DNA of 64,000 bases from Magnolia sinica (lineage: Eukaryota; Streptophyta; Magnoliopsida; Magnoliales; Magnoliaceae): positions 82,612,862 to 82,676,861 of the forward strand of contig NC_080584.1 of NCBI RefSeq assembly GCF_029962835.1. The letters run 5' to 3'. The position numbers and the translations under genes were made by a program. This document shows, in pieces, positions 1-64,000 of this stretch (position 1 is the stretch's first letter; each line of letters opens with the position of its first letter). The notes under the pieces were generated by a model. The model did not search any database, was not told the DNA's origin, and saw nothing but the letters and a program-made list of their open reading frames with translations.

Positions 1-758
1 ACAAGAAAAAAGGAGCTTCGCTAAGCCTACACACGTCTGAATGGTCGCATAAAGGTACGGGATTGGACCATCCATCACAAGGGTCCCATTATGCTGACGT
101 CCACAGTCAAAGAATCAGGTCAATCCAATAATTAAGAGAGCCACAGATTATGAAACAGATATATGGTTAAAAAAATCAATTGACAATATAAATAATCTAG
201 AACATTCTATATTAGTAAAGACGATAGGGCAACTTACATCTCGCAAGACAAAAAACCAGCATAAGCAATCATGTCCTAAACAACATGCCTAACCGTTTAT
301 GTTAAACAACATGAAAGCAACAACAAATCCCCAAAGTGGTGCACTGCAATGCATTCAACATGACAAGCATGTTAGCTGGGAACAGTATAAGAAAACCTCA
401 TTGCATAATAAATACAGACAAGGAATGCGAAGTGCAATCTCTCACATGTGGTGGATGCCACATGTATGCGACACCCAGGCAATTAATCAGGTCAGAGGCA
501 CAATGAGCATACGCTAAACAAAAAAAATCAGGCCAGTCCACATCATGTTGGCAGAATGTATGTTGAATATGGAACATTGGACATTTTTTCTGCCATCCAT
601 TTTTCTCAGACCTGAGACTGACATGATCACTAGACCAGTCTTTTTTGCGGAAAGACATGCTCGCATTGTACCCTTAACTTTCCTAGATAGTCAATACAGA
701 GATGTAGAAAGAGTTCTTTGCATGCTTCAATGAATGATACATGAGCAACTGACTAGAA

Positions 759-838
759 GGTGCCTTGTATTGTTTTTTGGAGCTAGCTTTAATGACAACA
801 TCGCTTCTTGGTGCCTTGTATTGTTTTTTGGAGCTTTA
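759..838. repeat. Direct repeat of 26 bp in MLO intron
   Basis: The 26-bp unit beginning ggtgccttgtattg and ending ttggagct occurs at 759-784 and again at 810-835 with a 25-bp spacer. It lies just downstream of the 898-983 exon in gene orientation. No function is apparent. Confidence 0.7.
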
Positions 839-897
839 ATGATTTTAGTCATTTTTCAAAAAGTACAAAAAGAAATCTTAAGACATTTGTAGCTCAC

Positions 898-1476
898 CTC
901 ACACCAACAATCATTTTGAACTCCTCTTCCATAGAGTGAATCATATAGCTGTGGAAATCATATTTTGGCGCAAGATTGTGGTTCTGTCATGAATAAACAA
1001 GAAATAGGAGCAAAAATAATTAGTTGAGGTAATGTACTCAAAACCTCCCAATGGAAGGACACAAACCATTGGAGCTATTTTTTGAAGGCATAGTTTACCA
1101 AAAAATAAAAGAAGCCACCCAGAAAATCAAAAACTAATTAAGTAGTAGAAGAAGTGAAGGATGCACAGGAAGAGAGTTCTTTAAGTTTTATCTGCAAAGA
1201 AAGTCATTCATGAAGAGGAAACAAGAGTGCAAAACATAAAGCTCTCTTCAAAACCATAAAACAGAGTCTTTTAAGTTTTATTTGCAAAGAAAGTCATTCA
1301 TAAAGAGGGAACAAGAGTGTGAAACATAAAGCTCTCTTCCAAACCATAAGGAACAAAACACAAACCAGCCAATATATAGTAAGTTTCAAGATATTGCATA
1401 CCATGATGAAACCCATACAGAGTGTAAGATCGTCAGCGCGCACCAACGAATGGCCAAATTGGCAGAAAAAACAAGT
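898..1476 (-). CDS. MLO-like seven-transmembrane protein gene, two internal exons (partial)
   Basis: Two minus-strand exons with correct splice borders are visible. Exon 1402-1476 (25 codons, phase 0 at both ends) follows a cag acceptor and precedes a GT donor. It reads TCFFCQFGHSLVRADD then LTLCMGFIM. Exon 898-983 (28 codons plus 2 nt) follows a cag acceptor and ends before gtgagc. It reads NHNLAPKYDFHSYMIHS then MEEEFKMIVGV. Together they match the conserved MLO stretch CFFRQF...DYxxLRxGFI...YDFHxYM...ExxFxxVVG, a cytoplasmic-loop region of these plasma-membrane proteins (powdery-mildew susceptibility, pollen-tube and root signalling). The reading frame continues across the join. Two normally conserved arginines read as cysteine and a tyrosine as aspartate, which hints at relaxed constraint. 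Downstream exons would lie left of the window. I could not find the upstream exons to the right, so the gene may be a fragment. Confidence 0.8.
1173..1351. repeat. Tandem duplication of about 90 bp between the two MLO exons
   Basis: Two adjacent copies, 1173-1258 and 1264-1351, share the order ttaagtttta, gcaaagaaagtcattcat, gaacaagagtg and aacataaagctctctt with few differences. The duplication is wholly within the intron between exons 1402-1476 and 898-983. Confidence 0.75.
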
Positions 1477-2055
1477 CTGCAAAAGAAGATTTAATAACAA
1501 AACCATAAATATCACTTGAACATTTTTGAGTAATGCTTGTAGACAAGAGTCACAAAAGAAACTTAATCCTCATTCTTGAGTGAGACACCTGAAATATTGA
1601 TGATGTTTTCTGAAGTTAAACAAAGGAAGACATTCAAGTGCAAAATCCAAGACAGCAAAAACTTGAAAAGAAATCCTAGCAGGTGAACCAGCAAAGACAA
1701 AGAAGCAATCTGAGAAGAATGCAGCAATGGCTGCATGGTCTTCTTTGAAACAATTGCCAAATTTGGGTTCTTTGTCTCAATCAAACAAAGATACTGAGTG
1801 CAAGGCTTTTCATACCTACATAAGCAACAGAAATTACACAAATTTTATGAAAGTTTGGGGCAATCGGAAATCTTGTGAGCCCGGTTTCCGAGTTTGGGGC
1901 ATGACAGACCGCACCACACAAAATAGTGGGTCATGGTGCCCACTATTGAGACCTTCCTTTAGGACCACCTTGTAGCATGTTTTATATATCTACACCATCT
2001 AACTGTGTGGGGTCCACTAATGTGGGACCCACTATGAATTCTTATGTCATCTAAT
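1477..2055. other. Unassigned stretch, possible LTR terminus
   Basis: No exon is supported here. A 92-codon minus-strand frame (1563-1841) resembles no family I know. At 1853-1907 two gtttggggca motifs occur, the second reading gtttggggcatgaca. This resembles the end of LTRs that start TGTCATGCCCC, so a small LTR remnant is possible. Confidence 0.3.
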
Positions 2056-4548
2056 TGTAGACACCCCACCCCGGGTTGATAAGCTGATTGACTTTGAACT
2101 AATGGATGATCAACCAAACCCCAATCCTAAACCCAAACTTAATTTAGTCAACCCATTCAATTTACTAAACCCAGTTAACCTAGTCAGCCTAACCCTAAAC
2201 CCTAGAAGCCCAAAACCCTAAAGTCTTGAGTCAACTCGGTGAGTCAACTCACCCATTCAATTCGCTGAGTCAACCTACCCCGTTAGCTGTAACGCCCCGT
2301 ACCTTCCCGTACTTGGGTGCTACCGAGTAACCCAAGTTAGTACGTACCAACCTAACTTATTTGAACATCTATGTTCATTCTAGTCTAAATCCACCATTCG
2401 TCAGGTTTACAACATTCCTTGAATGGTCCATCCTTTGAAGACGCAAATCAGATTGTTTGGGCTCATATTCAACCCTTGGATCACGCCTAAACACTCGTTA
2501 AAGAACCCTTAGGGTTATTAATAACTCGATATGCGTCGATCCAACTGATGGGGTGGTTGAATGATTAGGATGTCGAAAATTAGTAATCAGGTATTCATGT
2601 GTTATGGCCCACATAATAGTTAAAGTTAGTTAAGGAGTAGATACACGAATTATAGCAGTTGATCATTGTGACTGTCTGAGTTTAGGCTAGAATGACCTAC
2701 GACGAAACTGTAAGGTCTAAAGTCAATCCACCTCGAACTGACCCTCGATTGTTCGTAGTAGGATTGCATCACAAACCATCATCCGATCGACCCATGATCG
2801 ACCACGAGACCAATCTACATGGAATAACCTTCACGTATAGTTAAGATATCCAACCATTGACTCTTAGGGTGGACCATCATGCCATACTGAAACTGAAACC
2901 CATAGATCTACCAATCAACTAATCCATAACTAACAATGAAAGTCATCCAACCATGGGATTGGTGTGGATTAACAATTTGAAACCAATGAGACGGTGGAAT
3001 TTCAAATCTTATAGTTAACTACTAGGGATTATCATTTGTGGCCACTTATTCACACGATCCACCTTAAAATAGGACCCGATATCATCGAGTGATTAGTTGT
3101 GTGAATTGATCCAAGGCCATTGATCGATGATGTAAACCTTAAAATCAACCATTGAGTCTTGGGATCGTCTAACGGTTTAGATTACGGATCGATCTAATCC
3201 CGAGCTTGATCATCTGACAATCCATAGTGGACCATAAAGCATCCTAATCACTCAGGCAAATCCCTAGGACCCTGTTAACCGCTAATATTTAAATTCGGAA
3301 TTATCCGACCATTAACTATCGGTCGTAATCAGTAAAGCTCATAAAATTAAGATGTATGGCCCACCTGTGTTACAGATTAACCCCTATAACATGCCCGAAT
3401 ATTCCTTAGGATCATTAGAACCCTTTTCAACCGTTGATGTTCAATTTCAAGATGATCCGACCATCAGACTAACATGAATCTGCAATTAGAGCTAAAAAAA
3501 AGTGAAATTGGGAGAATGGCCCACCAAAGCATTGGATCTGTCGCATATTTGGTCAGATGGCCTAGTTGGCCCCACAAAGACTTATGAACTAATTGGATTC
3601 ATCGCAAACATCACTGTGGGCCCCATGCACCCAACACATGTGCACCAAAGACGTGCACACGCCATACACCAAACCCGTCATCGGGTCAAACGATGTAAAA
3701 AGGAGAGAGATTTCTCTCGCGCGGCTTCCCACCAATAAGAATTCAAATCGGGTGATCTGGTCCACCCAGGCTAAGGCCCACCATGGAAATCCGAGTCACT
3801 CATCGTGTTCAGGTGAAGAATCCGATCAGGGCCATCCGTCAGAGTGGCCCCATGCACGCGAACATAGACGTTGGGGTGGTTGGTGCAAGAGGGATTGTGG
3901 ATCCCTTACTAAGAGAAGATCATCCTCTCCACTGTCATGTGGAAAGCCACGTAAGATTCCCTCCTTCCATCATGGCCGCTCATCCGAAGGATTATCCATG
4001 CCGTCCTCCCGTTGCCAGAAACTAGAGGGCAACCGCCTGTAGAAGAGAAAGGCATGGGGGAACATTTTCCTTTCGGGAAACAATAGCTGTTGTGATCCAG
4101 ACCCCTCCCTGGGCCACGTGGAGCGATCCCCGCCTTCCCTTCTAGGGCAAAGACCATTTTCGCTCGAAGGAAGTTCTCATCTCGTGAGAAGGGGCGATCA
4201 GTGGAAAAATCTTGTGAGATGGCTGAAATGCCGATGGACAGCCAGAAAAGAGGGCCTCGCAGTGATCAGCGGCCCCATCTAGCTCGTTTAAACGGACCAG
4301 ATCGCAAGAATAAACCATGAAAAAAAATCGGCCATAATAGGCCCTATCATCTTCCCTGTTAAGTCAAAAACCCATCAGATTTGCATGGGCCCCACTCACT
4401 GATCTAGAGTACTTTTCCGGATGACCTTGGTGAGAGGAATCCATCCCTCATGATGGATTTTCTCCATGCAACTGAGGGAAGGGATGGGGAGCGTGCATTC
4501 AGTTATAAAGCTCGACCGTTGGATGGGTCGTCCGCACGTATTGCAGCC

Positions 4549-4557
4549 CTATAAATT
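4549..4557 (+). promoter_or_regulatory. Probable LTR TATA box
   Basis: The string ctataaatt sits in a GC-rich context in the solo LTR. It is followed by a purine-rich GA tract, the same arrangement as the minus-strand promoter regions of the LTRs near 21.9 and 26.25 kb. Confidence 0.4.
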
Positions 4558-4740
4558 CGGGCCATCGTCTCGTGATTCCCACTAAGAAGGGCAGAGAGAA
4601 AACGAGTGAGAGTAAGGGAGAGGAGAGAGAGTGGTCGAACGAAGGATAGGCGTGAACTCAGTGCCGTACTGAGTCGAATCAACTGCTTCAGATCAAGTCG
4701 AATCAGTGCAGACAAGTAGCACCTCTATAGAGGAAGAAAA

Positions 4741-4743
<3 letters not shown>

Positions 4744-4783
<40 letters not shown>
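4744..4783. repeat. (GA)n microsatellite
   Basis: About 20 uninterrupted GA units lie inside a longer purine-rich tract (4590-4795), downstream of the TATA-like motif. Confidence 0.95.
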
Positions 4784-4786
<3 letters not shown>

Positions 4787-5650
4787 AGGGAGATAGGGTG
4801 TGAGCTTTCTCGAATCGGTGCCACACTGCCCTGAGTCACTCCGTTCAGCTCGGATTGAGTCAGGATAGTATGAGCCAGGGATAACCAGGAGGGGGCCATG
4901 GATTGGTATTCTCGATCCTTGGGAAGCAGGGCAGAAGCCGTTGCTGGTCCGATAGCCGTCGAGTTAGCACAATGAGCCCATCAGACAGGTGTCGTGAATA
5001 GGTAACACCCAAGCCACCCCTTTCTAAACAAAACCTCCTCCCGCCTTTATCACACCAGACCAACCTCGGTTGTTGAAGCCACTACCGGCAGGCTCTGCGG
5101 GTTGGAATAGAGTCAGCAGCTAAGGATGTGGTCAGAAGCCGGTCAGTTGCATGCCCACTCAGCTTTGGGTGGGTTCAGCTAGCGAAAAACCCAAGCCAGA
5201 AAGACGCTTTGAGTCGTGCGAGACTATACTCGGCGGTCCAGCGAATTCTGGGCTGAGTAAAGCCCATAAACCTACAAAGCATCGGATTCGTTGTGCTGGT
5301 CCAGCCCAGCCCAATGCAAGAACAACGAGAGGTCTACAGGCCTGTTCCAGCAGCCGTTTCGGACCACAACCTGGACCGGACCCAACCGAACTCAGCCACA
5401 CGCTGGGCCGGGTTTGAGCTGAGTCTCAGCCACTGAGCTAGGCTGAGATGTGGGCCAAATGCAACCCCTAATCTAGACCGCAATCTGGTCTAGAACCAAC
5501 AAGCTCGGTGGGCCAAACAGTTGGGTCAGGCCATACAGCCCAGCCACAGACATGGGCTGTACCTAACAAACTCAGTGGGCCGCATTAAGTTCAAACTCAG
5601 TGGGCTGCCCTCAGTTAAAACCTTACCGACCACAACATAAACCTTAGTAG

Positions 5651-5812
5651 GCCTCCCCATAAATCACAGTGGGCCACACCTGAGATAGATTTCAGTGGGC
5701 CTGACCATAAATCATAGTGGGCCGCACCTGAGAGAGATCTCAGTGGGCCACACCATAGATTCCAGTGGGCCGCACCTAAGAAAAATCTCAATGGGCCACA
5801 CTACATCCACAA
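5651..5812. repeat. Three tandem copies of a 48-bp unit
   Basis: Units begin near 5656, 5704 and 5752. Each has the order agtgggcc(a/g)cacct, then a purine-rich stretch, then tca(g/a)tgggcc. It is a minisatellite inside the solo LTR in a GTGGGCC-rich context. Confidence 0.75.
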
Positions 5813-7095
5813 TGGGGTCAGGCCGGTCTGGGCTAGCAAGGGCCCTGGAAATGGCCAGCAGGCCGAGCCCTGCTCCATCAGTGGCCAACAGCAGTTGGGC
5901 CTAGTTCAGGCACAGTTCAGGCTATTAATGGGCAGTAGATAATGGGCCAAGCCAGGCCCAGTTCGGGCCTTAGGCAGGGACAATTTCAGGCCTAAATCTA
6001 GGCCGCCTGGTTGGGCCAAAGTTGGTAGGCCTAATCACCTTGATACGAGGGTGGTTTAGCTTGTTAGTACACACCCATGTCAATACACACACTCCATATT
6101 CTCCACCCTCACTAGGGATCGATACCAAAACCTCAAGTGTTGAAACGAGGAACTCCACTCAGTATGCCAGTTGATAGCTGAAGACCTTGATTAATACTTA
6201 TCTGATATATACTATTAAATCGGGAATGACCGTAGGAAATCGTTGTGTGATATTGGGCCACAAGACAACCACAAGAACTTGAACCAAAGAAAAGACTACA
6301 ACCCTTCAGGTGATGATTTCTTCCCCTTAAGCTTTCCATCTCTAAATTAGATCAAGGATAGCTTTTAAATTGATTATAAATTATGCCCTAGAGTTTGATT
6401 AATTATATGATTAGCTTACTTAGATATATGTTTGAGAATTGATCATGAATATCGGATGCATATGCTAGACCTTGATTCATTTAATAATTCTTGATTTATA
6501 TTTACATTTGTACCTAAGTTGTACTTTATTAGAATGGTATCCTAGTTCGATACTTGATCTCTATACCACTTGGATATGCTATTGTACTGTTTGCAAGACA
6601 CATATGAATCAGAATCTCTCTAGGCTGTGAGGTGAACCTCTATTTAAGAAAGAAAGTCTGTACTTAGGGTATAATGAGATTTATTGTGCTAGAAATAGAC
6701 CCTCAATATGGAGGTTATGTTAGTGGCAATTTATTCATGGGACTTACCATATATGGGGTGATTTGTGGGATGAACCATTTGACGTCTTTATTGTCGTTGC
6801 TTATTCGTGTTTACGGCATGCCTACCGACCCTTTTTTAATCGTTGTATTTAGTATCTTTGACATTCATTCCCACTCAACATACAATGATATTTTCCCATA
6901 CATTGAGAATTGATTGGCCACGTTTTAATGGGTTATATCAATACCCTAAGGTGGTAGACTCATAGGTCGGGGATAGTGGTCATGGGACACTATGCCCGAG
7001 TTGTCGGTCTATGCTGGGTGACGAGCCCCCCATAGTGACCGTGAGCTTTATTAAACCGGCCGATTGTAATTGGACTAATAATGGCCTGTCTAATC

Positions 7096-7100
7096 ATGCA
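7096..7100. repeat. Left target-site duplication of the Athila element
   Basis: ATGCA directly precedes the 5' LTR. The same five bases follow the 3' LTR at 16648-16652. Confidence 0.9.
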
Positions 7101-8094
7101 TGTTGAGGGTCAAATATTGCATATCAGACCCCAATTATTGCCTAGATTTACGAACTTGGTACTGTTTAATGGTCAATTTAATCGTGTTTGTGATGTAGGT
7201 TGTATTTACGAGCTTGGATTGAAACAGGGTACTAAAAGCATAGATTTAACACTCAGAATTCACCAAGGCAAGGGATGGACCCCAGTGGGGATTAAAGGAG
7301 ACGTGTGGGCATTCAGTGCTGGACATGGAGCTGGACGTGGAGCTGTTTAACAGTTTTTTCTTCTCCCTGTCCTGATTTTATGTTTTGAGAGGTGAGTTAA
7401 ATCATGGTCATGATTAGTTAAACCTCTTAGCTAGGGCTAAGAGGTGAAGCTTGTAGTCTGATGGGAGAGATATTGCTTGTGCCTTTTGTTTAGATTAAAG
7501 GGATTTTTGATTTAATTTTATAATGGAAATATTTTTAGTTTTTAATGGTCTGTTGTGACTAAAATTACAATGGGTCTGCGATGACTTTGAGCATGTTCCT
7601 TTTCTTTTATGTGTATGACGTTAGGAAGCCCTGTTGTTCACCATCGTCTCCTGGGCATGGTTGGATAGCGGTACCCTTCCTAACCTTCATACATTGATTG
7701 ATTGGTTAGTAATTAGTTTAATTTTGTTGTTTGCTTTGTCTCCTAGGCATGGTTTGGTGATGGAATCCATTCTAATTCATATACCTTTCATCTCTTTAAA
7801 ATTATATCAGAGGAAGTTCAATTTAATTTTCATGATTCTTGAAGCAGGCATAAGATCTCCCTGATCTCTACAAGTGGATCCTCTGAATCCCTAGTTTCTT
7901 AATTATGATTTTCTTAAGTTTTACATAATTATTTCACAATTATTCCCTAAAGGCCATTCGATTTAGATTTCATCTTAGGCTAGTTCTATTTCTACCTAGT
8001 TTCAGGTAACGTACAAGTATCAGTCCCTTGGGATTCGACCTCGATCTCACCGAGTTTATTACTACATCACAACCTTATACTTGGGGAGTGAACA
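7101..8094 (+). repeat. Athila 5' LTR
   Basis: The 994-bp LTR begins TGTTGAGGGTC and ends GGGGAGTGAACA. It matches the 3' LTR at 15658-16647. By eye about eight or nine mismatches fall in the first 250 bp, plus a 12-bp internal duplication (ggacatggagct) present here and absent from the 3' copy. This degree of divergence indicates an insertion that is not recent. Confidence 0.93.
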
Positions 8095-8100
8095 AGTTTT

Positions 8101-8118
8101 TCGCGCCATTGCCGGGGA
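8101..8118 (+). other. Primer-binding site, tRNA-Asp type
   Basis: TCGCGCCATTGCCGGGGA lies six bases after the 5' LTR. It is complementary, with two mismatches as I recall the tRNA end, to the 3' end of plant tRNA-Asp. That is the primer used by Athila elements. Confidence 0.8.
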
Positions 8119-9025
8119 CTGACGGTTGCGATTCCCTGAAATTAATTAGGTTTAGAATTAGTTTAAGATTAGAATTTGACTAACTTTAGTTTTAGATTTT
8201 TATTTGATTTCTAGAACTAACTTGTTTTCCTGTTTTGTAGGATCCTGACATAAGTTTCTAAATTGAAAATTCCTTCCTAATTTCTCTACTTTTTCTACTT
8301 TTAAAATTAGGGTTTAAATTTTAGAAATTTTCTAATTCTAGTATTTTCCTATTTGTAGGAAATAGTTTATTTTTAGAAACTTTCCTCTTTTGTTTTTAGA
8401 AACTAGGTTAGTTATTTCCCTTTTTAGAAATTAACTTTCTATTTTTGTTTTTTAGTAACTTTCTAATTCTAACTCTTTTAGAATCTAATTTTATTTCCTA
8501 ATTTTCTACTTATAGAATTTTTGTTTAGAAACTAACTTTCCTATTTTGTAGGCCTTTAAGATAGAAATTTCTAATTCGGTAAGTTCTTTCTCTACTTTCA
8601 ATTTTTCAGATCTCTTTTAGTAACTTACTTTCTAGTTTAGGACTTTCCTAATTTATTTTAGAAATTTCCACTTTCTTTTAGGAATTTCTTCTATTAGAAA
8701 CTAGTTTATTTCTATCTTCCTTTTTAAGGATTTTCTAATTCTAAACATTTTCTTTAGAAACTGACTTGTTTTGTTTTCTTTTGCAGGTGTTGTTACTTAG
8801 GGCTTTCAATTTGGTAACTTCTTTCCAACTCTATCTTTCTTTCTAGATTTTATTTTTCTTTCTTAGGATTAGGTTTCGAATTTGATTGAGGGCTGCGAGT
8901 GTTTCATGCCCAAGTGGGCCCGTGACAACACTCGACATCTCTTGACTGAAGGAGGATTGGTTGAGGGGTTGACTATCCATCGCAGGACTATACACCACTC
9001 GAAATCCCCTGAGTTAATTGAAGTG
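8119..9025 (+). other. Athila 5' leader
   Basis: This pyrimidine-rich, low-complexity stretch has many ttctaatt and agaaact motifs and no gene. It separates the PBS from the likely gag ATG at 9026. Confidence 0.6.
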
Positions 9026-12000
9026 ATGGCTGAAAACCAACCTCTTCTACCCCAACCTAGGGTGGAGGACATTCAGGATGAGAATGAGATATATCAAACA
9101 CCCCCGCAACGTACCTTACGAGATTATTTACAACCAGCGGGGGTGAGTACGCCCTCATGCATGATTTTTTCTGAAAATACAGGACATATGGACATCAAGC
9201 CAGGGGTTATCCAACTCCTTCCTAAGTTCCATGGGCTTGAATCTGAAGAACCATATCTATATTTGAAAGAGTTTGATGAGATCAGAGCCACTTTATATTT
9301 TCAAAATGTGTCTGAGGACACAGTCAGGCTGAGACTCTTTCCTTTTTCCTTAAAAGAGAAGGCTAAGACGTGGTTACATTCACTGCGTCCTAGATCCATT
9401 GGCACATGGAATCATATGCAAAGGGAATTTATAAAGAAATTCTTTCCACATCATAAAACGATTACCCTTAGAAAAGCAATCATGAACTTCACCCAAAAGG
9501 AGGATGAAACATTTTACCAATGTTGGGAAAGGTTCAAGGATTTAGTCAGTTCATGCCCACAACATGGCTTTGAAACGTGGCGCATTACAAATTTTTTCTA
9601 TGATGGACTGACATCTTTCATACGCCAAATGGTCGAAACAATGTGTAATGGAGAATTCATTAATAAAAATGTTGACGAGGTATGGGATTACCTCGATAGT
9701 CTTACTGAAAAAACACAATCATGGGACTATTACCCAAAGTCAAACACTACGTCTAGGCCGACTCAATTAAAGGAGAAAGGTGGATTGTATCTCTTGAAAG
9801 AAGAGGATGATCTTAAGTGTAAAGTGACTATGCTCATAAGGAAAGTTGAGGCCATGGAAGAAAAGAAGGATAAGGTTAATGAAAGTGTTTGCGGCATCTA
9901 TGATTGCAACATTGATACAACTGAAAATTGCCCTACAATACCCGCCTTTCGAGAAGTGTTGAATGAACAATCCAATGCCGTAAATAAATATCAAAGACCT
10001 TTCAATGGACCAACCTCTAATACGTATAATCCTGGTTGGAAAAATCATCCAAACTTTAGTTGGAGAAATGGACAAACTGCTACCCCTCAAAGTTTCTTCA
10101 ATCAAAATCCAAATCAGGGGAAACCTCAAGAAGAACCGGTTCAAAATTCCATGCAAGAGCTGACCCGTGCAATGCAAGACTTTATGCAAAAGATGGATTC
10201 ACGTATGACAATTATAGAAAAGGGGATGTTTCCTGCACAACCGCTCCCCAATCCTAAACCGCAATACGAGATAAGTGATCCCAGCTCTTCAAATCAAATG
10301 GGGCACGCTAAATCCATCACCACTCTTAGGAGTGGGAAGATCATTGATAAAACCCTTCCAGTTAGGCCCGAAAAGCCTCAAGAACCAGAAGAGGATAAGA
10401 ATAATGGATCTAGTGAGGCTCCACAAAAATTAGAACCGGAACTTTTAGAAAAGCCAGTTGCTCCATTTCCCCAACGGTTGGTTGCACCAAAACCTCTCTC
10501 TAACTCTCAGGATATCCTAGAGGTGTTGAAACAAGTGAAAGTCAACATTCCTCTACTTGATGTCGTAAAACAGATACCTTCATATGCCAAATTCCTGAAA
10601 GACTTATATACGACCAAACGATGGCAGAGTATTTAAAAGAAGATCTTCTTGACCGAGAAAGTGAGTGCCATCCTAAAGCAAGACGTGTCACAGAAATTCA
10701 AAGATCTCGGTAGCCCAACCATATCATGTGTAATCGGAGACCATCGAATTGATCATGTACTTCTTGACTTAGGAGCGAGCGTCAATCTGATTCCCTACTC
10801 GGTATACAAACAGTTAGGTTTGGGTGAATTAAAACCCACCCTAACCACACTACAACTTGCTGATCACTCTGTTCGTGTACCAAGAGGGATAATTGAGGAT
10901 GTGTTGGTCCAAGTTGATAGATTTTACTACCCTTTAGATTTTATCATCCTGGACACCGAACCCATCAATAACATGAGCACTCAGATTCCCGTCATTCTTG
11001 ATCGCCCATTCCTTGTCACTTCAAACGAAATTATCAATTGCAGGAATGGTGTCATAACTATGTCCTTTAGGAATATGACATTGGAGTCAAACATCTTTTT
11101 CAATAACGGCAGAAACTTAGAGAATGATGACGATTTCCACGACATTAACATGATTGACTCTTTAGTGGAAGATACGACACCTCTAACCTTATCCTCTGAC
11201 CCTCTAAAGACGTGCCTGGCCCACTCCCATGATTTTGATGATGACATGATTGGGGAGACGTGTGTTTTGCTTGATACTGCACCGGTACTTGAAGTTAACC
11301 GGTGGAGGTCACAATTTGAAGAGTTGCCCCAAACTGATGTAGTGCCTCTACCGTCTAACCTCAAGCCACCTAAGCTTGACCTAAAACCTTTAACCTCTGA
11401 TTTGAAATATGTCTATTTAGGTCAAGATGAGACATACCCGGTGGTGATCTCTGCCCACCTGGAGAAAGAACAGGAGAATATGCTCATATCTACTCTCATT
11501 GAGCATAAGGGAGCCCTTGGATGGACGATAGCGGACCTCAAGGGAATCAACCCCTTGATTTGTACTCACCGCATTTATCTTGAAGATAATGTTAAGACCG
11601 CTCGGCAATCACAACGTAGACTAAATCCAAACATGAGGGAAGTGGTTAAGGCCGACGTTCTTAAACTATTAGATGTGGGTATCATATACCCCATATCCAA
11701 TAGTCAATGGGTGAGTCCAACACAGGTGGTTCCTAAGAAGTCCGGGATCACCATCGTAGCCAATGCTAATACTGAACTCGTGCCAACTAGAGTTACTACT
11801 GGTTGGAGAATGTGCATTGACTACAGGAAGCTGAATACCGTCATGAGGAAGGACCACTTTCCTTTGCCCTTCATTGATCAAATCTTGGAAAGGCTAGCTG
11901 GTCATTCCTATTACTGTTTTCTTGACGGGTATTCGGGCTACAATCAGATTGAAATCGCCCCTGAGGACCAGGAAAAGACTACATTTACATGTCCCTACGG

Positions 12001-14275
12001 CATATTTGCCTACAGAAGGATGTCATTCGGATTATGTAATGCCCCTACCACCTTTCAGCGATGTATGATGAGTATCTTTTCTGACATAGTGGAGAAATAT
12101 CTAGAGGTCTTCATGGACGATTTCTCTGTTTTCAGTTCATCTTTCAGCGAGTGCTTAGAGAGTCTTAAATGTGTGCTGAAAAGATGTGAAGAGAAAAACT
12201 TGGTACTTAATTGGGAGAAGTGTCATTTCATGGTTCATAACGAAATTGTCCTTGGACATATTATCTCATCCAAAGGAATCGAGGTGGATAAGGCAAAAAT
12301 TGATCTTATCTCTAACCTACCTCCACCCAAGAACATCAGAGATGTGCAATCCTTCTTAGGACACGCAGGGTTTTATAGACGATTCATAAAGGACTTTAGT
12401 CTCCTCTCTCATCCCTTATGTAATCTTCTGCAAAAGAATGCACCATACGAGTGGACTGAGTAATGCCAGGAAGCTTTCACTAAGCTTAAGGGCATGTTAA
12501 CCACTGCACCTATCATGCAACCACCCGATTAGAGCCTTCCCTTTGAGCTTATGTGCAACGCTTCTGATTATGCTCTTAGAGCGGTTCTAGGCCAGAGAAA
12601 AGATAAGAGGCCCTACGTCATTCATTACGCAAGTAGAACTTTAAATTCTGCCCAAGTGAACTACTCGACTACGGAAAAGGAACTCCTAACCGTAGTGTTC
12701 GCTTCGGATAAATTTAGGTCCTACTTGATCGGATCTAATATCATTATCTACACAGATCATGCGGCACTTAAGTATCTTCTTTTTAAGAATGATTCTAAGC
12801 CCCACCTAATACGATGGATCCTTCTACTCCAAGAATTTGATTTGGAAATTAAAGATAAAAAGGGAGTAGAGAACGTAGTAGCCGATCATCTGTCTCGCCT
12901 TAATACCTCTGATTCTCCTGAGGCGACCCATATCAATGACATGTTCCCTGATGAACAATTGTTCAGAGTCTCCCATTCACCTTGGTTCGCTGATATTGCC
13001 AATTATCTTGCCACAGGTTCCATACCGACGCATTGGACTGCACAAGATAAGAAGAAATTTTTTACCAAGGTACGTAACTTTTTCTAGGACGATCCATGTT
13101 TATTTAAATATTGCTCAGAACAAATCTTGAGGAGATGTGTGTCAGACGATGAGCACCAGAGTGTCATCTCCTTCTATCACTCACAGGCCTGTGGTGGTCA
13201 CTTTTCTGCTAAAAAGACCACGGCCAAGATTTTACAGTGTGGCTTTTATTGGCCCACTATGTTCAGGGACACTCATGAGTTTTGCAAGGCTTGTGAGTGT
13301 TGTCAAAAATTGGGAGCATTATCCCATCGAAATATGATGTCTTTGAATCCCATCCTTATCATAGAAGCATTTGACTGCTAGGGCATCGATTTCATGGGAC
13401 CATTTCCCCAATCATTTGAAAACTTGTATATTTTGCTCGCCGTAGATTATGTCACTAAATGGGTCGAAGCAATTTCATGCCGAAATAATGACCATCGCAC
13501 GGTCATTAAATTCTTAAAAGAGAACATCCTTTCGAGGTTCGGGATGCCTCGAGCCATCATTAGTGATGGGAGCTCACACTTTTGTAATAGACCATTCGAG
13601 AGCTTAATGAAGAAATACGGTATCTCTCATAAGGTGAGCACCCCATACCATCCACAAACAAGTGGACAAGCTGAGATTTCCAATAGGGAGATCAAACATA
13701 TCCTAGAGAAAACGGTTAACCCTGATCGTAAGGATTAGTCAATCTGATTGACCGATGCCTTATGGGCATACCGTACTCCTTTTAAAACCCCTATTGGAAT
13801 GTCTCCCTTTAGACTTGTCTATGGAAAAGCTTGTCACTTGCTTGTGGAGTTGGAACATAAAGCGTACTGGGTGATCAAAAATTTGAATTTCAATCTAGAC
13901 AACGCTGGCTCGCTACGTAAACTTCAATTAAATGAAGTTGAAGAAATTCGGAACGATGCGTACGAGAACTCGAGAATTTACAAAGACAGAATGAAGGCGT
14001 TTCATGACCAACGTATTCTACGAAAATCATTCACACCTGCTCAAAAAGTCCTTTTATATAATTCTCGATTACATCTCTTTCCAAGTAAGCTTCGATCTCG
14101 TTAGACTGGCCCTTACATTGTGGTCACTGCGTATCTTCATGGGGCCGTTGAGATAAGAGATCCTGATAATGGTAAGGAGTTTAAAGTAAATGGACATCGC
14201 TTAAAGCCATTTGTCGAGAAATTTGATTCAGAGGACATGTACATGCCTCTGACTGCTCCTGTTTACCAGAATTGA
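9026..14275 (+). pseudogene. Athila gag-pol polyprotein with eight in-frame stops
   Basis: One frame runs from an ATG at 9026 (MAENQPLLPQ) to TGA at 14273-14275 without a frameshift. Order: retrotransposon gag domain (about 9180-9720), degenerate zinc knuckle near 9890-9935 (a cysteine and the histidine are lost), protease DLGASVN (about 10768), RT with VFMDDFS (about 12110), RNase H (about 12545-12900), integrase zinc region (about 13160-13320), catalytic core (about 13390-13730) and C-terminal part. Internal stops: TAA 10634, TAA 12461, TAG 12530, TAG 13085, TAG 13379, TAG 13736, TGA 13745, TAG 14102. Five of the TAGs stand where the family has tryptophan. In active elements this polyprotein forms virus-like particles and copies and integrates the element. 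Confidence 0.92.
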
Positions 14276-15657
14276 TCTCCTAGTCTGATGGAGGTATAGG
14301 TAGGTTTATTGCTTTCATAGGACTAGGGTAGTTTGCTTTATTTGTATGGCTAAAGACAGTAAACTTAGCGCTCCTGGGAGGCAACCTAGCCTTTTATTTT
14401 ATTTTATTTTATTCCATTTTAGTTAGTTAGTTCAATGTTTGTGGGTAACATTGCTGCAAACCCTCACGAGACTACAACTCGTCCACTAGGGGCAACCTAG
14501 GGGTTTAAAGGCTTTTTGCATACGCTAAATGCAATCGAGAGCACCTGCGAAAGTGGTGTGGGTAGGATTTTATTTTTGTTATTTTTATTTTACTTCTGTT
14601 GGTTTCTCTCTTGTGCTGACCCGCTCTTACGTAGATATCTTTGGGAAGCCTCTTGATTCTTTCGTCCAGGTACTATCTTTCCATCACTCCTCTTATATTT
14701 TCGTTGTCCCATGTGCATTACATGCTTATTTCCTTTATATTGAGGATAATGTAGATTTTAGGTTGAGGGTGGGAGATTAGGTTTCCTAATCAGTGTTTTC
14801 TTAGTCTTGAGCAAAATTTGTAAAAAATTTTAAATTTTTCTGGAATTTCGTATGAATTCGAAACGATTTTTACGGCCATCTTTGATTTAGAATTACAAGA
14901 AAAGTGATGTTGGAATTTATGACTCTTGGATTCAACTATTTGTTAGATTTCACAGTTAAGTTCGAACTATTAATCCATAACTAGAAGTTTTAAACATTAA
15001 TTGAATCATAATTTTACATGTCACATCTCGCTTACACATTAAGGTTTCATTCGATATTGAAGGATTAATTTGGTGATCACCAAGCTTGAAAGGAACCAAC
15101 CTGAGAAATTGAAAGGATTGGGCGAATGGTCTACACCATAGGTTTGCTCCCTATAGGTGTAGACTTAATTCCCCATGAATAATATGTGAAAAAAATTTGG
15201 GTGTACAGTCTTAATCATAGGTTTACTCCCTATAGGTAAGGACTTGATTCCCTTTCTTAGTGTTACTTTGAATAGAAGAATCAAAAGCTGGAAGAATGGA
15301 AAGACAAACTATGAGGCAGGTTTTGGTTTTGGTTGTCATGAATTCTCTTGTTGGTCACCAATGATATCCCGAAATAGAGAAGTGAATTGTAATGATGTTA
15401 AGCCAAGATTACATTATACATTCATGGAACTCAATGTTTAGAATCGTTCTAATTGATGGATTAATATTTGAACTTGATTATGAAGTTTACCGTGAGCTTG
15501 ATTTCAGGAGAAAGTAATGCCAATAATCACGAATCTTAGACTTCTGGTATCTAGATTGTTTTCGAAAATCACTCGAGTTCTTAGAAATCGTCCTAGAAAT
15601 CTCAATTTATTTTTCACATACTTTGCTCGAGACTAGCAAAATGCTGGTTGGGGGTTG
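14276..15657 (+). other. Athila 3' noncoding region and polypurine tract
   Basis: This 1.4-kb stretch between pol and the 3' LTR shows no supported gene. Two copies of a motif around taggtttactccctataggt occur near 15140 and 15220. It ends in ggttgggggttg just before the 3' LTR, consistent with the plus-strand primer. Related sequence on the minus strand lies at 29282-30460 and 59760-60950. Confidence 0.6.
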
Positions 15658-16647
15658 TGTTGAGGGTCAAATATTACATATCAGACCCCAATTATTGCCT
15701 AGATTTATGAACTTGGTACTGTTTAATGGTCAATTTAATCGTGTTTGTGATGCAGGTTGTATTTACGAGCTTGGATTGGAACAGGGTACTAAAAGCATGG
15801 ATTTAACACTCAGAATTCACCAAGGCAAGGGATGGACCCCGGGGGGGATTAAAGGAGACGTGTGGGCATTCAGTGCTGGACGTGGAGCTGTTTAACAGTT
15901 TTTTTTTCTTCTCCTTATCCTGATTTTATGTTTTGAGAGGTGAGTTAAATCATGGTCATAATTAGCTAAACCTCTTAGCTAGGGCTAAGAGGTTAAGGCT
16001 GTAACGTGATGGGAGACTTTTGTTATGCCTTTTGTTTAGACTGAATTGATGTTGATTTTGGTTTTAATTAAGGGAATGTTTTTTTTTTAGTTTTTTAATG
16101 GTCTGTTGTGACTAAAATTATAATGGGTCTGTGATGACTTTGAGCATGTTCTTTTCCTTCTATGTGTATGACGTCAGGAAGCCCTGTTGTTCACCATCGT
16201 CTCCTGGGCATGGTTGGATGACGGTACCCTTCCTAATCTTCATACATTGATTGATTGGTTAGTAATTAGTTTAATTCTTTTGTTTGCTTTGTCTCCTAGG
16301 CATGGTTTGGTGATGGAATCCATTCTAATTCATATACTTTTCATCTCTTTAAAATTAAATCAAAGGAAGTTCAGTTTAATTTTCATGATTCTTGAAGCAG
16401 GCATAAGATCTCCCTGATCTCTACAAGTGGATCCTCTGAATCCCTAGTTTCATAATTCTGATTTTCTTAAGTTTTACATAATTATTTCACAATTATTCCC
16501 TAAAGGCCATTCGATTTAGATTTCATCTTAGGCTAGTTCTATTTCTACCTAGTTTCAGGTAACGTACAAGTATCAGTCCCTTGGGATTCGACCTCGGTCT
16601 CACCGAGTTTATTACTACATCACAACCCTATACTTGGGGAGTGAACA
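15658..16647 (+). repeat. Athila 3' LTR
   Basis: The 990-bp LTR begins TGTTGAGGGTC and ends GGGGAGTGAACA, paired with 7101-8094. The right target-site duplication ATGCA follows at 16648-16652. Confidence 0.93.
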
Positions 16648-18118
16648 ATGCATACATGGCATATTTATGATGACGGGTGGATATTTCTAGATATTGTAGT
16701 ACGTGCCTTCGAGTTATTGGGGTATCGTTTCACTAGCTGTCAGATCACCTACTATTGATTTATGTACGTGATGTACGATAAATAGTCGTTATGTGGTACG
16801 TGATGTACACACGTGATATGGTTCGCTAATGGCCAACCTTTGCATGGGTGACGAGCCTAACTGCCGACTAGATGAGCATCCCTAGGTCAATGATGCATTC
16901 ACGCATCCATGCATATAATAAGATTGCATTTTGTTATGTTTTATGTGCCTTATTATTTTCATACTATACTTGTCTAAGGTGGCGGTGTGTAATCTTGAGG
17001 AAAATTTACACTAAGTTGGCCACCCATCCATCGAATATATAACTGTACAAGTAGCCCAGTTGGCTTAAGTGATATTCAGGTTCAGACTGTTAAGGAGTCG
17101 GGTACAAGTGTCAGGGATGCGAGGCTGTATTTTCAAGAGAAGCTGCACGATCTTGCGGCTCAGATTTATATGCTTCTTTTTATTTCTCATGTATTAAGTC
17201 ATGTAAATCTTGTATTTGTTAATTTCAGAGACATTGGTTTGAATAAGTCATTATAAGCAACCTCTTCTATATTCTAAATGTAAATATAAATTTTTCTTTA
17301 TGTTGAATTGTCCATTCTACGCTAAACTGCTAACTCTGAAAGAAAAAAAATATGGAATTTGGCTCTTTAAAAGTTAACACTCGGGTTTTTGGGAAACGAG
17401 TCAGATACGCAGGTCCTAAAAACACGGGGCGTTATATTAGCCTACCCAATCAACTTGCCTAGTTAAGCCCAAAACCAAGCCCGAACCCAAGCCCAAAAGA
17501 CAGCCCAATTGGAGAAATATGCAAAACTTCAAAGCAACAACCTTCACAGCAAAGCCTCCACATGCTTGGAGGAGGTTACTTGTAACGCCCCGACTTTTCA
17601 GGACCCGAGTATATGACCCGTGTCCCAAAGATCCGAGTGTTAACTTTAAAGGATGGTTAGATATAATATTTTTCTTTTATCAGAGTAAGCAAATGAGCGT
17701 AGTGTGGACAAATCGACATAAAGAAAATTTTCATTATCATTCAAATATGCCCATAATGACTTATACAAACCAATGTCTCCAAAATTTACAAATAAAAGGA
17801 TTGCATGATCTAATACATGAGAAATAATAGAAAACATATAAATATAAGCCGCAAGATCACATAACTCCTCCAAGCATACAGTCATGCATTCCTGGTGATC
17901 GTACCCTGCTCCTTTCAAGTCTGAATATGCAAATTACTTAAGTCACCTGTACTACCTGTACGGTTTTATATTTGATGGATGAGTGGCCAACTCAGTGTGA
18001 ATTCCCCTCAAGATTACACACCGCCGCATTAGGTAAGAAATAGTATAAAATATACAGACAACCAAAACAGAGCAAATGCAATCTTGTTAGATGCATGGAT
18101 GCATGAATGTAATGATCA

Positions 18119-18430
18119 ACCCGGGTAAAACATCCAGACGGTCTGTGCCCCGGGTAAAACATCCAGACAGGCAATGTCTCGGGAAAAACATCCGGACGGA
18201 CAATGGGGTCGTCACCCAGGGATAAGACTGGTCATCAGCGCAACATTCAGTGTAATCGTAGGGCATGATAATCCGAGTCAATATCATCATCGAATGACTG
18301 GTCATAAGCGCAACATTCAGCGTAATCGCAGGGCAGAGTGATCCAAGTCAATATCGTCATCGAATGACTGGTCATAAGCACAACATTCAGCGTAATCGCA
18401 GGGCAGAGTGATCCAAGTCATCGAAATATG
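18119..18430. repeat. Two adjacent minisatellites in the solo LTR
   Basis: Three copies of a 29-30-bp unit (cccgggtaaaacatccagac) lie at 18119-18206. Then come about three copies of a 69-70-bp unit (gactggtcataagcgcaac, then a run including gtcaatat) at 18228-18430. Neither array is present at the equivalent place of the homologous LTR at 16670-16900, so both arose or were lost after the two LTRs diverged. Confidence 0.8.
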
Positions 18431-18437
18431 CCATGTA

Positions 18438-18442
18438 TGCAT
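18438..18442 (-). other. Unoccupied counterpart of the Athila target site
   Basis: On the minus strand the sequence reads ggctaatcATGCAtacatgg without interruption. The two sides match the left flank (ends taatcATGCA at 7100) and right flank (starts ATGCAtacatgg at 16648) of the Athila element in the homologous LTR. Confidence 0.8.
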
Positions 18443-19474
18443 GATTAGCCAAGTCATTATTAATCTATTTACAACCAGCCAATTTAGGTAAGCTCAAAGG
18501 TCACTACGGGGAGCACATGGCCCAGCGTAGACCGACGGCTAGGGCATAGTGTCCCATTGCCACCATCCCCGGCCCATGAGACTACCACCTTAGGATGTTT
18601 AATGGAACCCCATCGACTAGTGACCAATCACATTACAATATATGAGGCTTACCATCGCATGGTTGCACAGAATAAAATATCGAACCCATATAGGGAAATA
18701 CTAGAACAAAGCCACATAGGGCGATATCAAAGTAGGCCACATAGGGCCGATATCAAAACAATACGATAAAGACCATCCTTAAAAACCATTAGGCACAACA
18801 ACCCTGGATGGTACGCCCACATCAATGGTCCATCTAGACCACTGCTCAATAACCACCAAGTCGAAGGTCCATTACGATCACAACTTGTCAAGTTACATCC
18901 CAAGTATGGGTGTACATTCATATGTGGGAATTTCCCACTAATGTACCAGTTTAAGTTCCATAAGCAATCCACAAGTATGAACAGTTATACAGGATAATCA
19001 TAAAGTATATAATACAACAATTCAATTTCCACTAGCTAACACATGTGATTATAAAGAGAGATATTAATTATGAATTTAAATAACAACTATAACTTAAGCT
19101 AATGAGAAGATGGAAAGCTCAAAGGGAAGAATCATCACTAGTTAATTCGTAGAATGCTCCTGGGGGCAAGTTTCCTTGGGGGGATGGTGCACTTACATCA
19201 CTCACATGACTCCCTGCAATTTATTTATAATAAATAATGAGTCACCAATTTGATCAGATAAGAATAGGTGGAGGGTAGAAAGACCTTGGACCGAGGTTGT
19301 CTTAGGCTGTAATCAAGGCAATCAAACTCACTAAGCATAAACCCTTGTTTTTAATTAAGCTGGGTCCAGTCAGGGCCCACTTGATCACTAGATCAACCTC
19401 ATCCTTCTCCTTAGATCCTTAGGACGGGTTCATCACGTAATATACATATATACATTACATACTTAGCACATTGC

Positions 19475-19480
<6 letters not shown>

Positions 19481-19516
<36 letters not shown>
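19481..19516. repeat. (AT)n microsatellite
   Basis: A run of AT units inside the minus-oriented solo LTR, followed by a TA-rich stretch of about 200 bp. Confidence 0.9.
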
Positions 19517-19519
<3 letters not shown>

Positions 19520-19864
19520 TACCTTATATATCCGAGGTATGTATCCATGGCATATAATGTATATACCAAATACATAACATCTCACGTGGTATACACTGTA
19601 TACAGTACATATGCATCACACAATGTATCCCTATATCCGTTATGTATATGATATTGCAACCTACAGTACGTACGTATATAAATATGTGTATTATACATGT
19701 ATCACACGAGTTCTGTGTGGACGGTGTGGATGTGTGTCCAGGCACACCACATTCAGACCCCGGGACGGTCTGTATCCAGCGTGCACAAAAGTGGGTCCCA
19801 CACATGTAGGACTCACCATGCAAATATGAATACACGTGCGCTCCTTCACACTTGTGACATGGGT

Positions 19865-20500
19865 TCTGAATCCGAACGGTCCATAGGATGTGGAATCCCA
19901 AGAAACCCTGGGAGGTAAATTTTCATCCTGATCTAAGATTCTGGTGGGTCATAGCAAAGATAAATGCACTTTCAAGGGAAGAAACTGTTTGCATTAACCA
20001 TGGCCCATCTAAGTTTTGGTTCAACTTAAAAATGGGAACCAGGGGGTTTTATGAGGTTCTGCTCCAAGTGGACCATTCAGATTTTCCAGATTCATCAGCC
20101 ATGGGGAGATCTCGAAATTTTGCAGTGGCTTACGTGAACTGACATATCTTCACTCCCTGGTGCATGCATGCACAGCCAATTTACTTCACGTGTGGGTCCT
20201 GCGTAAACATGGGTGTCAAATTCGAACGGTCCATAAGATGTAGAATCCCAAGAAACCTCAGGGCGTGAGTTTTCACCATGACCTAAGATTCTGGTGGGCC
20301 ATAGCAAGAATAATTTCAATTTAAAGGAAGAAACTGTTTTCATTCCTTGTGGCCCACCGAAGTTTCGGTTTAAAGTAAAATTTGAAACCAAGGGGTTTTA
20401 TGAGGTGCTGCTTCATGTGGACCATTCAGATTTCCCAGACTCATCATAGCTGATGAGATCTCAACTTTTTGCAATCAGTTTACGTGAACTGATTGGCAAG
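19865..20500. repeat. Diverged tandem duplication of about 290 bp, period about 350 bp
   Basis: Copies at 19865-20150 and 20213-20500 share blocks in the same order: gaacggtccata, gaatcccaagaaacc, taagattctggtggg, gaagaaactgtttgcatt-like and ggggttttatgaggt. Differences are scattered. The duplication lies inside the solo LTR and has no coding potential that I recognise. Confidence 0.75.
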
Positions 20501-21900
20501 TGAACATTATTTTCTATTTACACGTCTTGGTGTGTACGCTACACCACTCTTTCTTTTTCCCGAGTGGGTTCTACATGTACCTTCTACGTGTACAATTCAA
20601 GGTGGGCCCTAAGTCCGAAGCCGGAATGGATGGACGGCCTGGATGTACCCCACCTACGTTGCATCGCGTGGACGGTGCATATGCACGTGCTATACATATA
20701 TAAATTTATATATTTTTAAAGGGAACGTCCAGCGCTAGACGTCATTGAGGGACGTCCAGCCCATGGCCCACATTTGGACCATCGTCCCTGATGGACGGTT
20801 CATACATAAATGGCCCATGGTGGCCAAGCACTAGAGCAACCCACCGGCATTTGGTGGGGCCCACGACCGATGCAGGGCTCACATTCAGGGTCGGCCCACT
20901 GACGTTGGGTGAGGCCCACCTGCATTTTGCAGGGCCCAGACCGTCAGTTAGCGCACCAACCCTCACGTGACATGCGTCGACTCTGTTCCCAACAGAGGTT
21001 CCGTTTCTTCGTTGTAGGCCACCATCATGGAGTAAATGGTGGATCTGAACCGTTCATTAGGTAGAGGGAGGAAAACCATTCAAAACTATGCTGATCTTTC
21101 TAGGCCACTCACATTCACGAGGTCTCTACGGCGGTCGAAAGAAGACCGTTCGGCTGCTTTTGAGGCTTGATTACCTAAGTGGGCCACATCATCAGATGAT
21201 CAAAGCTCGCCCTTCATGGTCAAAATTTCAAGAGGAAGATGGTGGGTGGTGTGGATATGCAGCAAGGTGGCCCAGGGTTTTCGTACAGGGCCCACCAGCC
21301 TTTTAACGTGATTAGGGTCCCGAACAGGGTCCCTGCCTTTTATCCGAGTTTGGCCTGAAAACTAGCCATTGTTTGGCATAGTTTGGCCTGGAATATCGTT
21401 ACCACTGCCCTAGATTTGCATCCTAGCAAGGCTTCAGTTGAAACAGCCCTTAGCTCTGAACAGAGCTTTAGTTGAGTCGGTTTTTCAGCCCGGAACAGGG
21501 CCATGGATTGGCTCAGTTAGGGACCCGACATTTCTACTTCATCAATCCGTCCCACAACCATTGTTTAGCTGGTTTCCTGAGATCATTCGAAGCTCTATGG
21601 AGAGCTGAAACAACATCAAAATGAGGCCTGAACAGGGGTCTGAAACGGCCATTGTTTGGCTCGTCCCGACGTTACTGTGGCTGGACCGAACCCAACCATT
21701 TGCTTGGCATGGTTCCGGTTCTGAGACATATGACATGAAGCTATAAGGAAGAAGAAGAAGTATAAAAAAAAACAAAAGAGAAGACGATTCTCCAGGGGCA
21801 GTTGCTGCCCGACTTACTTATGTTTAAAACAGGGGGGTGGGTTTCCTCTCCGCACTCTCTCCTTCTCACTTGGTGCGAATTCAAGGGCTACAGTGCCCTC

Positions 21901-21911
21901 CTTTTATAGCC
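21901..21911 (-). promoter_or_regulatory. Probable LTR TATA box (minus strand)
   Basis: Read on the minus strand this is ggctataaaag, about 780 bp from the LTR start at 22692. The spacing is similar to the TATA-like motif of the Tekay LTR at 26251-26260. Confidence 0.4.
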
Positions 21912-24210
21912 AGTGAGAGAGGGATGGACGGTTGTGATCGTCCTCACCGTGGACGGCTGAGCTTTGCCCTTCCCAAAGAGGAAGTCGGCTTCTCTCTCCC
22001 TCTTTTCACAGGCCCTCGGTCGGTCCTTTTTTTGACGTGGATTGGACGGTGGCGTTCAATCTCCTTCGTCCATTTACAAATGATCAAACGGCTATACCGT
22101 TTTGATCGTGTGGGTCCCATGAAAGATTTGAACGGTTTATAACGCTCAGAAAACGGTTGTGGTGGCCCACTTACAAGCTTGAAGTGGGTCGGTTTGAAAC
22201 AGAGAGAGAAAGGGCGGAAGATATTTGCAAAATGCTCGGTCAGAGCTAGTTTGACCGAGCATTGGGTTTAGTACACCTCGTGCCCAAGCACCCTTTGTGT
22301 ACATGCATTGTGTAAGGGTCCGCTGAAATGTGATTACCATGATCTACTCCGTTCATTTGCAATGGGGGACAGTACCCAGGGATCCTGGTTCACTTTGGGT
22401 TGATAGTGAGTCCTGGGTGGCCCGATACATACATCCTTGGGCCATCATTGGCCCATAGGTCGTGATCCACCGATCAGGTGGGCCTGACAAACTTTTTCAA
22501 CGGTTAATATAGGGTATTAGTTATGATGAAGGCTTCGTTTGTAGCTAACGATTCTAAAGTGTTAGTGACAAGTGTGTTGCACCATAATTAACTAGTATAA
22601 TGGCTCTCGGCCCTATGTGGGTCAATGCATATATGTGAGCTAATTTGGATCTACATGAGGACACCCGAGTACTAAAAGTATAGGGTGTTACATTACCTGT
22701 CAAAGCAGGGAACCCGAGTGGGGACTGGCAACAACAAGGTTGCCGTCGGCCACGTGACACTGTCCCTCTTTGGGGTAGAGTCCTTAAAGCATGTGAAAAC
22801 TCCCTTTTTCATACCATAAGTGTCTGATTGAGGTGTATTTACTCTGATGCCCATCTCCTTACCAAAAATTACATTTTACTACATCATCCATCCCATGAGA
22901 TGATGCCATATGAAAATCTCTAATCATAACCCTTCACTACCTTTTGCACCTAGGATCACCAGGAAAATTGGGTATAAAGGCTATAAATACCCTTTCGCAT
23001 TTCAAGCATCAGGAGTTTAGAGGGAGTCTCCGATTACATCTAGTAGATCATGATCCATTCCCCCACTAAGGAGAGTCAAAGAATTATAGAGAGACCAACC
23101 ATAATCTAGCCTAGCCTAGCCAGTGTCCAACCCTCCTAAGCCAGCTAAGTTTAAATCTAAGCCACTCGATCTAGCCTTGTGAGAGTATCATTCAACTTCA
23201 ATCAATTTCATCAAACCAGATCATTAACATCGTGCAACACTCATTCCCTTCTCAATTCCCTTGTTTCTTATATACATTAGCATTACATTGTATTTCATCG
23301 TTTTCTCACATCTGACTAGTGGGCGTATGCTCTGAGGCTTACCAATATAATCGGAGCAAGTCCACTAGAAACCTTTGCCAGTTGGCTGCCAATTTATCAT
23401 AAGCATCAATACAACATCAAGCATTTCGTACATCACATTTTTTACGTACTTTATACCTTGCACTAGATCACTTCGAACATATGCTCTGCGGCTTGCCGAT
23501 ATAATCGGATCATTCCTATCAGAAATTCATATCGATCAATCATCACTGTCATTGCATCGAATTACATTTTCTGCAAGCGAGAACTAGTCTATTTCCTCAT
23601 AAATTAATCAAATCTTGTGAAGTAAAGATTGTACGTCTACACGGGCAAAGTGGGTTCTAACACCTTCCCTCTTTGTAACCGCGGTCTCTTACTTGAAATC
23701 TCTGGAACGTAAACTCATGAGTCATCTTAGGGTTAAGGATCCTTGGGTTCTCAATCCTAAGCATTTCTACAGGGTTTAACCGACTGTAGGATCGTAATAA
23801 TTGGTTAGTAGTGACTCTGGTCAAATATAACACTTTTTTACCCCCAAACGTGTAACGCCCTGAAATTTAGGGGTCGAGCAGGTGCCCAACTCCCAAGTTC
23901 CAACACATTACTTATGCAACATAGATAATAATGATTAAATGTTGTCTATATTAGTGCCTTAAACATGAGTGAGATTATATCAAAACAGCATATCATACTC
24001 TAGAGATAGTTAAATTTCGTAAGCGGAAGACTGTGAGAGATATATAAAGTATATAAACTGATGTAGGTCTCTAGAGTGTGAACATGTTACCAGATTAAGT
24101 ATATACATGTATACTCCAAAAATGAACCAAATGAATATACATGGGTGTTCCAAAAGTGTAAAAATAACAAGTGTAATGGGGTTTAATTAGCATCCCTGTA
24201 ACCCCGTCGA

Positions 24211-24378
24211 TCAGATCACGGTCTCCTTAGACCCGCCTGATAGCTGCATGTAGGAGAACTCCTCCTCGTCATCGTAAAAATCAGGCTCCGCCTCGTGAGC
24301 ATCGCCATCATCTGCAACTAAACCAGAGTCTGGTTGGTGTTTAAACACCGTCCCAGAATGTGGGAGTGAGTGATCAAC
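24211..24378 (-). other. Small acidic open frame inside the Tekay LTR
   Basis: A 55-codon open stretch ends in TGA at 24211-24213 and is rich in aspartate and glutamate (for example ADDGDAHEAEPDFYDDEEEF). It has no ATG near its beginning. The second copy (about 54660-54830) keeps the frame across a 3-bp deletion and has synonymous changes, but carries a TAG four codons before the end. No family is recognised. It could be chance, or a captured exon. Confidence 0.3.
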
Positions 24379-26148
24379 TCAGTGGAGCTATAAAGCAAAT
24401 GTTAACATATTATCAATTCAGTCAAATAGTAATGATAAAACAATACAACAATCAGGTCTTAAGTACTCTTAATGCAATGATGGTATGTAATAATGATGCA
24501 TGCCCTCGCCTACACTCCCTCTGCGACACCATCTTACGATTGCGGCATGCACCCCTTCCTCTGTGCACTTCCTCACCAAAGCACAGTGCAATGTGATGCA
24601 TGGTCGTGTTAGCTAAGTTCTTAATTAGGTATATTCATACAGCAGGATTGGAAAGCTAAGGCACCTCCATTTATATCATATACCTAAACATTGATCCATC
24701 TAGGGTCATCAATCCTAGAAGTCACAAGGTCGCTACGGAGAGACTCGTCACCTCAGCGCAGGCCTGGTTTATACTCTAGTTTACTACGGAAAGGCTCATC
24801 ACCTCGACATAGACCTAGTGTATACTCGAGGTCACTACGGGCTCGTCACCTGATCATAGGCCGACAGCTCAAATACAGTGTCTCATACCACCATATTCAG
24901 CTCACGAGTCTGGGTTGCTCACTAGACACTACAGGGAGGCTCGACACCCCAGCGTAGGTCGACAGCATGACCACGGTGTCCTATACCACTATGCCCGCCG
25001 GCTCATGAGTCTTAGCGGATCGAGGTACCAAGGTTCAACGGGCTTTATATTGGTAAGTTGGTACATTAAATTCAAACAGTAGCGTCCATATATGGTGAAC
25101 ATAGATTAGGCCAATCGAGTTGCTTGACAAGCTCGACTGGTATGAGTGTATGTCGAGCTGATCAACATGAAGCGCGTAAGCAGTCCGCGTGGCCTAACCA
25201 CTGTCGATTAGCAGCGTACGACTCGGATTCCTCGAACCTATCTGGTGTGGCGAAACGACCTCGGCCACTAACTCGGAAATCATTACTGATCGCTTGGACT
25301 ATGTCGTAGCCCCAAACACATTCCAAGCAATTATATACGCATGTAGTAGCCAAAGACAGCATGTGACAACTAAAATCAAATATAAATCTTACTTGAGCAA
25401 TTTAACAAAACACATACTACACATGTTACCGTACATAGGCATCTCATCCCTAACTCACATAGTAGTAAGATAGGTTATATAAAAGATACTAAACCATAGT
25501 TAAGGGAATTGAGAATCCTATCTCAACATCCTCATCATATGCATTTAAACAAGCATTTTCACATTCAGGCATTTTATCAAACACTTAGGCTACACATATC
25601 ATATACATGTAATAAAGTAATTATAACAGGTATTATAGTAAAACCCTTTACAGAGGGTTCATCATACGTACAACAATCATGTATTCTCAGTCAATGAATA
25701 TGGCAAGCATAAATCATAACTCCATACTCATTCAATCATTTCAACAAACACGTTGAATGCATTTAAAATCAACATGGTCTACACACACATATATATAGTA
25801 TATGGAAAATGTCGTATCTACGCACATGAGACAGCAATCAAGTCAGTCATAAATTATTACTGACATTGAAAGCCTTGAAAACCATAACTTAAACATTCAT
25901 AATCTGCACCTTTCGCTGGTAGACTCGTAACGAACTCAGTTTAAACCCTAAGTCTTTGTCTATAGCACGACGGCAACCTACAACATGAAATAGGTTAGCT
26001 ATTCCATCATTTGCTCTATTTGAATCCCTAAAACATATTAGGGTTAGGATTTCTTACCCAAGTACAGAGTCAGAATCGCCGGAAGAGCGATACGGTAACG
26101 GTGGTTAAGCACGTGGAGTGGCAGGGAAGAATCCCAGGAACGATCCAC

Positions 26149-26260
26149 CACTCTCTCTCTCACTTTCTCTCTCTTTCCTTCTCTTTTTTCTCTCTTCTCT
26201 CTCTAAGGTTTGTAAATTCGTATGTGAAGGGAGAGAGAGGGTTTAAGGCCCTTATATAGG
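26149..26260 (-). promoter_or_regulatory. Tekay LTR core promoter region
   Basis: The TATA-like cctatataag on the minus strand (26251-26260) is followed downstream by a GA-rich leader (CT-rich on the plus strand, 26149-26205). The same layout exists in copy B near 56625-56735. Confidence 0.45.
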
Positions 26261-27059
26261 CCCAAAACTGATAGGAATGGCCCCAGGGCCATGGTATACT
26301 TAAGTTATAGCCAAGGAGTGGTCGTTTCGGTCCAACAGAGCAAATCTGGAGGCCCATTTTCTACGTACGGTCTGGAGTAAGTCCCCTAACATTGGATCTA
26401 GGTACAGTTAAGTTTTCGGTTTGATCGGATTTACAGATCGACCGCGGAGGATCAGTTTCAGTTCAACGGTCACCGTTACTCGATCAGGGCCACCAGTACA
26501 CTAACCTGTGTTGGAAATTTTTCCTGATCCAAGGGTGTAGTTGGGTCAGAATCTGACGGTCTGAAACCTTGGATTTGGCCTGCAAGCAAACGACTCAATT
26601 CACTTAAGTTTCAGTTCACTTTCTAAAGGTATTTGCGTTTCTCACACACTTCACTCCGAGCTCAAGTTGTGCATTTCAGGATACTATCTGGACTTGATTT
26701 TCGAAATGGTAGTCAAGCCCAATAAGGCGGTCGTTAGTGTATAGTTTCGCGGTAATCGGACTTTAGACGCGTAGTACAGGTCCGATACGGAGTTTCATGA
26801 TGCTCTCGAGAGCAACTGGGTTTTGAGATTGATCCTAGATTTCAGGATAATATAGAGTAAATGACTCTATAAGTTTTGGGTCTTGCAGTTCGTATTTAAA
26901 GTAATAAGTGTCAATTTCACAGGTAATCTAGTTTAACGCTTAGTTAATTCTCGTCTAATTTCTAAAGGATTTGGTCCTGAGTGATTTCTGCCTGAGGTGG
27001 TACTCGGGTCTTTGTACGAATTTTTTCAAGATGTTACAATCTACCCCTCTTAAAGAAAA

Positions 27060-28434
27060 ATTTCATCCTCGAAATTAGTACTTTTTCGTACTCCTCGAGA
27101 ATCTGAGGGTAGTTCTTTTGAACCTCGGCTTCTGTTTCCCAAGTAGCCTCTTCCTCAGTGTGGTGCGTCCACAGAACCTTCACCAGTAGAATTACTTTAC
27201 TGCGCAGTACCTATTCCTTTCGATCTAGGATACGCGTCGGATGCAGGACATAAGTAGCGTCCTCACTCAATTGCACCTGCTCCCACTTGATAATATAGGA
27301 AGGATCATGAACGTATTTCTTCAGCATAGATACATGAAATAAGTTATGTACGCCGACGAGTAGTGTGGGCAAAGCAAGGCGGTAGGCCACCACACCCACT
27401 CCGTCCAGTATCTGGAATGGGCTAATGAATCTCGGCATAAGCTTTCCCTTCTTTTCAAACCGAAGGACTCCTTTCATGGAAAAAACTTTCAGAAACACGT
27501 GGTCCCCGACCTCGAACTCTAGTAGTTGTCATCACGTATCAGCGTAACTCTTCTGTATGCTCTGCGCTGCAAGAAGTCGACTCTTGATAATGTCGATCTT
27601 CTCTAAGGTCGCCTATACTAACTCCGGGTCAATCAAACTCTTCCGCCAACCTTTGCCCAGCAATGCGGTGCTCGAAAGGGGCACCCGTAAAATGCCTCAT
27701 AGGGGGTCATGCCTATGCTCGCTTGAAAACTATTATTATAAGCGAATTCTACATAAGGAAGACAGTCATCCCAACTGTCCTTGAAATCAAGCACACAAGC
27801 TCGTAGCATATCTTCCAATACCTGATTTACCTGTTCCGTTTGTCCGTCAGTCTGTGAGTGGAATACGGTACTAAACTTAAGTTTCACACCCATCGCTTCC
27901 TGGATACGAGTCCAGAAGATAGATGTGAATCGCGTGTCGGTCCGACACGATCTCTATAGGAACTCCATGCAGACGCATAATCTCCTTGATGTACAACCTG
28001 GTCAACTTGTCTACGGAGTTCGAAACTCTAATCGGGAGAAAATAGGCCGATTTTGTCAACCGGTCTATAATCACCTAGATGGAGTCATGTCCATTCCTCG
28101 TCTTTGGTAGCCTTGAGATAAAATCCATAGAAATGAAATCTCATTTCCATTCAACTATGGGCATGGATTGAAGCAGTCCAGGAGGTCGGCGATGCTCTGC
28201 CTTGACCTGTTGGCACGTGAGACAACGAGACACATACTCTGCTATGTGGGCCTTCATATTGTCCTACCAGTACGAGCACTTCATGTCTCGGTACATATTC
28301 GTACTGCCAGGATGCATTGCCAACTTCGAATTGTGAGCAGTCTCGAGAACTTCCCTTCTCAAGTTCGGAAGGTTTGGGACGCATAAGCGGCCACGATAAC
28401 GTAAACCCCCATCCGTACCAACTCTCCATTTTGA
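27060..28434 (-). pseudogene. Tekay-like integrase and chromodomain remnant, copy A
   Basis: Minus-strand order, from 28434 down: integrase H2C2 zinc region in a broken frame (about 28430-28150), catalytic-core pieces (28074-27877 with VIIDRLTKSAYF, then 27893-27633 with DGQTEQVNQVLED), the post-core segment (27498-27211, VHNLFHVSMLKKYV) and a chromodomain (27200-27060, including VLWTHHTEEEATWE). Frameshifts and stops separate the pieces. A chromodomain directs integration to heterochromatin in this lineage. The element lacks everything upstream of integrase and ends abruptly at an Athila LTR fragment. An LTR with PPT (27040-27052) is attached on the left. Confidence 0.85.
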
Positions 28435-30893
28435 GTCTTCACTATCTTCAAAGCTATTGCAGATCTACTGTAATTTAAATCACAATAAACCATTAAGAAC
28501 TGAAAGTATTCCTTTAAAATCAAACTAGAATCAATGAAGGTTCAATATAAATATGAATCAAAGTAAAAGAAATATTCCATCACACTACAAGCTTCACCTC
28601 TTAGCACTAGCTAAGAGGTTTAGCCAACCATATACATGATTGAACTAAAATCTCTTAAGAAAAACATAAAAATAACTAAGAAAAATGAAGAAAAACTCTT
28701 GGCGATGGCTTCTCCACGCTTTTTCTTCACTCCTCAAACCCTAGAAGATGGCTAGGGATTCCCTAGGGACCCCTATTTATAGTTTTGCAACTTAAACTTT
28801 CGCACTGAGTTGGAAATTTTCAGAAACCACCTCAAATTTTCGCAATTTGTGTGCTGTCTGCGTAACCTTAAACTGGTCGAGGGTCGCCTTTAACGAGTTG
28901 AGGGTTTCCTTCGACTAGTCGAGGATGACGGAGATTTAAAAGATTTGGTCGCTGGAGTTCGAGTCGAGGAATCCTAGACTAGTGGAGGAATGCAGATTTT
29001 TAGGGTTTCTTTTCTTCTTTTCAAGTCTTTAATGCTCTTCATTCTTCACTTGGTTTTCTTGGATTTTTGGCATGTGAATTCTTCATTCTTGGTCTTATAA
29101 GATCTATCTTTGGCTTTGGTGATTCTTGAGCGTTAAATACATGCTTTTAGCATCCTTTTCAATCTAAGCTCTTAAATTTATCTTGCAACACAAACATGGT
29201 TAAAATAGAACATTAAGCATTATCATGTTTATAAAACCAAGTAATAAATGGGGTTTAATATGCAATATTTGACCCTCAACACAATCCCCAACCAGCATTT
29301 TGCTACTCCCGAGCAAAGTATGCGAAAAGTGAATTATAATGTATAATGTTCAAACCTTTATCAGAAAACAATCTTTTGTGTATTCAAGTATGAATGATTA
29401 GACTCAAGATGAGGAAGTGAGATTTTGAAACCCTATAACCGAATCACATAAGCAATTAATCAAATAAGTTCTTTATCCATTAGGTCAGAGCATAGTTCGC
29501 ATATCAAGTTTTTCACAACGTGCTCAGTGAAAATACTATCTTTTCATAATGTTAGCCATGCTCATCACTTCAAGATTGGTTGAAAACTTGAGTATTGATT
29601 CCGAACTTATCCTCTTTTCATTCTTTTTTCAGTTTTTGATTTTATATCGACTGTCATTTGTATTCATCCAGGCTTTTCATATTTTCTCTTTTCTTTCTTT
29701 TTCAGACTTTTTCAGACTTTTTCAATCTTTTCACCATACATGACCCTTTTTGTTGATCTCTTATTTTTTAACTGGTTCTTTTCTTCTTTTAAGGCGGATA
29801 AAATTCTCCAGACTCGGTTCTCAATATCTTTCAATGATCATCATACTAACAATTAAAAAGTCTAGTACTATTCACAGAAAACAATTTGAATATATCATAA
29901 TATTCAAACTTCCTCTTAATCAATTGAATGTAAGAACCATAAGTAATAAGTTACTTAGTTGCTCCAACTCCAACAGTTTAAAATTCAATTTCTATCTCAT
30001 TTTCATACACAAAACAGTCTTAAATACACAACTTATCACTTTCCAAATATATAAACATTGGAATTTTTTTAAATTTTTTTTGCAAATTTTGCTCAAAACT
30101 GAGAAAATACTTATTAGTTTACCTAATCTCTCATCCCTAACCTAAAATCTACATTGTCCTTAATGTAAAAGAAATAAGCATAATTAGCAAAAGAGACAAT
30201 GTAATTGAAAGAGAAGTAATCGAGAGAGTATCTGATGAAAGAATTTTGAGGCTTTTTTTTTTTTTTATAAAAGGATCTCAGCGTGAAGGTGGGTTAGCAC
30301 AAGAATTAAACAACCAAAAAGCAAACTATCCTAAACAACGGAAACAAACTATCTTAAAACGGCGGAAAGCAAACTATCCTAAACAGCGGAAAACAGTAAA
30401 CCTAACTACATCTCTGTCAGACTAGGAGATCAATTCTGATAAACAGGATCATTCAGAGGTATGGACATGTCCTCTGAATCAAATTTCTCAACAAATTGCT
30501 TTAATCGATGTCCATTTACTTTCAATTCATTGTCATTATTCAAATTCTTTATCTCAATAGCCCTATGAGGATAAACATTGGTAATAGTAAAGGAGCTGGT
30601 CCAACAAGATCAGAGTTTGCCCGGAAAGAGATGTAACCGAAAATTATATAAGAGGACTTTCTGACCTGGTGTGAATGATTTCCGAAGAATGTGTTGGTCA
30701 TGAAACACCTTCATCCTGTTCTTATAGATTCTCGAGTTCTCATACGCATCATTTCAGATTTCTTTAAGTTTATTTAATTGAAGTTTGCATAGTAAGCCAG
30801 CGTTGTCCATATTGAAATTTAAATTCTTAATCGCCTAGTAGGATCTATATTCCAACTCCATATGCAAGTGGCATACCTTCCCATAAAACCATA
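28435..30893 (-). mobile_element. Athila fragment (partial LTR, 3' noncoding region, end of integrase), copy A
   Basis: On the minus strand, LTR sequence starting TGTTGAGGGTC occupies 29281 down to about 28435, lacking its last 150 bp or so. It carries the same ctcttagctagggctaagag-like motif as 7425-7450. To the right lie the PPT, noncoding sequence and the end of pol: TGA-adjacent sequence near 30430-30560 matches 14160-14290, and the segment near 30780-30893 matches 13830-13940. The fragment stops inside integrase. It is cut at both ends with no target duplication, so it was trimmed by deletion. Confidence 0.82.
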
Positions 30894-31758
30894 GACCAAC
30901 CTGATATTTGGACATTGGGCCTAACATAGACTGATGCATCTTTTGGTAAGGGTGATTTCACACCGTGGCGGGGCTCACCCAAGCCCAACCCCAACCCCAC
31001 TTCGCTCGCACATAATGTCTCTTGCAAGCAATTCGCAAGAGACTACCTATTACACACACGTATGTAAGCACAAGCGCACCCACAAAAGAAATTCAGCCCA
31101 TTCCAAAAATCAGGTGGGCCCCACCAAGCCATGTTTCACGTGATTTCATGTGGTGCGACCCACCTGAATTTCAGATATGATTGATTTTTGGAACATCCAT
31201 TGACCTAACCCATCAAATGTACGTTCTGGACGTCCTGCAGATATCAAGGTGGGGCTCAACGACCTCGTAAGAAGCTCTAACGAGGTCGACCTCTCAGGAC
31301 CTTTTTCTATACATATAAAGAAGGTATAGCAAAATGTGAAGAGGGAAGAGATAAGCCACCAATCGGTGAAACACATAAATTTAAATCCCAACACTTACTG
31401 CGCCTTAAACGATTTGCGTTTGGAAATTGTCCAAAATTACTGACACTAGACATAATGGAAATATCGCCGGTTATCGAAAAATGAGTGTCCATGCTTGGTT
31501 CTACCACAAGAGATGGTGTAGTTGAACAGTAGATCCCGGAAAGATTCATACCTTTAATCAGGAGACGCCATTGCATCAATGATCTGGCCAAAAAGATTAC
31601 TGCAACCTCCTCATTACGTGTACTCATGTCCAAAGTTTAAAATCAGTGTATCGGCTATCTTTTTGCTGACCATCGGCGATGTAGTTGGCCAATATGCCAT
31701 TACGACAATTTTTCCGACTATAAACCCTGCTCATGTCGCCGGACGCGGATCAGCTACT
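30894..31758. other. Unassigned stretch with a decayed open frame, copy A
   Basis: No gene is recognised. On the minus strand a frame from about 31740 to 31307 corresponds to the longer frame of copy B (61805-62218), but here it is broken by small indels near 31620. Confidence 0.3.
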
Positions 31759-32282
31759 AACAGGTTGAGTAGCGAGACTGGCTATTGAAGTGACAACATC
31801 AAGTTTTGTGGGCCACACTATGATGTATGTTTTGTATCTACACCATCCATCCATTTAGAGAGATCATATTAGGGCATGATACAAAAAATGAATCAGATCC
31901 AAAGCTCGAGAGGACCCCACCACAAAAAACAGTGGGGAGAGTGACGGCCACCGTTAAAAAGTTCTAACGACTATGAAAGTTTTCGATCAAGCTAATATTT
32001 GTGTTTTCCCTTCTTTCATGTCTTCTTTAACACATGAACGGGTGGGATCTCAAATAAACATCACGGTGGACCTTCGGAAGGTTTCAACTGTGGGCGTCAC
32101 TCTCATCACTTTTTTCTGTGGTGGGATCCACCCCAGCCTTGGATCTGCCTCGTTCTTTGGATCATGCTCTAAAATGATCTCTCCAAATGTATGGATGGTG
32201 TTGATACAACACATACATCATGGTGGGGCCCATAGAAGTTGGTGATGTCACTTCAGCAGCCAGTCTCGCTACTCAACTTGTC
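31759..32282. mobile_element. Foldback element with TIRs of about 105 bp, copy A
   Basis: The ends (a)ACAGGTTGAGTAGCGAGAC and its inverted partner at 32262-32282 begin imperfect inverted repeats of about 105 bp (31759-31865 and 32176-32282). The centre of about 310 bp has no coding capacity. Total 524 bp; copy B has exactly the same length. No clear target duplication was found. It is probably a non-autonomous DNA transposon. Confidence 0.7.
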
Positions 32283-32321
32283 AATATCCAATCCGCATCC
32301 CATGTCGCCCCCAAGATGGAC

Positions 32322-32948
32322 GGAAGTGGATTGGCTGGTGTACCACACACCAGCTCCATAGCTGGTGTATTGACGCCAGCAAGTTCTGTGGGTCACATCA
32401 TGAGGTATGTGTTATATCCAAACTTTCCATCTATTTTGCCAAGTGGCCTTAAAGCTTGAGCCGAAAAATAAGGCAGATCTAAAGATCAAGTGGACCACAC
32501 TGCACAAGGAAGGGGGAGATTGAACGTCTACCATTGAAACCCTTTCGGGGGCTACAGAAGCTTTCGGATTAATATGAAATTTTTTTTTCCTCTTCAAATA
32601 GGTATTTGCGACCTTATGAATAGACTAGATGGAAAATAAATGTTATGGTGGGCCTATGAAGTTTTTAACGGTGAAAATCATTATCTCGGCTGTTGTTTTT
32701 AGTATGAAAATCATTATCCCCGCTATTTTGTGTGTGGTCCATTTGAGCTTTGGATATGAATCATTATTTGGCTAATGCTCTAAAATGATCTCGAAAAATG
32801 AATGAAAGAACGACGTGGATATAATAAATACATCATCATGCGGCCTTGTAACTTTAATCTCCTTTAAACCGTTCGTACAACTTGGAGCTCGAGGAGCGTC
32901 GGTGCTTGTCTTCGCACGACACATATCTACACCAGCCAATTCGCTTCC
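32322..32948. mobile_element. MULE-like MITE with 9-bp target duplication, copy A
   Basis: The 627-bp element has inverted ends GGAAGTGGATTGGCTGGTG and, at the right, CACCAGCCAATTCGCTTCC. It is flanked by a perfect direct repeat AAGATGGAC (32313-32321 and 32949-32957). A 9-bp duplication and G-starting ends suggest the Mutator superfamily. No transposase is encoded. Confidence 0.75.
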
Positions 32949-33000
32949 AAGATGGACAACCGTTCATCATGTTTTTTTTATTTTTATTTTTATTTTTAAT

Positions 33001-33012
33001 ATATATATATCT
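33001..33012. repeat. Short (AT)n after a T-rich run
   Basis: A poly-T/TTTTTA run at about 32973-33000 is followed by atatatatatat. It is the same in copy B at about 63453-63494. Confidence 0.7.
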
Positions 33013-33208
33013 AGTTATTAAGTCATCCTTTTCCCATCAAGGAGTATGACTCACTTGGTACGTGGGGCAGCGTTTGAGTTATCGATCATGGGCTTGACTT
33101 GATGAATACAACCACTATCCCACACACATGCTTCATCGGCATGTGTGTGGTGAGGCCCTCCTGCTGAAGAGTCGGAAGAAAAAAAGAAGAAAAAAGAGGT
33201 AAGGGTTA

Positions 33209-33856
33209 GGGCTGAAAGTTGGGCAGGTTCAACCCGACCGACCTGTGACCGACCCGACATTGGGTTGGGCTTAGGATGTGTTGGGTTTGGTCTCGAGCTT
33301 GGGTTATATAAACACTAACCTGATAAAGGTTGGGTTGGGCTTGGGTTGAGGTTTCGGTTGCCCGACCCAACCCAAACCCGGTCATTGTATAAGTTATAAA
33401 TGATAATTGAGTGCGGATAGTATATGTTGAAGGCAATAGAAAATTCCAGTGCCAGGTCTTATTGGTCCACGCCATTTTCGATGATCAAGCTAACAAAAAA
33501 TGCTATGTCTCTCTCTCAAATAGATTGTGTACCATACAACATGACTTTTAAATGAGTAGTCTTATATTTTAGCTTGTTTGTTTGGAAAAAAATGAAGTTT
33601 TTTACTATAAATAATTACATATATAATTAATAAAATTACAGGTATAAAAAATAAAATATGTATTGAAATATAACAGACTAATGTAATAACGAAAATATTA
33701 TCACGCATCCACCTGACCAACTTGATCAACCCGGCGAGCCTGCTTGGGTTGGGCTTGGGTTGAGAATTCTCAACCCGAGGTGAGGTTGGGTTGGAGAACC
33801 TTGGGTTGGGATGGGGTTGAGCAACAAACCGACCCAACCCGCCCGACTTTCAGCCC
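33209..33856. mobile_element. hAT-like MITE built of GTTGGG/CCCAAC repeats, copy A
   Basis: The left end GGGCTGAAAGTTGGGCAGG is inverted at the right end as GCCCGACTTTCAGCCC. Flanks aagggtta (33201-33208) and gagggtta (33857-33864) fit an 8-bp duplication with one mismatch, as in hAT elements. Both arms are full of gttgggttgggctt-type repeats. Total 648 bp with no coding capacity. Confidence 0.65.
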
Positions 33857-34360
33857 GAGGGTTACGACCCCCACATCGACGGGGGAAAAAAATGCAGAAG
33901 TCTCTGTATAATCTTTTCTTCGATGCTTGGCTCCCGATTCTCTACCGTCTCACACTCCTCCAATTTCCCGCTAAAATATCTGGAATTCGTTAATTTCTAC
34001 CCCTTTATTTTCATCCAATATTTAAATTCTTCTGTATACGTTTCCTTTTTTTTTTTTCCTCTTCGAAAACCCATAGTGCCACGTGAATCATTAATTATCC
34101 ATCAAGCCTCGATCAAACATAGCATATGTCATAGGATTTTACAAATACGAAGCACGTGTTCGGAGAAGAATCAGAAAATGGAATGCCTGGTTTATAGCAA
34201 GAGTTCGCGATTTCCTGCTCGACTCAATCCGGCCTGATTTCTTTGCGGAATCTCCGAGAAATCCCCACAGACACTCTTCAATCAGCGAAGAAAGAGGGAA
34301 ATTGAAGAAAATAGCGTGAAAAATCATCGAAGAAAGAAGGAAATCGTACTTACCTGTCGA

Positions 34361-34401
34361 ATGGCCCACCTCCGCTCACCAATCTTCGCTACAGCCTACA
34401 G
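34361..34401 (+). CDS. ABC1 kinase exon 1
   Basis: 41 nt, ATG to AG, followed by gtactctcc. It is preceded by a purine-rich 5' leader. A 1,324-bp intron follows. Confidence 0.7.
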
Positions 34402-35334
34402 GTACTCTCCGATTTCTCTCTCTCTTTTTTTTGGAATTCATTTTTTTTGTTGATTGTCCACAACCCCACGTCGGCTTTTTATGGTCGTCGTGGGTTGTTG
34501 GCTACAGTGGGATTCGTGAGTCCCCTGCAATCAACCCGTGAGCGTCCATGAGTGCGTCTGTTGATATCCGAAAATAATGGAGGAGGAAATCGTGCGATAT
34601 CAACGATATCTGGATTTTGGTTTTTTTTTTTTTTAATTATCTTCCGGGGGTTATTGCACGGGTTTCGTCTCGCTGGGGGGCGATAACGATAATATTGGCC
34701 GATAGTATCAATATTTCGAACACCGGAGGGGACTAGTGGGTTCCTAGGTTAGTGAATAGGATCAACCAATTTGTCATGTAAGCCCTGCGGGTCAATGGAA
34801 CCACTGAATGGGCCACCCAACTGGATTTATGGTGTTTAAAGTTAATTGGACAGCTCTGGTGTTCCCCAATAATGGTTCAGCCAGTGTGTGGGATGATTTG
34901 CTTGGACCTGCTCTTGTATATCTGTATGATGGCTTGGATGCATCAATGTCTTTTATTTTTGATGAGATCCAGTATCTTGCCTCGAGGATAGAGAGGCAAG
35001 CCAGGAAGCTGATGTATCGTCCAATTAGGGTGTTAGTCAAGTGTGTATTTTTATCGGGAATTCCTTCCCTCTTCCTTAATACAGGCTCCTAATAATAAAA
35101 TTATTAATTTGTTTTATTAAGAAGTCTATGAGTATTCGCTATATAAAGCATGATTGTCTATCATCATGATCATCACACTCTTGTCCCATCTATTTCTGGT
35201 CAGCTTCACAGTTCCTGTTTTGCTAAAGATTTATGAGGACAAAAAAATAATCCTGACCCTGTTAATAAAAACTAAAGGCACTATCTTCAGTTAGTGAAGG
35301 GCCTATTTACATATGTTTGTATGCCTGTATCTTT

Positions 35335-35417
<83 letters not shown>

Positions 35418-38400
35418 ATGCCTGTGAGTTAATTTTTATTTGAATGCTTCATGCTTTTATACATAGATACATGCATACATATATATTCGTTTCTATTTCT
35501 GTATATGCTATGACTAACAGATGCAACACATATAATGACATAAATATCCAACATGTGTGTGCATCTGGTTTCGTATATCTAAAATATGCTTGAACTATTT
35601 AACCCAATGTAGTGTTATATCTTTTATTCTGAAGAGATAATATCTTCTGTTAAATTACCCTCTGCATTCGTTGGAAATTTAGTTAATGATATTAAAATAA
35701 ATTAACAATTTTCTTTGCATTTCAGGTTGTTGGCATTTGGAAACATTAGGAGAGTTGGGAATTTCTTTCTTGCAAGCCAAACATCTAACTTTTCAGTTGC
35801 GAGGGATCATGGGACACTTGCTACATTCGGACTATCTTCCACCCTATGCAGACTATATTCACAATATAAGCTTCCTAGTAGAGGGACAGTATACAAAGCC
35901 AAGGAAAATCTTTGTAGGAGTAGCTATTCTACGAACTTTTCTGTCCTTTCAGCAAGCAATTCTATGACACATCATGCCCAAGTTGCTTGGAGAAGGCTTT
36001 CTCAGATATGTTCATACAGTGGTCCAGCTTTTCCACCGATAAGTCGGATTGCATGTGCGGTTAGCTTGGCCTTCACCAGATCACACCTGGTTCCTAGTGT
36101 TTTTGCCTTCATTCTAGGAGAGGTAGCATGGACTCAGAGGACCTGGGCAGATGCAGAACCCTTCCCATCCCAGAATACACTATACACTCGAGCACAAGAC
36201 GGGCACATTTATTTCACTTCGTTATTTTTTTCATTTCTGGAGGGCTTTATTTTGTTTGTAAGAGCAATCTATTTGATGATTTTATTTTCTCCTACCTTAG
36301 CAATGGCTCCGTTCGCAGATTCTTTTGGTGTTCAGTTCAGGAAATTGTGGCTTCATCTGGTCCATCTTACTCTGGAAAGAGCTGGTCCAGCATTCATAAA
36401 ATGGGGCCAATGGGCAGCTACTCGACCAGATCTCTTTCCTAGAGATCTATGCACTGAGCTGGCCAACCTGCACAGCAAAGCACCAGCACACAGCTTTGCA
36501 TACACTAGAAAGACAATTGAGAAAGCATTTGGTCGCAAGCTTTCCGAAATTTTTGAAGATTTTGAGGAGGCACCCGTAGCATCTGGAAGTGTTGCACAAG
36601 TGCATCGGGCTTCTTTGAGATTTCGATACCCAGGTCAACAGGTCAAGCCCATTTTAGTTGCAGTAAAAGTTAGGCATCCGGGTGTTGGTGAATCAATTAG
36701 GAGGGATTTCACAATTATTAATTTGTTTGCCAGAGTTTCATTGTTCATCCCGACATTGAAGTGGTTGAGACTGGATGAAAGTTTACAGCAGTTTGCTGTT
36801 TTCATGATGTCTCAAGTTGATCTCGCGAGGGAAGCTGCCCATTTGAGTCGTTTCATTTATAATTTCCGCAGATGGAAGGATGTATCCTTTCCGAAGCCTC
36901 TATATCCGCTTGTGCATCCTGCTGTTTTGGTTGAGACATATGAGCAAGGAGAAAGTGTTTCGCACTATGTTGATGAGCTTGAGGGGAATGCTCGAGTTAA
37001 GCGTGCTCTTGCTCATATTGGGACTCATGCACTCTTGAAGATGCTTCTGGTATGCTCTCTACTTTGTCATTCCTTTATAAAAGACAAACTCTAGCAATTG
37101 CATGGATTTCATGAGCTTAAAAAATCATAACTAATAATCTGGCGTGATTATCAGATCAAGTTATCTAATGAACCAGTCTATATGCCAATGAAAAAGAAGT
37201 GCCAAGAATAAACTTGAATTCAGTTAAAGCGAAGCACTTGATGTGGACTAAGAGTGACCATTCTAATGTCAAACCATCTAAGTCTATGTTCTCTCATCTT
37301 ATTACCTTTTGGGGCTGCTCCTAAGTTCCCTAAAATGTGTTCATTTCAATTATATCCATCCTCTTGTTATCCATCCATCTCAACATCCTCATTCATGTGC
37401 ACTTATTCTATGAACATGTTGTTCCTTGTCCACCTACCTAGCATTCTCTCCCATAAAGCACTAATGGGAACCTGGGCAATGCATGAGAGAAAAAAGACAA
37501 CGAGAGAGAGATGATCTGTTCTATGTGAGCAATGGCCCTTTTTCTTTTTTCTTTTTTCCTGAAAGATATGTGATCAACGGCCTTTAAAGAAATGGTATAT
37601 AAAAATGGGTTAACCCTCTATATATGGTGGGAAAGTGATCCCCAGGATTGCTTTTGTAAGTGTGATTTGGAACATAGGCCATCCATGATATGGCCAGCTA
37701 AATAGACGATTTGATTTATGAATCAAGCTAAAGACTTCTCGTGAACTTGATGTAATGTTTATCAAATGTTTTCCACATTCCAAAGGACCAATGAAGATGT
37801 GCAACTTAGACATTTCAACTCATATACTTTCAAGAAGACAACAGTGAGAAATGTATGACTCTACATACCTCACTGGTCAGAGGGTGAGCTTTTCTTATTT
37901 TTTCATGCAAGAGAAGTAAAAATGAAGAGAGATGGTGGTTAAGGGATGGATGAGACATGGAGTATCAGGTCATGGTTTTTGCTGGGAGAGAGGTGGGTAA
38001 CGTCGATAGGTGTTTGTGTGTGTGTGTGGAGAGAGGGAGGGTCCACAAAGTTTGGTTGTTACATGCTCTTCCTATATGCATCCTTAAAAAACTCAAAAAG
38101 AGGGAGGGAGGGAACCAAAAACTTCAAAAAGGAAAGATCAAACTGAGAGGGCTGCCATGCAGGCAACTCCTTTCCAAAAAGCAAGTTCTTTTCTTGTATT
38201 AGATGGCCAGTCAGATGCCTTTGATTCATTGAGTGGATTTCATCCAAACATCATGGTGAGGCCCACACAACTTGTCACTACCTTGGCTTATGGAAGTGTC
38301 AGTGCTCCTGGATCATTCTCCTATGGTTTTAGAACTTGAAAACTTCACTCTTGAGTTGAGTAACTCAGTCGCATTTTTTCAAGTCTTAAACACCAAAACT

Positions 38401-41400
38401 TGGCAGTATTTAATATGTCAAATTATACATAGGTAGGGTCTTTGCGAGCTGAGTTTTATTGAGTTCTCAACCACAGACACATGCATATTTTGCCAGTTTC
38501 ACTGGTGAAAGTCATTTTGCTCCTTGAGTTCTCAATCCCAGACAAATGCATATCTCTTACGATAGACAATTTGCAATGCAGGGGCATGATCATGCCTAAT
38601 GTTTGTATTCTATGTATGGGCAACTAGGAATCCATTAGCCATATATTCCACAATCACCCTTTCGTTTTAGCTATTTGGTCTTCCATTCTCTTCAAATTCC
38701 AAATTGCTTGGGTCATGCTCAGTTCTGTGCCTGGCTTGCTGTCCTCCTGGCACGGTACTGGAAGGAGTAGTGATTTGAAAGCTATATTGCGATTGGCAGC
38801 CTTAGCTACTCTTTGGGAGATCTGGAAAGAAATGAACAACGGGACTTTCAACAACCTTTCTGCCTCCACTTCCTTAGTCTTGGGGTTATTTTATTTATTT
38901 ATTAAATTTTAAAAAAGACAATGGGTTATTTTTAAAAGAGGCAAAAGAAAACAGAGACGACAAGAATGCAAAACGGGCGCACCAAGAAGGCGACCCAATT
39001 ATATCCTGAGAAAAAGAAGATTACACCCTTTAAGCTTAGGCACGCAAGAAGCCCATTCAACTACGAGAGATATAGCCTCTTGCGAGGTTCCCTCTGTCGA
39101 TTTCCTTTCATTTTTGAAGCACCTTGTGTTTCTTTCCTCCCAAACAGCTGCCAAATCACATGCAAGGTCTCCACATCAATTTCCTTGACTTTGTAGTGCC
39201 TGCACTGTGCCAAGCTAGCAAAAGCTCTCCAACTTACATTGGGAAAGACCAAAACATTTGAAAATGCCCCAGAATATCGGCTCAGATTTTCCCCACAAAG
39301 GGACAGTGAATGAATAGATGGTCGGCAATTTCCTCATCACCCATCCAAAGAAGACAAACATTTGGGAGAATCATTGACCTTTTATGGAGATTATCAATAG
39401 TTAAGACTTTCCTCCTACCAACTAGCCATCCAAAAGTGGCTATCTTAGGGTGCACGTTGTAGTGCCAAAGAAATTTGGTGTGACACACCACTTCTCGGTA
39501 ATTGGTAGCCGGATGAGGGAGTAAAAGGAGTGGACTATGAAGGATCTGGACATATCTGCCTTCCAAGGCATCTTATCCGCATCGGAGGAAGCTGGGAAGC
39601 AAATGGACAATGAATGAATAGAGATTATCAATAACTAAGACTTTTTTCCTACCAACTAGCCATCTGAAAGTGGCCATCTTAGGCTGCATGTTATAGCGCC
39701 AAAGAAATTTGGTGTGGCACACTTTTACAGAGATTATCAATAGTTAAGACATTTTTTCCTATCAACTAGTCATCTGAAAGTGGCTATCTTTGGGGGCATG
39801 CTGCAGTGCCAAAGAAATTTGGTGTAACACAGCTTCTTGGTAATCAGTAGCCGGATGGGGGAGTAAAAGGAGTGGACTGTGAAGGATCCAGACATATCTG
39901 CCTTCCAAGGCATCTTATCTGCATCGAACGAAACTGGGAAGCAAAGGTGAACGCAGTCCAAAAGCACCACATATTCAGCAACTTCTTCATCGTGGAGGAA
40001 TCTCCTGCAAGTGGGTTCCCAAATAATCGTTTCTTCAGAGTGAAAGAAGCAATTGGCCACCATCGTACATGGTCCAGGGCTTAACAATGGATCCTTTGGA
40101 AGTCAACAAAGAGGGGGGAGCTCCCCACCCCAATATCGTCCCAAAACCATATCCTCTCACCTTTGCCCAAAGAATCTTGGAGTTAATTGTTCGGGATATC
40201 ATAAATTGGACTTCCAACCTCAACTCGATGATAGATTGGCGCTTTCCATGGATATGAATATCGGTATCGTATCGGCCAAATATGACTGTATTGTATCCGT
40301 ATTGGCATGAGCCCATACACGATACAAGGTTGTATCGGTTTGATACGAAAAAATTGACCCGTATCGGCTGATATGCCCGATACATACGGGGGACTCGATA
40401 AAGGCTGATATGCCTATAAAAGCCCAATTTTGATTTTTTGTTTTTCTCAAAATTTCACATGTCTTCTTCTTTTTTCATTTAAACCATGGAAGAAGCTTAA
40501 AAACTTATTTTAGGCTAGATCTAGACCTATTTTAGGATCAAAACAAATGATTTGAATGAGATTTGATAAATCAAAGCAAAATGGGCCATTATGGGAAAAA
40601 TCGGAAAGAATGGTAAACCCTCTCTTTCTTTTTTATATTTTTATCTTCCTTTTGTTGTATTTCAATATAATGGGCCATTGTTCACTAAATCATGCTTGAT
40701 TTGTGTTTAATTAGGGCCCATTTAGTTAACCTTCAACAAGTCAAATCAACAGAAAACATTCTCATCAAAGAATGATCTGATACACCATTGAATACATGGT
40801 AAAAAAAAAAGAGGATAGATTCTTGGATATCTCATTTTCCCTATTTTTCTAATATTTTTCCCTATTATTTTTCTTTTAAAAAAAATTCTAACTGATATGG
40901 CCCCGATACTGATATGCGACACCGTATCGTATCATTTTTCCGCCGGGCCGATACGCCGACTGAAACCGTTATTCATAACCAGCTTTCTCGTATGCTATAT
41001 TAGCTGTGCTCTCGCTCCCTCTTGGATCTCTTGGGGAGCCCTTGTTTTGAGTTGTATAGTTCTAGGTTTAGTTTATTATGTAGTTTTCTTGCTTTTCTTA
41101 GTTTTGTTGTTTTGATTTGTATAGTTCTTAGTTTTGTTTGGCTTTTCTTTCTTGTTTTGTGTTTGTTCTGCGTTGCCTTTGGCTCCCTCTCTAATACATT
41201 CAACCTTCAACAACAAAAAATAAAATAAAATCGTTTCACTCCCCATCATTACCTTTTTGAACAAACCTTTGTTTCTTGCATTTTCCTATGTAGTATAGGC
41301 CTATGACACACAGATCATGGTTCTAAATGTCATTCAATAAGATATATTGCTCATATGAAATGGTTATTCCACTCAACATTTTAATGCAATTTTGTATTTA

Positions 41401-42482
41401 TTGCTGAGAAGGCACTAAATTGGTCAAAATAAATAATATGTTGTGCTTTGAGAACAAGAACTTGGAACCCATAGTTTGCATCTTATAAGCAGAGTGGTGC
41501 TCATGTCACATGCATTGGTCTCTGTGTTGTGTTATATCTGGGTATCATGCGATGGGGGTAAGCTGCAGACTTGAAACCGTTACCCATTCTTGCTAGTTGT
41601 GTTGCTGTGCTGTTCATGTAAAAAAATAAAATAAAATCAAACAGGAGTAATTCAAGCTATTATTTTTGCAAAAATGTCTTCTGAGACATCATTACTTTTC
41701 AGGTGGACAATTTTGTTCATGCGGACATGCATCCCGGGAATATCCTTGTCCGTGTACCTCAGGCCAAGTCTTCACGTAAAGGACTGTTTAAATCCAGGCC
41801 TCATGTCATTTTCATTGATGTCGGCATGACGGCTGAGCTTTCTAAGAGTGATCGTGTGAATTTGCTGGAGTTCTTTAAAGCTGTTGCTGTTAGGGACGGC
41901 CGCACTGCTGCACAATGCACTCTAAGATTATCGAAGCAACAGAACTGCCCAAATCCAGAGGCCTTCATAGAGGTAATATATTAACCTTATCTTGGTAGAG
42001 AAGCACTTTCGAAGCCATTCATTGGTCATAACTTCGAGATAATGTTTTTGCTATTGATGAATTTCTGCTTGCATGCTTCTATTATGCTAGGTATTGAGCA
42101 ACTTTTTATTATTATTGTATATTCACTAAATCCATGGTTTCTGCGCTTGGTAAATTTCTGTTGTTAAATTCTCATGTAGTTGATTATTACTCTGTTAATG
42201 ACACACTGTATATCCTTGGCATGGTATTCCATAACAGTAATGGTGGCTGTAATGGCCACCGCTGTTACTGTTACGATACAGGCCGTAAAGGCCTTTACTG
42301 CCCTTCTTTTCTGGAAAAAAAAACCCCTGTTTCAGCCCTGTAACTGACCATTACAGGGCATTTTTCTATAATGTCCATTACGACCCCTTTATGCGTAACG
42401 GTTACCACTGTTACCGTTATGTAACCATGTTTGAAGACCTTGATCCTTGCTTCATTACTTGTGTGTGTGTGTGTGTGTGTTT

Positions 42483-42518
<36 letters not shown>

Positions 42519-43767
42519 ACTTTCTCAAGCATGGCTCTGCAGATGGTCTCTACAAAGGCATATGTACCAGGTTTTTGAAATCATTTGTGCGACATTGAAT
42601 GTCTTTGAATTTAGTAGTCCATTTTAAGTTTGTTAAGGAAGCTCTCAGGTGATTGGAAACTCCAATAATCAAGATAGGCATAGAAAGAACTAGAACAGAC
42701 TGATAATGGGTTGCTATTGTCATTATTCTTCTTTGCCATTTTGCCACCCCCAACCTCACAAAGAGAAACAGAAAAGTAAAAAAAATAAAATCTAAGCGAC
42801 AGACTGGGAAAACCATAGGAGGCTGCTATGGCTATGTCCAGGCTACTCAGTTTTAGCCCATATTGTTTGCGTGTTGTGCCCTTCACAACTATGGCAGGCT
42901 TCTGTCAGAAATGTGATTGCTTTGTGCGGTAACTCCTGTATATGATAATTTAGACTGCAGAAGTGTATGATTGTCAGTAAGGCAGAAGCTCTGTATTCTG
43001 ATCATGCAGAACCAGTGACTGCAATTTCATTAAGGTATAGATTATTGTTGGATCTCTTAATGTAGGAGGGTCTTTGGCCACTCGCATTCTGTAACTGTAT
43101 GTTTCAGTTGAGAACAGGCCAGTGGTGTCCAACCACAAACTGTTGTACTCTCCTTAGAACAGAGAGTTGCAGTATTTGAGTTAAAAGTTATACAAACTTA
43201 AATTTCTAATATTGATGTATTATACTTATGTGCTTTGTTCATCAGAATATTTCTTCTAAAATGTACATTTCTATGAGTTCTGCTAGGCCTGCCCTCACCT
43301 CTACATGTGGCCAGATAGTCCAATCTGGCACATGCACGGGACATAAGAGCAGGTGTCAGGTGGGGCCAGTGTTGATGACCTGATCCAAAAATTAGGGAGG
43401 CCACATTTTGATGTTGCCCACATCAGCAACTTTTTAAATCACCAGTAGGTTTCATAATCCTGTGTACTTTTATAGCTCTGCTTGTTTCTACTTTGCGTTC
43501 AATTTTCAGACTTGTCTGTGCTAACATTTTCTTACATCTCTTCCCAGTTTTTTTTTTTCTTTAATCAGACCACGGCATCTTGATATTTGTCTTTTACTGG
43601 TTTGACAATAGGAAGTTGGGAGGTCATTTGATTTCTGGGGCACCCCAGATGGTGATTTTGTCCATCCTGCTGAATGCATGCAGCAATTGCTAGAGCAAGT
43701 TCGGCGGCATAAAGTCAATATTGATGGCAATGTTTGCACTGTGATGGTGACCACTTTGGTTCTCGAG
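34361..43767 (+). CDS. aarF/ABC1-domain atypical kinase (ADCK2-like), exons 1-4
   Basis: Four exons join in frame: 34361-34401 (MAHLRSPIFATAY plus AG), 35726-37049, 41703-41972 and 43612-43767, 597 codons so far. All introns are GT-AG. Exon 2 holds a hydrophobic segment near residues 170-200, the family KxGQ motif as IKWGQWAATRPD, the alanine-rich loop ASGSVAQVHRA and VAVKVRHPGV with the lysine. Exon 3 opens with the catalytic VDNFVHADMHPGNILV and has FIDVGMTAEL in place of DFG. Exon 4 has FWGTPDGDFVHPAECMQQLL. The basic start suggests organelle targeting. Family members act in mitochondria or plastids in coenzyme Q and prenyl-lipid biology; the substrate here is unknown. The start ATG is chosen because its short exon joins in phase with exon 2. 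The terminal exon is not secure. Confidence 0.88.
35338..35413. repeat. (AT)n microsatellite in ABC1 kinase intron 1
   Basis: About 38 AT units without interruption. Confidence 0.97.
35726..37049 (+). CDS. ABC1 kinase exon 2
   Basis: 1,324 nt after the acceptor tttgcatttcag, ending at CTG before gtatgctc. It completes the arginine codon split with exon 1 and ends in phase 0. It carries the N-terminal region, the KxGQ motif, the alanine-rich loop and the ATP-binding lysine. Confidence 0.92.
38540..38890 (+). mobile_element. LINE ORF2 3' remnant in intron 2
   Basis: Plus-strand pieces resemble the zinc-binding end of a plant LINE reverse transcriptase: MPNVCILCMGN, then SHIFHN, and further WEIWKEMNNGTFNNL. 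Frames are broken. It meets an oppositely oriented LINE remnant tail to tail near 38.93 kb. Confidence 0.65.
38940..40095 (-). mobile_element. LINE ORF2 3' remnant with tandem partial copies, intron 2
   Basis: Minus-strand frame 39566-39282 includes FLWHYNVHPKIATFGWLVG and DHLFIHCPF, the zinc-binding domain at the end of plant LINE ORF2. The segment around the FLWH...ATFGWLVG coding stretch recurs at 39618-39720 (partial) and 39730-39950, giving three head-to-tail copies. Frame 40087-39770 is the most upstream copy. The sequence to about 40240 may belong to the same element but is not clearly recognisable. Confidence 0.7.
40245..40985. repeat. TATCGG-rich repeat, MITE-like, intron 2
   Basis: Both ends are crowded with gtatcg, tatcggc and gatacgg motifs in opposite orientation (for example gaatatcggtatcgtatcgg at the left, ccgtatcgtatc and gggccgatacgcc at the right). 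The centre is AT-rich. No coding capacity or clear target duplication. Confidence 0.45.
41000..41230 (+). mobile_element. Possible LINE 3' tail, intron 2
   Basis: This T-rich stretch contains a duplicated gtatagttct(a/t)g motif and ends in caacaacaaaaaataaaataaaat, an A-rich tail typical of LINE 3' ends. No coding sequence is recognisable. Confidence 0.3.
41703..41972 (+). CDS. ABC1 kinase exon 3
   Basis: 270 nt, phase 0 at both ends, acceptor ttacttttcag and donor gtaatata. It encodes the catalytic loop HADMHPGN and the metal-binding FIDVG segment. Confidence 0.93.
42219..42430. mobile_element. GTTAC-rich foldback MITE in intron 3
   Basis: The left end catggtattccataacagtaa and the right end (minus strand catggttacataacggtaac) are imperfect inverted repeats. 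An internal hairpin gtaatggtggc / gccaccgctgttac is also visible. Confidence 0.45.
42460..42515. repeat. (GT)n followed by poly-T, intron 3
   Basis: About ten GT units, then about 33 T with one A. Confidence 0.95.
43612..43767 (+). CDS. ABC1 kinase exon 4
   Basis: 156 nt, phase 0 at both ends, acceptor tttgacaatag and donor gtaatgcc. It encodes the C-terminal helices beginning EVGRSFDFWGTP and ending TVMVTTLVLE. Confidence 0.92.
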
Positions 43768-44089
43768 GTAATGCCTTACATCATTTGGATGTGCATAGCT
43801 TAGACTCAGTATGACACACACCTGTAATCTGTAAGCATACATCTATGTACATGTTGGTTGTTGCATTGTAATATACTCAACCTGACTTTTCAGTTTGTAC
43901 AAGTTGCTTATTGTCCTGTGATCCAGACCGGTGGTCTTGGGCCATACCATTTGATATACTATTAAAGGGAAATTTCCTTGACAGGGCAAAATTGGCAGGA
44001 ATAACCGGTTTTTTTTTGTAATAATAGTGGGTTAGCCTTGGAGGTGTTTAGGAGGGCAAAATTAGACAGTAATGGATTGGGCCTCTAAT

Positions 44090-44187
44090 AGTGAGTGCCC
44101 TCTTTCATCTGTTTCTTAGGCTGTCTTGTAGTGCTCTGGCTGTTTTGGCCCATTTCTAATAAATAGGTACCTTTCAAAAAAAAAAAT
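44090..44187 (+). mobile_element. Possible LINE 3' end with poly-A, intron 4
   Basis: The sequence ends in aataaataggtacctttc and then a run of A, a pattern common at plant LINE 3' ends. No coding part is present. Confidence 0.3.
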
Positions 44188-44587
44188 TTCATTGATAGTG
44201 GACGGCCCGATGGGTGGGCCCGCAAGATCCGACGGTCTACATGATTTCGGGACCTTTGCAAAAGCCGAAGACGTACGATGCACATCCAGTCGTCCGCCTA
44301 ACCGCTACGGGAGTAGAGAGGTCTGATCACTCCTATGATTCTACAGTTAAGATGGCCCTGGATTACGATCAATGGCTTGGATCTTATAGGGGATGGGTTA
44401 AATGGACAAATTAGATATGGAACTCTCTTTCTACCTATTTTCTCTCTGGACTTAGAATTACTGGATGCCATCTATGAGGGTTCCCATCCTATTTAAAGGG
44501 AAGGGTTGGGTAGTTTAGATAAGGCATCCCAACGATTTAACAAATAAATGGTTAAGAAGAGAAGCAAAGAGACTTCAAATTCACTAA

Positions 44588-45146
44588 GGGCGTGTTTGAT
44601 TTTCAAGAGCTTGGGTAAATACCCAGGAAATGGGTAATTATTACCATTTCACCCATTTGAAAATCCAGCGAAATTTTTGCATCGGAAACTGTTCAAAATA
44701 GCTATTTTAAATTTCTGAACCTCAAGGTAATGTAAATGATATATCAATTCCGTCCATATGTTTTACCACAATATTTTGAAGCATTAGCCAAAAAATGAGG
44801 ATGATCCAACACTCAAATAGCCCACACCAAAAAAATCAGCAGTCCAAAGATGTTTTTAATGGTAAGTGTTAGATTCCCTTTTTCCCATGGCGTAGTCCAC
44901 TTAAGCTTTGGATATACCTCATTTTCTGGCTCATGCCATAAATTCATTAGGCATAATAGGTGAACGGTGTGGATAAGCAACATGCATCACGGTGGGACCC
45001 ACAAATATGCTGTGGCATTCTTGATTTTTGTGTCAAAAAAGCAATGGTCGAATAAAAAATCGAGAAAAGGGATGTAAATAGGAGAGGAAATAATCATTGC
45101 CTATTTCCATGGTATTTACCATTGGCTTGTAAAATCAAACACGCCC
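44588..45146. mobile_element. Tourist/PIF-Harbinger-like MITE
   Basis: 559 bp with inverted ends GGGCGTGTTTGATTTT / AAAATCAAACACGCCC, flanked by TAA at 44585-44587 and 45147-45149. The 3-bp TAA duplication and GGGCGTGTTTG end are typical of Tourist elements. It lies between exon 4 and the candidate terminal exon of the kinase gene. Confidence 0.85.
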
Positions 45147-45172
45147 TAAGAAAGCCCAAGATTGGTGTGTAG

Positions 45173-45307
45173 GATCTTTCAATCTGGGAGGTTTACAGGG
45201 AATGGTCTTCCATGATGAGGCGTTACAGACTAATGATTTGTATCACTGAACCATGGGCCTTCTCGCACAAACTGAATCCTGACTATAGCATGCATACCTT
45301 GGGTTGA
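45173..45307 (+). CDS. Possible terminal exon of the ABC1 kinase (degenerate)
   Basis: A frame open from 45173 (after the acceptor-like gtgtgtag) to TGA 45305-45307 includes SHKLNPDYSMHTLG. That resembles the end of plant ADCK2-like proteins, where I recall a G-W-x-x-K-L-x-P-x-Y segment directly after the exon-4 sequence. Phase 0 entry from exon 4 gives this frame. However, about 27 non-conserved residues precede the match and the frame stops early. The true exon may begin elsewhere, may splice on at ttgggttgagt, or may be damaged. An alternative acceptor at 45198 gives an unrelated 16-residue ending. Confidence 0.35.
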   Translation, partial: DLSIWEVYREWSSMMRRYRLMICITEPWAFSHKLNPDYSMHTLG

Positions 45308-45616
45308 GTATCCTATAATACCTCTTTTCTTTCCTTGTGGGATTCCCTCTTTTCTTTGGGTTCTATGCATAGTTATGTTTGCTCAAACCATATCCGACAG
45401 CGAATCAGTTCAAGCAAACTAAGTCGCAGTTTGATTCGCTGTAATTTGTTATTCATTACTTTTGGTTGAACTAAATTGACCCTATTTGATTGGCAGTTGA
45501 TTTGCTGCAATTTGCCAACTTTGTTGATCGACTTTGATTTTTATTCTGAGTAAGATTTGAGCAAATCTGAGAGTGAATTCTTTGATATTAATCATATTAT
45601 AGAACTTCCTATACTT

Positions 45617-47874
45617 TTTAAAAGCAACGAGAATATATTAGATATATAAAAAAGGAAAAAGGATACAAGGGGCCTGCTGAGATAGTAGAGCCAAACCACA
45701 GGAAAAGAGAAAACTACAAGCCTAATAGAAGAAAATTGAAATCTTTAAGAAGAGGAACATTAGAGCCCCATTCGATAAGAAGTTGCTTCGCTCTCAATCC
45801 CACAGTTTCGGTCGAAGCTTGCACGTTGTTGAAACACCTATCGTTCCTCTCCTTCCAAACTGCCCACCAGATAACCATAATAGCCATTTTCCAAACTTTG
45901 GAAGTGATTTTATCCAGCTTGAAGCCGTGCCAATAAGCGAGAAAAGAGGAGGAAGAATCTGGCACGCAACCGACGACGCCGAAGCGAGAGAGGAAATCCT
46001 GGCGAATCTGAGAGATGAACGGGCAGTGCACGAGCAGATGGTCGACAGATTCATCACAACCCATGCAACAGAGACATATATTGGTGAGCTGCATACCTTT
46101 TTTCATAAGATTGTCTATGTTGAGGATCCGGTTCCTAGATGCAAGCCAAGCAAAGCAAATGAATTTTGGGGGGATGGGGTATTTTCGTATAAACGAGGAG
46201 ATCGAGGAGGTGGGGAGGGAGGAGGGGATGAGAGCAGTGTAAAGAGACTTCACCGAGAACTGAGAGGATTTATCTTTGGACCAGAGGATTTTATCAGGCT
46301 CGGATTGGGAAGGAGTAACCGTGGATAAGCAGAGATAAAGATCAGCACGGAGAGGGATCTCCCAATCGTGAAGATGTCTACGGCAGCTGATGTCCCAAAC
46401 CACACCCGACTCCGAATAAGTGAAGAAGTTGTCCACAGGGCTATCTTTCTTGACTGCAAGGCAATAAATGGCAGGGAAGCTATCCTTTAAGCGTCTATCC
46501 CCGATCCAACGGTCCTCTCAAAACCGAATAGACGACCCATTTCCCAACTGATAAACTACATTCTCAATCACCGGATTCTTGCAGCGCATGATTCCTTTCC
46601 AAATGCGAGACGCCCTGTAAGCGGAAGAGTCCCTTGTCCACCAACCTCCCGGGGATGACGCATATTTCCCTTTGATGACCATATTCCATAGAGCTTGAGG
46701 CTCCGATCCGAGTCTCCATGTCCATTTGCCTAGGAGGGCCCTGTTCATCACCTTCAGGTTTTTAACGCTAGCGCCTCCATTGCGAAAATGTCTGCAGACC
46801 TCTTCCCAATCGAGGAGGTGGAATTTCTTCTGGTTTTCCTTGCCGCTCCACAAGAAATCCCTCCTCAGCTTGTTGATCCGACACAAAACAACAGACGGGC
46901 AGGGAAATAGGGACATGAAATATATGGGGATGTTCGACAAAGCAGCTTTTATAAGTGTGAGCCTACCCCCCAATAGACAATAGTCTGCATTTCCATCTGG
47001 CCAGAGTCTTTTGGAGTTTCTCAACCACCTTGTCCCACATCGAAATCGGAGGAGAGCCAATGGCAAGGGGAAGGCCCACGAAGAATGTCGGGAAGGAGGC
47101 AGTAGAGCAACCTAAGAGTAAGGCAAAGGAGTTTAGTTCCAGATCTGAAACATTTATTCCAAAAACTTTGGACTTAGCCATGTTGATACGTAAGACAGAA
47201 ACTGCCTCGAAACATCTGAAAGTTGTGTGCATATAATCAATGGCTTCAGAGTCTGCTTTGCAGGTAATCAACGTATCGTCTGCGAATTGAATATGAGAAA
47301 TCGACAAGTTAACCCCTGGCATCGAAATGCCTTTGAACAGACCAACCCCTTGGCCCTTAAGCAGCATTTGAGATAAGGCCTCCACAATCATCAGGAAAAG
47401 AAGAGGGGAGAGAGGATCACCCTGACGAAGACCTCTCGAGCTAGGGAAGAAACCTTTCGGAGTTCCGTTTAACAGGATCGAAAACGTGTGGCGATTCAAC
47501 ACACGCCTTCATCCACGTCCTCCATTTCTGACCAAAAACCATCCGGAGAAGCATATAATGGAGGAAATCCCAGTCCACATGATCGTAAGCCTTGTCAATG
47601 TCGAGTTTACAAAAAACAGATTTGATCCCATCCTTATGGCAGGTATGAAGAACTTCATTCGCTATCAGCGCACCATTGATGATCTACCTGCCTTTAATAA
47701 ATGTGTTTTGATACTTGGATATCAGCCTATCCATCATAGAAGCAAGGCATAAGGATAGGATTTTAGCCAAAATTTTATACGGGTTGCCAATGAGGCTTAT
47801 AGGCCTAAAGTCGGAGAATGAAGAAGCCCTAGGGACTTTGGGAAAAAGGGCAATAAAAGAAGCTCCGATTCCCT
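45617..47874 (-). mobile_element. 5'-truncated LINE with 17-bp target-site duplication
   Basis: The insertion is framed by TAGAACTTCCTATACTT at 45600-45616 and 47875-47891. On the minus strand it starts inside the reverse transcriptase (FRPISLIGNPYKILAKIL near 47.83-47.77 kb). It continues with RGLRQGDPLSPLLFLMI and the catalytic FADD (frame 47502-46963), then 47066-46518, and ends in the zinc-binding domain (46436-45714, ICLCCMGCDESVDHLLVHC). There is a frameshift near 47.5 kb and one near 47.0 kb. The A-tail at the left is very short. Confidence 0.88.
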
Positions 47875-47891
47875 TAGAACTTCCTATACTT

Positions 47892-48587
47892 AGAAATAGA
47901 AAATACTTAATTAGGAAGAGATGTTGACCATTTGATTAGTTGACCAATTCTTGAGCACGAAATATATCGAATTATGTTGAATTAGAACATTTTACTAGTC
48001 CATTAGACTAGGTGAATCTCTGAACTACGAATTAGACCAATTGGAAAATGAAGTACACGAGCCTACCTGAAAGAATCAATGAATTTTGCCAAGTATCGAA
48101 TTAAAAACTGAGAACCATAGTTAGCCAAATGTTGTAGAACAAAAAAAGGGTTTGGGAAGAGTTTGGGTTTAATTCAGACGCAATTCCAAAGAAAATGGTA
48201 AAAAATTTGGTCAAAGATATATGCAGGACAAGACGACGGGAAGCAAAAAATTTGGGCTTGACTTTAAAAAAATAAGTGAAAAAATGGCTCAAAACGACAA
48301 ACTTCAAATTAAATTAAGATTTTAACAAGTAATAATTCGTTGAAACATTGGAATAGAATAGGCACTGAATCAAACCATTTCATCCATTTTAATTTCAATG
48401 GTGTGGACCTTTTGATGAGTATATTGGCCTTATTTAGCACTAATTTCTCTTCATGGTGGGGCCCACATTTTCGTGGCTTGGATTTCCTACACAAGTGTGA
48501 CGTGTTGATGGGATGGATGGCTTTCCTAAAGTGTTTTATTTATTTATTTATTTATTTTTATTTTATAAATTTAAATCTTATAGAGGG
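47892..48587. other. AT-rich intergenic stretch
   Basis: No gene is recognised. A TTTA-rich run lies at 48537-48565, just before the next LINE remnant. Confidence 0.5.
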
Positions 48588-50207
48588 CTAAGGCAAGGAG
48601 ATCCCTTATCTCCATATTTATTTGTTGTGATTGGAGAAGCCGTTAGTGCGATGCTTTGCAACGGCGCAATTCATGGTTTGTTATGTGGTTTTAAGACTAC
48701 ATGGTAGGGACCGCTGATTACTCATCTGCAGTACGCGGATGACACTCTTCTTTTTTGTGAGGCAAAGGCAAATGCAATTGATAATCTCCGCAAATTAACA
48801 GTGTGCTTTGAGGCAATGTTAGGATTGAAGGTAAATGTTGCAAAATTGGAAATGCTTGGCATTCATGTGGAGTAAGAAGAGCTTGAGAGTGTTGCCAATA
48901 TTTTTGGGTATAAGACTGGGTCTTTTCCTTCTTATCTTGGGTTGCCACTATGTATTTGGAAGCTGGCGGGCGGCTACTCATATTTGGAACAGGGTGGTAG
49001 AGAGGATTGAGAGGAGATTGGCCTATTGGCAATGCCGGTATGTCTTTGGGAGGGTGCTTAACTCCCATCAAGATAGCTTTTTCCAAAATGCCCATTTACT
49101 TTGTCTCTTTTCAAGTGCCCTACGTCAGTTCTTTCCAGACTTGAAAAGTTGAGGCACGATTTCTCATGGAAGGTCGCAAGCAAAGGAAAAAAGTTTCATC
49201 TTCTCAAATGCGATGAAGTTTGTACTTTGTAGGCCTATTAGAGATGGGAGGGGCAGGAATTAGACCTTTGGGAGCCATGAACACCGTGTTGCTTGGAAAG
49301 TGGATTTGGAGATTCAGAGTGGAATAGGGCAGACTTTGGAGAGAGTGGGTGGCTACTAAGTATGGTACTCAAGAAGGTGGATGGTTTGTGAGGGGTTCTT
49401 TGTATAGGGCCTGCACTATGTGGAAAGCTATTGAGGCTTTCGAGCACTTTGTTTGGAAGGGTATATCCTTTGTGGTTGGAAATGGGCTTTGTACTTGCTT
49501 CTAGGTCGATGTTTGGTGCGGGGATTCTGCGCTGCAAGTTCTTTTCCCAAGTATTGCTCGCCTTGCCATTGATTGTTTCGTTGTTGTGGTGGATTGTCTC
49601 TCTATTATTAAGGGCCCCTCCATGTAGGAGGAACCTCTCGGAAGCAGAGATTGGGGAGTACGCTAGCCTTTTGGATGTTCTGTAGAATACCAAGGTTGGA
49701 GTCCTAGAGGTCGATTCCATTTCGTGGGTTAGCAGCCCTTCATGGAACTTTTCCGTTAAGTCGCTATTCACTATGATTACGGAGCCTTCAAACTATCTCC
49801 CCCCTCATCCGTTCCATCATTTGTTCTATGGGCTCCCCCTTGTGTTACAACCTTCCTGTGGTTAGCTTCTCACTGGAGGATTTTGACTATTGACAATTTG
49901 CAAAAGATGGCCCCTAATATTTGCGTAATGTGTATGGCTAGTGCGGAGTCTAGTGACCATTTGTTCATCCATTGCGCCTTCGCCAGAAAGGTGTGAAGTT
50001 CACTTCCCGTCGATGTTCCAAACAGATTGGGTGATGCCGGCTTCGGCGGGGGATCTTCTGTGGGCTTGGCATGGTGGAGTGGGGAAAGTTGGGAAAGCGA
50101 TTTGGTGGCTACTCATTTTGGTAGTTTTTTGGGCCATATGGGGGGACATGGATGCTACTTCCGGAATATTGTTGTGAGGGTGGATGAGGTCATTTCGAGA
50201 GTGCAAG
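48588..50207 (+). mobile_element. Decayed LINE ORF2 remnant
   Basis: The plus strand starts at GLRQGDPLSPYLFVVIGEAV, then HLQYADDTLLFCEAKANAI with the reverse-transcriptase YADD (near 48730), then GSFPSYLGLPLC. Later come zinc-domain-like pieces near 49940-50200. Many stops and frameshifts are present. The 5' part is missing. Confidence 0.8.
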
Positions 50208-50210
50208 TGA

Positions 50211-50930
50211 TGTAGAGCGGGTCGCAGACAGTTTCATGGCCAAGATGGATCAGAAAAGGCCCGGTCGACGACAGAAGTGATCTGGACCATCGGACCTTAG
50301 ATCAGGCGTATCTCACAATCCGGAATGAGTTATCTGACGTAAAATATATGATTTTGGGGTAGAACGAGCTACTTTAGCCAACCAACCCAGCTACGCCGGG
50401 TTACGCAGCCCGAAATTGCGAAAAACCCCTTGATCGATGGTCGTTTCCTTGTTTTAATTTCGTTTTTACTATAAATAGTAAGTTTTAGTTTGATTATAAC
50501 TCTTCATCCGTCGAGCTTTAGGAGTTGCGCCCAACGTGAAAAGAGCTTAAAATAATTAGGGGAACGGTTTGGTGAAGCCAAATAGGACACTTACTATTTT
50601 TGGCCGAAAACCTTGCGCACTAGTAGACATCACCACCGTCTATAAATAGTAAGTTTACTATTTATAGTAAGTCGTGGATTCTAGGAGTTTGAGTTGTAGT
50701 TTGATTATGATTTCTTTCCCATTGCTTGATACCCTTATTTAAAGGGTTGTGAACTCGTTTTAATGATGCATCAATCAATTTCAAATTTATTAGAATTTAT
50801 TTCTATTTTCTTCTTTCTTTCCTCGTGGATTCGAGAAGTCTCTGTGAGGAGTCCAGAGAAGTTCCGTGGATTCGGAATAGTTATCCTCTTGAGGAAGACG
50901 GTGCTTGACCTCACGTCCTCCCTGCGTCGA
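50211..50930 (+). mobile_element. 5' LTR of a chromovirus-type gypsy element
   Basis: The bounds are inferred: the start TGTAGAGCGGG follows directly on the LINE remnant and the end is just before the PBS. The LTR carries ctataaatag-type TATA motifs near 50470 and 50640. No second LTR is in the window, because the element is cut at 54326. The exact start may be 50208 (TGATGTAG). Confidence 0.5.
50640..50667. repeat. Perfect 13-bp inverted repeat with TATA core
   Basis: Arms ctataaatagtaa and ttactatttatag are separated by two bases. A third copy of the arm motif (actataaatagtaagttt) is at about 50469. The hairpin lies in the LTR promoter region. Confidence 0.8.
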
Positions 50931-50932
50931 TT

Positions 50933-50944
50933 TGGTATCAAAGC
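50933..50944 (+). other. Primer-binding site, initiator tRNA-Met type
   Basis: TGGTATCAAAGC differs by one base from the canonical TGGTATCAGAGC complementary to plant initiator tRNA-Met. Confidence 0.8.
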
Positions 50945-51195
50945 GAGGTTTCTCCTCGGATTGATGGCTTTTAAGACCGGTCGGGCAACAATCCCATGGG
51001 CGGTGCTCAGGGAACTTATCTTTAACGGCGGCGGCTTTTGCGAAGTAGCGTAACGAGAGAATCAGCAAGCCATGCAAGGTGCAGGCTTCCATCGACCGCA
51101 TAGCGGATCTCTTGGCGGAAAACCTAAGGCAACTCGTGTTCTGGTGGCAATCCTCCACCTCTAATTAATCGCCCGATCGCAGGATAGTACCGACG

Positions 51196-54100
51196 GTGCA
51201 TTCAAGGGTCATTCCCGAGGAAGGGGGCTCCGGTGAGGAGGAAATCGATGACATACTCTTCCAACACCCCAGACATGGCGGCGATCGAGTAGATCGAACG
51301 GATCGAGAATTCAAGATGAGGGTTGATATTCCTAGCTTCAATGGCCAACTACACATTGAGGATTTCCTCGATTGGCTTTATGAAGTTGAGCGATTTTTTG
51401 ACTATATGGACATCCCTGAAGCAAGGAAGGTCAAGCTTGTGGCCCACAAGTTGAAAGGAGGAGCTTTAGCTTGGTGGGAACAACTGCAACTCCCGCGAAC
51501 CAGGCAGACGAAAGCATCAATCCGCACCTGGTAGCGGATGAAGCAGCTACTACGTGGCCGATTCCTCCCTAGCGATTACGATCAGGTATTATTCCAACAA
51601 TACCAAAATTGTCGACAGGGTAGTCGGTCGGTGAGAGAATACGCAGAAGAATTTTACCGCTTGGGCCGCGCGTAACGATTTGGTCGAGATTGAATCGCAA
51701 GAAGTCGCCCGATTCAACGGTGGATTGCGTATGGCTATCCAGGATCGGGTCCAGATGCGGTCTCCGGACGATGAATGATGCGATCAAGTTGGCTACTCGT
51801 GCATAAGTGCAACTTGAACGCCCTAACACACGGACCTATCCTATCTCTAGGTTAGCCGCGACACTGCCCCAGGGAATTGCACAGCCTAAGGGGAAGGAGC
51901 CCGTAGGAGCACGCACTCAACCTCCTACGTTTGAGAACCGAGATCAGGGAAGTGGGCAAGCTAGACCCCAAAGGGGCGTATCGACTGTTGCTGGTCCAAG
52001 TAGAATCCCGAACCCTTATGCTCGGCCAAGGCCCGATAACTGCTATCATTATGGCCAACCGGGCCACCTATCAAATACTTGTCCCCAGCGAAAAGTGGCA
52101 AACCTCGCCATCAATGATGGTAGTGCTGATAACGCTTATGAAGATCCAGATATTGAAGAATAGGAGCATACCACCGAGGACGAGGCAGATGATTCAGGTT
52201 GGATTCAGCAAGATCACGGCGAGTCGCTTGTCGTGAGGCGACTATTATATGCGCCAAGAAAAGAAGTGCATCCACAGCGGCATAACATCTTCCGCACTAG
52301 GTGTATGGTGAATCGAAAGGTTTGTGACGTGATCATTGATAGTGGGAGTAGCGAGAATATCGTCTCCAAGGTCATGGTGGAAAAATTGCAATTGAAAACG
52401 GAGCGTCATCCCTCTCCATATACAATCGGTTGGATCAAGAAGGTCAGCGAAACAAAGGTAACTGAACGGTGCACCATATCCTTTTCAATTGGCAAACATT
52501 ATAAGGATGAAGTAGTATGCGATGTGGTCAACATGGAAGCATGTCACATACTACTCGGTCGGCCCTGGCAATCTGACCGTGATGCCACTCATAAAGGGCG
52601 AGATAATATATATGTCTTCGTCAAGGACGGCCGGAAGACCATATTGGCCCCTATGGATCCAGAGGGACCACCTGAAACTTCTAAAGTGGAGGGCCGTTTT
52701 CTCTTAACCATACGGGACTTCGTGGAAGAATCAAAGGAAACATGACAGACTTATGCATTAATTGTAAAAGGGGAAGAACTCGAGCTTACCAACATTCCTG
52801 AAATACTAAGGCCCCTGCTACATGAATTCAAAGAAATCTGGCCCGATGACTTTCCCGATGGGTTACCCCCCATGCGGGATATCCAACACCATATCGACTT
52901 TGTCCCTGGGTCCAGTTTACCGAATCGTCCCCATTATCGAATGAGTCCGAATGAGTGCGAGATTCTGCAGGGACAAGTAGAGGAGTTGATTCGTAAGGGT
53001 CTTATTCGGGAGAGCATGAGTCCATGTGCTGTACCAGCTCTATTAACTCCAAAGAAAGATGGGAGTTGGCGCATGTGTGTCGACAGCCGAGCCATCAACA
53101 AAATCACCATAAAATACAGGTTTCCTATACCACGGTTGGACGATATGCTAGACATGCTAGAGGGTGCAAAAATATTCTCTAAATTGGACTTAAGGAGCGG
53201 CTACCATCAGATTCGAATACGGTCGGGTGATGAGTGGAAAACAGCCTTTAAGACCAAGGAAGGATTATATGAATGGATGGTCATGCCTTTCGGTCTTTCG
53301 AATGCGCCTAGCACATTTATGAGATTGATGAACCAAGTTCTGAAACCTTTCATTGGGCGGTTCGTTGTGGTTTACTTCGATGATATTTTGATATACAGTC
53401 AAGATGAAACCACCCATATGGAACACCTCAAGAAGGTCCTTCAAGTGCTCACTAAAAATAAACTGTACCTCAATTTAAAAAAGTGCAGCTTCATGACTGA
53501 TAGCCAATGGTTCCTGGGTTTTGTCGTCACATCCACGGGCATTCGGGTGGATGAGGAAAAGGTAAAGGCAATCAGAGAATGGCCGGTTCCTACAAATATT
53601 CACGAAGTGCGAAGTTTTCATGGACTGGCGACATTTTATCGTCGGTTCGTGAAAAATTTCAGTACCATTGTGTCACCAATCACAGATTGCATGAAGAAAG
53701 GGCAGTTTCAGTGGACCTCAGTTCTTGTACTTCCCAACTTCGACAAACTATTTGAAGTCGAATGTGATGCCTCATATGTCGAAATTGGGGGAGTTTTGTC
53801 TCAAGGAGGTAGGCCGGTAGCCTTCTACAACGAGAAACTTAGCAATGCACGTAAGAAGTGGTCTACATATGAGATCGAGTTATACGCGGTGGTCCAGGCA
53901 CTGCGGCACTGGCGACATTATTTGATTCAAAGGGAATTCATACTTTACACGGACCATCAAGCTCTCAAATTCATTAATAGTCAAGCTAACATTAACCGTG
54001 TGCATGCTAGATGGATCTTGTTTTTGCAGGAATTTACATTCGTACTAAAACATAAGTCAGGGCAACAAAACAAAGTAGCTGATGCATTGAGTCGCCGTGC

Positions 54101-54326
54101 AACTTTGTTAGTCACTATGAGCAATGAGGTTGTCGGGTTCGAGCGCCTCAAAGACATATATGCCGATGACGACGACTTCAAGGACGCATGGGTTAGATGC
54201 TAAGAAGGTCACCCCGGCGACTTACATATGCAAGACGGGTTCCTTTTCAAGGGAAATCGATTGTGCATCCCAAACAGTTCGCTAAGGGAACAGATAATCC
54301 AAGAGCTACATGGAGGTGGCCTCAGT
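51196..54326 (+). pseudogene. Gypsy gag-pol (chromovirus, CRM/Reina-like), truncated at integrase
   Basis: Order: gag (51196-51660, RVDIPSFNGQLHIEDFLDWL), a frameshift near 51665, a zinc knuckle at about 52038 (CYHYGQPGHLSNTC, one cysteine replaced by tyrosine), protease VIIDSGSSENIVS (about 52331), RT (52872-53500, [11 protein letters not shown]), RNase H (about 53760-54100, FEVECDASY) and the integrase N-terminus (SSLREQIIQELHGGG). Stops lie at 51532, 52161, 52743 and 54201. The reading frame after 51807 is otherwise kept. The sequence breaks off at 54326 after GGLSG and joins the duplicated Tekay LTR. Lineage is judged from RT and RNase H style and is less sure than the superfamily. Confidence 0.85.
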
Positions 54327-57300
54327 GGTCGAGCAGGTGCCCAACTCCCAAGTTCCAACACATCACTTATGCAACATAGATAATGATGATTAAATGTTGT
54401 CTGTATTAGTGCCTTAAACATGAGTGAGATTATACCAAAATAGCATATCATATTTCAGAGACAGTTAAATTTTGCAAGCGGAGGACTATGATAGATATAT
54501 AAAGTATATAAACTAATGTAGGTCTCCAAAGTGTGAACATATTACCAAGTTAAGTATATACATGTATACTCCAAAAATGAACCAAATGAATATACATGGG
54601 TGTTCCAAAAGTGCAAAAATAACAAGTGTAATGGGGTCTAATCAGCATCCCTATAACCTCGTCGATCAGATCACGGTCTACTTAGACCCGCCTGATAGCT
54701 GCATGTAGGAAAACTCCTCGTCATCGTAAAAATTAGGCTCCACCTCGCGAGTATCGCCATCATCTGCAACTAAACCGGAGTCTGGTTGGTGTTTAAACAC
54801 CGTCCCAGAACGTGGGAGTGAGTAATCAACTCAGTGGAGCTATAAAGCAAAGGTTAACATGTTATCAATTCAGTCAAGCAGTAATGATAAAATAATACAA
54901 CAATCAGGTCATACGTACTTTTATTAATGCAAGGATGGTATGTGATAATGATGCATGCCCTTGCTTACACTCCCTCTATGACACCATCTTACGATCGCGG
55001 CATACAGGCCTTCCTCTGTGCACTTCCTCACCAAAGCACTGTGCAATGCGATGTATGGTCGTGTTAGCCAAGTTCTTAATTGGGCATATTCATATAGTAG
55101 GATTAGGAAGCTAAGGCACCTCCCTTTATATCATATACCTAAACATTGATCCATCTAGGGTCCTCAATCCTAGAAGTCACATACGATAGGCAGTTTTCAG
55201 GTCACTACGGAGAGGCTCATCACCTCAGCGCAGGCCTGGTTTATACTCTAGTTTACTATGGAAAGGCTCGTCACCTCGATGCAGACTTAGTGTATACTCG
55301 AGGTCACTACGGGCTCGTCACTTGATCATAGGCTGACAGCTCGAATACAGTGTCCCATACCACCGTATTCGGCTCACGAATCTGGGTTACTCACTGGACA
55401 CTACGGGGAGGCTCGTCACCCCAGCGTAGGTCGACAGCACGATCACGGTGTCCCATACCACTATGCCCGCCGGTTCATGAGTCTTAGCGGATCGAGGTAC
55501 CAAGGTTAAACGGGCTTTACATTGGTAAGTTGGTACCTTAGATTCAAACAGTAGCGTTCATATATGGTGAACATAGATTATGCCAATTGAGTTGCTTGAC
55601 AAGCTCGACTGGTACGAGCGTACGTCGAGTTGATCGACATGGAGCGCGTAAGCACTCTGCGTGGCCTAACCACTGTCGACTAGTAGCGTACAACTCGGAT
55701 TCCTCGAACCTATCTGGTGTAGCGAAATGACCTCAGCCACTAACTCAGAAATCATTACTGATCGCTTGGATTACGTCATAGCCTCAAACACATTCCAAGC
55801 AATTGTATACGCATGTAGTAGCCAAAGACAGCATGTGACAACTAAAATCGAATATAAATCTTACTTGAGTAATTCGACAAAACACATACTACACATGCTA
55901 CCGTACATAGGCATCTCATCCTTAACTCACATAGCAGTAAGATAGGTTATATAAAAGATACTAAACCATAGTTAAGGGAATTGAGAATCCTATCTCAACA
56001 TCCTCATCATATGCATTTAAATAAGCATTTTTACATTTAGGCACTTTATCAAACACTTAGGCTACATATATCATATACATGTAATAAAGTAGTTATAACA
56101 GGTATTATAGCAAAACCCTTTACAGAGGGTTCACCATACGTACAACAATCATGTATTCTTAGTCAATGAACATGTCAAGCATAAATCATAACTCCATACT
56201 CATTCAATCATTTCAACAAACATGTTGAATGCATTTAAAATCAACATGGTCTACACACACATATATATAGTATATGGAAAATGTCGTATTTACGCACATA
56301 AGACAGCAATCAAGTCAATCATAAATCATTACTGACATTGAAAGCCTTGAAAACCATAACCTAAACATTCATAGTCTGCACCTTTCACCAGTAGACTCGT
56401 AACGAACTCAGTTTAAATCCTAAGTCTTTGTTTACAGCACGACGACAACCTATAGCATGAAATAGGTTAATTATTCCACCGTCTGCTCTATTTGAATCCC
56501 TAAAACATATTAGGGTTAGGATTTCTTACCCAAGTACGGAGTCAGAATCACCGGAATAGTGATACAGTAACAGTGGTTAAGCACGTGGAGTGACAGAGAA
56601 GAATCCCAAGAACGATCCACCACTCTCTCACTTTCTCTCTGTTTCCTTCTCTTTCTTCTCTCTTCTCTCTCTAGGGTTTGTAGATTCGTATGTGAAGGGA
56701 GATAGACGGTTTAAGGCCCTTATATAGGCCCAGAACTGATAGGAATGGCCCTAGAGCCGTAGTATACTTAAGTTATAGCCAAGAAGTGGTCGTTTTGGTC
56801 CAACGGAGCACATCTGGAGGCCCCTTTTCTACGTATGGTCTGGAGTAGGTCCTCTGACATTAGATCTAGGTCCAGTTAAGTTTTCGGTTCGATTGGATTT
56901 ACAGATTGACCGTGGAGGATCAGTTTCAGTTCAACAGTCACCATTACTCGATCAGGGCCACCGGTACACTGACCAGTGTTGGAAATTTTTTCTGATCCGA
57001 GGGTGTAGTTAGGTCAGAATCTGACGGTCTGAAACCTTAGATTTGGCTTGCAAGCGAGCGACTCAATTCACTTAAGTTTCAGTTCACTTTCTAAAGGTAT
57101 TCACGTTTCTCACACACTTCGCTCCGGGCTCAAGTTGTGCGTTTCGGGATACTATCTGGACTTAATTTTTGAAATGGTAGTCAAGCCCAATAAGGCTGTT
57201 ATTAGTGTATAGTTTCGCGGTAATTGGACTTTAGACGCGCGGTCCAGGTCCAATACGGAGTTTCATGATGCTCCCGAGAGCAACTGGGTTTTGAGATTGA

Positions 57301-57506
57301 TCTTAGATTTCATGATAATATAGAGTGAATGACTCTACAAGTTTTGAGTCTTGCAGATCATATTTAAAGTGATAAGTGTCAATTTCACAGGTAATCTAGT
57401 TTAACGCTTAGTTAATTCTCGTCTAATTTCTAAAGGATTTGGTCCTGAGTAATTTCTGTTTGAGGTGGTACTCGAGTCTTTGTACGAATTTTTTCAAGAT
57501 GTTACA
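54327..57506 (-). mobile_element. Tekay/Del-like LTR, copy B, lacking its last 21 bp
   Basis: Homologous to 23851-27038. The minus-strand start TGTAACATC is at 57506 with the same polypurine tract outside it. The terminal 21 bp (ending GGGCGTTACA) are replaced by gypsy integrase sequence at the duplication junction. Confidence 0.88.
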
Positions 57507-57529
57507 ATCTACCCCTCTTAAAGAAAAAT

Positions 57530-58910
57530 TTCATCCTCGAAATTAGTACCTTTTCGTACTCCTCGAGAATCTGAGGGTAGTTCTTTCGAACTTCGGCTTC
57601 TGTTTCCCAAGTAGCCTCTTCCTCAGTGTGGTGCGTCCACAGAACCTTCACCAGTGGAATTACTTTACTGCGCGGTACCTATTCCATCCGATCTAGGATA
57701 CGCGTCGGATGCAAGACATAAGTAGCATCATCACTCAATTGCACCTGTTCCCACTTGATAATGTAGAAAGGATCAAGAACGTATTTCTTCAGCATAGATA
57801 CATGAAATACGTTGTGCACGCCGACGAGTGGTGTGAGCAAAGCAAGACGGTAGGCCACCACACCCACTCGGTCCAGTATCTGGAATGGGCCAATGAATCT
57901 CGGCATAAGTTTCCCCTTCTTTCCAAACCAAAGGACTCCTTTCATGGGAAAAAATTTCAGAAACATGTGGTCCCCAACCTCGAACTCTAGTAGTCACCAT
58001 CTCGTATCGGTGTAACTCTTCTGTCTACTCTGCGCTGCAAGAAGTCGACGCTTGATAATGTTGATCTTCTCTGAGGTCGCCTGTACTAACTCCTGGCCAA
58101 TCAAACTCTTCTCGCCAACCTCTGCCCAGTAATGCGGTGCTTGACAGGGGCGCCCATATAATGCCTCATAAGGGGCCATGCCAATGCTCGCCTGAAAACT
58201 GTTGTTATAAGAGAATTCTACATAAGGAAGACGGTCATCCCAACTGTCCTTGAAATCAAGCACACAAGCTCGCAGTATATCTTCCAACACTTGATTTACC
58301 TGTTCCGTCTGCCCGTCAGTTAGTGGGTGGAACGTGGTACCGAACTTCAGTTTCACACCCATTGCTTTTGGATATGAGTCTAGAAGATAGATGTGAATCA
58401 CGTGTCTTGGTTCGACACGATCTCCATAGGAACTCCATGCAGACGCATAATCTCCTTGATGTATAACCTGGCTAACTCGTCTGCGGAGTTCGAAACTCTA
58501 ATCGGGAGAAAATGGGCCGATTTTGTCAACCGGTCCACGATCACCTAGATGGAGTCATGTCCTTTCCTCGTCTTTGGTAGCCCTAAGATAAAATCCATAG
58601 AAATGAAATCTCATTTCCATTCAGCTATGGGCATGGGTTGAAGCAGTCCAGGAGGTCGGCGATGCTCTGTCTTGACCTGTTGGCACGTGAGACAACGGGA
58701 CACATATGCCTTCATGTTATCCCACCAGTACGAGCGCTTCATGTCTCAATACATCTTCTTACTGCCGGGATGCATTGTCAACTTCGAATTGTGAGCAGTC
58801 TCGAGAACTTCCCTTCTCAAGTCCGAAAGGTTTGGGACGCATAAACGGCCACGATAACGTAGACCCTCATCCGTACCAACTCTTCATTCTGAGTCTTCAC
58901 TATCTTCAAA
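57530..58910 (-). pseudogene. Tekay-like integrase and chromodomain remnant, copy B
   Basis: Minus-strand frame 58401-57994 spans part of the catalytic core (FHPLTDGQTEQVNQVLED) and the segment beyond. Frame 57966-57679 covers the post-core part (VHNVFHVSMLKKYVLDP), and a chromodomain follows at about 57670-57530. This copy is less broken in the core than copy A. The H2C2 part near 58640-58900 is out of frame. It joins Athila sequence at the same point as copy A. Confidence 0.83.
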
Positions 58911-61383
58911 GCTATTGCAGATCTACTGTAATTTAAATCACAATAAACCATTAAGAACTGAAAGTATTCCTTTAAAATCAAACTAGAATCAATGAAGGTT
59001 CAACATAAACATGAATCAAAGTAAAAGAAACATCCCATCACACTACAAGCTTCACCTCTTAGCCCTAGCTAAGAGGTTTAGCCAACCATAGACATGATTG
59101 AACTAAAATCTCTTAAGAAAAACATAAAAATAACTAAGAAAAATGAAGAAAAACTCTTGGTGATGGCTTCTCCATGCTTTTTCTCCACTCCTCAAACCCT
59201 AGAAGATACCTAGGGATTCCCTAGGGACCCCTATTTATAGTTTGCAACTTAAACTTTCACACAGAGTTGGAAATTTTCAGAAACCGCCTCAAATTTCTGC
59301 AATTTGTGTGCTGTCTGCGTAACCTTAAATTGGTCGAGGATAACCCTCGACTAGTCGAGGGTCGCCTTTAACGGGTTAAGGGTTTCCTTCGACTGGTCGA
59401 GGATGACGGGGATTTAGAAGATTTGGTCGTTGGAATTCGAGTCGAGGAATCCTAGACTAGTCGAGGAAGGCAGATTTTTAGGGTTTCTTTTCTTCTTTTC
59501 AAGTCTTCAATGCTCTTCATTCCTCACTTGATTTTCTTGGATCCTTGGCATGTGAATTCTTCATTCTTGGTCTTATAAGATCCATCTTTAGCTTTGGTGA
59601 TTCTTGAGCGTTAAATACATGCTTTTAACATCCTTTTCAATCTAAGCTCTTAAATTTATCTTGCAACACAAACATGGTTAAAATAGAACATTAAACATTA
59701 TCATGTTCATAAAACCAAGTAATAAATGGGGTCCAATATGCAATATTTGACCCTCAACACAATCCCCAACTAGCACTTTGCTAGTCCCGAGCAAAGTATG
59801 CGAAAAATGAACTTTAATGCGTAATGTTCAAACATTTATCAGAAAACAATCTTTTGTATAATCAAGTATGAATTGAGTAGACTCAAGATGAGGAAGTGAA
59901 AATTTGAAATTCTAGAGCCGAATCACATAAGCAATTATTCAAATAAATTCTTTATCCATTAGGTCAGAGCATAGTTCACATATTAAGTTGTTTTTCAATG
60001 TGTTAAGTGAAAATACTATCTTTTCATAATGTTAGCCATGCTCATCACTTCAAGATTAGTTGAAAACCCAAGTACTGATTCCGAACTTATCCCATTTTCC
60101 TTCTTTTTTTTTTTTTTCCAGTTTTTAATTTTATATCGACGGTCATTTGTATTTATTCAGTCTTTTCATCTTTTCTCTTTTCTTTCAGATTTTTCATTCT
60201 TTTTCAGACTTTTTCAATCTTTTCACCATACATGACCCTTTTTGTCAATGTCTTATTTTTTAACTGGTTCTTTTCTTCTTTTAAGGTAGATAAAATTCTC
60301 CAGACTTGGTTCTCAATATCTTTCAATGATCATCATACTAACAATCAAAAAGTCTAGTACTATTCACAAAAAACAATTTGAATATGTCATAATATTCAAA
60401 CTTTCTCTTAATCAATTAAATGTAAGAACCATAAGTGATAAGTTACTTAGTTACTCCAACTCCAATAATTTAAAATTCAATTTCTATCTTATTTTCATAC
60501 TTAAAACAGTCTTAAATACACAACTTATTACTTTCCAAACAGATAAACATTGAAATTTTTTTAAATTTTTAAAATTTTTTTTTGCAAATTTTGCTCAAAA
60601 CTTAGAAAATACTAATTACTTTACCTAATCTCTCATCCCCAACCTAAAATCTACATTGTCCTCAGTGTAAAAGAAATAAGTATGATTAGCAAAAGAGACA
60701 ACGTAATTGAAAGAGAAGTAACGGAGAGAGAGTATCTGATGAAAGAATTTTGAGGCTTTTTTTTTTAAAGGATCTCAGCGTGAAGGTGGGTTAGCACAAG
60801 AATTAAACAACCAAAAAGCAAACTATCCTAAACAACGGAAGCAAACTATCCTAAAATGGCGAAAATCAAATTATCCTAAACAGCGGAAAACAGTAAACCT
60901 AACTACACCTCCGTCAGACTAGGAGATAATTCTGATAAACTCATTCAGAGGTATGGACATGTCCTTTGAATCAAATTTCTCAACAAATTGATTTAATCGA
61001 TGTCCATTTACTTTGAATTCATTGTCACTATTCAGATTCTTTATCTCAACAACCCTATGAGGATAAACATTGGTAATAGTGAAGGGGCTGGTCCAACGAG
61101 ATCAGAGTTTGCTCGGAAAGAGATGTAACCAAAAATTATATAAGAGGACTTTCTGACCTGGTATGAATGATTTTCGAAGAATGTGTTAGTTATGAAACAC
61201 CTTCATCCTGTTCTTATAGATTCTCGAGTTCTCATATGCATCATTTCAAATTTCTTCAAGTTTATTTAATTGAAGTTTGCGTAGCAAGCCAGCGTTGTCC
61301 AGATTGAAATTTAAATTCTTAATCGCCCAGTAGGATCTATGTTCCAACTCCACAGGCAAGTGACATGCCTTCCTATAAAACCA
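58911..61383 (-). mobile_element. Athila fragment, copy B
   Basis: Same structure and breakpoints as 28435-30893. The LTR start (minus strand TGTTGAGGGTC) is at 59759. Noncoding sequence and the end of integrase follow to about 61383. The frame around 61250-61380 still reads ACHLPVELEHRSYWAIKNLN. Confidence 0.82.
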
Positions 61384-61804
61384 TGGACCAACCTGATATT
61401 TGGACATTGGGCCTACATAGACCGATGCATCTTTTGGTAAGGGTGATGTCACACCGTGGCGGGTCTCACCCAAGCCCACCCCCACTTTGCTCGCACATAA
61501 TGTCTCTTGCAAGAAATTCGCAAGAGACTGCCTATTACACACATGTATGTAAGCACACGCGCACCCATAAAAAGAAATTCAGCCCATTCCAAAAATCAGG
61601 TGGGCCCTACCAAGCCATGTTCTAGCTATGATTTCACGTGATTTCATACGGTGTGACCCACCTGAATTTCAGATATGATTGATTTTTGGAACATCCATTG
61701 ACCTAACCCATCAAGTGTACGTTCTGGACGTCCTGCAGATATCACGGTGGGGCCCAATGACCTCTTGAGAAGCGCTAATGAGGTCGACCTCTTAAGACCT
61801 TTTT

Positions 61805-62218
61805 CTATACATATAAATTAGGTACGGCAAAATGTGAAGAGGGAAGAGATAAGCCATCAATCAGTGAAACACATAAATTTAAATCCCAACGCTTTGCGTT
61901 TGGAAATTGTCCAAAATTACTGACACTAGACATAATAGAGATATCGTCAGTTATTGAAAAATGAGTATCCATGCTTGGTTCTACCATAAGACATGGTGTA
62001 GTAGTTGAACAGTAGATCCCGGAAAGATTCATACCTTTCATCAGGAGACGCCATTGCATCAATGATCTGGCCAAAAAGATTACTGCAACCTCCTCATTAC
62101 GTGGTGTACATGTCCAAAGTTTAAAATCGGTGTATCGGCTATCTTTTTGCTGACCATCGGCGATGTAGTTGGCCAATATGCCATTACGACAATTTTTCCG
62201 ACTATAAACCCTGCTCAT
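61805..62218 (-). other. Unrecognised 137-codon open frame, copy B
   Basis: The ATG-initiated frame on the minus strand has no recognised domain (start MSRVYSRKNCRNG). It ends close to the foldback element. Copy A has the same sequence with small frame-breaking changes, so it is not clearly under selection. It could be part of an unidentified element or chance. Confidence 0.2.
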
Positions 62219-62242
62219 GTCGCCGGACGCGGATCAGCTACT

Positions 62243-62766
62243 GACAGGTTGAGTACCGAGACTGGCTATTGAAGTGACCTCATCAAGTTTTGTAGGTCAC
62301 ACCATGATGTATGTTTTGTATCTACACCGTCCATCCATTTGGAGAGATCATATTAGGGCATGATCCAAAAAATGAATCAGATCCAAAGCTCGAGAGGACC
62401 CCACCACAAAAAACAGTGGGGAGAGTGGTGCCCACCGTTAAAAAGTTCTAAGGGCTATGAAAATTTTCGATCAAGATAATATTTGTGTTTTCCCTTATTT
62501 CATGTCTTCTTTAACACAAGAACCGGTGGGATTCTCAAATAAACATCATGGTAGACCTTAAGAAGGTTTCAACGGTGGGCGTCACTCTCATCACTGTTTT
62601 CTGTGGTGGGATCCACCTCAGCCTTGGATCTGCGTCGTTCTTTGAATCATGCTCAAAAATGATCTCTCCAAATGTATGGACGGTGTTGATACAACACATA
62701 CATCATGGTGGGGCCCACAAAAGTTGGTGATGTCACTCAGTGGCCAGTCTCGCTACTCAACCTGTC
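62243..62766. mobile_element. Foldback element, copy B
   Basis: 524 bp. The terminal GACAGGTTGAGTA is perfectly inverted at the right end (TACTCAACCTGTC... allowing for one internal change). It is better preserved at the ends than copy A. Confidence 0.72.
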
Positions 62767-62805
62767 AATATCCAATCCTCGTCCCATGTCACCCCGAATA
62801 GGGAG

Positions 62806-63432
62806 GGAAGTGGATTGGCTGGTGTACCACACACTAGCTCCATAGCTGCTGTATTGATGCCAGCAAGTTCCGTGGGTCACATCATGAGGTATGTGTTATA
62901 TCCAAACTTTCCATCTATTTTGCCAGCTGGCCTTAAAGCTTGAGCCGAAAAATAAGGTAGATCTAAAGATCAAGTGGACCACACTGCGAAAAAAAGTGGG
63001 AGATTGAATGTCTATCATTGAAACCCTTTCGGGGGTTACAGGAGTTTTTGGATCAATATGAAATTTGTTTTTCCTCTTTATTCAGGTATTTGCGACCTTA
63101 TGAACAGATTAGATCGAAAATAAATGTTATGGTGGGCCTATGAAGTTTTTAATGGTGAAAATCATTATCTCGGCTATTGTGTTTTGGTATGAAAATCATT
63201 TTCCCCGCTATTTTGTGTGTGGTCCATTTGAGCTTTGGATATGAATCATTTTTTGGCTAATGCCCTAAAATGATCTCAAAAAATGAATGAACGAACGATG
63301 TGGATATAATAAATACATCATCATGGGCCTTGTAACTTTAATCTCCTTTAAACCGTTTGTACAACTTGGAGCTCGAGGAGTGTCGGCGCTTGTCTTCGCA
63401 CGACACATATCTACACCAGCCAATCCGCTTCT
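62806..63432. mobile_element. MULE-like MITE, copy B
   Basis: 627 bp like copy A. The right flank keeps AAGATGGAC (63433-63441). The left flank reads aatagggag, so the left duplication has mutated in this copy. Confidence 0.72.
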
Positions 63433-63691
63433 AAGATGGACAACCGTTCATCATGTTTTTTTTATTTTTATTTTTATTTTTAATATATATATATCTGGTT
63501 ATTAAGTCATCCTTTTCCCATTAAGGAGTGACTCACTTGATACTTTGAGTTATCGATCATGGGCCTGACTTGATGAACACAACCACTATCCCGTACACGT
63601 GCTTCATCAGCACATGTGTGGTGAGGCCCCCCTGCTAAAGAGTCGAAAGAAAAAAAAAGAAAAAAAAGAAAAAAAAAAGAGGTAAGGGTTA

Positions 63692-64000
63692 GGGCTGAAA
63701 GTTGGGCAGGTTCAACCTGATCGACCCGTGACCGACTCGACATTGGGTTGGGCTCAGGATGTGTTGGGTTTGGTCTCGAGCTTGGGTTATATAAACACTA
63801 ACCTAATAAAGGTTAGGTTGGGCTTGGGTTGAAGTCTCGGATTGCTCGACCCAGTTCAAACCCGATCATTGTATAAGTTATAAATGATAATTGAGTGCGA
63901 ATAGTATATGTTGAAGGCAATAGGAAATTCCAGTGCCAGGTCTTATTGGTCCACGCCATTTCCTATGACTCAAGCTAACAGGATATGCTATATTTCTCTC
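63692..64000. mobile_element. hAT-like MITE, copy B (cut by window end)
   Basis: Starts GGGCTGAAAGTTGGGCAGG as in copy A. The right end would lie about 340 bp past the window. Confidence 0.65.

Follow-up and report, generated by a model that had tools for sequence, protein, structure and literature searches.

Organization of the locus

The stretch of Magnolia sinica C12 analysed here (the window, 64,000 nucleotides), which was read together with sequence beyond its right end, contains a gene for an ABC1 atypical kinase preceded by a nest of transposons; in the assembly, the nest and most of the gene are present twice. The first copy (U1; 23,872-50,207, + strand, 26.3 kb) comprises the transposon nest, exons 1-4 of the kinase gene and part of intron 4. 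The second copy (U2, + strand) begins at 54,327, occupies the window to its end at 64,000 (loci L009 and L010) and runs on to 80,692 in window coordinates.

The exons of the kinase gene lie on the + strand in both copies: exon 1 at 34,361-34,401 in U1 and 64,815-64,855 in U2, exon 2 at 35,726-37,049 and 66,209-67,532, exon 3 at 41,703-41,972 and 72,186-72,455, and exon 4 at 43,612-43,767 and 74,106-74,261. The product carries the Pfam domain PF03109 (139 bits), and the translation of exons 1-4 agrees with M. sinica P0002 at 597 of 597 residues in U1 and again in U2. Exon 5 was found on C12 only beyond U2 (at about 88,961-89,080, to the right of the window), and the U1 gene is therefore cut short, without its last exon. 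Intron 4 of both copies contains a LINE-like reverse transcriptase remnant (45,714-47,508 in U1, - strand). A single snoRNA match (Rfam) was found elsewhere, and an ARAGORN match within U2 has no proper anticodon.

The nest upstream of the gene begins with the LTR of a gypsy remnant, labelled Tekay in the original prediction (23,851-27,035, - strand; the outer end is set by family members, and the right end and strand are inferred from sequence). An integrase remnant of the same element follows at 27,678-28,413 (- strand), located by tblastn with gypsy relatives. It is succeeded by a second truncated remnant (28,448-30,870, - strand), kin of a gypsy element at 7,101-16,648, and by an element with 224-bp terminal inverted repeats that are 82% complementary (31,741-32,300). 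A dispersed repeat at 34,223-34,722 contains exon 1.

Between the two copies, at 50,208-54,326 (+ strand), intron 4 of U1 is interrupted by a Ty3/gypsy retrotransposon. Like other LTR retrotransposons of this group it has protease, reverse transcriptase and RNase H domains (Pfam) and many close genomic copies, and its LTR start is common to 39 of 39 other scored copies; unlike them, it is represented at this locus by its 5' part only, from the LTR start to the zinc-finger region of the integrase, where it is cut off at the joint with U2. No partner of this fragment was found in the 154 kb examined. The target site of the insertion is empty, that is, uninterrupted, in U2, which continues past it as intron towards exon 5.

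Older copies of the locus are present on C3 and at C12:82,760,318, and real duplication has therefore occurred here before. The C3 copy resembles U1 and U2 in having exons 2-4 with their introns (about 95% alike over the first 6.5 kb) and in continuing beyond the gypsy site, which is empty there too. It differs in lying on another chromosome, in starting at 34,722, the end of the dispersed repeat, and so without exon 1, and in having neither the gypsy insertion nor the stretch that bears the LINE remnant (45,617-47,876). To the right of the copy at C12:82,760,318, the exon-5 region was not found among the scored places.

Extent and common descent of the copies

A direct duplication had been predicted from the window alone, and this much is borne out: 54,324-64,000 matches 23,869-33,515 in one BLAST alignment of 9,750 columns in the same orientation. 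The same prediction gave the duplication a unit of 30.46 kb, with collinearity persisting past 64 kb and gypsy integrase resuming near 84.8 kb. A loss of homology soon after 64 kb, named beforehand as counting against the duplication, was not seen; collinearity does persist, for a further 16.7 kb. It totals 26.3 kb and stops at 50,207/80,692, and the remaining 4.1 kb of the proposed unit (50,208-54,326) is the high-copy gypsy half, which occurs there only once. Gypsy integrase is absent near 84.8 kb and was found nowhere between 59 and 134 kb. The proposed unit length thus does not hold.

The joint between the two upstream remnants (at about 28,448) was found complete at only two of 40 scored genome places (12,317 candidates), and these two are U1 and U2. 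Because no other scored place crosses this joint, U1 and U2 share common descent, as had been argued from the breakpoints inside the copies, and independent insertions are rejected.

The joint at 54,327

Gypsy and LTR meet at 54,327-54,328, where the two bases GG are common to both. The left edge of the duplication (23,872/54,327) sits 21 bp inside the LTR, and its position within the LTR, also foreseen, is confirmed by seven other loci of the family, all of which reach further out (six align to 23,846-23,851 and one to 23,861). A shared GGTC had been suggested as microhomology, and this is rejected, since all 11 of the other gypsy loci examined read GG and then A at this position. The overlap is 2 bp, and an overlap of at least 2 bp is expected by chance in 16% of joints. 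Beyond GG, the extended homology that would mark non-allelic homologous recombination was not found between the two breakpoints. Both flanks of the joint are high-copy repeats, with 2,567 and 5,877 first-look candidates. The assembly has no N gap between U1 and U2, a point to be read with the proviso that filling with ONT reads could mask a closed gap.

Divergence and selection

The divergence between the copies is uneven. Within the window, the shared stretch differs at 6.95% of sites (665/9,571 aligned; 537 transitions and 128 transversions, with 36 indels of which the largest is 21 bp), rather than the roughly 5% originally estimated. The transposon nest as a whole (10.2 kb) is 7.0% divergent, with transversions and indels also raised, and the gene block differs by 1.38% (220/15,987 sites). 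Published heterozygosity is 1.21% in the tree that was assembled and 1.12-1.38% across trees, so that the gene block lies near the allelic value and the upstream block at about five times that value. The step between them is graded rather than sharp, with its best change-point at 35,026. Upstream transversions differ four-fold from those in introns 2-4 (p about 1e-14) and 2.7-fold from those in the LINE and the stretch that follows it (p about 2e-6). Methylation is insufficient as the sole cause of the step from 7% to 1.4%, because transversions differ too; a wider rate difference in heterochromatin is a possible cause.

The coding sequences of U1 and U2 (1,791 bp) differ by seven synonymous changes and no nonsynonymous ones. 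With the C3 copy as outgroup, four of the seven fall on the U1 lineage, and four synonymous changes out of four would have a probability of 0.003 were U1 unconstrained. On the assumption that the branches are equal and that U2 is fully constrained, a conditional test on all seven changes yields p = 0.001; at the 5% level, unconstrained time can make up no more than roughly one third of the divergence. Judged by these substitutions, the truncated U1 copy carries no sign of relaxed selection.

Explanations of the head-to-tail arrangement

That U1 is cut short and yet differs from U2 in coding sequence only synonymously argues that the two copies very probably diverged mostly as alleles of one locus, whether they were brought together by an artefact or by real joining. 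A haplotype artefact had been mentioned at first only as a caveat. This caveat has become the leading reading, since the divergence of the gene block is roughly allelic and relaxed selection is not apparent in the truncated copy; we favour, with moderate confidence, a heterotype false duplication made during the ONT assembly. One allele would bear the intron-4 gypsy element (U1) and the other would be free of it (U2). The assembly would have followed the gypsy-bearing allele as far as the middle of the element, and the path would then have restarted in the other allele, just inside the LTR 30 kb back, and continued to the end of the gene. Two haplotype paths would in this way have been written consecutively, with a joint that has high-copy repeats on both sides. 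QuickMerge was used to merge the contigs of two assemblers, SMARTdenovo and WTDBG, and ONT reads were used to close gaps. The single gypsy element and the empty site fit two alleles, as do the near-allelic gene block and the synonymous-only differences. Against an artefact stand the 7.0% divergence upstream, the gapless joint and the earlier real duplications at the locus. The assembly is also not inflated (1.84 Gb against an estimated 1.9 Gb, with 58 duplicated BUSCOs of 1,614), and low-depth haplotigs are stated to have been removed from it.

The main rival, which is less likely, is that the same two alleles were really joined, and recently. Two homologues would each have broken, one within the gypsy element and the other within the LTR, and the ends would have been joined with the 2-bp overlap; the result would be two alleles in cis, with half a gypsy element frozen at the joint, an upstream gene copy that lacks its last exon and a complete gene downstream. 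Such an event accounts for the single gypsy element, the empty site, the allelic-level divergence and the intact coding sequence, and the gapless joint and the earlier duplications (C3 and C12:82,760,318) count in its favour. It requires, however, that homologues exchanged sequence at breakpoints that lack homology, which is a rare event; chance often produces an overlap as long as its 2 bp, and both sides of the break lie in repeats where assemblies fail.

An older tandem duplication, its age set by the 7% block, would have been followed by conversion of the gene block, insertion of the gypsy element into U1 and a deletion that fused this element to the LTR of U2. This history explains the step from 7.0% to 1.38%, the change-point at 35,026 and the transversion contrasts, but it is improbable: four events are needed, the step has no sharp edge, and a truncated U1 would be expected to gain nonsynonymous changes after the conversion and has none. 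The simple tandem of a 30.46-kb unit, despite the direct orientation and the collinearity of the first 26.3 kb, is rejected as most improbable of all, for the right flank, where unit 2 has an empty target site in place of gypsy and lacks integrase near 84.8 kb, contradicts it unless unit 2 later lost the element tracelessly.

If the false duplication is what occurred, the reference genome of this endangered tree contains a 26-kb duplication that needs correcting, and perhaps a superfluous partial ABC1-kinase gene as well. It would also follow that copies can be recognized as allelic, with no recourse to reads, from a transposon that one copy holds and for which the other has an empty site, together with a truncated copy whose coding sequence is intact. 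If the joining is real, the locus shows clearly how two homologues, joined in trans, can give rise to a duplication.

Comparison with known systems

Tandem segmental duplications formed by illegitimate end joining have head-to-tail copies, one novel joint and little homology at that joint. The arrangement described here is like them in all three respects, and unlike them in that unit 2 lacks the insertion that ends unit 1. Because of this difference, self-duplication of a single chromatid is insufficient without either a later loss or an insertion plus a deletion. The other comparison is with the heterotype false duplications of haploid assemblies, in which, according to Ko et al. (2022, PMC9516828), a scaffold shows two alleles side by side as if they were paralogues, and an assembly gap between the copies is usual but not constant. 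Set against such duplications, the present arrangement differs in being gapless and in having part of the copy far above average heterozygosity, and it is like them in its neighbouring copies, in a gene-block divergence near heterozygosity and in the disturbed gene model.

Extent and common descent of the two copies

A genome search placed the window at G000:C12:82,612,862-82,676,861 (G000 being the 1.8386-Gb, 127-contig Magnolia sinica genome). Inside it, 23,869-33,515 matches 54,324-64,000 in a single alignment in direct orientation. Flanking sequence was also examined, 20 kb on the left and 70 kb on the right, making 154 kb in total (coordinates beyond 64,000 continue the window rightward). 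The first copy (U1, from 23,872) and the second (U2, from 54,327) stay collinear to 50,207 and 80,692, respectively, a length of 26.3 kb over which 932 of 26,195 sites differ. The joint between two truncated retroelements at about 28,448 is crossed only by U1 and U2 (2 of the 40 scored places, among 12,317 candidates), and because of this their common descent is secure. The direct duplication with shared internal breakpoints in the original prediction was thus borne out. In the LTR, U1 and U2 are about 92% identical, closer to each other than to seven other loci of the family, whose long matches (at least 800 bp) reach at most 90.7%; a shorter piece of the locus L006 (481 bp) is at 93.6%. ARAGORN also calls an anomalous tRNA, its anticodon only two bases long, within U2 (55,594-55,679, minus strand), probably by chance.

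The gypsy fragment and the joint

The interval between the copies (50,208-54,326) is occupied by the 5' portion of a gypsy element. All 39 further places scored (among 7,050 candidates) share the start of its LTR, at 50,208, to within 4 bp, and a query from the integrase end matches 39 other scored places at 97-98%. The insertion point is uninterrupted in U2 and in a copy on chromosome C3. The predicted tandem unit of about 30.46 kb was not borne out: collinearity does go on past 64 kb, but the gypsy fragment has no partner within the 154 kb examined, and a tblastn search with gypsy relatives gave no gypsy domains from 59 to 134 kb, a range that includes the predicted resumption of the integrase near 84.8 kb. 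A separate gypsy element at 7,101-16,648 has two LTRs that differ by 5.8% (57/981 sites, K2P 0.061) and contains an Rfam snoR71 match (9,464-9,570, minus strand).

For the joint itself (54,327), all 11 of the other gypsy loci compared carry CTCAGTGG and then ACACC (10) or ATACC (1), and the LTR reads GG and then TCGAGC. Because the other gypsy loci and the LTR agree no further, the overlap is GG, a 2-bp match that arises by chance in 16% of joints, rather than the four shared bases (GGTC) once suggested. Both sides of the joint are high-copy repeats, and the 154 kb examined contain zero N gaps.

The ABC1-kinase gene

The ORF at 35,706-37,094 is an ABC1-kinase exon with 99% identity to the Magnolia sinica protein P0002. 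Exons 1-4 of this gene (34,361-43,767 in U1) are repeated in U2. Exon 5 was not found in the window; it lies beyond U2 at about 88,961-89,080, the sole C12 place among the scored places covering it, and so the U1 gene lacks the last 39 residues. The 597 residues encoded by the two copies are identical, all 7 coding differences being synonymous (0 nonsynonymous).

Exon 1 falls within a dispersed repeat (34,223-34,722; 38 other scored places at 74-88%, of 677 candidates), and for this reason the annotated protein start resembles a transposon that has been exonised. The C3 copy begins exactly at the end of this repeat. At the other end of the gene, exon 5 together with some 160 bp of the preceding intron (locus L011:4500-5400, or 88,500-89,400) recurs at 94% on C15, C5 and C11 (query 304 to about 900), a pattern that would fit capture by a mobile element. 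A local copy of the intron-4 stretch 80,593-81,592, with 89% identity over about 1 kb, lies at C12:82,760,318-82,761,364 (147,457-148,503).

The interchromosomal copy of the gene block, C3:85,101,258-85,120,934 (loci L020, L024 and L025), covers exons 2-4, is free of stops where its exons were matched, and extends beyond the gypsy site as far as the sequence was examined. It is about 95% identical to the gene block in the longest stretch, and was used as the outgroup for polarising U1/U2 differences. Five aligned stretches, together 12,267 sites, place 53 changes on U1 and 71 on U2, a non-significant difference (p = 0.13). The exons contributed 4 and 3, respectively. All four on U1 are synonymous (p = 0.003 if U1 were a free pseudogene), and a conditional test gave p = 0.001 for a U1 free throughout. 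At the 5% level, freedom of U1 is limited to about one third of the divergence, if the two branches are equal and U2 is fully constrained; it is likewise an assumption that the U1 protein, truncated before exon 5, is useless. Given the synonymous-only changes and these freedom tests, the divergence would have arisen mostly under selection on both copies, most simply as alleles.

Two levels of divergence

From the exact joint to the window end, the copies differ at 665 of 9,571 aligned sites (537 transitions, 128 transversions), or 6.95% rather than the roughly 5% first estimated, with 36 indels of at most 21 bp. C-to-T differences are about equal in U1 and U2 and commonest at CG and CHG sites, an excess expected when the transposons are methylated in both copies. 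The upstream transposon block as a whole (10,208 sites) shows 7.0% divergence and 4.1 indels per kb, and the gene block (15,987 sites) 1.38% and 1.4 per kb. A single change-point fits best at 35,026, but the shift is gradual: sequence ahead of the start codon is fairly well conserved, and divergence is seen at the beginning of intron 1, still within the dispersed repeat. Introns 2-4 differ by 0.6-1.0%, and the LINE with its following stretch by 2.1%.

Artefact or real joining

Heterozygosity is given as 1.21% in the tree that was assembled and as 1.12-1.38% across trees (PMC10999834). The gene-block divergence fits alleles, and we lean, by a little, towards an assembly artefact, a false haplotype duplication, as the original prediction had cautioned. 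The assembly is described as SMARTdenovo and WTDBG contigs joined by QuickMerge, with Hi-C scaffolding and ONT gap closing, and the read N50 as 25 kb (PMC10999834), shorter than the copied block; with such merging and gap closing, and reads below block length, two haplotypes could be written in series. False copies lying next to each other on a single scaffold, in some cases connected through erroneous gap filling, have been described (Ko et al., PMC9516828). The weak point of the allelic reading is the upstream 7.0%, which is above average heterozygosity; a deep haplotype could produce it, as could a higher rate of change in heterochromatin or an older duplication followed by conversion. Also against an artefact, assembly size and BUSCO duplication (58/1,614) are not inflated and low-depth haplotigs are said to have been removed (PMC10999834), and older copies of the locus exist on C3 and at C12:82,760,318. 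A recent real joining of homologues is the main alternative, though a less likely one. Whether artefact or real joining, either is a known kind of thing.
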